Positions 1-64,000 of a stretch of 64,000 nt of DNA are shown here, piece after piece. The DNA comes from Limonium bicolor (lineage: Eukaryota; Streptophyta; Magnoliopsida; Caryophyllales; Plumbaginaceae). The translations under genes and the position numbers were made by a program. The stretch's first letter is position 1. Each line of letters opens with the position of its first letter. The notes under the pieces were generated by a model. The model was not told the origin of the DNA. It did not search any database and saw only the letters and a program-made list of their open reading frames with translations. Location: positions 290,323,533 through 290,387,532 of the forward strand of contig CM041778.1 in NCBI GenBank assembly GCA_023374045.1, read 5' to 3'.

Positions 1-825
1 GCGGGCTGTTTATACAGGTTCTGCTCTCCGTTGCTATTAAATGGTTTGGAGGTATTTCTGGGCTCTTTGATATGTTGTCTCATCACACTTCCGTACATGG
101 AGGCCCTTTAAATAACTTGATATTAATCCATGCCCTCTGGCAATCTAGGGTATCCCGTGTTACGTGGGATACCTTCGGGTTCTACCCGAGTGTCCCTAAA
201 CTCTTGTGTTCCGACACGATGTTTCGTTCACTACTGTTGACTTCGGTACCCTTCAACGGATGCTCCTGGGTGTCACTGAGTTGTGCCATTCATTTGGCTT
301 GAACTCATGGGTATGTTCATTTACTTACCCCGTGTTGCGGTTATATACTTGAATTATCCCATTTTGGGTTGTGACGTCTCCCGTTATTGGGTAGATCGTT
401 GATCTTTTTCCTTTAACTTCTTGGTCAGGTCCGTTATTCTCCTCAGTGAGGTAAGTTGTGGGAATCCTATCCCGTTTATCAAACATTGATGTGATCATTT
501 AAGCATTCATCTTATTGCTCACACTGGTATTCATTCAGTTATTAGGTTTTCCTCCTTGATTCCTGAGACATTTTCCAATGTCTACTTAATAGTCTGTGCT
601 TCTTTGCACTTATCCACACTATATCCTTAGGTCCGTCACCTACTGGTTTCCAGATTCCTTTAGCTTCGTAAACTTCTTAATTTCTTCGATCATTCGAGGT
701 GTCCAAATATCTTGGTTTGGATTGGCTCTTTCGCGTTCCGTAGTATGGAGTGGGCTACTTCCCGGTTCCGTACTCTACTTTATACATACATGGAGTATCT
801 TATTGATACGTTGCCACTTACCCGA

Positions 826-1921
826 CTAACTCATAACTGGTCTGTCAGGCCCGCAAGCTCCTTCGGAGTGCGGTCGGTTCCATGTCTCGTTTGTGTACAC
901 TTGTAGTGTCGGTGTCACACCTAGGTGAATATTCCGTTGCCAACTCCTCTCATGTCTCCTATGATAATTACCGTGGTTCCCTGGTTTGCTTTTAAAATTT
1001 GGGGTTTTTGGAAAATTTGAGTTTCGAAGAAATTGGGTTTTGAAGGTATTCATCATTGCCTTTCAATGCCGGCTGCTCCTTACCCGAGTCCAGCTTCTCA
1101 CTGACTGGTATGTTCTTAATACAATGATCAGGCCGTCAGGCCTTTTCAAGGTTCGTTTCACATTCTTAGGGTTGTTTTGCCATATTGGCTTCTCTCCTCG
1201 CCCTTTTTGGTAATTGCTAAGTACTGGTCGCTCCGTCAAAGCGCCTCTTAAAGTCGCATTAATACTGCCCTTGACGTGGCAAGTGCGCGTACAGGCGGTT
1301 TTTTTGGGTTAACTCATACCGGTCACGGTATTTTTCACGTGTATTTGGTAGCCTTGTCGGCTCTTCCTTAATCCTTTAGGTGCTTCTTCTCCACTGTCGG
1401 AGTTCCTTAATTATTTAGTTCTATCTCTATACCACCCCTCGTTGCTCGTTCCCACGTCTTCATTGTGGTTACCGAGTTTAAGTTACTTAGCACGACTTGT
1501 AGTCCTGTTTCGGTATATCCCGTAGTTGTGCTCATAGCTATCTAAGCTATATCGGTTAAGTATTGCAACCTCTTCGGGTGCGGCAGGGTGGGTGCACCTA
1601 CTTCTGACTAGATTCTTAGTTGGTTAGTATACCGTTTGTGGTATTATTAACCATAGCGGTCCGTAGACCCGTGTCCCGGTTTTTGTTATTTATCATGAAT
1701 CCGCCTTGTTGCACGGTTGGTGCTTTGCTCCTTGCTGCTGCTCGGCCAGCTAGGTTCTCGCGACTGCTAAGCATGTCGCCCCAAGCTACCACAAATTCTG
1801 GTCTCCTTGGATTAGGATGTCTCGATCTTTCACCATTGAGTGCGGTTACTGTCATTCCAACGGGATCCGTCTCCGGGATCTCCGGTTCTTGGGATCTACC
1901 GCATGACAGATTCTGGTTCAT
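826..1921 (-). pseudogene. Degenerate gag-like region of element A (left copy)
   Basis: An open stretch at 1616-1921 starts about 235 bases inside the primer site, where gag starts in element C, and encodes a hydrophilic Arg/Pro-rich N-terminus. A second open stretch (826-1056) has a basic Asn/His/Arg-rich segment of the kind found before gag zinc knuckles, but no intact CCHC motif. The frame between them is broken by stops. Assignment to gag is from position and composition only. It could instead be a non-coding leader that happens to be open. Confidence 0.4.
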
Positions 1922-2155
1922 ATCGAAATAATAATTAAGTGCCAGATCGGGTTCCCCCGTCTCTCTGGTGTTTTTTCCCCAGCTTTTAATACGGGGGTTG
2001 TGGAGGGCGGGTATGGTATTATAGGTATCCAGATCTTACTGGAAGTTCCTAACTAGCGCATCTCTCACGCTAACGCTCAACCCTTAGCCCTAAGTCTCTG
2101 ATTCCTAACTCGGTATTTCTAAGCTCGGTATTTCCAATCATCAGAGCGATACTTC

Positions 2156-2167
2156 ACTCTGATACCA
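2156..2167 (-). other. Primer-binding site (tRNA-iMet type)
   Basis: On the minus strand this reads TGGTATCAGAGT, one base from TGGTATCAGAGC, the complement of the plant initiator Met tRNA 3' end. It lies 4 bases inside the LTR and overlaps an imperfect inverted repeat with the sequence just downstream. Confidence 0.9.
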
Positions 2168-2505
2168 TTTTTGTAACACCCCAACCGTTAACCTCGTCAT
2201 TACGTCTTAAACCGTTACTAATAACTCCTACTCACGCAGCGGAACTCCAATTACAACGAGGGGTGAAACAATGCCGTTAGCCACATGGGCCTTTCTTACA
2301 TACCGTAACGGTCTGATGAACTGGAACAACCAAATACACAATACAAATACTTTACTCAAATCAATTTATTACTATACCAAGTCTACAACATATGGATGCC
2401 GACAACATATTCGGTCTTACACCTCTTTCAATACATAAGTAATTAAATCTAACTACCCATGCAACCCACCGACCCGTCCTACTCTCGAACGGTAACATCT
2501 TCGGT

Positions 2506-2554
2506 GTACCTGAAAAAATAAAAACGTTGCCCCTAGGGGCTCAGCTTAACGCTG
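2506..2554 (-). other. Conserved U5 double stem-loop followed by T-run and CAG/GTAC
   Basis: On the minus strand: CAGC-loop-GCTG (2542-2554), the perfect palindrome GCCCCTAGGGGC (2529-2540), a T-rich run, then TTTTTCAGGTAC (2506-2517). The same order occurs with different stem sequences in the X, D and C LTRs. The end resembles a splice acceptor. Confidence 0.7.
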
Positions 2555-2779
2555 CATATGAAATTCGCATACCCCGAGCGCTAACCGGGGTACGCCGTCT
2601 ACTTTTGTCGGATATACATGGAGTTCTTTTTAGTCAAACAACATGCGTCGTAGCAATACAATATATATGTGTATTACTCAAAGGATCTACATCCAATCAC
2701 GGAACACAATTCCTAATTAACATAACAAGGTTGTTAGTTTTATCAGTTTACACTTAGGCCTTGAGGGTTATACCGCACT

Positions 2780-2975
2780 ATGCCTCGTTTACTTATTCAA
2801 TATCTCACCCGCTCTCTCGGGTTACTTATTCATATACACACCCATTCTCTTGGGCTACTCATTTTATACTCACCCATTCTCTCGGGTTACTTATCCACGT
2901 TATCTCACCCACACTCTTGGGTTATTTATACTCGTTATCTCACCCACACTCATAGGTTATTTATACTCAAGCCAT
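2780..2975 (+). repeat. ~32-bp degenerate tandem repeat in LTR
   Basis: About five to six degenerate units built on CTCACCC-ACTCTCGGGTTACTTAT. The same array occurs at about 33425-33610 in another LTR copy and is missing from 20803-24022, where a deletion removes it. Confidence 0.75.
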
Positions 2976-4216
2976 TGTAGATTCTCGAGACACTACAGGT
3001 CTCCTACGTCACGCTTGTTACTCTTATTACATACTTAGGCCAAAACTCATGGCCCTCAAGCATAGTCTTACTTCCCCGGTTTCGACCCCACTCTGGGTCT
3101 AGCGTGGTGGAAATGTTCAACTAGCTCACGAAACTCTCTCTTAATTCCTAACTCTTTTTACTTAGGTCCGACTACTCTCGGACTACTTACATTCCCATAC
3201 ACTCCTCTCTCGGAGTTATAATTATATTATCTATATTAGTCTAGAAGCATCACTCTCGATGTTTCTATTGACTTTGGGGGCATTACTTAAGTTCGGTTAA
3301 TCTTAGGTTTTAAGAGTTACCCTTACATTTCACTTACTCATACTTTTGGGTATTTTCTTAAATCGGTAAAATCCTCATATAGGAGGCCGACCATGTCTCA
3401 AGGGAGCTACTAATCCCTTAGGTCTCTTTTACCTTCTTTACTAGTTCACGTCTTCGAACTATCTTTAATTCTCTTGAAGGAGGTTCCCTTATCTTTCCAC
3501 TCTCATTTGTTTCGTGGATTGTTTCAATATGGTTTTCTAACCGTTATCGGGTATTTACTCAACCTGTACATCTCCTCACAATCTAGGGAGTTCATATGTT
3601 TGCATTATCGTTATACTTTAACGGATAGTTTGTGTGTTTGCACGTTTTCGTTGTCACAAGCATTGACCCGATCTATGGGTCACTAGCCAAACGTTACTCA
3701 CTACGAGTCGGTCTTTACTCTATGTTAGACCACACCGGCATACAAGTATGTTAGCTCATTCAACATACAACAAGACATACATAATCAAACAATGGATTAT
3801 TTTCATGCTTTAATCTTGATTAAGCCGGCACACAAACACGCAAATCAACGTAACTCGGTTAGCACGCGGAGTATGAGAAAATCATACCTTTCACCGGGGT
3901 TTTTACTCTTACCGTGTCATCTCACCATGCTCGGGTCACGCACGACTTTCTGATAATGTTTCAAACATTACTGTTAATACTAAGATCATACGGTACATAA
4001 TTAAATGCTATTCCCGTACTTTCCCCGTTATCCCGTTATCTCGGTTTTACTTTTATTAATTTGAGTTCTTGCTTCACACTCACTTATAACACTTTCTTAA
4101 ATTTCCTAGGGCCTTAACATGTCACCAAACAAGGCCTTAACATCTTATAACATCATTAACATTCAAACCCTCATCATTTAAAACCTTTAAAACACTCATG
4201 GCATGATTCTGGGGGT

Positions 4217-4397
4217 GGTCCGGGACTTGGTCCTTATCCTAAGTCCCGGACCAATCCATTAGCTAACTCTCGGGTGGAATTCAACACTGGTCCGGGACCT
4301 TGTCCCTATCCCAAGTCCTGGACCAAACACAGACTGCACTCTCGGCCTAAATTCATGGTGTGGTCCGGGACTTTGTCCATGGACTAGGTCCCGGACC
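4217..4397 (-). repeat. Hairpin array in element A LTR (three units)
   Basis: Three units with arms of the type GGTCCGGGACTT and AAGTCCCGGACC around a short loop, spaced about 70-80 bases. The third unit has an extra inner palindrome (GTCCATGGAC). Homologous arrays lie at 21796-21976, 34855-35109 (four units) and 28896-29076. Confidence 0.85.
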
Positions 4398-6147
4398 CTA
4401 CTACAGATTTTACAGATTTGGAATTTCCAAATCTGCTACAACTCCATTCTTCCACCATTTGATTGCCCAATCTTTCCCACTTAAAAACCACATGTTTTAG
4501 CATCTAATTTCTCATCTAAACCACCTTAAACTAGTCACCAAGTCCCCTCACTAAGCCATGCTTAATTCCCTCCAATTCACTTATATTTTCATAACTTGGT
4601 TTTCTTGTTCCTTAACTCCTTGTAACAGATTTTGGTACCCACTTCTTACCATTCAAACCTCACTCACTAATGTCATTCCTAGCACCCAAATGACATTATT
4701 TTCCTCTCTAGTTCTACTCCAAGCACCTTTCTCTTCCTCTTACAAATTCCAAGTGATTTACCACTCACTTTCATCTTCTAAACACACCTAGTGTATCCTA
4801 GGTTTCACACTTTTAATCACCCTTGGTTTACAAGTAAAATTTGACAGCACTTGGTTGCTTTACTAAGCATTTTCACCACACTAAACATGCTCACAAACAC
4901 TTCTTCTCCCCTGTTTGGTTTAGACATCAAAACCACATCAAATTCCCATTTATTCACCATCTAAACTAGCTTAGTTCCCAACCTTATTTCTCACACCTAA
5001 ACAACATTAAACATTCCCATTCCCACTCAATATTGTTGTACCATGACTACACCAATTCAAGAACATTAAGTCAATTCTCAAATCTGTTTTACAAGTCAAA
5101 TAAAATCCACACAAGGTGAGCTTTACCTTGTTCATTTTCGGTTCCCTTTCTCTTCTTCCTCTTCCTTTTTGCTCCATCTTTCTCTTCTTGTTTTCACAAC
5201 ACACAAGGGGGTCTAGATTGCCATCTACAACTATATCCCCATACACACATTTCAAGCTTAATTAATACAAACCCTCCATACAAAACTAGTATTTCAAGCA
5301 CTAGTTTTTAGGCTCTAGCTTAGATATTACCTTAGGGTATCCAAAAGGAGAGCTTGGAAATCAATTGGAAGAGTTTCCAACACCCTACAAGAGCAAGGTG
5401 CCATCGGCTGAAATGGAGAAAATATTCAACGTGGAGGAATTTTTCCAAAATTGGGAGAACTAGTTTGAAATGAGTGAAACTCTTGCTTAGTACTACCTTA
5501 AGGCATCAAGGTGGTGAAGGAGAGTCAAAATCAGCTCCTTAAGCTTCAAAAGGCAAAACACCCAAGGAAGTGAAGGTGGAGGAATCAAGATTTTGGGGGG
5601 TGGAAAACGTAGCCCTCGCCGACACGAATCTAACGGTAGCATTTTTGTGTGATTCGGTGAAGAAATGAGCAAGTGAGAGGAGATTGAAGGTGGGCTGCTT
5701 GCTTACCCTTGAAATCGCCATTTACAGAGGCAAAGGAAGAAGGAGCTCAATTTGGAAGGAGGGAAATCGTGAGTGAGGAGAAAAGAAGAGGTGAGAGAGT
5801 AAATAAGTTACTTTTTACTATTTCACCATTTTTGCTTTATTTATTTATCTTGTCATCTTATTACCAAATACTAGCAAGCTTATTAATGTGTGTGTACACA
5901 CTAATTAAAACCGGCCATATGCATTAGTAGCCCGGGTCGTTTTTCGTCTTTTCAAATTAAACGCGTTTCGTCTCCCGGTTTTGTCACTATTCACTTACCG
6001 GGTCCGTTTTCTGGAATTTTCTCGTTTAATTAATTCTAATGGTTATTAAGCTTCGATTAATACTTAATTATAGTTATTCAATCAACTATAATTTTTACGG
6101 GTCCGTTTGACCACTTAAAGTCACGATTTCGGGTTTTCTCGAAAGAC

Positions 6148-6152
6148 GTGCT
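6148..6152. repeat. Left target-site duplication of element B (GTGCT)
   Basis: GTGCT immediately before the TGTTATACCC start of element B; matched at 15555-15559. The host LTR sequence is continuous across the two copies, as shown by the uninterrupted relative at about 23730. Confidence 0.93.
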
Positions 6153-8201
6153 TGTTATACCCAAAATTTCAACCCCCCCCCGGAGTAGTCTCTAAGGCAT
6201 ACGTGTTACAAAGGGCAAAAGGGGTCAAAAAGCACCAAGGCGGGATTTTCCAAGGACATTATCGGGATTTTCTATTTTCATATGACTTGTTTATTATCTC
6301 CAAACACTTCCAAATATCATAGTCATTATGAAAGGTATTTCATGATTTTCTGAAAATATTTATTCTGGAAATTTAGCTTTTAATTCATATTATAAGCTAG
6401 TTTCTTTAATTAACACATGAAATAACCTCAAAATAGAAATAATAAAAGGTTTCCAAAATTAAAATAAAATTGTCACAAGGTTAGCATGACTACATACAGT
6501 CATAAACCTGAAATTATTTTATTTGGTACCTTAGCCCAAAATTTAAAAGAGAAATTCAATCATTTTGCAATTTTCTCTCTCCTATGGAAAATACCGAAAT
6601 TAAAACAAAACGTCATGAAATTTTAACACAAGATAGAGGATGTTTATTAGAGACTAATGCCGTTGGAATTTCGTTATTTAGACTTTCCAATAATAAGTTA
6701 TGAATTATGGGAGATTCCAGATTGCAAGATTTTTATCTAATCGTTATTTATCAAAATAACCCGATTCCAACTCTCAATCAAATTCTTAAAATCATCCTTT
6801 ATCTTCAGTTAAAATTTCATAATTTATCTCGGCCTGAAACATATTTTACAAAATCAGATTCCCTTAGAGCACGAAATCAGCGTTTTAGATAAAGATCTTG
6901 CTCTATCAATTTGACCATGCTCTTTCTATAAAAGGACCCCCAAAAAACGAACTAGGGCAGGGAAGAACACCTCCAAAGTCAGAGAACACAGCCACAAACC
7001 TTCTTCCCACGTTTTTACACTTCCAAGCCTCAAATCAATACCGAAACACTGCAGAAATCACCCCAAAATCACCAAAAACTCATCCTTTCTTCTCCTATTG
7101 AACTTCCAAGCACCAAAACATCACAAAAACAGAAGCAAACCGTCCTTAATCATACAAGGAAGAAGAAATCAGAAACTCGGGTCGAAGCTGAACCGGATCG
7201 GCTACCAACGACGCGTTCGAAGTTTCCCGACGTGAAGGAACAACCAAATCCCGAAGCCAAAACAGGTTAGAATTCGAATTCTTTAACTCCACTGATCACA
7301 ATACGCTTCTGGTTGAAATTCCTATTCGAACTGACTTTTCTTTGCTTCTGAATTAAGGTTTGTTTGCGTTTCTGTCCACTAACTTGTTCAATAAGTTTCG
7401 TCCTTAATTCGTAGTCAAATTGAAAACTTTTGATCACTAACATGTTTAGAATCTTTCAGGCTACGTACCCATAAATTTTGAGCCAAAAACACCGCCGGGA
7501 ACAGCCTTAACGCCGCCGTCCGAGGTCGGTCCGCACCCACGACGCTATGTCCGGGGTCCCGGACGCTCTGTCCGAAGGCCGGACGCCCCCGGACGTGGCG
7601 GGATATTTTTATTTTCAAAATTAGGGTTTTATAAAACATGTCCGGGCCCACGGACGTCCTGTCCGTGGCCTCGGACTTTTCAAAATCTCGTTTCTGTTTA
7701 AATTTGACTTTTTTGTGTAATTAGGTTAACTGGGGTCCGTGGGTTCGGACATTAGGTCCGTGGCCACGGACGGAATAAAGATTTGACCTAATTCTACCTC
7801 CGAAACCCTAGTTTAGGTAACTTTCAATTTCACTTTAATTTTCTGTCAAAAAACGTTAAAAAATAAAAAAACAGAAGCGCGCACCTAGGTTAAAAACAAC
7901 CCTGTAGAAAGCCGTAAACGAACCAAGTAGAGGAAAAACGACCTAGGAGGGGTAATGAAAGTAATTTGAACCCTAAATAAGTCGAATATCAAGCCCCCGA
8001 CCCGAACTCTCCTTTCCTAATTTGATATAGGTTAAAATTAGGTGGCGACTCATAATAGGTTCCAGTGGGCTAGCTTAGGTTTTAATAATTATGGTTATAT
8101 GACTTAGTTATTAAACTTAGGTTATAAGTGGACCTAAAACCCGATTAGATCCTAATCAACTTTAATCAACATAGGATAGGGGTTTAAAATCGAGGCTCAC
8201 A
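6153..8201 (+). repeat. 5' LTR of element B
   Basis: Begins TGTTATACCC and ends GGCTCACA. It contains a TATA box at 6927 and a cluster of CCGGAC/GTCCG motifs at about 7500-7780 that form several short inverted repeats. The small open frames in it are not conserved as genes. Confidence 0.95.
6927..6933 (+). promoter_or_regulatory. TATA box of element B 5' LTR
   Basis: TATAAAA in a C/T-rich context, identical in the 3' LTR at 14254-14260. Transcription would be expected to start about 30 bases downstream. Confidence 0.75.
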
Positions 8202-8204
8202 GAC

Positions 8205-8223
8205 TGGCGACTCTGCTGGGGAC
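8205..8223 (+). other. Primer-binding site of element B (tRNA-Arg-like)
   Basis: TGGCGACTCTGCTGGGGAC begins 3 bases after the LTR. From memory it resembles the complement of a plant tRNA-Arg 3' end, the primer known for Ogre-type elements. Confidence 0.75.
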
Positions 8224-8339
8224 AACTTCTTAATTTTAACTTGTTTAATTTTAAGAAAGAGGGCTTAACTCGAAAATTGTTTATTTATGGCTTTAATACT
8301 TTGTTTATTTACTTCTGTGCGCACTTTAATTTCTGCACC

Positions 8340-8700
8340 TTTGCATCATGTGAGAGCGAGGGTCCACACAAACCAGTTTCACCCCGGGACCCATCTAGGG
8401 TCCCCTGTCAGGGACTCACACCTTTTAGGTGATGTGAATAAGCGGGGGAAAAGAGGAGGATGTCGTCTAACCACATCCCCTTAATACCTGGGCCTTAGCC
8501 CCAAGCGTTTTCCTGGCAGTGTCCTTACCTAGCCCATTGTTTGGTCAGTCAAAGACCCGATCGTAGACGCACACCTTTAGGTGATGTGAAAAAAGTGGGG
8601 AAACCCAAAGAGAATAGCGTGCAAGCCCTATTCCTTTGTGGCGACCTGGGCCCAAGCCCCAAGCACCTCTCCGGATCGATCCATACCCAAATTGATTTAA
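8340..8700 (+). repeat. Two diverged direct repeats in element B leader
   Basis: Two copies of a ~180-base block, each with CACACCTTTTAGGTGATGTG or a close variant, a GGGGAAA stretch and a CCCCAAGC-like end. The first motif can fold as CACCT-loop-AGGTG. No coding function is seen. Confidence 0.6.
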
Positions 8701-9422
8701 CCGTCAAGTGAGGACATGTTGAATTTGTGTGGGCCTTGTTTGCTTGTATGATCGGCCCATTACCTAGCCTAGAGATTGATAGGAACTTCTCCTACATTAA
8801 CCTAGCCCAACCGAATTGGCGGCTCTACTTGTTTGCGGCCCAGAGGCCCTGTTTGGTTTAACATGTGAGTCGTTCGGGCTTCGGCCCAAAAGCTTAGACT
8901 TAGGTGATTTCTCTTCTGGCCCAATTTGAATTATCCAATTAGTTCTAGGCCCAAAAAAAAGGAAATCCACCTGGACTTGAAATAACCCACAAGTTCTGAA
9001 AAATAAAATCTTTTTCTGCTTAGCAACCATCTTCTCTGGCCCAAGGAAAGTTAGGCCCATTTGTGGTTTAGGGACCATTCCAGCCCATGTGCTTTACTCC
9101 AGGCCCAAACACATTCCGGCCCAAGGGCTCATTCTAGACTAGGTAAACTTCTTATTTGGGCCCTAGCCCCAAACCCTAGATCTAGGTTCACCTCTCAGGC
9201 CCAATCAAAGCCATCTGTCTAGATTTCAGCCCAAGTTCCAGTTCATAAGATACTCCAGCCCAAACACCTCATTCTCTGGGTATCCTGGCCCACTTACTTT
9301 CAGCCTAAGTTTGTTTCGATCTATCTTGTGAAGCATCATGTTTCAGCCCACTTCCTTTTGTTAGCTAATAATGGACACCTTGGACACAGGTATAATCAAG
9401 TCCTAAGTACGGTCCAATCGAC
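8701..9422 (+). other. Element B leader, rich in GGCCCA/AGCCCA
   Basis: Non-coding leader before gag. More than a dozen GGCCCA or AGCCCA hexamers occur between about 8740 and 9310. TGGGCC/GGCCCA is the known plant site II motif bound by TCP factors; whether it acts here is inference. Confidence 0.6.
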
Positions 9423-10070
9423 ATGGAAGCCCAGCTCGCAATTTTGGAACAAAGGCACATGGCCACCATTGAAGCCATGGAGCAGAGGCATAGTGCTGCC
9501 ATGGACGCCGTGGAACCTAACTACGTTGTTGTTATCGAAGAGTTGAAAGCAAAGGCTCTTTCCCTCGAGTCCGAACGTCAAGCTCTGGATGAGTTAGTGG
9601 ACAGGCTTCTCAACACCCTTTATGAATGCATTGAAGTTGGCTCCATTAGGGTCCGAGGATCGGAGGGGAATGTCAAAGAAATTGCTACAGAACTCAGGAA
9701 AGTGATCAGACAACCAGGAGCAGCAACTTGCATCCAAAGCTGCACCTGTAAGAGAACCAGACAACATGAGGAAGACAGTGATCGACAGTCAAGAGGACCT
9801 GGTTGGAGCGTTGGGACAGTAGAACCATCCCGACGGAGTTCTCGACAAAGAGAGTTTACAGACATCAGCCGAACACCAAGACAAGCACTAGAAGAGCTTC
9901 GAGGAAGATATCCGATGCAACCGCTCGCCCTGAGGCTAGGAACTACTCATTTGGGGAAGGATCTTAATCAATTTTGTCACTTTCATCAGCTGCCCGGTCA
10001 CGACACTGACCACTGCAGAGCCCTACAACACAGAATCCAGGATCTGATTGACCAAGGGTTCCAATTCTAA
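9423..10070 (+). CDS. gag: Shortened gag-like protein of element B (215 aa)
   Basis: The start is the first ATG of the long open frame after a 1.2-kb leader. Residues 1-65 are rich in Leu, Glu and Gln with heptad-like spacing and probably form a coiled coil. The middle (about 100-150) is Arg/Ser-rich and likely disordered. Residues 185-198 read CHFHQLPGHDTDHC, a C-x2-H-x4-H-x4-C motif followed by a helix ending in LIDQG, typical of the end of Tat/Ogre Gag. A full Gag of this group is several hundred residues, so the capsid part seems to be missing, leaving an N-terminal coiled coil joined to a C-terminal motif. No pol frame follows. It could aid packaging of its own RNA into particles made by a partner element; that is inference. 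Confidence 0.75.
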   Translation: MEAQLAILEQRHMATIEAMEQRHSAAMDAVEPNYVVVIEELKAKALSLESERQALDELVDRLLNTLYECIEVGSIRVRGSEGNVKEIATELRKVIRQPGAATCIQSCTCKRTRQHEEDSDRQSRGPGWSVGTVEPSRRSSRQREFTDISRTPRQALEELRGRYPMQPLALRLGTTHLGKDLNQFCHFHQLPGHDTDHCRALQHRIQDLIDQGFQF

Positions 10071-11600
10071 GAACATGGTGGAGAGCGCAGAGCACGCGTG
10101 CCCAGGCATCATCAGAAATAATGTTTTTTTTAGTGTTTTTCTCATTAAATGCATTTCTTTTCTTGATTAGTTGTCTTTCAACTTTTGTAGTAGTTAGTTC
10201 CCTTGAATCATTTTCGGTAGTTTTCCTGAGTTTGTAACTTCCAACATTATTCTTTGTTGAATAAAACATAGTTCCGTTTTCATAATTTTTGTACAAAGCA
10301 TCATTCGTTTATTCGAAAAAACTTAAAAAAGAGCACTCACGAAGTAATCATTTTCTGACTATGCGATGGAACGGCTTGTCTCTTGTTTCTAAAAATTTGA
10401 ACATGCCTAACCAAACACCATAACTCACCACATAATATCCAAACAACCCACAATGAGTTTCAAGGCCCACATCTATCAAACTGTTGTCACAAACCCCAAA
10501 TCAATACTGGGGGCAATCTGAGTTTAGAATCATTGTCTTTTAATCTTTTGTTTAAACGTGTGAACTAGTCTCTGAGTGAAATTCGCGAGAGTGTCTTGAG
10601 CGGAAAAACCATGAGTGAACGAGCGTGTCATTTTTACATGACTCCGGTGAGACCACGTTCAAAGGTGAGGTAAACGGCATAACTCCGACCGAAGGAGATA
10701 ATTTGTAAATTTACTCTTAGATCTGCGAAAAGTAACAAAGAACAGATACACAACTATCAAGGATGACGAAGCACCTAGGTACAGCACCACATAGCCAAAA
10801 GCTTGTAAACCCTATCATTAAACCCTAGGCACCCCTGTTGAGCCTTTCGTATACCCCTTTTTCAATATTATGAGCTCCACAAAATAATCCAGCCAATGAT
10901 GAATGTCCGACCCAGTGACCAAAGGAAGCGAGGAGCCTGACTCTCAGATAACATTCTCATAAGTCCAAAGAAGTAGTGCTACTATCAGCATGACGAAGCG
11001 ATCCGCAAATGGTCCCAGAGTGACACAGGATCAAAAGAGCTCACATCAAAATAGCTCTCGAAGCCCAAAGCCGGGAAACACAAGAACCCCGAAGGCAAAG
11101 TCAAGAAAGGATAAAACAAAAAGGCAATCCCGAAGTGCCTCGAAGAAATTCAAATGACAAAAAAAGAAATGGTGTGAAGGACAAAAGTCCAAGTCCAGAA
11201 GCTCGAAAACAACGTCAGCACAAAGCAGCTAGACGACTTCAAGACAAGGAAGATGAATCGAGAGAAGACAAGTTGCAGCTTTGGTCACCCACTTAAGCAC
11301 CACATACCTCAAATATCCCCCATGGTCCCGTTGTCCTTCATCACACCCCATGGCCACGTTATAAGCTTTAAAGACTTCCGACTTGATAGTTGTGTGTCCA
11401 ATCACGTGAAAGTAACAGATCAAATGCGTAAATCCGTCAAATATCGAATTCAATGGTCTAGAAGTTGTGACCGTAGGTAAGGAACGAGTGCAAGCATCAA
11501 AACACGCCGAGTGTAGGTTAGGAAGCACCACATAAAAACATAAGCCTTGACCCTGTAAGGACGAGACTCGTTCGCACGTTTAATAAAAGAAAATACTGGG

Positions 11601-11627
11601 GGCAATCGATCGTTCCGATCGATTGCC
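11601..11627 (+). other. Perfect 12-bp hairpin after polypurine-like motif
   Basis: Arms GGCAATCGATCG and CGATCGATTGCC around TTC, directly after TACTGG. The left arm overlaps the GGGGGCAAT motif. Confidence 0.85.
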
Positions 11628-11669
11628 ATGAACTCTAGCTCAGTTTGTCTTAAGGGAAAAGTACTGGGG

Positions 11670-11693
11670 GCAATTGTTGGTTCCAACAATTGC
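11670..11693 (+). other. Second hairpin with compensatory changes
   Basis: Arms GCAATTGTTGG and CCAACAATTGC around TT, in the same TACTGGGGGCAAT context. The stem sequence differs from the hairpin at 11601, but pairing is kept. Confidence 0.85.
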
Positions 11694-12239
11694 TATGACA
11701 ACACCAATTCGAACCCAGAGCTCAAACATCACCACCACCATTCCACCTCAAGCCTGTCATTGGCCTTACCTCCACAAAAACATCAGGCCCGTCATAACCC
11801 AGACCACCATCCAAAATCATAGCCTGATCCCAGGTCTATCGCAAATCCTGAACACCGGAAAAGCCTTTAACACCACAACAAACACCACACACTTCCACCA
11901 GCGGCATGTTCATTTTCTTAAGAAACAAATTGTAGATATGAAATTTTTAGTCAGGAAATGATCATTTCACTTTCTTTTTTTCAGTAGAGTTTTCTCAAGC
12001 ATTGCCATGTTTGGCACATTTTTCAACAGTTCCTTGTTTTGGCAAGCTTCCAACAAACACTTTAGTTGCATTTTACAACTTTTGCATAACACCTGAACAT
12101 TGCCAAGTTTGGCACCTTTTCCAACAGTTTCCTGTTTTGAACGAGTATCCTTCATATATTTTGATTGCATACATCTTATCATCATTGCCATGCTTGGCAC
12201 TCCAGTAATCAGTTTTCATCATTTGCACGAGACCATTAT

Positions 12240-12535
12240 CTTTCCGATTCATTCTTAGTTCGAGACCCATCATTTTCAAGACTTTAGTATGAGACCCAGC
12301 ATCTTCATTCAGCGCGAGACCCAGAATCAATGCAAAATCCGGCTTTTTCTTCATCCATTTAGTATGAGACTTCAGTGCGAGGCCATGCATCTTCATCAGT
12401 GCGAGACCATCATATTCGTCAGTGCAAGACCCATCACCTTCATCAGTGCGAGACCGAGCGTTATCATCTAGTGCGAGACAAGTATGAGACCTAGTATCAT
12501 CTTCAGTGCGAGACAGGTACGAGACAGAGAGCGAT
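12240..12535 (+). repeat. Degenerate GTGCGAGAC tandem repeat
   Basis: About ten irregularly spaced copies of AGTGCGAGAC or AGTATGAGAC separated by CATCTTCATC-like sequence. Open frames across it are by-products of the repeat. Confidence 0.7.
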
Positions 12536-12540
12536 CTAAG

Positions 12541-13140
12541 TTGGCGGGGCAGAGGCAATAAGTCCCCATCTTCATGTCAACTTCTTGGGAGAAACAACTA
12601 GTGGGCAGTGGCAATAAGTCCCCTTGGTAATCTAGATATTATCCCAGCACCCCAGTTGGTGGGCAGAGGCAATAAGTCCCCATAGTATACCAACAAGGAG
12701 CATTGGAACGGGTTTCGGTCCCCAGAAGCATCCGAACATCATTTTCATATCATCCATATCATTTGCATCATCTACATTTGCATCACTTTCATTTGCGTCA
12801 TTTTCATATCATCCATATCATTTACATCATTTTCATCATCTACATTTGCATCACTTTCATTTGCGTCATCTTCATATCATCCATCTGCATTATCCAGGCG
12901 CGTCACAAGACCTGGCGACAGAAAAGTTGGCGAGGTGATGGCAATAAATCCTCCTGTGCGATGTCAACTTATTTTGGGATCAACGAATGGTGGGCGATGG
13001 CAATAAGTCCACAGGGTTTTTACCAGGAGTTATCCCTGCACACCGGCTTGGGGGGCGATGGCAATAAGTCCACATTGGGTCCAGCCAGGAGCATTGGCAT
13101 GGGTTTCGGTCCCCAGAAGCATCCGAGCATCATCAACATT
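12541..13140 (+). repeat. GGCAATAAGTCC repeat family with duplicated block
   Basis: Six copies of a GGCAATAAGTCC-containing unit, in two groups of three (12541-12700 and 12925-13080). Each group ends with the same ~45-base block containing GGTTTCGGTCCCCAGAAGC (about 12697 and 13092). The groups are separated by a CATCATTTTCATATC-rich stretch (12735-12895). Together they form a higher-order repeat of about 390 bases. Confidence 0.75.
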
Positions 13141-13153
13141 CTTGCATCTACAC

Positions 13154-13375
13154 ATTACTTCGTCTTTTAGGTTGTCAACGCCTTAGAATCGCTTGACATT
13201 ACTTCGTCTTTTAGGTTGTCAACGCCTTAGAATCGCTTGACATTACTTCATCTTTTAGGTTGTCAACGCCTTAGAATCGCTTGACATTACTTCGTCTTTT
13301 AGGTGTCAATGCAGTAGATCGCTTGACATTACTTCATTTTCGTTTTAGGTAGTCACGCCTTAGAATCGCTCGACA
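13154..13375 (+). repeat. 44-bp tandem repeat, about five units
   Basis: Units start ATTACTTCGTC (13154, 13198, 13242, 13286, 13328) and contain GGTTGTCAACGCC and TAGAATCGCTTGAC. The first units are almost identical and the last are shorter and diverged. Tandem repeats just before the 3' LTR are typical of Ogre/Tat elements. Confidence 0.88.
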
Positions 13376-13465
13376 CATCCACATACAGCAGGTCTTTAAG
13401 ATCCCAAAATTTTGGGGTGTCACTCAGGCATCAACTAGTCTTTTCATCTTCATTACAAAGCCTAG

Positions 13466-13481
13466 TTGACGGGGGGCAATC
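13466..13481 (+). other. Polypurine tract of element B
   Basis: GTTGACGGGGGGCAATC immediately before the 3' LTR start TGTTATACC. Confidence 0.8.
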
Positions 13482-15554
13482 TGTTATACCCAAAATTTCA
13501 ACCCCCCCGGAGTAGTCTCTAAGGCATACGTGTTACAAAGGGCAAAAGGGGTCAAAAAGCACCAAGGCGGGATTTTCCAAGGACATTATCAGGATTTTCT
13601 ATTTTCATATGACTTGTTTATTATCTCCAAACACTTCCAAATATCATAGTCATTATGAAAGGTATTTCATGATTTTCTGATAATATTTATTCTGGAAATT
13701 TAGCTTTTAATTCATATTATAAGCTAGTTTCTTTAATTAACACATGAAATAACCTCAAAATAGAAATAATAAAAGATTTCCAAAATTAAAATAAAATTGT
13801 CACATGGTTAGCATGACTACATACAGTCATAAACCTGAAATTATTTTATTCGGTACCTTAGCCCAAAATTTAAAAGAGAAATTCAATCATTTTTGCAATT
13901 TTCTCTCTCCTATGGAAAATACCTAAATTAAAACAAAACGTCATGAAATTTTAACACAAGATATAGGATGTTTATTAGAGACTAATGCCGTTGGAATTTC
14001 GTTATTTAGACTTTCCAAAAATAAGTTATGATTTATGGGATATTCCAGATTGCAAGATTTTTATCTAATCGGCTATTTATCAAAATAACCCGATTCCAAC
14101 TCTCAAAATTCTTAAAAATCATTCTTTATCTTCAGTTAAAATTTCATAATTTATCTCGGCCTGAAACATATTTTACAAAATCAGATTCCCTTAGAGCACG
14201 AAATCAGCGTTTTAGATAAAGATCTTGCTCTATGAATTTGACCATGCTCTTTCTATAAAAGGACCCCCAAAAAACGAACTAGGGCAGGGAAGAACACCTC
14301 CAAAGTCAGAGAACACAGCCACAAACCTTCTTCCCACGTTTTTACACTTCCAAGCCTCAAATCAATACCGAAACACTGCAGAAATCACCCCAAAATCACC
14401 AAAAACTCATCCTTTCTTCTCCTATTGAACTTCCAAGCACCAAAACATCACAAAAACAGAAGCAAACCATCCTTAATCATACAAGGAAGAAGAAATCAGA
14501 AACTCAGGTCGAAGCTGAACCGGATCGGCCACCAACGACGCATTCGAAGTTTCCCGACGTGAAGGAACAACCAAATCCCGAAGCCAAAACAGGTTAGAAT
14601 TCGAATTATTTAACTCCACTGATCACAATACGCTTCTGGTTGAAATTCCTATTCGAACTGATTTTTCTTTGCTTCTGAATTAAGGTTTGTTTGCGTTTCT
14701 GTCCACTAACTTGTTCAATAAGTTTCGTCTTTAATTCGTAGTCAAATTGAAAACTTTTGATCACTAACATGTTTATAATCTTTCAGGCTACGCACCCATA
14801 AATTTTGAGCCAAAAACACCGCCGGGAACAGCCTTAACGCAGCCGTCCGAGGTCGGTCCGCACCCACGGACGCTATGTCCGGGGTCCCGGACGCTTTGTC
14901 CGAAGGCCGGACGCTTTGTCCGAAGGCCGGACGCCCCGGACGGTGGCGGGATATTTTTATTTTCAAAAGTTAGGGTTTTATAAAACATGTCTGGGCCCAC
15001 GGACGTCCTGTCCGTTGCCTCGGACTTTTCAAAATCTCGTTTCTGTTTAAATTTGACTTTTTTGTGTAATTAGGTTAACTGGGGTCCGTGGGTTCGGACA
15101 TTAGGTCCGTGGCCCCGGACGGAATAAAGATTTGACCTAATTCTGCCTCCGAAACCCTAGTTTAGGTAACTTTCAATTTCACTTTAATTTTTTGTCAAAA
15201 AACGTTAAAAAATAAAAAAAAACAGAAGCACGCACCTAGGTTAAAAACAACCCTGTAGAAAGCCGTAAACGAACTAAGTAGAGGAAAAACGGCCTAGGAG
15301 GGGTAATGAAAGTAATTTGAACCCTAAATAAGTCGAATATCAAGCCCCCATACCCGAACTCTCCTTTCCTAATTTGATATAGGTTAAAATTAGGTGGTGA
15401 CTCATAATAGGTTCTAGTGGGCTAGCTTAGGTTTTAATAATTATGGTTATATGACTTAGTTATTAAACTTAGGTTATAAGTGGACCTAAAACCCGATTAG
15501 ATCCTAATCAACTTTAATCAACATAGGATAGAGGGTTTAAAATCGAGGCTCACA
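13482..15554 (+). repeat. 3' LTR of element B
   Basis: Nearly identical to 6153-8201, with the same ends. It differs by scattered substitutions and a tandem duplication of ACGCTTTGTCCGAAGGCCGG (14891-14910 and 14911-14930) that accounts for most of the length difference. TATA box at 14254-14260. Confidence 0.95.
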
Positions 15555-15559
15555 GTGCT
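15555..15559. repeat. Right target-site duplication of element B (GTGCT)
   Basis: GTGCT directly after the LTR end CTCACA, matching 6148-6152. The interrupted A-type LTR resumes here. Confidence 0.93.
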
Positions 15560-15837
15560 TTAAAACTCCGTTAGCGTTTTAATCCATTATTTGGATCCGT
15601 TTTCTTCGGGAATCACTCCCGTATACTAATTAGGCCTAACTGAGCCTTAGGAATCCATCTCGGACATCATATATCTCTTATACTTATTTAATGCGCGTTT
15701 TAGCGTTTTTCGCGTTTTACACATTTTCTCTTTTCTTTTGGTTTTATTGTCTTTACCAATACTCTTTAGGCACCATTAGGCCTTTAATAATCATATTAGA
15801 GTAATTTAATCACGATTTCTAGATCCGGGGGATTAAA

Positions 15838-15850
15838 ATCTACCCCCCTT
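15838..15850 (-). other. Polypurine tract of element A
   Basis: Minus strand AAGGGGGGTAGAT, identical to the tracts before the D (45453) and C (58061) 3' LTRs. Confidence 0.9.
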
Positions 15851-18607
15851 AGGAACTTTGTCCTCAAAGTTGGTGAATCTTATATCGTTACTCTCATGGG
15901 CACGCTATGCCATGGTTATAATACATGTATAACCTTACAGACTCCACAAGTTAGTCTCATTTCACACTACACATACCACACACATATCACAACATGTATA
16001 GCAATCAAAAATACTCTTTTTACTCTCTCCATGGAATCGGTCCGAAGACAAGAAGGCACTACAGTCCTCGAATCCATATTGAGTAATATACTACTGATCC
16101 CTCAGGTACCGGTCACGTTGAACACTTACCCTTTCTGGTTCACGGCCGTTTCATGACAAAGGGGCACTTACTCTCTCTGGCCCACGGTCCCTTCGGTTCT
16201 GATCAAAACGTTACACATATAAATATCCTCAGACACTCTGGTTGACTCACTCAACACAGGATCGTCTCAGGGTACTCTCCCCGTCCCACTGCCTTTGGAA
16301 AAATCACGCACAGTCACCGCCACAACCGGTCACTTAGGACCGCCGCACGTACGGTGCAATGGTTTCAAAACTAATACACACCCACCGTTCTACCGGTCAT
16401 CAAGACTTAAGGCCGTAGCCATCGGCGGGTGATAGCGGTTTCAAAACCAGTTTCCATATCCATCTTCGTACTTGAAGAAAATTCTTTTGTAAATTCCATT
16501 AGAAAATTCTTTTTAAAGCATCACACAACTCCAAATCCAATTTATGGTAGTTGCCTCTTTTCTTAGCGTGATTACTTGTGACCACTTATAGGGAGCTTCA
16601 AGAATCATCCAACCCTGATGTGATCAGCATCAGTGTTGAACTATCCTTCCACCCCAATTTGTGTTCGGTTTCCCTTGATCGCTAGCATATCAAGTTTCAC
16701 CTCCCACGTCAGTTTCAAACAAACAGATAGTCAAACATTTTCATTTTCTATCTTTTACTCTTTCTAGTCATATTCATAAAACAATGCATTTTAACTTATC
16801 TCAAATTCCTAGAACTTAGGTCATCCGTCATCATCAATTTCTTTGCTTACTTTACCTAAGCAACTCATGACCTCATTTCCTCAATTTGTTACTCAATTTA
16901 AAAACATGCAACATACAACTCCGAAGGATGGAACTCACTCCATCAATCATTTTCAAATAAACTTGCCTAGGAAAACTCACTTCCTACTAGGTTACACACC
17001 GGTTTCATACCGATTCATACTCATTATGTCTCATGTCTAATCTCACTAGACACATGTACTATAGGGATTCTCATTCCCCAGGAGTCTCTCTACTCCACTT
17101 TTCATAAATATTATATACTCGTTACTTGCATCTCTCATGCACGACAATCATTAATACACAATGAATGGGTACACATGTTTATGTAACATGAGTTCCAAAC
17201 ATCAACACAATTTTCATTGTGCTATGCACATAGTAGTTTACGCATCTATACGTAAAACATACTCTAAGCGGTTTCTCGCCCTACCCCCCTTAAAAGAGGT
17301 TACGCCCGCGTAATCGACCATATATTATCACTGAACATTGGTTCACTAATTCGGGTATCATGAAGTGTTTTAACTTCACTGCGGTTAATTTACTCATAAC
17401 CGGGTTTGTTCTCACCTCTAAGGCTTCAAGGTGTTTATGATAAGCCAATTACTCACAATTGCTAGGTATACTCAACCTTTGAATTACGGTCCACAAGCCT
17501 CTGCTGCGTGACCAGATAAATAGAGCTTAACTCACCCTTTTGGTATTCTCAATGTATTACTCAATCGTCGCCTGGTATCTCTTACTGTATGCGAATTCGA
17601 TGAGTTATAGATTTTCTCTCCAGTTCTCTGGAAATCTATTTCGTATAACACTGTATACCTTCGTGGTTACTCACTTATTATTCCCGACTTATTGTCGGTT
17701 GAGGTCAAGCTCTTCCTCGTTTAATAGTTGCTTTTGAATTACGTTTGTTTATTGTTTCTATACAAGAATTCCTCATTTGTACTCCTCTGCCTTTACCATT
17801 CATCGGTCCTGGGACCTGTGGGTTACAGCCCACATTCTTCATGCATCTTTGGCCAACGGCCGCACGGTTATCTCTCTAGGTTCTCACTCAACAGGCTTCG
17901 TTGACATCTCTCAATTCCTGGCTCTCCCACTCGATCTTTACCGCACAAGTGCAATACCAAAACACTCAGTCATACAGAGTGCAGAAGCGTAAACCCTTGA
18001 CAGTAAGTCTCTCATGAGGTAGGAATGAACATGTCTCCTTTACCACATTTCCTCATCAGCTTCATATCATTATCTTATTTCACTCTTACAATGGTCGCTT
18101 ATTGCATACCATGTTTTTACTCATTTTCATGGCATCCGCTACTACTTTAGCTTCTGCCCACGTGTTCTCACCATTTACACTATGGCTTGCCATTCACTTG
18201 GCTCAACAAATACGCTATTCTTTAACTCTCTCTGCGCACTGCCTACTCTGCAGTTCATATTGCACACATGCAGTGTTTACTACTTATCCGATTACTCTAT
18301 CAGTTTCCTTCCACTGCTATCAAAGCTTTTCTACGTACAATCTCTCCTCGAATTACTCCTTGGCAATAAACACATGCTCAAGTATCACCACGCCGCTCTA
18401 GCGGTTTCACATTACATTCTTATGTGGTAGCCCTTCTCTGGAGGATTCACGAATTGCCGCTCCATAGGCCCCATAATAACAAGTGGTATCCCCACTCTAA
18501 GGTAGTGGTTCATTCTCCACTGTCCCTCTTATGCCTTTATGCTTATGTTTGCAATGTTTGGAACTACAAATGGTAGTTCGTTTTCTGGCTTACAAACCAC
18601 TTTGCCT
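15851..18607 (-). other. Element A 3' non-coding region
   Basis: No credible reading frame. It is homologous, in inverted orientation, to 24023-26721 of element X. Shared landmarks are a GGACTGTA...GGACCGA segment (about 16035-16070), a conserved block at 16584-16725, a second polypurine-like palindrome (17271-17307) and a GCAGCAGAGG motif near 17500. Confidence 0.7.
17271..17307 (-). other. Second polypurine-like palindrome of element A
   Basis: On the minus strand, a GCGTAACCTCTTTT run is followed by AAGGGGGGTAGGGC. The same arrangement occurs in X (25308-25346), D (44946-44975) and C (57780-57810), upstream of the true tract. Confidence 0.7.
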
Positions 18608-20553
18608 CGAGCCATGCTCTATGCGGGCTGTTTATACAGGTTCTGCTCTCCGTATGCTATTAAATGGTTTGGAGGTATTTCTGGGCTCTTTGATATGGTT
18701 GTCTCATCACACTTCCGTACATGGAAGGCCCTTTAAATAACTTGATATTAATCCATGCCCTCTGGCAATCTAGGGTATCCCGTGTTACGTGGGATACCTT
18801 CGGGTTCTACCCGAGTGTCCGCCTAAACTCTTGTGTTCCGAACACGATGTTTCGTTCAACTACTGTTGACTTCGGTACCCTTCACGGATTGCTCCTGGGT
18901 GTCACTGAGTTGTGCCATTACATTTGACTTGAACTCATGGGTATGTTCATTTCCTTACCCCGCCTTGCGGCTATATACTTGAATTATCCCATTTTGGGTT
19001 GTGATGTCTCCCGTTATTGGGTAGATCGTTGATTCTTTTTCCTTTAACTTCTTGGTCAGGTCGTTATTCTCCTCAGTGAGGTAAGTTGTGGGAATCCTAT
19101 CCCATTTATCAAGCATTGATGTGATCATTTAAGGCATTCATCTTATTGCTCACAGTAGTATTCATTTCAGTTATTAGGTATTTCCTCCTTGATTCCTGAG
19201 ACATTTCCAATGTCTATACTTAATACTCTGTGCTTCTTGCACTTATCCACACTATATCCTTAGGTCCGTCACCTTACTGGTTTCCAGATTCCTTTAGCTT
19301 CGTAATCTTCTTTATGTTCTTCAATCATTCGAGGTGTCCAAATATCTTGGTTTGGATTGGCTCTTTCGTCCGTAGTATGGAGTGGGCTACTTCCCGTGTT
19401 CCGTACTCTACTTGTATACATACATGGAGTATCTTATTGATACGTTGCCACTTACCCGACTAACTCATAACTGGTCTGTCAGGCCCGCAAGCTCCGTCGG
19501 AGTGCGGTCGTTCCATGTCTCGTTTGTGTACACTTGTAGTGTCGGTGTCACACCTAGGTGAAGTATTCCGTTGCCAACTCCTCTCATGTCATCCTATGAT
19601 AATTACCGTGGTTCCCTGGTTTGCTTTTAAAATTTGGGGGTTTTTGGAAAATTTGAGTTTCGAAAGAAAATTGGGTTTTGAAGGTAAATTCATCATGGCA
19701 TTTCAATGCCGGCTGCTCCTTACCGAGTCCAGCTTCTCACTAACTGGTATGTTCTTAATACAATGATCAGGCCGTCAGGCCTTTTCAAGGTTTCGTTTCA
19801 CAATTCTTAGGGTTGTTTTGCCATATTGGCTTCTCTCGCCTTTTGGTAATTGCTAAGTACTGGTCGCTCGTCAAAGCGCCTCTTAATAGTCGCATTAATA
19901 CTGCACTTGACGTGGCAAGTGCGCGGTACAGGCGGTTTTTGGGTTAACTCATACCGGTCACGGTATTTTTCACAGTGTATTTGGTAGCCTTGTCGGCTCT
20001 TCCTTAATCCTTTAGGTGCTTCTCCACTGTCGGAGTTCCTTAATTATTTAGTTCTATGCTCTACCTCGTTGCTCGTTCCCACGTCTTCATTGTGGTTACC
20101 GAGGTTTAAGTTACTTAGGCACTACTTCTGTAGTCCTGTTCGGGTATATCCCGTAGTTGTGCTCATAGCTATCTAAGCTATATTGGTTAAGTATTGCAAC
20201 CTTTTCGGGTGCGGCAGGGTGGGTGCACCTACTTCTGACTAGATTCTTAGTTAGTTAGTATACCGTTTGTGGTATTATTTAACCATAGCGGTCCGTAGAC
20301 CCGTGTCCCGGTTTTTGTTATTTATCATGAATCCGCCTTGTTGCACGGTTGGTGCTTTGCTCCTTGCTGCTGCTCGGCCAGCTAGGTTCTCGCGACTGCT
20401 AAGCATGTCGCCCCAAGCTACCACAAATTCTGGTCTCCTTGGATTAGGATGTCTCGATCTTTCGCCATTGAGTGCGGTTACTGTCATTCCAACGGGATCT
20501 GTCTCCGGGATCTCCGGTTCTTGGGATCTACCGCATGATAGATTCTGGTTCAT
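18608..20553 (-). pseudogene. Degenerate gag-like region of element A (right copy)
   Basis: Second copy of 1-1921. A gag-like N-terminus of 92 codons (20275-20553) begins about 235 bases after the primer site; then the frame is lost. Residues are Arg/Pro-rich and hydrophilic. Protein identity with the left copy is nearly complete up to the point where indels shift the frame. No capsid, zinc knuckle or pol motif can be read with confidence. Confidence 0.4.
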
Positions 20554-20786
20554 ATCGAAATAATAATTAAGTGCCAGATCGGGTTCCCCGACTCTCTGGT
20601 GTTTTTTCCCCAGCTTTTAATACGGGGGTTGTGGAGGGCGGGTATGGTATTGTAGGTATCCAGATCTTACTGGAAGTTCCTAACTAGCGCATCTCTCATG
20701 CTAACGCTCAACCCTTAGCCCTAAGTCTCTGATTCCTAACTCGGTATTCCTAAGCTCGGTATTTCCAGTCATCAGAGCGATACTTC

Positions 20787-20798
20787 GCTCTGATACCA
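20787..20798 (-). other. Primer-binding site (tRNA-iMet type)
   Basis: Minus strand TGGTATCAGAGC, a perfect match to the initiator-Met primer site, 4 bases from the LTR. Confidence 0.93.
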
Positions 20799-20802
20799 TT
20801 TT

Positions 20803-23800
20803 TGTAACACCCCAACCGTTAACCTCGTCATTACCTCTTAAACCGTTACTAATAACTCCTACTCACGCAGCGGAACTCCAATTACAACGAGGGGTGAAAC
20901 AATGCCGTTAGGCACCCATGTGGCTAACCAGGCCTTTCTTACATACCGTAACGGTCTGATGAACTGGAACAACCAAATACACAATACAAATACTTTACTC
21001 AAATCAATTCTTTACTATACCGAGTCTACAACATATGGATGCCGACAACATATTCAGTCTTACACCTCTTTCAATACATAAGTAATTAAATCTAACTACC
21101 CATGCAACCCACCGACCCATCCTACTCTCGAACGGTAACATCTTCGGTGTACCTGAAAAAATAAAAACGTTGCCCCTAGGGGCTCAGCTTAACGTTGCAT
21201 ATGAAATTCGCATACCCCGAGCGCTAACCGGGGTACGCCGACTACTTTTGTCGGATATACATGGAGTTCTTTTTAGTCAAACAACATGTGACGTAGAAAT
21301 ACAATATATATGTGTATTACTCAAGGGATCTACATCCAATCACGGAACACAATTCCTAATTAACATAACAAGGTTGTTAGTTTTATCAGTTTACACTTAG
21401 GTCTTAAGGGTTATACCTCACTATGCCTCGTTTACTTATTCAATATCTCACCCGCTCTCTCGGGTTACTTTCACCGGGGTTTTTACTTTTACCGTGTCAT
21501 CTCACCATGCTCGGGTCACGCACGACTTTCTGATAATGTTTCAAACATTACTGTTAATACTAAGATCATACGGTACATAATTATATGCTATTCCGTACTT
21601 TCCCAGTTATCCCGTTATCTCGGTTTTACATTTATTAATTTGAGTTCTTGCTTCACACTCACTTATAACACTTTCTTACACTTACTAGGGCCTTAACATG
21701 TCACCAAACAAGGCCTTAACATCTTATAACATCATTAACATTCAAACCCCCATCATTTAAAACCTTTAAAACACTCACGGCATGATTCTGGGGGTGGTCC
21801 GGGACTTGGTCCTTATCCTAAGTCCCGGACCAATCCATTAGCTAACTCTCGGGTGGAATTCAACACTGGTCCGGGACCTTGTCCCTATCCCAAGTCCCGG
21901 ACCAAACACAGACTGCACTCTCAGCCTAAATTCATGGGGTGGTCCGGGACTTTGTCCATGGACTAGGTCCCGGACCCTGCTACAGATTTTACAGATTTGG
22001 AATTTCCAAATCTGCTACAACTCCATTCTTCCACCATTTGATTACCCAATCTTTCCCACTTAAAAACTATATGTTTTAGCATCTAATTTCTCATCTAAAC
22101 CCCCTTAAACTAGTCACCAAGTTCCCTCACTAAGCCATGCTTAATTCCCACCAATTCACTTATATTTTCATAACTTGGTTTTCTTGTTCCTTAACTCCTT
22201 GTAACAGATTTTGGTACCCAATTCTTACCATTCAAACCTCACTCACTAATGTCATTCCTAGCACCCAAATGACATTATTTTCCTCTCTAGTTCTACTCCA
22301 AGCACCTTTCTCTTCCTCTTACAAATTCCAAGTGATTTACCACTCACTTTCATCTTCTAAACACACCTAGTTTATCCTAGGTTTCACACTCTTAATCACC
22401 CTTGGTTTCCAAGTAAAATTTGACAGCACTTGCTTGCTTTACTAAGCATTTTCACCACACTAAACATGCTCACAAACACTTCTTCTCCCCTGTTTGGTTT
22501 AGACATCAAAACCACATCAAATTCCCATTTATTCACCATCTAAACTAGCTTAGTTCCCAAGCTTATTTCTCACACCTAAACAACATTAAACATTCCCATT
22601 CCCACTCAATATTGTTGTACCATGACTACACCAATTTAAGAACATTAAGTCAATTCTCAAATCTGTTTTACAAGTCAAACAAAATCCACACAAGGTGAGC
22701 TTTACCTTGTTCATTTTCGGTTCCCTTTCTCTTCTTCCTCTTCCTTTTTGCTCCATCTTTATCTTCTTGTTTTCACAACACACAAGGGGGTCTAGATTGC
22801 CATCTACAACTATATCCCATACACACATTTCAAGCTTAATTAATACAAACCCTCCATACAAAACTAGTATTTCAAGCACTAGTTTTTAGGCTCTAGCTTA
22901 GATATTACCTTAGGGTATCCAAAAGGAGAGCTTGGAAATCAATTGGAAGAGTTTCCAACACCCCACAAGAGCAAGGTGCCATCGGCTGAAATGGAGAAAA
23001 TATTCAACGTGGGGGAATTTTTGCAAAATTGGGAGAACTAGGTTGAAATGAGTGAAACTCTTGCTTAGTATTACCTTAAGGCATCAAGGTGGTGAAGGAG
23101 AGTCAAAATCAGCTCCTTAAGCTTCAAAAGGCAAAACACCCATGGAAGTGAAGGTGGAGGAATCAAGATTTTGGGGGGGGGGGGGTGGAAAAAGTAGCCA
23201 TCGCCGACACGAATCTAACGGTAGCATTTTTGTGTGATTCGGTGAAGAAATGAGCAAGTGAGAGGAGATTGAAGGTGGGCTGCTTGCTTACCCTTGAAAT
23301 CGCCATTTACAGAGGCAAAGGAAGAAGGAGCTCAATTTGGAAGGAGGAAATCGTGAGTGAGGAGAAAAGAAGAGGTGAGAGAGTAAATAGGTTACTTTTT
23401 ACTATTTCACCCTTTTTGCTTTATTTATTTATCTTGTCATCTTATTACCAAATACTAGCAAGCTTATTAATGTGTGTGTACACACTAATTAAAACCGGCC
23501 ATATGCATAAGTAGCCCGGGTCGTTTTTCGTCTTTTCGAATTAAACGCGTTTCATCTCCCGGTTTCGTCACTATTCACTTACCGGGTCTGTTTTCTGGAA
23601 TTTTCTCGTTTAATTAATTCTAATGGTTATTAAGCTTCCATTAATACTTAATTATAGTTATTAAATCAACTATAATTTTTACGGGTCCGTTTGACCACTT
23701 AAAGTCGCGTTTTCAGGTTTTCTCGAAAGACATGCTTTAAAACTCCGTTAGCGTTTTAATCCATTATTTGGATCCGTTTTCTTCGGGAATCACTCCTGTA

Positions 23801-24022
23801 TACTAATTAGGCCTAACTGAGCCTTAGGAATCAATCTCGGACCCTAACGAGACCATATATCTCTTATACTTATTTAATGCGCGTTTTAGCGTTTTTTGCG
23901 TTTTACGCTTTTTCTCTTTTCTTTTGGTTTTATTCTCTTTACCAATACTCTTTAGGCACCATTAGGCCTTTAATAATCATATTAGAGTAATTTAATCACG
24001 ATTTCTAGATCCGGGGTATTAA
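20803..24022 (-). repeat. 5' LTR of element A, internally deleted
   Basis: Plus-strand ends are TGTAACACCCC and CCGGGGTATTAA. It matches 2172-15836 closely but lacks about 1.07 kb present there (2825-3892), including the ~32-bp tandem array; the junction is at about 21470 (GGTTACTT/TCACCGG). It keeps the U5 stem-loops (about 21150-21195), the 20907-20928 stem and the hairpin array at 21796-21976. Confidence 0.88.
21796..21976 (-). repeat. Hairpin array, right LTR copy of element A
   Basis: Three GGTCCGGGAC.../...GTCCCGGACC units. Unit 2 is fully paired here, whereas the copy at 4217-4397 has one changed base (CAAGTCCTGG). Confidence 0.85.
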
Positions 24023-25307
24023 AATATAGCTATTACACGAATAGAAGTGTTTGTACCAATTATGGAGACCGGAAGAGTAATAAGTTTAGTAGCAACCACC
24101 ATAGGTGTGTGATGCTAAATGAAGAGTGAACAACACTCAAAGAGCGTAAAGACTAAAAAAATAGTGTATTCAGTAGTCATCCAAATGAATGACGAACCAT
24201 AATACGAATGATGGAAGTACATGTGCAGAAGCTAACATGACAGTGGATATCATGTAAGTTATTGTTGCGTAAGAAGTAAGAACACGGTGCGCAATAAGCG
24301 ACCGTTGTATAAGTATAGTTAAATGATAATATGGCCACTGAGCACAGTCATGAGTTAAACCCAGTGGAGATACAACGGTATGTGATAGCAAATAAACTAG
24401 GTAGTAAGCCAGTAGCCAATACTATGTGATAAGAATCTCAGTGAAACACAGTGTGAATTCTTGTTGCAATCACATAAGAGATTTACTGCCAAGAGTTTAC
24501 GCCTCTGCACTCTGTATGACTGAGTGTTTTGGTATTGCGCTTGCGCGGTAATGATCAAGTGAGATAGCTAAGAAGTTGGGAAGATGTTAATTATGGTAGA
24601 ACAACAAAAGACTTATAACGTTATAGGACCGAAGTAGAGGAAATGCAAGGTCGTACCAATGAAAGAATACTTGTTCAGAACCAAATGTGGAGACATGATT
24701 GGCAATAAGTGACTGCAGTAACACGGAATACCAACCTTCGGTATGGAATATACCTCAAGTGTGGGAAATAACCGAGAGAGCACTACACATTAGGTAGTAG
24801 CTCAACCTCAACCGGCAGTAAGTCGGAAGAAATCAAGTCAATCATTGAGAATACATAGCAGTATACATAGTAAGTTATCATGGGGGTGGATAGAAAGTTT
24901 GTAACTCACCGAATTCGCTCACGGTAAGAGATACCACGCGTCGGTTGAGAAACCATTATTACCAGGATAAAGTGATAAATGGGAGATGTACAATACAGTA
25001 AGCATAACGAATGGGACAAACTAAGCTCTAAGTTGTTAGAGTTGCGCAGCAGAGGCTAGTGAACCCATGCTTCAGATACCTTGTGAATATGAATAATGGC
25101 TGGTTATTAACGACAAGAAGCCTCATAGGCCAGAATCAAAACCGGTGATGAGTTAAATAAACTTGAATGAGAATTCTCGGTGTAGGGACTAAACCACTAA
25201 CATGGTTAAGATCCTCTAACCAGAATGCATTGTATAACAGACCGTGTGGAAGTTAAAACACTTCACGGCGACAGAACATTTTAAACCAATGTTCAGTGAT
25301 TGATCAC

Positions 25308-25346
25308 GTGGGCGTAATCCCTTTTAGGGGGGGGGGGGTAGAGCCT
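25308..25346 (+). other. Second polypurine-like palindrome of element X
   Basis: GGGCGTAATCCCTTTT followed by a run of about 12 G and TAGAGCC, about 1.4 kb before the true tract. The G run may be miscounted. Confidence 0.65.
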
Positions 25347-25849
25347 AAAACCGCTTAGTGTGTTTTAACGTACAAGTGTACGTCAACTATGTTGTGCATA
25401 GCACAAAATAATTTATTTTGATGATTGGTGCGTTGTAATATGAACATACGCATTCATTCATGGTTTAATTGTGGTAATTGCGCACAGAAGATGCGAATAC
25501 CATTGTGATAAATGTATATACTTTGTTAACTGTTGTGTGTGAGAGTACAAGTGTAAGGGAGTAAAGAAACTCCCGAGGGACTAAAACCCCGACAATGTAT
25601 GTTCATATAATATTAAATGTAAAACCGTGTATGGAATTTGATAAAAGTATATATATATAGTATTGTGAATTATGAAGAGGTATGACACGACATAGAACCT
25701 AGCAAGAATTAAATTCCCTAGGTAACTTGATTAAAATTGAATGGAGATAATTGATGGACGGAGTTCCATCCAATGGAGATGTAATGATTATGACTATAAG
25801 GATTGGAAGATAGAAAATGGTAAATGCTTGAATTAGTTGTTGTTTGAAA

Positions 25850-25990
25850 TTGACATGGGAGGTGGAACTTGATATGCATGCGATCAAGGGAAGCCGAACA
25901 CAAATTGGGGTGGAAAGATAGTTCAACACTGATGCTGATCACATCAGGGTTGGATGATTCTTGGAACTCCCTATAAGTGGTCACAAATAA
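25850..25990 (+). other. Conserved 3' non-coding block (copy X)
   Basis: Contains GATCAAGGGAA, CAGGGTTGGATGATTC and CCCTATAAGTGGTCACAA. Matches 38868-39010 (plus) and 16584-16725 (minus) far better than the surrounding sequence. Confidence 0.7.
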
Positions 25991-26708
25991 TCACGTTAAG
26001 GATAGGATGCAATTAGCGTAAATTGGACTTGGAGCTGTATTGCGTTTTTCAAAAAGAGTTTTAAATTGGTGTTTTCAAACTTTCAATTGGTACTTTCAAG
26101 ACTTCAATAAATATTTCCAAAATTCTTAAATAGTATTTTCAAAGGAAGGATTTCTTTTACTTGATCTTGTAGAGGATTTCAATTAGTATCCTTCCGATAA
26201 AGGATTTGTTCTACTTAACCCCATAAAGAATATTTTCGTATTACTTGCTCACGAGCTGAGGACGTATGAGCCTTTGTCTTTGGACCGGTGACATGAGAGG
26301 TATATTTTAAAAATGTATGCGATTGTTTTGATCTCCCAAAGGGACGGGGACCAGAAGGTGTCCATCACGACCGGGTACTGCGGGATCACAGTGTATATGT
26401 ACTCGACATGGGACTCGAGGACTGTAACGTCCTGTAGTCTTAGGACCGAGCCCATGAAGGGATGGAAAAGGTATTTCTATTTGTTATACATGCTAAGAAA
26501 TGTTGTGTGATATGTGTAATAAATATTAACTAGACCTATGAGTCTAAACGTTGTTATGTTACCCGGACCGTTGAGTCCGAGGTTATTTTGTAAAGTATGT
26601 CATGTATGGATCTGGATATGTTACCCGGACCGTTAAGTACGAGGTTGTTATGTAAAAGGGTGTTTTAGTACGGAAGTTGTATCATACAAGTAAACCAGGT
26701 ATTCTTTT

Positions 26709-26721
26709 AAGGGGGGTTGAT
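26709..26721 (+). other. Polypurine tract of element X
   Basis: AAGGGGGGTTGAT directly before the LTR start TGAAATACCCC. Confidence 0.9.
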
Positions 26722-28895
26722 TGAAATACCCCAAACCTTAATATGTTAATTAATTATGTAGTTAAGATGTTCTAAGGCTAATTAAGTCCTTAAGATCATT
26801 GGTGAAGAAATAAAAACCAAGAAGAAAAAGAAAATGCGTAAAAGTCACAAAACGTGAAAACACATATTTAATTGTTTTAGGAGGTATATAACCTTCATTA
26901 GGGTTATAAATATATTTTATACCTTAATTACACACTAAGAACATGTGGGAAAAATTCCCGAAGAAAACGGATCTAGATAACGCGTTAAAACGCTAACGGA
27001 GTCTTAAGCGAGTTTTTTGAGAAAACCCGAAAACGTGACTTTGAATAGTCAAATGACCCCGTAAAAATTATATTTGATCATATAACTATAAATAAACATA
27101 AATGGGAGATTAATAACCATTACAATAAAAGAAACGAGAAAATTCCGGAAAACGGTCCCGGTTAGTAAATAGTGGTAAACCGGGTAAATAAATGAGCGTT
27201 TTCTGTAAAAGACGAAAAACGCTCCACTGTGTATACATTAGTGGCCGGTTTTATTAATGTAGACAGCCCTCTCACACTCTTGACTAGTTAGCTAATTAAT
27301 TAAGTCAAAAGAGCCAAAAAGCAAAAAGGGTACAAGTACCCCTTTTTCCCTCACTCTCCTCCCTTATTTCTTTTCCCCCTCTCTTCCATCTCTTCTTCCT
27401 CCCACCGATTTTCTCCTCTCTCTCTCTCTCTGGTTTGAACGGTTTTGAGCTCCTCCAATGGCTACTCCCTCTTTCTCTCCATGCCCTAGCTTCATACAAG
27501 CTCCAATCACAAAAATAATCACATATTCTTCTTCCTCTCATCCTCCTCTACACTTCTCTCTTTTTAAAATTCCAAAAGGATGAAGTTGACCTCAATGGGT
27601 TTTCCCCATTTGAAGAGAAAAGCATATCATCTTGTAGCTTGGAGTATCCTCTTTCAAACAAGGTAAAAAGTTTCAAGAGAAAAACTCATTTTTCCCATTC
27701 TCATGCCTTGGCCGATTTTTGCCCATTCTCATGCCTTGTTTCTTCTTGTTTTGGAGCTTCATTGCAACCCTCAAATGGTGGAATAATCTCCTTCTTGATT
27801 CAAGGGTGAGAACCCCTCTTAAAAAGCTCCCAAAAGGTAAACCCTAACTATGGTGTTCTAAACCTTGCATTGAAATTGTGTTATCTTAAGGGTTAAAATT
27901 TTAATTGTGTGCTTTTTGTGTGATTTGGATGTTGGGATGGAGTTTTGTAACTCCATCACCTATTTGACCGAATTAGGAAGAGGAGGAGCAAGGGGAGAAT
28001 TAAGGAGAGACTTGTGAATTTAAGGCAAGAAAACTACCTTAATAACTATCTTGGTTGTTTAAGAATTTGGGATGCATTAAATTGAATAATGAACCCAAAA
28101 TATGGAAAGTAATGTGTTTAGTTGATTTGAGGGATTTGTGGAATTAATTGTGAATTAATGGTTTGAGTTGAGGGCCTTCAAGCCAAATGAGTTGAGTTGT
28201 GTTTATATTATGGTTTATTGAGATTTTGGAGTTATGTATTTGTTGATGGATTTTGAGGATTTATTTTGTGCTGGTAGGACCCTTGTAAGGGTGTGGCTAG
28301 ATTAGGATTGTAAATGGTGAAAATTGGTGAATGAGGACATGTAAGGTTTACAGGGAGGTTATGGCGAAATTTTGGTAGGAAATGAGTGTTTTGATGATGG
28401 CTTGGTGAATGGAGGACTTAGGTGTTTGTAGTGTTGAGTAGAGTGGTTTAATAGCCTTATAATGGTACATGGAGAATGGAGATAAGAGAGTGCAAAATCT
28501 GTAGCATAATGATGCTTGGTAACTTGGAATTTCAAGAAAAAGAGTTGGTGGTTGTAACTTGTGAAACAAGGAGTGAATGTGGGTTTTAGAAGTGCATTTG
28601 TATAGGAATAATTTATAATGGTCATTGATGGTTTTGGAGAGATTGGTAAGAGGTAGAAACTAGCAAGAAGAAGCTAGAAATGCATAAGAGTGCAAAAATG
28701 CAAAATGTGAGAATGTGAATTTGATGACTTTGAACAAGAATTGGGTGGTGGATTTAACCAATGATTTGGTGGTTTAAGGAGTGTTTTGAGGTGTTAAAAT
28801 ATGTAGAAAACTTGTGGAAAGATTAGGGAAAGATTAAGGGAGGTTTAAGGATTGATTAGGGGCTGAAAAATGATGTTTGGAGCAGATTTTAGCAG

Positions 28896-29076
28896 GGTCC
28901 GGGACTTGGTCCTTGGACAAAGTCCCGGACCACCCTTTAAATTGCGCGTGGGTGAATGTCCATACCTGGTCCGGGACTTAAGATAGGGACAAGGTCCCAG
29001 ACCAGTGCTGAAATCCTACCGAGAGTGACCAAATGAATTGGTCCGGGACTAAGGGTAAGGACCAAGTCCCGGACCA
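28896..29076 (+). repeat. Hairpin array in X LTR (three units)
   Basis: Three GGTCCGGGACTT-type inverted repeats, each closing with GTCCCGGACC or GTCCCAGACC, in the same orientation and LTR position as in A. Confidence 0.85.
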
Positions 29077-30537
29077 CCCCTAAAAATGCCTAGAAAGTGT
29101 TTTAAAGTGTCTAGAACATGGGGGATTGAATGGTAATGGTTTTAGATGATGTTTTGGCCTTGTTTGGTGACATGTAAAGGCCTTAGAAAGTGTAAACAAG
29201 TGTTAGCTTGGATGTGAGACAATTGTGAGTTTAAGTACACAAAGTTAAACCGAAATAACAGGATAACGGGGTAAGTACGGGAGTAATAGAAGTTTACATA
29301 CCATGAGACTTTGTTGTTAATAAAACATTTTAATAATAATACCAGTTGTTCGGAAACTACCCGGGGAGCGTGAAATGACGCGTTGGAGTAAATCCTCGGG
29401 AACACGGTAGAGTAACCCATGGTGTAAGGTATGGTTCTCTTGTAACCTGTGTACTACCGGGTTACACCGGCTTGTATGCCAACTTGTTTTTCTGTGTGTT
29501 AGCCACCCTGCAAGATAAAGCATGAAATGAGTTTATAGTAATTCATTAGTGTGGCGTAAATAATTCCGATACCGTTTAACCTTATTTATGTGTTAAACCG
29601 TAGCTAACTGACTCTAGGATCACATAAGAGATCGGTATTCGGTTTAAACGTCCCAACCAACGGGAACGTTCTAACTACGGCTATCCGTGATTTAGTTGTA
29701 TATTGTGGTTATGTGTGTTGGGTGTTGCCTTGTTAACGTATCGTTGTTTAACGAATGTTGTTCTCCATGTTTGTCGAATGGGAGGTTACCTCCCTTGTGT
29801 GTGATTAACCAAGTTTATAACACCACATGGTGTCATGTTGTGATAAGTTCCATAAAGGGACTACTAACTAATATGTATATATTATGGGGGTGAGGAATCC
29901 GGTCGTTCCGGTCGCGCGCGTTGTTTGGGAGTTGATGAATATATTTGAATTAACTCCCACTCTATAATGTTTTGGCTGTTTTTCCTTCTTGGATTACAAT
30001 CACCCACTAGCTTAACCAAAGCTTACCTACCTTGATTATTATTCGGGGCTAGGGGGAATACTGTTATGTTATGGTTGTTCTCTTTCTTTGGATTACAACC
30101 ACCCACAAGCTTAACCAAGGCTTACCTACCTCATCACTATTGGAGCTAGGGGGAAATTGTATGTGGTGTGATCGGGCCAATATTAAGGCTGACACATCTA
30201 TGTGAAGTTTGTTGTTACATTATGTACGTTGATCTCCAAAATCCACCCCGTATAAATATAAGGGGTAATTAAGTATAACCCGATTAAATGGGTATGTGTC
30301 GTCTAGCAAGGAATAGCTCCATTAGGGTAGAACCCTCAAGGGCCAAATGATACAATCAGGTGATCTAACCAATGTGATGTGTTGATTTATGTTCGTATCC
30401 TGTTCATTGGATGTGTGATTTTATAAGCATGATATATGTGTATAGTTTCATGCATGCTTAAATATAATTGACCTAATGCTCTGACGACAAATAGTTGTGC
30501 ATGGCCCGGTAGCATACGGGCTGCTCGATTACCATAC

Positions 30538-30586
30538 CAGCAAAGGTGCTGACCCTCTTTGGGGGGCCCCCATACTTTTCAGGTAC
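30538..30586 (+). other. U5 double stem-loop and CAG/GTAC of X LTR
   Basis: CAGCA-AAGG-TGCTG (30538-30551), then the GGGGGGCCCCC palindrome, then CTTTTCAGGTAC. About 300 bases from the LTR end. Confidence 0.75.
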
Positions 30587-30769
30587 GATGGAGCTGGTAG
30601 CCGTTCGAGAGTAGGACGGGGTAGCTGTATATACATGGATAGTTATTAGTTGTTCGGTACAGTTGTAATGTAATTGTAATTGACTCGGTTTAATTATGAA
30701 GTGGGATTGTAATGTTAATGCTTGGAAGTCTTGTCCATCAGACCGGTACACTATGTATGTATTAGCCTT

Positions 30770-30791
30770 GTTAGCCACGTGGGTGGCTAAC
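30770..30791 (+). other. Terminal LTR stem-loop of X
   Basis: GTTAGCCAC and GTGGCTAAC around a 4-base loop. The D copy at 32540-32561 has a compensating pair change. Confidence 0.8.
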
Positions 30792-30884
30792 GGCGTGTAA
30801 CACCCACGGATTAAGTTAAGTGTTGAGTTGTAATTCCGCTGCTAAAGGTTGTTAAGTATGGTGTTTGTAGTTGGGTGTGTTACA

Positions 30885-32669
30885 AAAATGAATATGAGGA
30901 ATTTAATGTGTGAATATCAAATAATATTTGGAATCCTAGTATATTAAATATAAAGTCAAGAGGAGAATTAATTAACATGTGACTAATAAATGTCATTGAT
31001 GAAATTGTAAATTGTCATGTCGTTTGGACAAATACAATATGTCATGTGAATAATACTAGTTTATACAAAAATACATTCAAGGAAATTATTAGGAGAAGTT
31101 AATTGATGCGGTATGTAAGATACTGGAGGTAATTAAAAGAGAATTACCATACAATATAAGTCTTGTAAGTAAAGACTATGATGATTTAAATTTTATAGGT
31201 AAACCTTAAACATAAATAAGGTTAAGAGGTTAAAAGGTATTATCTAAGCGTTAAAAATAAACCTCACATGAAATAACGAATACGAGGACATTTCATGAGA
31301 TGATAAAATTATTATACGAGAGTTATATAAATTAACACTCTCAGTTAAGCCTATTCTAGGACATTGTTTGACCAAACGTTGACCGGGAATTAATCAAGTA
31401 CAATCTACGATGAATAGTATGGATTCTTGCAACCTGTTTACTAACGGATTACACCGGCTTGTGTGCTATGTGTTGTGTGAAATAACGACCAAGATAATTG
31501 CATGTAATATGTTGCACTTGCGTTTGTGTATCGTTGTGATTATTTATACACTGTTAAGTTATTTTATGTGCGTGAACGATACTAACTATAACGTGTATGT
31601 GCCGCGCATGCAACTCTATATTACTAGTGGATTGAATACCTACGTGTTATTATACTGAGAACTTGTACTCAAGTTTCTCACTAACTTCCTTTATAAACAA
31701 CGTCGTTGTCCTTAAACGTTACAACTGAAAACACACAACAGTATGCTTGTTTAACGTCTTTGCGTGACGTCTAACATACTCAATGCTACGATAAGCAAGG
31801 AGCCCAGATGTTTCTGGCCATGCATGCAAATTATGGAGGCTGTACCTATCGCAGGCCGTCCTCAATACAGTATACGTCATGACGGTGGTTTTGGGTGTAG
31901 ACTTTGTACATTCACCGGGTTCGTACCGGAATATTCTTGAGGTTGGGAGGAAGGCTACGTTTCTCCCGTTGGGCTAAATACCCGTATACTTGCAATATGA
32001 GGCAGCTACACTAATCTTGGTGGAATCAATCTTTTTATTACAGGAGTTGACTACGTTCCCTCCTGCGGGATTTATTACCCAACCATTACCACGAGAGTCT
32101 TATCTCGTCTGAAGGGTTTATCATACCCGATCCAAAAATAAATTACTAACTTGACCTCTGCTGTCATGTTTCTCATTGTGAAGTTATTGACCTTATATGA
32201 CTACTTGTGTGAATTATATATGATGCATGTTTACAGTGTTTGATAAAAATGAACCGCGTGCTTACGACCAAGTAGCTGTGCGTGGCCCGCTAGCTTATGG
32301 GCTGCCCGGGTTCATACCAGCATTATTTGCTAAGCCATTTCGATGGCTATGTTTTTCAGGTACCTGAAGAAAGAAGAGATTACCCGACCGCGTGTAGATG
32401 GGGTAGAATTAACACATGGGATTTTTACTGTCTGTATCATTTTACAGTACTGTACTTTTTTTAATAGCCTTTGTTATTTTAAGCGGTTTGTATTCAACGC
32501 TCAGGTTGTATCATTGTAAGTTATTTTGGAGTTAGCCTTGTTAGTCACATGGGTGACTAACGGTGTTGTAGCACCACCCGTTGCGATGTTTATATATTCC
32601 ACTACATTTCTAGTTATCTTTGGGTGCTATCATTGTACAATTTGTGGAGTTTCGGGTTTGGGTGTTACA
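30885..32669 (+). repeat. Truncated 5' LTR (element D), 3' part only
   Basis: Ends GGGTGTTACA followed by a plus-strand primer site, so it is the 3' part of a 5' LTR. Its beginning is missing at the junction with the X LTR. It contains CAGCATTATTTGCT, then AGCCATTTCGATGGCT (32333-32348) and TTTTTCAGGTAC, and the 32540-32561 stem. X may be inserted in this LTR. Confidence 0.75.
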
Positions 32670-32674
32670 AAAAG

Positions 32675-32700
32675 TGGTATCAGAGCGTAGTTACGCTCTG
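32675..32700 (+). other. Primer-binding site overlapping a perfect palindrome
   Basis: TGGTATCAGAGC at 32675-32686. CAGAGCGTAGTTACGCTCTG at 32681-32700 is a 9-bp perfect inverted repeat with a 2-base loop that covers half of the primer site. Confidence 0.88.
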
Positions 32701-32799
32701 AGAACCAAATACAAACCGAAATTAGCCTTAGGATGCAGGGTGTGTGATAGAACAGTGAGGAGTAGTAAGTTGATTTTTACTTTGATCTGATACCATTTT
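32701..32799. other. Head-to-head junction between plus (D) and minus (A-type) elements
   Basis: About 80-100 bases separate a plus-strand primer site from a minus-strand primer site (32784-32795, TGGTATCAGATC). The sequence must switch from D leader to A-type leader here. No reading frame. Confidence 0.75.
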
Positions 32800-35700
32800 T
32801 GTAAGACCCCAACCGTTAACCTCGTCATTACCTCTTAAACCGTTACTAATTACTCCTACTCACGTAGCGGAACTCCAATTAAAACGAGGGGTGAAACAAT
32901 GCCGTTAGCCACCCATGTGGCTAACCAGGCCTTTCTTACATACCGTAATAGTCTGATGGACTGGAACAACCGAATACACAATACAAATACTTTACTCAAA
33001 TCAATTCTTTACTATACCGAGTCTACAACATATGGATGCCGACAACATATTCGGTCTTACACCTCTTCCAATACATAAGTAATTAAATCTAACTACCCAT
33101 GCAACCCACCGACCCGTCCTACTCTCGAACGGTAACATCTTCGGTGTACCTGAAAAATAAAAACGTTGCCCCTAGGGGCTCAGCTTAACGCTGCATACGA
33201 AATTCGCATACCCCGAGCGCTAACCGGGGTACGCCGACTACTTTTGTCGGATATACATGGAGTTCTTTTTAGTCAAACAAAATGCGTCGTAGCAATACAA
33301 TATATATGTGTATTACTCAAGGAATCTACATCCAATCACGGAACACAATTCCTAACTAACATAACAAGGTTGTTAGTTTTATCAATTTACTCTTAGGCCT
33401 TGAGGGTTATACCTCACTATGCCTCGTTTACTTATTCAGTATCTCACCCGCCCTCTCGGGTTACTTATTCATATACACGCCCATTCTCTTGGGCTACTCA
33501 TTTTATACTCACCCATTCTCTCGGGTTACTTATACACGTTATTTCACCCACACTCTTGGGTTATTCATACCCGTTATCTCACCCACACTCTTGGGTTATT
33601 TATACTCAAGCCATTGTAGATTCTCGAGACACTACAGGTCTCCTACGTCAGGCTTGTTACTCTTAATACATACTTAGGCCAAAACTCATGACCCTCAAGC
33701 ATAGTCTTACTTCCCCGGTTTCGACCCTACTCTGGGTCTAGCATGGTGGGAAGGTTCAACTAGCTCACGAAACTCTCTCTTAGTTCCTCTCTCTTTTTAC
33801 TTAGGTCCGACTACTCTCGGACTACTTACATTCCCATACACTCCTCTCTCGGAGTTATAATTATATTATCTATATTAGTCTAGAAGCATCACTCTCGATG
33901 TTTCTAATGACTTGGGGGGCATCACTTAAGTTCGGTTAATCTTAGGTTTTAAGAGTTACCCTTACGTTTCACTTACTCATACTTTCAGGTATTTTCTTAA
34001 ATCGGTAAAATCCTCATATAGGAGGCCGACCATGTCTCAAGGGGGCTACTAATCCCTTAGGTCTCTTTTACCTTCTTTACTAGTTCACATCTTCGAACTA
34101 TCTTTAATCCTCTTGAAGGAGGTTCCCTTATCTTTCCACTCTCATTTGTTTCGTGGATTGTTTCAATATGGTTTTCTAACCGTTATCGGGTATTTACTCA
34201 ACCCGTACATCTCCTCACATTCTAGGGAGTTCATATGTTTGCATTATCGTTATACTTTAATGGATAGTTTGTGTGTTTGCACGTTTTCGTTGTCACAAGC
34301 ATCGACCCGATCTATGGGTCTCTAGCCAAACGTTACTCACTACGAGTCGGTCTTTACTCTATGTTAGACCACACTGGCATACAAGTATGTTAGCTCATTG
34401 AACATACGACAAGACATACATAATCAAACAATGGATTATTTTCATGCATTAATCTTGATTAAGCCGGCACACAAACACACAAATCAACGTAACTCGGTTA
34501 GCACGCGGAGTATGAGAAAATCATACCTTTCACCGGGGTTTTTACTTCTACCGTGTCATTTCACCATGCTTGGGTCACGCACGACTCTCTGATAATGTTT
34601 CAAACATTATTATTAATACTAAACTCATACGGTACATAATTACATGTTACTCCCGTACCTACCCCGTTATCCCGTTATCTCGGTTTTACTCTTGTTAATT
34701 TGAGTTCTTACTTCACACTCACTTATAACACATTCTTACACTTCTTAGGGCCATAACATGTCACCGAACAAGGCCTTAACACATTATAACACCATTAACA
34801 TTCAAACCCCCATCATTAGAAACCTTTAAAACACTCTCTGTAGGATTCTGGGGGTGGTCCGGGACTTGGTCCTTACCTAAGGTCCCGGAACAATTGTTTT
34901 CCTAACTCTCGGCTGATTTTTGATGGTGGTCCGGGACCTTGTCCCAATCTTAAGTCCCGGACCAATTGAGTACGTAACTCTCGGGTGATTTTAGCAGGTG
35001 GTCTGGGACCTTGTACCAGACTCAAGTCCCGGACCAAACATGGTAGGAAACTCTCGGCATGAATAAAGGGGGTGGTCCGGGACTTTGTCCATGGACTAGG
35101 TCCCGGACCCTGCTACAGATTTTACAAATTTGACAGTTTCTAACTCTGTTCAAGGTCCTCTCCTAGCTCATTGATTACCCAATCTTCACCAACTATAATA
35201 CTCATGTTTTAGCACCTAATTACTCATCTAAACCACCTTAAACTAGTCACCAAGTCACCTCACTAAGCCATGCTTAATTCACTCCAATTCACTTATATTT
35301 CCTAACTTGGTTTTCTTGCTTTCTAATACTCTTGTAACAGATTTGGTGCCCTCTTCTTACCATTCAAACTTCACTCACTAATGTCATTCCTAGCACTCAA
35401 ATGACATTATTTTTACTCCTAACACACTCTTCTTCATGGTTTGGTTTCCAAACCATTAACCACCCACTTAAACCTCTTAGACACACCTAGTCTCTTCCAC
35501 TAAGTGAAACACTCTAGTTCATAATCTCCAAGGAAATTTTGACAGCACTTGGCTACTTTCTATACATTCTCACCACACCATATAAGCACACAAACGCTTC
35601 TTCACCCCTGTTTAATAAAGCACCCACAACTATACACATTTGATTCCCTTTAGCTCACATATGTAACAGTTTACTCTCAAGACTTCTTCCACACTTAAAA

Positions 35701-37150
35701 CAACACTAAACAACCTCATTACTCTTTCAAATTGTAGTATCTTAACTACACTAATTCAAGAACATTAAATCAATTCTCAAATCTGTTTTACAAGTCAAAT
35801 AAAATCCGCACAAGGTGAGCTTTTACCTTGTTTATTTTCGGTTCACTTTCTCTTCTTCCTCCTCCTTTTTCTCCATCTTTCTCTTCTTGTTTTCACAACA
35901 CACAAGGGGGCCTAGATTGACATCTACAACCATATCCCCATACAACACATTTCTAGCTTAATTAATTCAAACCCTCCACACAAAACTAGTATTTCAAGCA
36001 CTAGTTTTTTAGGCTCTAGCTTAGATGTTACCTTAGGGTATCCAAAGGAGAGCTTGGCAATCAATTGGAAGAGTTTCCAACACCCCACAAGAGCAAGGTG
36101 CCATCGGCTGAAATGGAGAGAATATTCAACGTGGAGGAATTTTTACCCAAATTGGAAGAACTTGTTAGAAATGAGTGAAACTCTTGCTTATTATTACCTT
36201 AAGGCATCAAGGTGGTGAAGGAGAGTCAAAATAAGCTCCTCAAGCTTCAAAAGGCAAAACACCCATGGAAGTGAAGGTGGAGGAATCAAAATTTTGAGGG
36301 GTGGAAAACGTAGCCCTCGCCGATACGAATCTAACGGTGGCATTTTTGTGCGATTCGGTGAAGAAATGAGCAAGTGAGAGGAGAAAGGAGATGGGGCTTG
36401 TGAGCTTCCTTCTCGAATCGGTAATTACAGAGGAAGAAGAAGGAGTTTAGTTTGAGGGGGGGGGGGGGGAAAAGCGATCGTGAATGAAAGGAAAAGAGGG
36501 GGAGAGAGAGCACTAATACCACTTATACTATTCCCTTTCTTACTTTTTCTTTTCTTTTCTTTCTTTCTTATATTTACTAGCTATTAGTTAGGGGGAAGGC
36601 TAATTAAGCCCATAAAAATCGGCCCCACTATATACATACATGCTGGAGTGTTTTTCGGTTTTTGACAGAAAACGCTCGTTATTTTACCCGGTTTGGCACT
36701 ATTCACTTACCGGGTCCGTTTTCCAGATTTTTCTCGTTTCTTTATTTTTAGTGGTTATTAAGCTTCCACTAATACTTAATTATAGTTATTTAATCAACTA
36801 TAATTTTTACGTGTCTGTTTGACCACTTAAAGTCACGTTTTCGGGTTTTCTCGGAAAACGTGCTTTAAAATTCCGTTAACGTTTTAATCCATTATTTGGA
36901 TCCGTTTTCTTCGGGAATCACTCCCGTATACTAATTAGGCTTAACTAAGGCTTAGGAATCCATCTCGGACCCTAACGAGATCATCTATCTCTTATACTCA
37001 TTTAATGCGCGTTTTAACGTTTTTCGTGTTTAACGCATTTTCTCTTTTCTTTTGGTTCTATTCTCTTTACCAATACTCTCAAGGCACCATTCCGCCTTTA
37101 ATAATCATATTAGAGTAATTTAATCACCATTTTTAGATCCGGGGTATTAA
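32800..37150 (-). repeat. A-type LTR, minus strand (third copy)
   Basis: Plus-strand ends are TGTAAGACCCC and CCGGGGTATTAA(ACA); about 4.35 kb. It keeps a primer site on its left, so it is not a clean solo LTR. It carries the ~32-bp array (33425-33610), a four-unit hairpin array (34855-35109), the perfectly paired stem at 32904-32925 and a G run near 36457. It is more diverged from the other two A LTRs than they are from each other. Confidence 0.85.
34855..35109 (-). repeat. Hairpin array with four units
   Basis: Four GGTCCGGGAC-type inverted repeats against three in the sister LTRs, so unit number varies. Confidence 0.82.
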
Positions 37151-40100
37151 ACAAGCAGTGGCTAACTACAAGGACGTCAGATTGTATCTTCCAAGACGGC
37201 GATAAAATAACACCCAGAGTCGTGTAAAGACAGCATCCCTAATAATGCTTGAAGAACGAAAGCTTGAGTTGAAGCAACAAAAAGGCGAATGAAGATCTCC
37301 TCGGAGAGAGCAAACACTAAATTTTATGGGATACACATGCACTGAGCTTACTGCCCAGTCCGGGACTGGGAAATCTTGCAATCCCTTATTAACCTCACGA
37401 GAAGATCGTGTGAAACCTTGAAATATGACAATCAGTATAGTCCTACAAAATAACCAATGATAATACCAAGAAAAATAGAATCGCACTATATCTAATGAAT
37501 ACATCCGTCATGGATAAGCACAGGTTTGGGATACCTGAGCAAATACCAAGGGTCTCAGCTAATATCAATATAGTGTTAATGCTGGACTCCTAATTAATAA
37601 AGAGAAGAAAACAAACTTCGAACCAATATATTCTGAAGTCAGGAGAGGTACCTAGTTAGCAATATCAAATGCTACATATATACATTTAATTTGGAGGTTG
37701 TAAACTTAAAACTTTTGAGGAGTATTGATATATTCCAGAGGGTTAGGTATCAGAAAATATACCTACCCTATTATGAGGCCCATGTCCTACACTATCCTTT
37801 TGGATCTATATGAGCATATGTCTTCTATGATAGCTCAATTTGTGAATGCGAGTAAAGAGCGCATGAAATCAAATAAAGTTAACTTCCAATGTAATATAAA
37901 TTTTAATATGAACATTATAACAAATAACACTCCTTGACACTAGAAATGGAGGTAGTGTAAGTTATATTAAGAGTTTGAATTGGTATATATACTAAAAGTT
38001 AGTGGAAGTTAAACTTAAGAGTAAGAAAACATACCCCTTGGCTTGTAACAAGTCTTTTACACGTGAACATTCTTAGCGTTATATACCAATCTTTATGATT
38101 TTAAATCCTTTATTTGATACACCTAATCGACCTATTTTTGGAAGCCATTGAGTTTGTGGATTAACCACATTTCTAAGAGGTAGGAACAAACAATAAGCTT
38201 TGATTGTCTTGTCACCAAACCGTAGGATTCAAACTGGAAACCCTTAGTTTGAAATGTTACTAACATTAAAGGATACTTAACCTATGTCGAACATATGATT
38301 CACATGATTTATGGAGTTTAATTGGAGCCAGAACAAAACAAGCTTTGAGGAGTAGGAAATAATACTTGTGAAACCATAATTATAGATCGAGTTATAAAGA
38401 CCTTTCCTTTAGGATTTATCCTAAATTTAGTAATAACTATGACTGTCTTTGTTCGAAGTGATGATAGCCAAATTATAGGTATTAATCAGGCCCAGATAAG
38501 TTAAAAGCTAGATAAGCCTTTTAAAGAGAAAACTATGTTCTGAGGTATCCAAGCCCATACCTGAATTCATAGCCTGTATTATGGGTTTAAGAATTAAAAT
38601 GATTGATGAAATAATTATTAGGTAGTAAGAGTATATATGTTTTAATAAGAATTTATCTTTTATGCCAAGAGGAAAACTGGCTACCCCGCTAAAGGATTTG
38701 ATCAAAGGAACTTAGTTCCGGGGATTAAGGAGTGCACTAGATTCGAGTATAGGTTCTAACAGATATTGGATTAGTTGTATAGTGGTCAAGAGAAAATGTA
38801 GTACTCACCACGTCACAAAGTTTTGACAAGATAAAATTTGGAAATTGACAATTATGTGATTGTTTGATATTTGACGTGGGAGGTCGAACTTGATCCTGGT
38901 CAGATCAAGGGAAAACCAAACACAAAATGGTGTGGAAGGATAGTTCAGCACTGACGCTGACCCCGTCAGGGTTGGATGATTCCTGAGACTCCCTATAAGT
39001 GGTCACAATATCTCTGTGATAAGTAAGTATTTATTCATAGTTCTAATATAAAATTTGACTAATAGAGTATATGAGATGTGGAAGGTGTAAGTTAAGAGTT
39101 AAGTTGTCCAGGTTATCCTGAAAAGATTAAATAGCTAAAACGACTTCACGTATGTCGGAAAAATAGTCTACTGTGAGGGAAATACTAACTGTTATTATAC
39201 AATGAGCCATGTTAATAAGTTAAATATGAGATCAAGAGACATTTATCTTTAATGAGAGTATTATCAAGCTACCTTCTAAGTTATGGCCATATTGCCATCT
39301 GAAGGGAAAGATCGACTTCCAGTCTTTCTTTATGAATTCAAACACATTATATTAAATGGAAACCTACCTATAAGCATGGTAGAATATAAATAGTAGAAAC
39401 ATTATACTAATACCCACATGAGTTGATTCATAAACCGCAAGAATATGTGGAATTGCGAGAAAAACTGTACCTTGTTAGATACCTTAACGGGAACCCTACT
39501 GTGGTATACCTGATGAACAGACAATAAAGATCGTGTATGTACTACCGACAATTGGTGAATCAATAAAAACATGAAATTTTTCTATATTATATACAAGATG
39601 CACGGCTGGACCGTAGCTCATACTCTACATCGGAAATGAAAACCGAATATAGTGACAGTAAACTCAAATACCAGAATCACAAGATGTTGACCCGAAGATC
39701 AAAGAGAGGAATTTAAGTATGCCCCAATATTAATACAAGACCTGAACACCGACGACTACAAATACAAGACGTGACGAGTGGAAGACAAATTTTAGAACAA
39801 CAAGAGTACTACAGCTCTACAGCTACAACAACTGAACAACTGAATGCACCAGCAACACCGACAAAGATGATGAATCCCACTTTCAGGATGCTACCACTAT
39901 CAAAGGAGAATATATAAGTAAACCTGTCGGGTAAGGACCCATGGAAAGTAGAATGCTTCAACTAAACGTACGAGAGCTTATGGACTTGAAAAGAAATAAT
40001 CCTAAGTTGGACAGGTGAGTAGTAATACATCATGAAGGTACCCTACATGCGAAGGCGACTAGTGTGAAGAACACGGGAAATAACCAACACTATAACTAAA

Positions 40101-40761
40101 AAGAGTAATGGAAACTCTGATAAAGAACAAGACGCCTCAGCAATATTGACGAGAAGAATCCCAATGGAATCACCGTCATAAGTAGCTATCAGAAATAAGC
40201 ATACAGGTACAAAACAATCAAGTGAAACTTGAAAAGAACTCAATGATAAAGAATCAAAATCAAGGACGAACTATATTATAGTATATGTCACGAGGAGAAA
40301 AACCTGAGAGTATATTTACCCAAAAAGGATACTGGAAGATGCATGTCATACACATGAGCATCACAAGTAGAGCAAACCTTACAATATTATGGCAGCCCGA
40401 CGTATAGTAATAGGATATACAATGAAGAATACCAAGCAATGCTGCAACAAACAGTTACTTAGAAACAAGACAATCTGGAGCAGTGGCATAACGCGGATAT
40501 CAACGAATACATAAACCAGAATGTCTCGCGATGTAAGGGACAAGTGCATCATGCACTAAGGAATAACCGTAGATATATACAGTTGGAAAGTCAATCAGAA
40601 AAGACAAGGAAAACTGGAAGTGTGTTACACACGTATATGAACCAGAATCCATAGGCCTTATGGTCGACACGTAAGTACATGCGGGATTCAAATATAAAAG
40701 CATAATAATGCAAAATAGATCATGTTAGATAATACATAGATTCTTGGGGGCCATACCCCGT
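37151..40761 (+). mobile_element. Non-coding retroelement 3' region
   Basis: AT-rich sequence without a credible gene. A block at 38868-39010 is shared with the 3' non-coding regions of X and A, which fixes the orientation as plus. The remainder (37151-38867, 39011-40761) has no motif I recognise. It may belong to D or to another element. Confidence 0.55.
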
Positions 40762-43700
40762 TTAAACACCCTAAATTGCTAGGAATTAATATAGTGATAT
40801 AGATCACTATATAGTTGTAGCTCACTGGGAATTACTTACTGGGAATTAAGTGTTAGTGTGTCGTCTCCTTATTCCAATATCTTTAAGTCTTGACCCAATG
40901 ATATTATCCCATGAAGTATATCATTTTCAGTAGACCATTCATGGCCATAAAATAGACAGCAAGGTCTAGCCAATTTATTCTTATACAACAGTCCATTCAT
41001 TTCGGTTATCTTTGGACTCAGTTACCTAGTTGTTATCGTTTTGTCACTTCCTATTCCTATACCCAATGTTGTCAACCAAACTAGACATTCCCTACACTTT
41101 ATTGAGCTTTATTGCATGGCTCAAAATCAAGCCAAACAAGGCTCCAAATCAGCCTATACTTGCCGCCCAAACTAATGACATTCAAACATGTAACAATTAT
41201 CACATGTTACTTCTTGTCACATAAACTATCACATTGCCTTATATAATCCTTATAATATCAAGTGAGACATCAGCATGTGGCCGATTTTTCATGCTGAAAC
41301 ACTTCTAAATTAGCCATTAAACAACAAGTATAGCTCATCCATTATTTTACTAGGTAACATGCAACACTTATATTCCCTTGCCATTTAATTAATGGCATTA
41401 GCATTGCTGGTTGGATTAAACAATTGCATGGCTGGGAACAAGCTTTTGAGGTGTCAACTCTCTGGATTCATGGAGTTAAAGCCTGACCATGTGTCTAACA
41501 TTCAGCCAAGACTACATTAGACTTCAATAAACAAACTTGCTGAAATGGAAATACAAATCCTCTTGTTTGCTTGTTGGTATCGGCTGGATGGGGCATTATT
41601 CATGCCTAGATCTTTGTCCCCTCATCCTTCCCAAACTCTCATAAACATTCCAAAAGTACCAAGTAGAGAATATAGCAAAGAATTAACATGGAGAGTAGAA
41701 CAAAGCGAGAGCACATGTTGCTGAAATGTTGTGCCAAGTGCAGATTTTTGTTCCCTCTTGTGCATGCTCTCGGTAATACCCCCTCCCATACCCACATGTT
41801 TCCACTTCCTACCTTGCTCCCTCATTTCCCTAACATCCTTATCTGTATTAGAAGGAATAGGTTGAGAGAAAACTGAAAGAAAAGAGAGAGAAAAACGTGA
41901 TAAAGGGAGAGAAAAGAAAGGAGTGCCGAACGAGGAAATATCTGCTGCTGTCTCCCTTCATTTCTGGTCTTATAATTCGTTTTTCATCCACTACCAAAGC
42001 TTGTTTCTTTCACCCAATCCCTTCCCCTGTGTGTCTAGAGGTTAGATCAAAACAGAAACCAAGAAAAAGTCTTATAACCAGAGAGAAAGAGAGCAAACCG
42101 TGGAGAGCAGCTGCTGCTGGAATTTTTCTGCTGCTGCTGTTTGGTGTTGCATGCGCCTGCATAGGAAGGGGAGTTAGAGTCCATTTGCTGGAAGTGTTAA
42201 GAGAAGAAAGAGAGGTCTATTATCTGTAGGATTTTCAAGAAAAACTAACTAGTTATGGCTAGAGGAACTCAGGTAACTTTCATGTACAACAATGTTTGAA
42301 AACTTAAAAATTCTTTTGTTGTTTTCGGTTTCTGTTTGGTTCTGGTTGTGTGTGATGTTTCTGAAATTTTTGAGATGTGTGATGGTTGATTAGTAGAGGT
42401 TAAAACCTCTACATTGCTTATGAATTTCGTGGCTTATGCAGGTGGTAAGTTAAGTAGGAAAGTGCAAAGGAAAAGTGACATAGAAAGTGCTTTAAGGTTG
42501 CATGTGCAACCGGTTTTTGTTGCTTCTGTATACTAAGTATTATGTGATGTTTTAAAGCTTGAATTACTGAGTAAATGATGTTATTTTGTTGGTTATATGT
42601 TCAGGTCGAAATGGTTTCAAATGGGATAGGTTTCCTAGGCAAATAATAAGACAAAGTTAGTTGTACATGTAAATGTACATTCGGATGTAAGGTGTGTTCT
42701 AGTAAACGTTGTGGAGGAGGTTTAATGAGTTAATGATTTCCTAAGATAGACAGAACCTTAGGTGACGAAATGGATAGGTTAAATATGAGGTTTTGACACA
42801 TGTTTAGTCACTATAAGTTTGATGAAATATGGCTAGTTAACTAGGCGAGTAAACTAGAGAAAAACCTATCACAAAACTTATCGGTGTTGGTTATGAAAGT
42901 TTTTGTTTGATTTGGTTTCTGGTGTTTTAATGAACATGGGGTCTTATACTAACCATAAGATGTTATATGACCATTGGGTTCAAATAAAAGTTGTAATAAC
43001 ACTTAGACACACATAGGCGCACAATAAGTGTTACTAAGGGATTTTGATCACTGTGATTGTGTTAATTTCGGTATTGTTGGTTTTTCTGTTTTTGTGTGTG
43101 ACTATAATTTATGTATGGTGAATATTGGGGTTCATACTGATTATATAAGGTGGGATGACCACTTGGTGAAATTAAATTGGTGAAAATGCTTAAGCATACA
43201 TAAACATACAAAATGGTTACTGTGGTGAGTATAATTACTGTTTTGAGTTGCTTCTGCCCACTAATTGTTGTGTCTGCTTATACTGACTTTACTTGGTGTA
43301 TTAAATTGTGGAATATGGTTCTGGACATGAGGAATGTGTTGGCCAATGTTGGCAATGTTTATCCATGGATTACTCCTACCATTGTATTGGAGTTTTGTGA
43401 TGCCCTACTAATGTATTGGGAATTATTTTACCGCTCCTACTAATGTATTGGAGCTAAGCTACTATGATCTACTCTAGGGGCTGATGACCTTTAGAGGGTG
43501 TGCACACTTAAGGACATTGAGTGAGGTGAGATTTGTTCCGAGGGGTTTTCTCCCGAGGTCCAGTGGTTATGATTATTTGTTCCAAGGGCTTGCCCGAGGT
43601 CCAGTGGTTGTGTGAGGTTGTTCGAAAGTATTGGTTATGTGGTGGAACTGGATACCTACTGTATTACCTACTGATTAAATTTTATTTTGTGGTATATGGT

Positions 43701-44555
43701 GTCTATTTATGTTTCTGGCTGGTTAACTACATGCCTTGGATTAAATGTAAATGCAGGTGACGAAATACCGCAAGTTGTGTGGAATTGTTGTGTTTGTGAT
43801 GAGTGGTTATCATAGTTGTATGAATTTGATAAGTTGATAACCTTGCTGTTATGAATATGCATTATTGGAGTTTTGCAAAGACAAAATGAATTTTACAAGT
43901 TGTAGTGGGAGTTACTCAATTTGCTGATTTGCAACTACAACCCCTTCCTTGTTTGTGTTTGGATTTATGGTTGCAGAGTGAGATGTACGCATGGTTGGCA
44001 CCTTACCTAGAAGTGGAGCTGACCCATTGCCACTTCATTTATGTTTACTTAGTGAATAACTTTTCTCTAAGGATGGGTGTACGTGTTCTAATTGTCAGGA
44101 AGCCCCTTTGCCCAGCTCTAAGTTACTATAAACGGTGCACCCAAGCTAGAATGAGGGTGTTACCGGTGGGAGATGTGCGTAGAAGGTTTAAGGGACTTAA
44201 AAGAGCCCGTGTGTAACTTGTAACTCCACTAAGTCACTAGGTTGGACTTTGGTTTGTTCCAGTTGGGAGTAGTTGTGGTTTATGTTAGCTAAGTTGGAAG
44301 TTAATAGTGTTGTAAGTTAATGTTGTTTTATGTTTAGTTGTTGTGACTTTATGTTTAATCCTGACCATGTAAGGATAATGTAATGTTGTATCTATGAAGT
44401 TAAGGATATGTATTATGTTTAAGAATTGGAAGTTTAGCCTTAGCACCCACTAGGGAGTGAGTGTGGCGTTGTAGCACCCATTTGAGAGTTAATCGGGAAG
44501 TCTTCCGCTGCGACTGTCCGGTGAGTGTTCTGTCTTTGCGAATGGGGGTGTTACA
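40762..44555 (+). repeat. Probable solo LTR (3.8 kb) of a different Tekay-like family
   Basis: Ends GGGGTGTTACA, with a TTCCGCTGCG box at 44503 as in the other LTRs, and starts TTAAACACCC, similar to the TTAATACCCC start of A. It is flanked by CCCGT on both sides (40757-40761, 44556-44560). No primer site or typical polypurine tract flanks it. Against a solo LTR: TTGGGGGCC just upstream could be a decayed polypurine tract. The open frame at 41897-42229 in it has no recognised features. Confidence 0.65.
43372..43454 (+). repeat. Short inverted-repeat units in the solo LTR
   Basis: ACTCC...GGAGT (43372-43393) and GCTCC...GGAGC (43433-43454) share the loop-like TACTAATGTATT core and keep pairing despite an A-T to G-C change. 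A partial unit lies between. Confidence 0.6.
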
Positions 44556-45452
44556 CCCGTAAACGGACAAGAGTCCAGACAAGATCAACAATGACAACCA
44601 AACGAAGGAAATGATGAACACAACTCATCAACCCTACATATGTACCTTAATGAACTTAAACATACCACCTACGAAGCGCATTTAAGACTATTCAATAATG
44701 ATTGAACATTACCTAATCAGAGTTGCGCAGCAGAAGCGTGGTGGCCCCATCAGTTAGAATTATCTACTGAGCTCAATGGGGAATGCACAATGTATTTCAC
44801 GTATCTTAACCAAAAAAAATATGTGCCCTACCCACCTAAAATCTTACAGCCGGAGATGGCTATCCTTAAAACTAATCAAAAGTTAAAAATGAGAGTGAAG
44901 ATTTCTTCACTATTTACCGACTAGTTATACTAGTCTAGGGTACATGGGCGTACCCCTTTTAAGGGGGGAGAGCCTATTGCATTTTTAGCATAGACGTACA
45001 CTTTCGTTGTACTATTAAACTGTGATCTGTATGTTTACATGTGTGACTCTGTGATTCTATGAACTTTACTTACTGATGTGTACTATGTTACACTGATATG
45101 AATGGTTATGTGTACTACGTTACACTACCCTAAAGTTACTACGTGGATTATGTGTACTACGCTACACTATATTGAAGTTACTCTGGGAATGCATGCACTT
45201 GTCAATATGTACTGTGCTACACTACTATGAATGAACTAAGTGCACTACGTTGCACTACATTGAGGTTATTATTGGTGATGACCTTTCATGATCATTACAC
45301 TATATAGTATGTTGAATATATACTACGAACTTAAAGGTAGTGGAACTTAGGACTTGATCCCTAAAATAGAATTGCGTTGTGAATACTTAGTGGAACTTGA
45401 TTCCCCACAACCATTTAAATTTAGAAATGAGACTTCAGGGCGAAGTCCTTTT
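44556..45452 (+). mobile_element. 3' non-coding region before the D 3' LTR
   Basis: No gene. It contains GAGTTGCGCAGCAGAAGC (about 44721), shared with X near 25038, and the second polypurine-like palindrome (44946-44975: TACCCCTTTTAAGGGGGG then AGAGCC). Confidence 0.7.
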
Positions 45453-45465
45453 AAGGGGGGTAGAT
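45453..45465 (+). other. Polypurine tract before D 3' LTR
   Basis: AAGGGGGGTAGAT immediately before TGAAATACCCC. Confidence 0.9.
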
Positions 45466-47551
45466 TGAAATACCCCAAATCTAATTAATACCTTAAAATT
45501 GTTAATTAATGAAGAATTGATCTTGGAATAAATCATTTAAGGTATGCATGTTAATTTATGCATGCAAACGTTACGTAAATTAATATTGCGCATGCGCATG
45601 CAAACCCATGCACACAAACGCATACGTAAAAATAGTCGTTTTACCATAAACGCTAACGGTAGTAATTTTACCAAATGTATTAACGTACTCGTACAAACGC
45701 TCATGTACGTTTATTAACAAGGACTAAACTCCTTACATAACGAGCTTGATAAAGAGAGCGACAACAAGGAAGGATCAATACGAAGGTTTATACAGCTCAT
45801 AACACGACAACGTTCGATCAATGAACGCTAATACAATGTCGTCTACACATACGCATATAAACGCTTACGTACGAACATTAACGGGCATTAAACCCCTCAT
45901 GAAACAAGCTCAACTAGGAGAGCGTCATCTAGGAAAAACATATACGAGCATTTATACGACTCGGTACACTATAAGGTTCACTGTAAAAACGCGAAAAAAA
46001 TACTAACGAGCAACGTAAATATTTTACGATTGCTTAAGCATTTATAAATACTAAAATCAATTAATATACACATTTAAACAATGTAAAAATTTATGTTACA
46101 TAATATTGATACCTTATATATCATAAATACATAGGAAATGTTATAACAATACATAACACAAAGTTTGCATGTTAAAAATCTACACACATGGTGCCGGTTT
46201 TATATACCATTTTTGGGCATGTTTTTTACACACTTTGACATAGTAAAATAATTAATCACCTAATATACTTCCTTAATACATACGTATACATTATTAGCAC
46301 AAGATCATTGCTACCTAAACTATCTTATACAAACTGGTAAGACCAGTGCACATTCGAACAATGTCTGTATGTATATACCAATCAAAAATGGTAAAGCTCT
46401 TGTACTGTAACAAAAAAAAATTGTCACAGCCATCATACATGTAAACGGTGATGCACATGGACGTAATTAGACAAGGGGAACACCATGCCACTACCGTGAC
46501 ACATTATCATCACTCATAAAGGAGTATAAAACAAAAAACGGTATGTAGGGGTATTAAACAACCGGTAATACACATCAACTTTTGACAAGTTTATACTTCA
46601 TAATATGTCAAGTAACTTTAAGAGTCATCCTTCCACATGATATATAACATATTGATAAGGCAAATCTCACCTATTCTTCCCATTTAGTTGTCTACCTAAA
46701 TATCATATTACATTAATACAAAAGCATACCCTCCATCCAGCCCCTTCTTTACTGAAAAACCTGCACAAAATAAGGAGATTAGTAGCGACAAAGTAATGGA
46801 ATTAAATAATAAAAGATAGTTCTAATCTACATCTATATACAAGTGGGTATTAGACAATATTATGTCAAATTAATCAGCCTCTATGCTAGTCTATTGCCGT
46901 ATGCCTACAAGAATAAAACTTGTAGCAAACTCATATCATTCACGGTAATACATTAGTACTAATCAAACAAGAAATCTGTAGCAAATTATCCTATGTTAAC
47001 AGTGATGGGTATATAACTAGACAAGGAGCAAAGTCTATACATTATTACCAATTAAAAAAAGAACGGTAATATGCATATACATGATTGTAAAGCAAACCCA
47101 CCTGCAAATTAAATCTGCAATATAGTAAGCATAATCCATGTTGCAAAACAAAAAAATCGGTAGTATACTTATCATATATACCACCGAACATGGATACATA
47201 CATGCATAGTTAAATAACAAACAAAAGTCTATTGTTATTACATGCTGCAGCCGGCAATGTACAAGAACTTTTAACATGATTTTAACTACTTTATTAACAT
47301 GGAAACATCATAAGTCATCTTCCCACATGTGCATAAGATATTGACAAGAATAAAACTAGTCCAAGTTGGCCCCTCATTGCTGAAATTCTGCACCAAAACA
47401 ACAATGGATTAGCATTGAATAATCAAAGAATACCAACTCTACCTAACTTGCCTAATAGTTTTGACTTGCTCCCATTCCTTTTCTCCACCATTGCCAAAAG
47501 TTGGTGCTGGATTGAAGACTTTTGTAGTCCAAAAATCTGAAGCAAAACATT
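45466..47551 (+). repeat. 5' part of a 3' LTR, cut off by element C
   Basis: Starts TGAAATACCCCAAATC and runs for about 2.1 kb of AT-rich sequence until the start of C. Its continuation would lie beyond C, outside the window. No gene; loosely repeated segments occur near 46740 and 47380. Confidence 0.7.
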
Positions 47552-49866
47552 TGAAATACCCCAAACTTAGATATGGTGTTTAAATGATAAACTAAGTTAT
47601 AAGGAGGCTAAATAATTCCTTAGAAACATTAAGAAAACATAAGGAAACACCAAAAGAGCAGTTTAAACAAAAACGTGCTCTAAGCTTGGAAAGACTTGGG
47701 TGAGTACCCAAATATTGTTCTAAGACCTTAGTAATATCCTAATGGTCATTTTAAATCAATTACCAAAGAAAACCAAGCTTGAAAACAAGTTAAAACACAA
47801 AATGTGCTTTAAGGAGTCTTAAAGCACATTTTTGAAAAATTGTCTTGTAAATTGGTTTTGAATGGCTAAATGTCCATCATTACTCTTTAATTAACATGTG
47901 TACTAATTAGTATCACATTAGGAGGTCTAAATCAATGGGAAATCAAAAATTTCACAAATATGTGCCTTGGTTAGTGAATAGTAACCAACTATAGCCTAGT
48001 TTAGTCTTTATGCAATTAAGTCTAATTAATTGGTCAAACAAGACCATGACCAACCTAATTAATATAGGGGGGCCGGTTTTCTAAGGTTGTGACTCACCAT
48101 GAGTAGCCAAATTGTATTAGAAAAGAAGAGGGAAAAGTAAGGAGTTACTATTTACTTTAAGGAAACAAGTATCTCATTTTACTTACCTCTCTCCTCATCT
48201 CTTCATTCCTCACCTTCCCCACCGGTTTTCTTTGCTCTCTTTCTTCTCTCTCACGTAAAACTCAACCTCCATGCTAGCTCCATCTAGCTTTGGTCACTAC
48301 TTGCTCATCTTAGCTCCAAAACCAAAACAAATTACATATTCCTCTTAGTTAGCTCAAGCTCTCCCTTTCTATCTTTTCAAAACTTCAAGAGCTTTGATTT
48401 GGTGCCAAGCCAAACCACCATTAGAGGAGGAAATTCAAGTTTGGAGACTCCATTGGCTTCTCCATTCTCTTAAGGTAAAGAAAGTGTAAGAAAATCTAGG
48501 TTTCCATCACTTTTCTTCTTGACCGAAAATACATACTCATGAGGCTTCATTTTAATGCCTTGTTATAGCTTATTTTCCACTCTTCAAAGGATTGAGGAGG
48601 TCCTTCTTGCTTCATATCCAAGCTTGTCTTGAGAAACCAAGGTAATACAATCACCTTAATACCTTAAAGCACATTTTTAACCTAGGGTTTGTTCCTTAGG
48701 GTTAATGTATTATCTAGTAGTCATTGGAGTCCTTGGATATTGGTTAGAAGATTGGCAAGGAGATATATATATTGGTGACCGAGATTGAGCAAGGAAAAAC
48801 CTAAGGAAGAAAGTTTTTAAAGCCTGTAAAAGAACAAGGTAAATTACTTACCTTAAGGTGTTTTATTGTTTTAGGGAATGGGATTTAGATATGTGATGAG
48901 TTTAGTGTAGAGTTTACATTAGGAAAGGACTATATATAACCTAGGAGAAACAATGATCATGTTTGTGAACTTGTGATTAAAGAGCCAATGAGAAAAGAGA
49001 TAGTTTAAGAATATCAAGGTGAATTACAAGAAGCATTTATTTCAATGGGAGCCTTGTTGTGTGTATTTGCAGGTTAAAGGCAAATATGTGTGGAAATTCA
49101 GTGGTTAAGATTATTGTCATTTAAGGGCCTAAGTGCCAAGCATTTAAGTTTATGCACTATATGATGATGTGTGTAGTTTTGGTGTAAATTGTGTGTTAAG
49201 GTGTTGTGATGAGAATTTGAGTGATATTGGTTGGTTGATGGAGAAAAACCAAGTGTTAGGATGTGCTATATACTAGAGAACCCATGGCAAAATTTAAAGG
49301 AGAACTTAAGTGTTTAAGATGTTCTTAGGGAATCTAATGACTAGGGAAGTACTAGGAAGTTTTAGAGGTTGTCTTGATGAAAAGGGGTGAGATTAAGGTG
49401 TTTAATGAGTTATAATGACTAGGGCATCACCATGGAGGATTTAGGAATCAAGAGAATGTATTTGAGTATTTAGGACTTAGGCAAATGTTGGTAAACAACT
49501 AGGAAGGAAATAATGTGTTGATGGATGGAAGCATAAGCTTGTGAAGGGACTTTAGGTTAATGCATAAAAGAGTTTTAGATGGTGAAAGATGCTTGGGAGA
49601 TGATGTTGTAGTGGTGGGGAAACATTTGGCATAGTGGTTACATTAGGTATGAACCACCACCTAGAAACCTAGTGGAAAATATTACAAGTGTTGGCATGAT
49701 TACAAGGAAAAATGCATAATGATTAAAGTGGATGTTGGTGAGTGATTTAAAGTGTTTAGTGGTTGGCTTAAGGTGTATTTGAGGTGCCAAATGAGGTTAG
49801 AACTTACTAGGATATATGAGGAGAAGTTTGGAGTTAAAAGAGAATTTAGAAACAAGGTTCTGGAGC

Positions 49867-50270
49867 CGACCGACCTTAGGGACCGGACCTGCAAGGTCGG
49901 TCGAGCTCAGTTTACACTGCCGGAGAAAGTTTCTGGAACCGACCGAACTTGGGGACCGGACTTAGAAGTTCGGTCGGGCTTGTATTTTGTGAAGGAATTA
50001 AGTCTCTGGAACGGACCGACCTTGGGACCGGACTTGCAAGGTCGGTCATGCCTAGAATTTTGTGCGGGAATTAGTCTGTGGAATCGACCGAACGTAGGAC
50101 CGGACTTGGCAAGTTCGGTCGGACTTAAATTTCCCACGGGGAAAAACTCTCGGGAATGGACCGACCTTGGGGACCGGACTTGCAAGGTCGGTCGGGGTAG
50201 AATTTTCAAACGGTGATAGGTTCTGGAATGGACCGACCTTGGGTAAGGTCGGTCGGTAAGTTCGGTCGAG
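49867..50270 (+). repeat. Hairpin array in C LTR (six units)
   Basis: Six units with arms CCGACCTT/AAGGTCGG or CCGAACTT/AAGTTCGG around GGGACCGGACTTGC-like loops, spaced about 75-80 bases. Arm variants change together on both sides. Repeated at 60380-60783. Confidence 0.88.
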
Positions 50271-51410
50271 CCTAAAACAAAAAAAAAGAGAAAAATTTTA
50301 AATTCTAAGGATGATGATTGGTATTAGGGTATGCCATTGGTAGGGTAGTAATGATTAGGAACCTAAGAACATAGAGGATTAAGCTAAGATAAGTATAAAC
50401 TTTAATGTTGAAAGTTAAGTTTATAAGATTAAGTGGCAAGGATTTAAGAGGATGTCCAATGGGAATCTTTAGGGACTAAGTGAGTTAAGTAAGGTGCAAA
50501 TAACTAATGGCCTAAGAATGAATCAATGTTTTAGGTTTGTGAATTGGGGCCCCGGAGAAGGTTAACGAACAACGATCGACGGTGAACGGTACAGTCTTTC
50601 TTGTGACCTGCTTGCTAACGAGGTGTCCCTCGGCTTGTGTGCTATCTGTTTAAATGCTATGACTAAGACAAGATAAAGCATGCAACCGGTTATACTTATT
50701 CTCGTTGTGATTGTGTTTATTTTACACTAACCCACGAGACTTGAGAATGCTGCTAACCAAGTTTAGTACTCATTGAGTTAAGGATAAGAAATAAGTATTG
50801 GTGATTGTTGGTTTTACCGTCAGGGTTTAACTAACACTTGATAATTAAGGCTTTCACTAACCATAACTTGGGGTGGGAGTGAGGAATCCGGAATGGTACT
50901 GGCACATGTGTATTGGGGGAGGTCGGTATCTGAATCTGGTCCGACTTCCAAATTAAGACTTGTCATTAGACTCGTCGCCTAGGGTCAATAAACCGACCCG
51001 ACCACCCGGGCTAATGTTTGAGGTGGGAGGCACATTAAGGATGGTGTGGGGGGATCAAGCCTGCATCCCCAACAAATTAAGAAAGGTAGCTTATCGTCGG
51101 ATAGTGCACTGCTACCGGCTAGGGTTAACCAAGCCCTACAAAGATAAGCGACCAATTAAGGGCTAACCAATCTAACAGTGGAGCGGTTGGCAATTTTAAG
51201 GTTAAGGAGATTGTGGATCTAAGGAGTTAAGAACTAACTCACTTATTAAGGGAACGCCAGAGTCGTTCATTTGGTTATGAGCTTTTTATGTGCATTGTGG
51301 TTGTTGGTTTATTGTGTTTCATACTATGCTTATTATGCTAATCAACTTCCATGCTATCGACAATTAGTCGTCGTAGCCCCGTTAGCTTGGGGGCCATGGG
51401 AGGGTCGTAC

Positions 51411-51475
51411 CAGCATTCGTGCTGACCCCCTTTGGGGGCTGTTTTTACACTTGCAGGTAAGAGGCCGATGAAGTC
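51411..51475 (+). other. U5 double stem-loop of C LTR
   Basis: CAGCA-TTCG-TGCTG (51411-51424), CCCCC-TTT-GGGGG (51426-51438), then a TTTTTACACTTGCAG/GTAAGAG stretch that resembles a splice acceptor joined to a donor. Repeated in the 3' LTR near 61920-61970. Confidence 0.78.
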
Positions 51476-51780
51476 AAACCACGAGAGTAGGAGCGGGTAG
51501 CCCTAGGTGGGACTTTATCTTGAGTACGGGTAGCGCCTGTGCACCCGTCAGTTAGTAGTTGAACCTGAGCTTGTGAAATACTGTAAGGTTTTGGAGAATA
51601 CTTTAAACTCGGTTGGTGTATGCATTATGGATATGTGAATGTAAATATTTAAGTAATGGTATTTCTTGTTGGTTAAACCGTAGCAAGGTCCTGGTGATAG
51701 TTATTTCCGCTGCGACGTTTAAGTATTAATTGTTAAGAAGAGATAACCACGACTGGCTTAGGATGGGGTGTTACAAAAAG

Positions 51781-51806
51781 TGGTATCAGAGCGTAGTTAC
51801 ACTCTG
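51781..51806 (+). other. Primer-binding site of element C with overlapping inverted repeat
   Basis: TGGTATCAGAGC (51781-51792) 5 bases after the LTR. CAGAGCGTAGTTACACTCTG (51787-51806) is the same palindrome as at 32681 with one mismatch. Confidence 0.92.
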
Positions 51807-52644
51807 ATCAAGAAATACCGGACATAAGAAACCACCGAGTTAGGATATAAGATAAGGATTAAGTGATGGGTTAAAGGAGTGAACTGTTAATGTGAGTAGA
51901 GTCAGATGACCACTAATAAGCGTGGATCGTCTTTACCGTCTACGGACGTTACAAATTCATTAACCGAAACAGTGGTGGATACGAATCTAATGTGAGTTAT
52001 GCTTGTTCAGATGTCAGGACGTCCTAGAGGAAGCCGAGGTCGCGGCCAGGGCGATGATGCTTCAGGGATACCGGAGGGGCAGACGATCGCAGAGATCGTG
52101 GCTGCTGCATTAGGGCGCATGGGCTATCAGCCTGGTGTGGGTGCACCACCTCCACCGCCACAACCCAAGGAACCAAATTGGGTGAAGAGTCTTGCAGACC
52201 TTCGACCCACACAACTTTAAGGGGGAGACCGATCCCCCAAGCTTGATAGCGTACATCTCCGAGCTGGAGACCAGCCTTTTGAGACCCTTGATGTCCCTGC
52301 TGGGATCAAGGTGCGTCTGGCTGCTTTCATCTGAAGGGGGCGGCAGGCGATGGTGGAAGTGGTGAGGCCGAGCATGTGGCCAATCCAGAGTTCGGCTGGG
52401 AGCATACACCGCCTTGCTACGAGCGAATACTACGCCGCCCATGTCCAGACGAAGAAGTCTTGCAGTTGGATGCGCTTAAGCAGACCACAAATGACGGTAG
52501 ACGAGTATTACACAGAGTTCACCGCCTTGCTCCGTCTTCTGCGAGGTCTTGGGTATTCAGACCAGATACTGGTGGACTGCTTCTATGGCGGGCTTAGCCA
52601 CCACTCCGCAACGGCATGGGGCGACGAGTTATACTGCTTTGCAG

Positions 52645-52748
52645 GTAATAAGAATGATTGAGATTTGAGTAAGTAAATGAGTAAGATATGGTTAAGTGAA
52701 TAAGATTAGTTTGTGAGAAATAAGAGGAACTAATACCTTGGAAAGCAG
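52645..52748 (+). other. Candidate intron 1 in gag
   Basis: CAG/GTAATAAG at the donor, CTAAT as a possible branch point, and GGAAAGCAG/GAG at the acceptor; 104 bases. The equivalent in the second copy (63145-63249) joins codon to codon in phase 0. It is AT-rich and stop-filled, unlike the flanking coding DNA. Confidence 0.6.
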
Positions 52749-52994
52749 GAGTGCTATCATCGCTGCTAAAGTTGAGATAACCGTCTAGCTGAGGGACGAG
52801 GACAATGCCAAGAGAAAGAGTGCTAGAAAGAGTACAGAACACCAAGGGCAAGGTGGGTACAAAAACAGAAGTACCAGCCTCAAGCCTAGAAGAACCAGAA
52901 CAAAAAGGAAAGGAAAAAGGAGAAGGCTAGTGATGAGCCACTGAAACTGACATATGCTTATGCTGCTAAGCCCCTGCGCTCTAGGGCGCCAAAA

Positions 52995-53068
52995 GTATGG
53001 AAATACATTTTGAATAAATAGAATAGTGACAACTTTGAGACACAATCACTGATGTGATGCTTAATCAG
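52995..53068 (+). other. Candidate intron 2 in gag
   Basis: GTATGGAAATAC...GCTTAATCAG, 74 bases. In the second copy (63503-63575) removal keeps the frame in phase 1 between the basic region and the first zinc knuckle. It is short for a plant intron, so less certain. Confidence 0.45.
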
Positions 53069-53406
53069 GTACCGAGACTGGTAAGGAAACCGGAGGTGGC
53101 TACCAACGGCACTACTATTGCCAGAGGTGCAAGGGGGACCACCCGGAGTTGACTGCAGGGGGAATAAGGTGGAGTGTAACTTTGTGGAGTACTCGGGCAC
53201 CGGGCATATGAGTGCTACGGGAACCCGGAGAGTAAGAACTACAAACCCAGTTTTAAGGTTAAGCCAAGACCGATCAGGGATCTGGATTCGACGGTCAGAG
53301 GAGGGGCAGCAACAACTACGGACAAGAACCCACGGGTGACCCAGAAGTCGGGACCCACACTACCTGGTGGACCGGGATGATGAGCCTGAACCCTCATCGA
53401 GGCCAG

Positions 53407-53537
53407 GTACCGCTACAACCACTTAGTAATAAAATTGTCTGTTACCGCATTATCATGCATGTTTGGTGAATAACAAAGTTAAGTAAGAATGAGTTAAGAT
53501 TAGAACTTAAGTAAAATCTAACCTACTACCACTTTAG
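53407..53537 (+). other. Candidate intron 3 joining gag to the AlkB region
   Basis: Donor GCCAG/GTACCG after the zinc knuckles, branch-like CTAAC, pyrimidine-rich end TACTACCACTTTAG/GAGG; 131 bases. Splicing (phase 1) opens the frame into the AlkB region; retention ends Gag at 53425-53427. Confidence 0.55.
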
Positions 53538-54269
53538 GAGGCTTCCACATCTGCTATCCAATACCATTTACACCTAGCCCGGAGAACACCGACATCGAAC
53601 CCATAGACTTTCCAACCGAACAATGTCAGGTTATCCGCCCAGGTATGATTTTTTAAGGGGATACTGACACCCGAAGCACAAATAGCCATCATCAGGAGAT
53701 GCAATCAACTAGGAGTGGGACCGGGGTTTTTACACACCGGAGTACCCAGGGGGAGCAAGGATGAAATTAAAAATGATGAGCTTAGGCAAGGATTGGAATC
53801 GTATGCCAAGAACTACCAAACCATGAGGATGCAAGATGGATTCTTACCACCGGGAATACCCGAAGAGTACCATCCAGTTATTACACAAGTCGTGGAAATC
53901 GCTCAGCAGTTGGAAGTTGAACCGATTCCAGACATTCAGGCAGACATTTGCATCGTAAAACTTCTACGAGAAGGATGGGCGACTTGGACTACACTAGGAT
54001 AAGGACGAGACAACGGAGTCTCTCGAAAGGGGGATACCCGTAGTGTCTTGGTCCATTGGGATGATGCGGAGTTCTTATACGCGAGCAGAAGCGTGCGGAC
54101 CGTGCAAATAAGTTGGTACTTAAGTCTGGAGATGTATTAATTATGGGAGAGTGTCAAGGATGTTATACCATGGGATTAAGAAATCAAGCTGAATACAGCA
54201 CCGTCAGCAGTAATTAATGCGACGCATATGAGACCTGGGAGATTAAACCTAACCTTTAGACAATATTAG
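53538..54269 (+). pseudogene. Captured AlkB-family 2OG/Fe(II) dioxygenase (ALKBH1-like), broken
   Basis: AlkB enzymes use Fe(II) and 2-oxoglutarate to remove methyl groups from nucleic-acid bases. Readable landmarks, in order: CQVIRPGM (ending 53647), QLGVGPG (53706-53726), PPGIPEEYHPVITQVVEIAQ, ADICIV (about 53940), GLH-stop-DKDE (53986-54009, the HxD iron ligands with TAG as the middle codon), DDAEFLY (about 54055), KSGDVLI (about 54125), the distal iron-ligand His (54169-54171) in a YHGIK context, and RPGRLNLTFRQY (54231-54266), which contains the family signature RxNxTxR that binds 2-oxoglutarate; stop at 54267-54269. The order and spacing match plant ALKBH1-like proteins. At least four frameshifts (the first in the T run at 53648-53654) and one nonsense codon make this copy inactive. 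It lies between gag and protease in the same orientation. Likely origin is capture of a host transcript; the substrate (RNA or DNA methyl-adenine or other) is unknown. Confidence 0.88.
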
Positions 54270-54421
54270 TCATGTAATATTAGAATAGAGATGGAGGATG
54301 AGATGTAAGATTGAAGCACATGTTGTAAACAGGATGGTTATGAATAAGATAACAGTGTTGTTCATATAAATTCTACGACTCTTGTTACCATCAATACTCA
54401 TGAAGCTTGTGAAACAATTAG
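54270..54421 (+). other. Spacer between AlkB region and protease, with candidate acceptor
   Basis: AT-rich, stop-filled. It ends in ACAATTAG/GTCATGG (AG at 54420-54421). Joining the 53406 donor exon to 54422 would be phase 1 and in frame with the protease. Confidence 0.4.
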
Positions 54422-54850
54422 GTCATGGACTCGGTACGGAAGGTGCGCTAAGCATACTTACAGAGGCACAGGCCGACGCCTGCGGTACTATCCTCACCGG
54501 CACCTTTCCGATTAATAGGATTGAGGCATCAGTTCTCTTCGACTCAGGGGCCTCGCATACCTTTGTCTCGGCATCATTCGCGAGCAGGTTGGGGCTAGAT
54601 GCTGATGAGCTACCCAACTTTACGGTTACGCTCCCGTCTAAGGAGAAGGTTCGTTGCACTCGTTACTACCGAGGAGCCACTGTCAGAATTAAGGGAGAAG
54701 ACTTTCCAGTCAGTTTTATTGAGTTCAGAGAGCAGGATTTGATGTTATCTTCGGGATGAACTGGTTGGAGCAGCACAAGGGACGTATCCTCTGCGCCGAG
54801 CATAGATTGCTGCTCAGGAGCCCGTCTAGGGTAACAATATCATACCGCCA
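54382..54850 (+). pseudogene. pol: Aspartic protease domain of element C
   Basis: The open stretch 54382-54759 contains the linker TEAQADACGTILTGTF and the active-site motif VLFDSGASHTF (DSG at 54541-54549), typical of Ty3/gypsy proteases. One frameshift near 54740 moves the end of the domain (IFGMNWLEQHKG) to another frame. It would cleave the Gag-Pol polyprotein. It follows the AlkB region and precedes the reverse transcriptase. Confidence 0.88.
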
Positions 54851-54920
54851 GAGGCCGAGAGCCTTCGACTAAGATCATCACCGCCATGGCAATGTATAAG
54901 GAATTGAGGAGAAAGAAGAA

Positions 54921-55860
54921 GTGTACCTCTGCTATGTACAGGACATAGAGAGAGACCCCGAGTTCGACCCCGACTTACCGGTAGTGTCGGAGTTCCCCGA
55001 CTTATTTCCACGGGAACTGCCTGGCATGCCACCCACTCGGGAGGTAGAGTTCACCATTGAGCTGCTACCTGGTACCGGACCGATAGCCAAGGCACCATAC
55101 CGTATGGCTCCGGCGGAAATGACTGAGTTAAAGAACAATTGAAATATTTGTTAGATAAGGGATTTATAAGACCAAGTGTGTCACTATGGGGAGCGCCAGT
55201 CCTCTTCGTGAAGAAGAAGGATGGTAGTCTCCGCCTCTGCATCGACTACAGAGAGCTAAATGCAGTGACAGTGAAGAATAAGTACCCACTACCCCGCATC
55301 GACGATCTGTTCGATCAGTTGAAGGGAGCATCTGTGTTCTCCAAGATTGATCTCAGATCGGGTATCATCAGATAGCCATTAAGGAGGGAGATATTGAGAA
55401 GACGGCATTCCGGACACGATACGGCCACTATGAGTTTACAGTGATGCCGTTCGGTTTATCGAACACCGGCGAAGTTTATGGATCTGATGAACCGCTTGTT
55501 CCGGGAGCAGCTGGACAAGTCGGTAGTTGTGTTTATTGATGACATTTTGATATACTACTAAATCTAAGGTTGAACATGAGGAACATCTGAGGAGAGTATT
55601 GGAAATATTGGGGAGAACCAGCTATATGCTAAGTTCTCCAAATGTGAGTTTTGGCTTGACCAGGTCTCTTTCCTAGGTCATGTCATCTCAGATGCTGGGA
55701 TCTCAGTGGATCCAGCAAGATTGATGCCGTACATACTTGGCCAAGACCAAAGACTGTTACAGACATCAGGAGCTTTCTCGGTCTGGCAGGTTACTACAGG
55801 AGGTTTGTTAGGGATTTCAGCAAGGTCGCGAAACCGATGACCAGTCTGATGAAGAAAGAT
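54921..55860 (+). pseudogene. pol: Reverse transcriptase domain of element C
   Basis: Motifs in order: [76 protein letters not shown], and the catalytic FIDD (55532-55543) in [11 protein letters not shown], then GHVIS and [21 protein letters not shown]. Frameshifts occur near 55138, 55370, 55470 and several later points, so no single frame spans it. The sequence is of the Tekay/Del Ty3/gypsy type. Confidence 0.9.
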
Positions 55861-56310
55861 GCACCGTTCTGTGGATGTTGACTGTGAGAAGTCATTTCAG
55901 AGCTTGAAGGACTCACTGACCACTGCACCGGTTCTGACCATTCAGACGGTACAGAGGGCTTTGAGGTTTATTGTGATGCATCCGGCAGAGGGCTGGGTTG
56001 CGTGCTCATGCAACATGGCAAGGTGGTGGCATATGCCTCATGCCAGTTGAAGAAACATGAGGAGAACACCCCACACATGATTTAGAGCTGGAGCTGTAGT
56101 CTTCGCTTTGAAGATATGGCGCCACTACTTACGGGGTTAATGTGACGATCTACACCGATCATAAGAGTTTGAGATACATATTCACTCAGAAAGTTGAATC
56201 TTCGATAGAGGAGATGGTTAGAGTTTCTGAAAGACTATGACATTGACCTCCAATACAAAGAAGGGAAGGCCAATGTTGTAGCAGACGCCCTGTGCCGTCG
56301 AGCACACTCA
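55861..56310 (+). pseudogene. pol: RNase H domain of element C
   Basis: Follows RT in the usual order. Recognisable pieces in different frames: [28 protein letters not shown], FALKIWRHYL, IYTDHKSLRYIFTQ (about 56148-56192), [22 protein letters not shown]. Several one-base indels break the domain. Confidence 0.85.
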
Positions 56311-57590
56311 CTCCATTCGCTAGTTTCCTTCTCCAGCTTGGTTATGAGGTGCGAGAGGCTCAGAGGACAGATGAGTACATAGAGAGGTCAGACAAGCTGA
56401 TAGATGGTACCTTTGAGGGTCAGAAATACGACTTCAGACTTCATGACGATGATCTGATCAACTTAAGGGCCGATTATGCATACCACGGGGCAACACGGAT
56501 CTGAAAGACCGTATACTACGGGAATCACACTGTTCTTAGTTTCCATCCATCCGGGAGCCTCTAAAATGTATAAAGACATGAAGAGATACTTCTGGTGGTC
56601 GGGGATGAAGACAGATGTCACCGAGTTCGTCTTGAGGTGTCCACATGCCAGAAGGTAAAATTTGAGCACCGACGACCGGCGAATGGTACAGTCGATGCCA
56701 GTTCCGGAGTGGAAGTTCCATGATATCTCCATGGACTTCGTAGTTGGGCTTCCACCTGCTAGGGGAGGTCTCAACATGATATGGGTGATGTGGATCGCCT
56801 TACCAAAGTAGCCCGATTCATACCGATGAAGGCTACTTGGAAGGTGACCAAATTAGCTGAGTTATTGAGAAAGAAATAATGAGACATCACGGGATACCAA
56901 AGACCATAGTGTCAGACAGAGATACCAGATTCCTTTCGAGGTACTGGAGAGCTAATAGAGAAGCGTTGGGTACAGAACTCAAGCTGAGTACCGCGTTCCA
57001 TCCTCAGACAGATGGTCAGACTGAGCGTACTATTCAGACACTCGAGGACATGCTGAGGGCATGTGCCTTAGACTTCCAGGGCAGTTGGATTGACAGACTA
57101 CATCTGATCGAGTTTTCATACAACAACAGCTATCACGCTTCGATCAAGATGGCATCTTTTCAAGCGTTGTACGGTAGACCATGTCGTACACCACTCTGCT
57201 GGGATGAGTCGAGTGAGACGATCATTATAGGACCAGAGTACTTAGAGCAAGTTAAGGCTGAAGTTCAGCAAATCAGGGAGAACATGAAAGCTGCTCAAGA
57301 TAGGCAGAAGTCGTATGCTGATGTTCGACGACGGGACCTGGAGTTCGCAGTGGGCGACCAGGTATTTCGAGTTTCACCGATGAAGGGTATTCAGGTTTGG
57401 CAGAAGGGCAAATTAAGCCCGAAATTGGTTGGTCCTTATGAGATTACGGAGCGGGTGGGCCCGGTTGCTTACAGGTTGAATTTACCTGTTGAGCTGGGTA
57501 AAGTGCATGATGTTTTTCACGTTTCACAGCTAAAGAAATACATGCACCACCCCTCCCATGTGTTAGAACCCGAGAGGTTGACTTTAGAAC
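56311..57590 (+). pseudogene. pol: Integrase of element C
   Basis: The N-terminal zinc-binding region is degraded (SIHPGASKMYKDMKRYFWW near 56540-56610). The core follows: FHDISMDFVVGLPP (about 56720), VDRLTK in a shifted frame near 56790 (first catalytic Asp), then a 264-codon open stretch (56879-57673) with HHGIPKTIVSDRDTRF (second Asp) and AFHPQTDGQTERTIQTLE (catalytic Glu). The GPY/F module (KLSPKLVGPYEITERVGPV, then VFHVSQLKKY) ends it. Target selection in chromoviruses is helped by the following chromodomain. Confidence 0.92.
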
Positions 57591-57765
57591 CAAATATGAG
57601 ATCCGTGGAGACTCCTCAGAGATCTTGGACAGTAAGACTAGGGACAATCGCCACAAGTCAGTGCGACTGGTGAAGGTTCTCTGGTCAAACCAGGATGTCG
57701 AAGAGGCCATGTGGGAATTGGAGGATAAGATGAGGGCGAAGTACCCTTCTTTGTTTACTGACTAG
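57591..57765 (+). pseudogene. pol: C-terminal chromodomain of element C
   Basis: After a frameshift near 57610 the frame reads SVRLVKVLWSNQDVEEAMWE and ends KYPSLFTD, stop 57763-57765. This is the shortened chromodomain typical of plant chromoviruses of the Tekay/Del group, thought to steer integration to heterochromatin. Confidence 0.85.
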
Positions 57766-58060
57766 ATCGTATAGGGTACGGGGCGTACCCCTTTTTAATG
57801 GGGGTAGAGCTTCCTCGCTTTTGAGTTAAGAAACAAACTTGTTGTCGTTGTTTGGTTGTCTAAGATGTGAATTTGTGTGTAAGTTGCTACACTTTGGTGT
57901 TAAGTTTGAGCTATGTATAATACTTATGTATTGTATTTGAGATTGACCTTTGAGTCTTGAGATGTGTGAATGTGAATATAAGTTGTGGTGTTAAGATTAA
58001 GGGAATTGAGAACCGTGAATGGTTAAGCATATATGTGAACTTTGGGGACAAAGTTCTTTT
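57766..58060 (+). other. 3' untranslated region of element C with second polypurine-like palindrome
   Basis: Non-coding. GGGCGTACCCCTTTTTAATG and GGGGTAGAGC at 57780-57810 sit just after the pol stop, as in D. Confidence 0.75.
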
Positions 58061-58073
58061 AAGGGGGGTAGAT
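58061..58073 (+). other. Polypurine tract of element C
   Basis: AAGGGGGGTAGAT directly before the LTR start. Confidence 0.93.
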
Positions 58074-61000
58074 TGAAATACCCCAAACTTAGATATGGTG
58101 TTTAAATGATAAACTAAGTTATAATGAGGCTAAATAATGCCTTAGAAACATTAAGAAAACATAAGGAAACACCAAAAGAGCAGTTTAAACAAAAACGTGC
58201 TCTAAACTAGGAGAGACTTGGGTGAGTACCCAAATATTGTTCTAAGACCTTAGGAATATCCTAATGGTCATTTTAAATCAATTACCAAAGAAAACCAAGC
58301 TTGAAAACAAGTTAAAACATAAAATGTGCTTTAAGGAGTCTTAAAGCACATTTTTGAAAAATTGTCTTGTAAATGTGTTTTGAATGGCTAAATTTCCATT
58401 ATTACTCTTTAATTAACATGTGTACTAATTAGTATCACATTAGGAGGTCTAAATCAATGGGAAATCAAAAATTTCACAAATATGTGCCTTGGTTAGTGAA
58501 TAGTAACCAAATAGAGCCTAGTTTAGTCTTTAAGCAATTAAGTCTAATTAATTGGTCAAACAAGACCATGACCAACCTAATTAATAGAGGGGGCCGGTTT
58601 TCTAAGGTTGTGACTCACCATGAGTAGCCAAATGGTATTAGAAAAGAAGAGGGAAAAGTAAGGAGTTACTATTTACTTTAAGGAAACAAGTATCTCATTT
58701 TACTTACCTCTCTCCTCATCTCTTCATTCCTCACCTTCCCACCGGTTTTCTTTGCTCTCTTTCTTCTCTCTCACGTAAAACTCAACCTCCATGCTTGCTC
58801 CATCTAGCTTTGATCACTACTTGCTCATCTTAGCTCCAAAACCAAAACAAATTACATATTCCACTTAGTTAGCTCAGCTCCCTCTTTCTATCTTTTCAAA
58901 ACTTCAAGAGCTTTGATTTGGTGCCAAGCCAAGCCACCATTAGAGGAGGAAATTCAAGTTTGGAGACTCCATTGGCTTCTCCATTCTCTTAAGGTAAAGA
59001 AAGTGTAAGAAAATCTAGGTTTCCATCACTTTTCTTCTTGACCGAAAATACATGCTCATGAGGCTTCATTTTAATGCCTTGTTCTAGCTTATTTTCTACT
59101 CTTCAAAGGATTGAGGAGGTCCTTCTTGCTTCATATCCTAGCTTGTCTTGAGAAACCAAGGTAAAACAATCACCTTAATACCTTAAAGCACATTTTTAAC
59201 CTAGGGTTTGTTCCTTAGGGTTAATGTATTATCTAGTAGTCATTGGAGTCCTTGGATATTGGTTAGAACATTGGCAAGGAGATATATATATTGGTGACCG
59301 AGATTGAGCCAGGAAAAACCTAAGGAAGAAAGTTTTTAAAGCTTGTAAAAGAACAAGGTAAATTACTTACCTTAAGGTGTTTTATTGTTTAAGGGAATGG
59401 GATTTAGATATGTGATGAGTTTAGTGTAGAGTTTACATTAGGAAAGGACTATATATAACCTAGGAGAAACAATGATCATGTTTGTGAACTTGTGATTAAA
59501 GAGCCAATGAGAAAAGGGATAGTTTAAGAATATCAAGGTGAATTACAAGAAGCATTTATTTCAATGGGAGCCTTGTTGTGTGTATTTGCAGGTTAAAGAC
59601 AAATATGTGTGGAAATTCAGTGGTTAAGATTATTGTCATTTAAGGGCCTAAGTGCCAAGCATTTAAGTTTATGCACTATATGATGATGTGTTGTAGTTTT
59701 GGTGTAAATTGTGTGTTAAGGTGTTGTGATGAGAATTTGAGTGATATTGGTTGGTTGATGGAGAAAACCCAAGTGTTAGCATGTGCTATATACTAGAGAA
59801 CCCATGGCAAAATTTAAAGGAGAACTTAAGTGTTTAAGATGTTCTAAGGGAATCTAATGACTAGGGAAGTACTAGGAAGTTTTAGAGGTTGTCTTGATGA
59901 AAAGGGGTGAGATTAAGGTGTTTAATGAGTTATAATGACTAGGGCATCACCATGGAGGATTTAGGAATCAAGAATGTATTTGAGTATTTAGGACTTAGGC
60001 AAATGTTGGTAACAACTAGGAAGGAAATAATGTGTTGATGGATGGAAGCATAAGCTTGTGAAGGGACTTTAGGTTAATGCATAAAAGAGTTTTAGATGGT
60101 GAAAGATGCTTGGGAGATGATGTTGTGTTGGGGAAACATTTGGCATAGTGGTTACATTAGGTATGAACCACCACCTAGAAACCTAGTGGAAAATATTACA
60201 AGTGTTGGTATGATTACAAGGAAAAATGCATAATGATTAAAGTGGATGTTGGTGAGTGATTTAAAGTGTTTAGTGGTTGGCTTAAGGTGTATTTGAGGTG
60301 CCAAATGAGGTTAGAACATACTAGGATATATGAGGAGAAGTTTGGAGTTAAAAGAGAATTTAGAAACAAGTTTCTGGAGCCGACCGACCTTAGGGACCGG
60401 ACCTGCAAGGTCGGTCGAGCTCAGTTTACACTGCCGGAGAAAGTTTCTGGAACCGACCGAACTTGGGGACCGGACTTACAAGTTCGGTCGGGCTTGTATT
60501 TTGTGAAGGAATTAAGTCTCTGGAACGGACCGACCTTGGACCGGACTTGCAAGGTCGGTCATGCCTAGAATTTTGTATGGGAATTAGTCTGTGGAATCGA
60601 CCGAACGTAGGACCGGACTTGGCAAGTTCGGTCGGACTTAAATTTCCCACGGGGAAAAACTCTCGGGAATGGACCGACCTTGGGGAGCGGACTTGCAAGG
60701 TTGGTCGGGGTAGAATTTTCAAACGGTGATAGGTTCTGGAATGGACCGACCTTGGGTAAGGTCGGTCGGTAAGTTCGGTCGAGCCTAAAACAAAAAAAAG
60801 AGAAAAATTTTAAATTCTAAGGATGATGATTGGTATTAGGGTATGCCATTGGTAGGGTAGTAATGATTAGGAACCTAAGAACGTAAGGGATTAAGCTAAG
60901 ATAAGTATAAACTTTAATGTTTAAAGTTAAGTTTATAAGATTAAGTGGCAGGGATTTAAGAGGATGTCCAATGGGAATCTTTGGGACTAAGTGAGTTAAG

Positions 61001-62278
61001 TAAGGTGCAAATAACTAATGGCCTAAGAATGAATCAATGTTTTAGGTTTGTGAATTGGGGCCCCGGAGAAGGTTAACGAACAACGATCGACGGTGAACGG
61101 TACAGTCTTTCTTGTGACCTGCTTGCTAACGAGGTGTCCCTCGGCTTGTGTGCTATCTGTTTAAATGCTATGACTAAGACAAGATAAAGCATGCAAACGG
61201 TTATACTTATTCTCGTTGTGATTGTGTTTATTTTACACTAACCCACGAGACTTGAGAATGCTGCTAACTAAGTTTAGTACTCACTGAGTTAAGGATAAAA
61301 ATAAGTATTGGTGATGTTGGTTTTACCGTCAAGGTTTAACTAACACTTGATAATTAAGGCTTTCACTAACCATAACTTGGGGTGGGAGTGAGGAATCCGG
61401 AATGGTACTGGCACATGTGTATTGGGGGAGGTCGGTATCTGAATCAGGTCCGACTTCCAAATTAAGACTTGTCATTAGACTCGTTGCCTAGGGTCAATAA
61501 ACCGACCCGACCACCCGGGCTACTGTTTGAGGTGGGAGGCACATTAAGGATGGCATGGGGGATCAAGCCTACATCCCCAACAAATTAAGAAAGGTAGCTT
61601 ATCGTCGGATAGTGCACTGCTACCGGCTAGGGTTAACCAAGCCCTACAAAGATAAGCGACCAATTAAGGCTAACCAATCTAATAGTGGAGCGGTTGGCAA
61701 TTATAGGTTAAGGAGATTGTGGATCTAAGGAGTTAAGAACTAACACTCACTTATTAAGGGAACGCCTGAGTCGTTCATTTGGTTATGAGCTTTTTATGTT
61801 CATTGTGGTTGTTGGTTTATTGTGTTTCATACTATGCTTATTATGCTAATCAACTTCCATGCTATCGACAATTAGTCGTCGTAGCCCCGTTAGCTTGGGG
61901 GTCATGGGAGGGTTGTACCAGCATTCGTGCTGACCCCCTTTGGGGGCTGTTTTTACACTTGCAGGTAGGAGGACCGATGAAGCAAAACCACGAGAGTAGG
62001 AGCGGGTAGCCCTATGTGGGACTTATTTTGAGACACGGATAGCGCCTGTGCACCCGTCAGTTAGTTAACCTGAGCTTGTGAAATACTGTAACGTTTTGGA
62101 GAATAACTTAAACTCGGTTGGGTGTATGCATTATGGATATGTGATTGTAAATATTTAAGTATGGTATTTCTTGTTGGTTTTAGACCGTAGCAAGGTCCTG
62201 GTGAAGTTATTTCCGCTGCGACGTTTGTATTAATTTTAAGAAGATATAACCACGAGTGGCTTAGGATGGGGTGTTACA
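58074..62278 (+). repeat. Second LTR of element C (4.2 kb)
   Basis: Nearly identical to 47552-51775, with the hairpin array at 60380-60783 and U5 stem-loops near 61920. It is preceded by a polypurine tract and also followed by a primer site, so it is shared by two units. Confidence 0.93.
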
Positions 62279-62284
62279 ACAAAG

Positions 62285-62295
62285 TGGTATCAAGC
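62285..62295 (+). other. Primer-binding site of second C unit, one base short
   Basis: TGGTATCAAGC, missing one G compared with TGGTATCAGAGC. This loss would weaken priming if real. Confidence 0.8.
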
Positions 62296-63144
62296 GTAGT
62301 TTACACTCTGATCAAGAAATACCGGACATAAGAAACCACCGAGTTAGGATAAGTAAGGATTAAGTGATGGGTTAAAGGAGTGAACTGTTATGTGAGTAGA
62401 GTCAGATGACCACTAATAAGCGTGGATCGTCTTTACCGTCTACGGACGTTACAAATTCCTTAACCGAAACAGTGGTGGATACTAATCTAATGTGAGTTAT
62501 GCTTGTTCAGATTCAGGACGTCCTAGAGGAAGCCGAGTCGCGGCCAGGGCGATGATGCTTCATACCGGAGGGCAGACGATCGCAGAGATCGTGGCTGCCG
62601 CATTAGGGCGCATGGGCTATTAGCCTGGTGTGGTGCACCACCTCCACCGCCACAACCCAGGGAACCAAATTGGGTGAAGAGTCTTGCAGACCTTCGACCC
62701 GCACACTTTAAGGGGGAGACCGATCCCGCCAAGCTTGAGGCGTACATCTCCGAGCTGGAGACCGCCTTTGAGACCCTTGATGTCCCTGCTGGGATCAAGG
62801 TGCGTCTGGCTGCTTTCTATCTGAAGGGGGCGGCAGGCGATTGGTGGAAGCTGGTGAGGGCCGAGCATGTGGCCAATCCAGAGTTCGGCTGGGAGCAGTA
62901 CACCGCCTTGCTACGAGCGAAGTACTACGCCGCCCATGTCCAGACGAAGAAGTGCTTGCAGTTGGATGCGCTTAAGCAGACCGACAAGATGACGGTAGAC
63001 GAGTATTACACAGAGTTCACCGCCTTGCTCCGTCTTCTGCGAGGTCTTGGGTATTCAGACCAGATACTGGTGGACTGCTTCTATGGCGGGCTTAGCCACC
63101 CACTCCGCAACGGCATGGGGGCGACGAGTTATACTTCTTTGCAG

Positions 63145-63249
63145 GTAATAAGAATGATTGAGATTTGAGTAAGTAAATGAGTAAGATATGGTTAAGTGAA
63201 TAAGATTTAGTTTGTGAGAAATAAGAGGAACTAATACCTTGGAAAGCAG
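63145..63249 (+). other. Candidate intron 1, second copy
   Basis: CAG/GTAATAAG donor and AAAGCAG/GAG acceptor, 105 bases. Removing it joins phase-0 codons with no change of frame. Confidence 0.62.
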
Positions 63250-63502
63250 GAGTGCTATCATGTCGCTGCTAAAGTTGAGATAACCGTCTAGCTGAGGGAC
63301 GAGGACAATGCCAAGAGAAAGAGTGCTAGAAAGAGTACAGAACACCAAGGGCAAGGTGGGTACAAGAAACAGAAGTACCAGCCTCAAGCCTAGAAGAACC
63401 AGAACCAAAAAGGAAAGGAGGAAAAGGAGAAGGCTAGTGATGAGCCACTGAAACTGACATATGCTTATGCTGCTAAGCCCCTGCGCTCTAGGGCGCCAAA
63501 GA

Positions 63503-63575
63503 GTATGGAAATACATTTTGAATAAATAAGAAGTTGACAAGTTTGAGACCAATCACTGATGTGATGCTTAATCAG
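63503..63575 (+). other. Candidate intron 2, second copy
   Basis: AAAGA/GTATGG to TTAATCAG/GTACC, 73 bases, phase 1 on both sides, upstream of the first zinc knuckle. Confidence 0.48.
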
Positions 63576-63917
63576 GTACCGAGACTGGTAAGGAAACCGG
63601 AGGTGGCTACCAACGGCACTACTATTGCCAGAGGTGCAAGGGGGACCACCCCGGAGTTGACTGCAGGGGGAATAAGGTGGAGTGTAACTTTTGTGGAGTA
63701 CTCGGGCACCGGGCATATGAGTGCTACGGGAACCCGGAGAGTAAGAACTACAAACCCAGTTTTAAGGTTAAGGCCAAGACCGATCAGGGATCTGGATCCG
63801 ACGGTCAGAGGAGGGGGCAGCAAACTACAGACAAGAACCCACGGGTGACCCAGAAGTCGGGACCCACACTACATATGGTGGACCGGGATGATGAGCCTGA
63901 ACCCTCATCGAGGCCAG

Positions 63918-64000
63918 GTACCGCTACAACCACTTAGTAATAAAATTGTCTGATTACCGCATTATCATGCATGTTTGGTGAATAACAAAGTTAAGTAAGA
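63918..64000 (+). other. Start of candidate intron 3, second copy
   Basis: Same donor as at 53407; the acceptor and the AlkB region of this unit lie outside the window. Confidence 0.5.

What the first reader, a model, noticed from the sequence alone, without database searches (positions are those of the whole stretch)
53538..54269. AlkB-like nucleic-acid demethylase captured by a Tekay/Del LTR retrotransposon, between gag and protease
Seen: HxD context (GLH-stop-DKDE), a distal His, and RPGRLNLTFRQY with the RxNxTxR signature, in the right order and spacing, in the same orientation as gag and pol. Known: AlkB proteins demethylate RNA or DNA bases; AlkB domains occur in some plant RNA viruses, where a role against host methylation has been proposed. 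Inference: the retrotransposon took up a host ALKBH1-like gene, perhaps to remove repressive marks from its RNA or DNA. I know of no established description of this arrangement but cannot search.
Basis: partly seen in the sequence, partly recalled or inferred. Interest (0 to 1): 0.96.

Follow-up and report, generated by a model that had tools for sequence, protein, structure and literature searches.

The report
Retrotransposon carrying its own AlkB demethylase
A jumping-gene family that has spread through what is very likely a plant genome carries, between two of its standard genes, an extra AlkB gene whose sequence bears the mark of natural selection to keep it, and whose enzyme is predicted to strip methyl groups from the element's RNA or DNA.

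Summary
Window 53538-54269 is an AlkB 2OG-Fe(II) dioxygenase, broken in this copy, between gag and protease of a Ty3/gypsy element with a chromodomain. It is a family trait, not an accident. In the window's own 2.92 Gb genome, 41 of 42 loci read have the order gag-AlkB-protease. Of the best 150 Pfam matches, all exceed the AlkB cut-off and 149 have no stop inside. Three subfamilies, 71-73% identical, show dN/dS near 0.10 at dS above 1: purifying selection inside the retroelement. Two full copies have paired LTRs and matching 5-bp flanks. The AlkB is of plant ALKBH1 type, unlike the ALKBH5-type gene published in Phalaenopsis Ogre/Tat elements, so likely a second, independent capture. Recurrent GT-AG segments with matching phases suggest that one gag donor splices either to AlkB or to pol. 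In one subfamily the first Met lies 43 residues inside the AlkB core, so a Gag-AlkB fusion is likely. Splicing, substrate and function are untested. The host donor gene and total copy number were not obtained, because the genome search answered only three times.

The parts
47552..51775 (+). 5' LTR of the element (TG...CA), about 4.2 kb, with a 72-73 bp tandem repeat at 49855-50243
   Evidence: Lies in one 5,975-column match (97% identity, LTR plus start of the internal part) to 58073-64000; ends read from the sequence printed; repeat
51781..51792 (+). Primer binding site TGGTATCAGAGC (initiator-tRNA-Met type; tRNA identity recalled)
   Evidence: Sequence just inside the LTR
52011..53406 (+). 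gag (capsid and zinc knuckle), broken in this copy; the second unit, 62674-63165 and 63572-63934, is more open. Start read by eye
   Evidence: Retrotrans_gag E 1.3e-15 and zf-CCHC E 0.009 (below cut-off) on the second unit
52645..52748 (+). Predicted intron 1 in gag (GT...AG, 70% A+T; phase 0/0 measured in the second unit)
   Evidence: same motif and place in 10 of 10 AlkB-selected loci, lengths 90-95, and L115 (86)
52995..53068 (+). Predicted intron 2 in gag (GT...AG, 69% A+T; phase 1/1 measured in the second unit, 63503-63575)
   Evidence: not sought in other loci
53407..53537 (+). Predicted intron 3: donor CCAG|GTACCG at the 3' end of gag, acceptor just before AlkB
   Evidence: Donor in 33 of 42 loci; acceptor AG in 36 of the 37 where the motif was seen; phases 1 and 1
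53538..54269 (+). AlkB 2OG-Fe(II) dioxygenase exon; broken by frameshifts and a TAG between His and Asp in this copy
   Evidence: open core in 16 of 42 loci
54270..54421 (+). A+T-rich spacer (68%) ending in a predicted alternative 3' splice site TTAG|GT for pol, phase 1
   Evidence: found in 28 of 42 loci by a motif that missed the group B loci
54422..57762 (+). pro-pol: protease, RT, RNase H, integrase, chromodomain; broken in this copy
   Evidence: RVP_2 E 4e-17, RVT_1 1.8e-6 (just under cut-off), RT_RNaseH 2.9e-9, Integrase_H2C2 5.9e-11, Chromo 2e-4 (below cut-off)
58074..62278 (+). Second LTR, shared with the next tandem unit
62279..64000 (+). Second unit of a tandem array, cut by the window end shortly before its AlkB; the array goes on beyond the window
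   Evidence: Protease copies at C3:290377962, 290388485, 290399042, 290409554, loci L084-L087, all with AlkB upstream

Best explanation
In what is likely a plant genome, a chromovirus-type LTR retrotransposon family carries an ALKBH1-type AlkB gene between gag and protease in 41 of 42 loci examined, likely makes it as a Gag-AlkB fusion by alternative splicing, and would use it to remove methyl groups from its own RNA or cDNA. Shown: position, many copies, kept iron-ligand motifs, low dN/dS at dS above 1, recurrent GT-AG segments with matching phases. Inferred: one donor in gag (CCAG|GTA) splices either to the AlkB exon (Gag-AlkB) or past it to the protease (Gag-Pol), while unspliced RNA serves as genome. 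Predicted: Gag would carry the enzyme into the particle with genomic RNA and cDNA, where an ALKBH1/AlkB-type enzyme would clear base methylation (m1A and m3C recalled; 6mA on single strands as for ALKBH1 in PMC10469495) that blocks reverse transcription or marks the element for silencing.
For: AlkB identity. Order gag-AlkB-protease: 10 of 10 AlkB-selected, 29 of 30 protease-selected (the window's own array included), 2 of 2 pattern-found loci. Spread: 150 of 150 scored matches over cut-off, 149 without a stop (the best of 38,325 loose candidates). dN/dS median 0.100 over 54 pairs with dS>1, about 0.16 at dS 0.05-0.4; 7 of 30 protease-selected loci have an open AlkB core, pooled pN/pS 0.21. Mobilised as a unit: L090 and L083 have LTR pairs of 98.4% and 98.7% identity and matching 5-bp flanks. 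Splicing: intron 1 at the same codon in three subfamilies with lengths 86-105, several not multiples of three; phases 0/0, 1/1, 1 to 1, 1 to 1; in L074 and L081 the first Met of the open frame is 43 residues inside the AlkB core, while the exon before the core is constrained between subfamilies.
Against: No RNA or protein data, so no splice has been seen. The window's own copy is dead: AlkB, gag and pol are all broken. 23 of 30 protease-selected loci lack an open AlkB core. Intron 1 was not found by the motif in 3 of 9 stretches (window unit 1, L088, L105), and in L074 and L081 it is 90 long and stop-free, so it could be read through. The exon before the core shows little or no constraint within subfamilies (pN/pS W 1.13, A 0.78, B 0.53, few sites). 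RxNxTxR is strict in 14 of 16 open copies. dN/dS used copies with open frames, nine of 14 picked as best Pfam matches, which lowers dN. L074's printed LTR flanks do not match. Packaging and substrate are inferred from family and position alone.
Confidence: 0.6

Rival explanations
1. AlkB is a functional captured gene but acts in trans on host transcripts or chromatin (for example R-loop 6mA or host silencing RNAs), not on the element's own nucleic acid in the particle.
For: Rice ALKBH1 removes 6mA at R-loops and affects host genes (PMC10469495, abstract and passages). Selection on the gene does not say what the target is.
Against: A predicted fusion to Gag would favour the particle, but that is itself inference.
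Confidence: 0.22
2. AlkB is translated separately from its own start codon or by stop-codon bypass, and the A+T-rich GT...AG segments are just spacers.
For: In 13 of 16 open copies a Met lies within 11 residues of the core start; the gag frame of the second unit runs into a stop just after the donor; intron 1 of subfamily A has no stop.
Against: In L074 and L081 (both of subfamily A) and L111 the first Met lies 43, 43 and 27 residues inside the core; the exon before the core is constrained between subfamilies; intron 1 lengths of 86, 94 and 95 would break the gag frame unless removed.
Confidence: 0.2
3. AlkB is inert cargo: a host gene fragment carried along without function.
For: 23 of 30 protease-selected loci lack an open AlkB core.
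Against: dN/dS about 0.10 at dS above 1, iron-ligand motifs in 16 of 16 open copies, constant position in 41 of 42 loci.
Confidence: 0.03
4. A single host-gene insertion into this one element.
For: None beyond the window alone.
Confidence: 0.01

Closest known systems
Gypsy_Pa_2799 and relatives, Phalaenopsis Ogre/Tat elements with an AlkB ORF2 (PMC9289625)
   Same: Plant Ty3/gypsy LTR retrotransposon, many copies, AlkB domain with cofactor-binding residues kept; there shown to demethylate m6A RNA in vitro.
   Different: There: Ogre/Tat lineage, ALKBH5/9/10-type domain, separate 565-aa ORF2, gag and pol in one ORF, 6.4 kb LTRs. Here: chromodomain element, ALKBH1-type domain, between gag and protease, predicted introns and Gag fusion, 4.2 kb LTRs.
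Plant ALKBH1-type dioxygenases (rice OsALKBH1, PDB 5xeg/5xoi)
   Same: Closest solved sequence and fold of the nearest outside relative P0002: E 2.5e-71, TM 0.93. The FxIC-P motif before the domain is also seen in plant proteins.
   Different: The five related proteins are at best 51-58% identical to the other plant proteins listed; carried by a retroelement; a separate clade, 97/90.
Tekay chromoviruses with 5' additional ORFs (sunflower, PMC11728184, abstract and passages)
   Same: Chromodomain gypsy elements with a conserved extra ORF.
   Different: The Tekay 13-2 aORF protein matched no known domain; the word AlkB does not occur in the main text.
Ogre and EVADE spliced LTR retrotransposons (PMC12786077, passages)
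   Same: Introns used to make subgenomic RNA.
   Different: The review names these two as notable exceptions; the passages shown do not describe short gag introns with an alternative acceptor for a captured enzyme.
AlkB domains of plant RNA viruses (Alphaflexi-, Betaflexi-, Closteroviridae; named in the PMC9289625 discussion)
   Same: A parasite with its own AlkB.
   Different: RNA viruses; not compared here by sequence.

Membership tests
AlkB / 2OG-FeII_Oxy_2 (PF13532) | Pfam match over curated cut-off | tested here: met
   Three intact copies E 9.8e-50 to 7.5e-45; 150 of 150 scored places. The window copy's pieces stay below cut-off.
AlkB / 2OG-FeII_Oxy_2 (PF13532) | HxD...H iron ligands and RxNxTxR | tested here: met
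   HxD 16 of 16, distal His 16 of 16, strict RxNxTxR 14 of 16 open copies; the window copy has a stop between His and Asp.
AlkB / 2OG-FeII_Oxy_2 (PF13532) | Demethylase activity | not testable with these tools
   No assay.
ALKBH1 type rather than ALKBH5/FTO | Nearest relatives are ALKBH1-type | tested here: met
   P0002: 5xeg 2.5e-71, E. coli AlkB 2.5e-22, ALKBH1 chains 2e-11, no ALKBH5 or FTO among 22 sequences at E<=1; Foldseek ALKBH5 from rank 37.
ALKBH1 type rather than ALKBH5/FTO | Donor is the host's own ALKBH1 gene | tested here: inconclusive
   Clade is sister to 36 plant proteins, 97/90; it sits among them in an unresolved fork (94/91); two long bacterial rows drew it to the root. Host gene in G000 not retrieved.
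Chromovirus (Ty3/gypsy) | gag-PR-RT-RH-IN order with chromodomain after IN | tested here: met
   Chromo 21.6 bits, E 2e-4, below the 25.1 cut-off.
Tekay/Del clade | RT phylogeny with reference elements | not tested
Phalaenopsis AlkB-Gypsy family | ALKBH5-type domain in ORF2 of an Ogre/Tat element | tested here: not met
   ALKBH1-type, chromodomain, between gag and protease.
Spliced LTR retrotransposon | GT-AG segments at recurrent positions with consistent phase | tested here: met
   exceptions told in the Against line.
Spliced LTR retrotransposon | Spliced transcripts | not testable with these tools
   No RNA data.

The most novel reading that the evidence does not exclude
A chromovirus evolved an HIV-like splicing scheme in which one gag donor makes either Gag-Pol or a Gag-AlkB fusion, so that a captured ALKBH1-type demethylase is packaged with genomic RNA and cDNA and cleans the template for reverse transcription. 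Together with the orchid case this is convergent arming of plant retrotransposons with nucleic-acid demethylases.
Probability: 0.35. Interest if true: 0.92.

Novelty: new variant of a known kind. Interest (0 to 1): 0.82.

Why it matters
It is likely a second, independent capture of an AlkB enzyme by a plant gypsy element, from a different AlkB subfamily, in a different lineage and place. That would move the orchid finding from curiosity to pattern and suggest that nucleic-acid methylation is a real barrier to plant retrotransposons. The purifying selection suggests that the gene pays for itself. The predicted Gag-AlkB splice makes a direct test possible: look for the junction in RNA and for the enzyme in particles. 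A short-intron, alternatively spliced gag would itself be unusual for plant LTR elements (PMC12786077, passages).

Tried and rejected
Rejected: chance match; single-copy insertion; inert cargo; membership in the orchid family. Led nowhere: IMG/VR scan (3 loci, at most 37% identity); plasmids (50 records with matches under 60% identity); Rfam at gathering scores and tRNA scans of the window (nothing). The scan of prokaryote genomes gave 70 bacterial loci, best 47%, six of them used later as outgroup (four). The host species was not identified; the genome is taken for a plant's because the named best matches of its integrase are plants (best 120 of 7,998 listed). The frameshifts in the window may be decay or assembly error: between the two tandem units MAFFT gives 54 indels, 40 of one base, 76 transitions and 72 transversions; blastn gives 98 mismatches and 67 gap openings; not resolved.

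Limits of counts: the 150 places and the 40 are best-scoring subsets; total copy number was not obtained. The trees use part of the proteins held (36 of 119 outside the five-protein clade) and 10 of the open element copies. The first dN/dS script missed copies on the minus strand and was replaced, whose start motif in turn missed two open copies, L106 and L111 (found); so dN/dS rests on 14 of 16 open copies, with five saturated pairs outside the medians.

Full report
What is in the window. The three frames of 53538-54269 hold, in order, GFHICYP, the start of an AlkB fold, GLH-stop-DKDE, DDAEFLY, KSGDVLIMG, SRMLYHGIKK and RPGRLNLTFRQY-stop. One frame with X at stops matches the rice protein 5xeg at E 4.2e-16; a 112-aa stop-free piece alone at 9.8e-9. 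Eight in-frame pieces compared apart with 125 proteins each had their best hit among five proteins, P0002, P0003, P0009, P0010 and P0011; pieces N and D are short matches. Around it Pfam finds gag and, below cut-off, a zinc knuckle (both on the second tandem unit), protease, RT, RNase H, integrase and a chromodomain below its cut-off. The element lies between LTRs 47552-51775 and 58074-62278; a second unit starts at 62279 and is cut by the window end.

It is a family trait. The genome search answered three times. The window is G000:C3:290323533-290387532 of an unnamed 2.92 Gb assembly. PF13532 gave 150 scored places, all over the cut-off with the full domain, 149 without a stop; these are the best of 38,325 loose candidates. 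DNA of the window's protease found 40 scored copies, all at least 96% identical, and showed that the window's array has at least four units about 10.5 kb apart. A motif search meant for host genes found two more element-type AlkBs, L114 and L115. Of the 42 loci read, gag-AlkB-protease order held in 10 of 10 chosen by AlkB, 29 of 30 chosen by protease, and 2 of 2 found by motif; the exception, L094, showed only protease. AlkB of three intact copies gives Pfam E 7.5e-45 to 9.8e-50, with clear gag, protease and RT hits beside them. L090 and L083 are complete insertions with LTR pairs 98.4% and 98.7% identical (K 0.0093 and 0.0095) and matching flanks AGTGG and ATTAG, read from the printed ends; the printed flanks of L074 do not match and those of the other four fetched copies were not examined. 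With a recalled rate of 1.3e-8 per site per year, K 0.0093 is roughly 0.4 million years.

Selection. Sixteen of the 42 loci have an open AlkB core. Fourteen of them were used for dN/dS; a start motif in the script missed L106 and L111. They fall in three groups: A (L074, L081), B (L075-L079, L082, L083) and W, the window's (L088, L090, L100, L105, L108), 71-73% identical between groups. Nei-Gojobori dN/dS over 91 pairs: 54 with dS above 1, median 0.100 (0.064-0.133); 15 at dS 0.15-0.4, 0.158; 14 at 0.05-0.15, 0.165; 3 below 0.05, 0.321; 5 saturated. Nine of the 14 were picked as best Pfam matches, which biases dN down. Among the 30 loci picked by protease alone, 7 have an open core, median pN/pS 0.22 over 21 pairs, pooled 0.21. 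Protease-RT of nine loci gives median 0.128 over 22 pairs at dS 0.05-0.4, 0.039 for one pair above, and 13 saturated. Both iron-ligand motifs are kept in 16 of 16 open copies, strict RxNxTxR in 14 of 16.

Which AlkB. The nearest relative outside this genome, P0002, matches 5xeg at 2.5e-71, E. coli AlkB at 2.5e-22, ALKBH1 chains at 2e-11, and no ALKBH5 or FTO at E<=1. Its predicted model (pLDDT 91.6) has TM 0.93 to OsALKBH1. Ten element copies and the five ENA/Logan proteins form one clade of 15, sister to 36 plant ALKBH1-like proteins (97/90), rooted on four acidobacterial AlkBs. A tree without the element copies placed the five proteins in an unresolved fork with the plants (94/91), and one with two very long bacterial rows and a 50-aa window piece left them at the root end, parted from the 48 other rows of the ingroup at 100/100. 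So the depth of the capture is uncertain. The five proteins come from unnamed contigs; that they too are element-borne is inferred from their nesting with the genomic copies and, by eye, from the likeness of P0010 to locus L114, which has gag and protease around it.

How it is probably expressed. Three segments in gag or at its end and one after AlkB are 67-70% A+T against 43-54% in flanking coding sequence; the first three begin with GT and all four end in AG. Phases agree: intron 1 0/0, intron 2 1/1, and the third donor, phase 1, fits both the AlkB acceptor at 53538 and the protease acceptor at 54422. I chose these borders while looking for GT and AG, so some agreement is built in. Independent support: groups A, B and W have intron 1 at the same codon with lengths 90, 93-95 and 104-105, and the third donor (33 of 42 loci), AlkB acceptor (36 of 37 where the motif was seen) and protease acceptor (28 of 42, by a motif that misses group B) recur. 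Against it: the intron 1 motif was missed in 3 of 9 stretches, and in group A intron 1 is stop-free and 90 long, so it could be read through. In L074 and L081 the first Met of the open frame is 43 residues inside the AlkB core, in L111 27; in the other 13 open copies a Met lies within 11 residues of the core start. The stretch before the core is constrained between groups (pN/pS 0.29-0.48) but hardly or not within them (B 0.53, A 0.78 from one pair, W 1.13). On balance this favours a Gag-AlkB fusion by splicing. It is a prediction; no RNA was available.

Function. Fusion to Gag would place the enzyme with genomic RNA and cDNA. An ALKBH1/AlkB-type enzyme would be expected to act on m1A or m3C (recalled) or 6mA in single strands (PMC10469495, abstract start and passages). 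Clearing template methylation or repressive marks would help the element. The orchid AlkB of Gypsy_Pa_2799 demethylates m6A RNA in vitro (PMC9289625: outline, parts 1-4 of 7 and the discussion read).

Known or new. The orchid paper screened 121 genomes and reports the 2-ODD domain only in two Phalaenopsis species, in Ogre/Tat elements, ALKBH5-like, in a separate ORF2. I found no paper describing AlkB in a chromovirus or an ALKBH1-type capture in searches of open-licence PMC papers, of which I saw the listings; subscription papers and preprints were not covered, nor supplements. Passages of PMC11728184, PMC6317226 and PMC12786077 describe other extra ORFs; the last says plant LTR elements generally lack introns, with Ogre and EVADE as notable exceptions. 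Hence new variant of a known kind.

Not done. The host's own ALKBH1 genes, a full copy count and a clade assignment against reference elements are missing because the genome search was busy in 32 of 35 counted calls and no reference set was at hand.

Noticed in passing
window 49855-50243 and 60368-60756: A 72-73 bp tandem repeat, about five copies, lies inside each LTR and overlaps the ORF 49752-50216.
   Followed up: no
window 1-37156: A separate nest of repeats: families with copies about 17.6-18.6 kb and 12-13 kb apart, with their own 72-bp tandem repeats at 4216-4378, 21795-21957, 34853-35090.
   Followed up: no
window 53995-53997: A TAG separates the His and Asp of the iron-binding motif in the window's copy.
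   Followed up: partly
L075-L079, L082, L083 (subfamily B): Subfamily B reads SIGDTAVFVY (L083 SIGDTGVFVY) where most open copies of A and W read SIGDDAEFLY, a group-specific change in a core strand.
   Followed up: no
L094: One of 30 protease-selected loci shows neither AlkB nor gag upstream of the protease; truncation and an AlkB-less relative were not told apart.
   Followed up: no
L004-L009: Acidobacterial MAGs encode AlkBs 41-47% identical to the P0002 group over nearly the full length, the best matches in the prokaryote genome scan.
   Followed up: partly
G000:C1:497439466-497470353: Another four AlkB copies spaced about 10.1 kb, an array like the window's.
   Followed up: no
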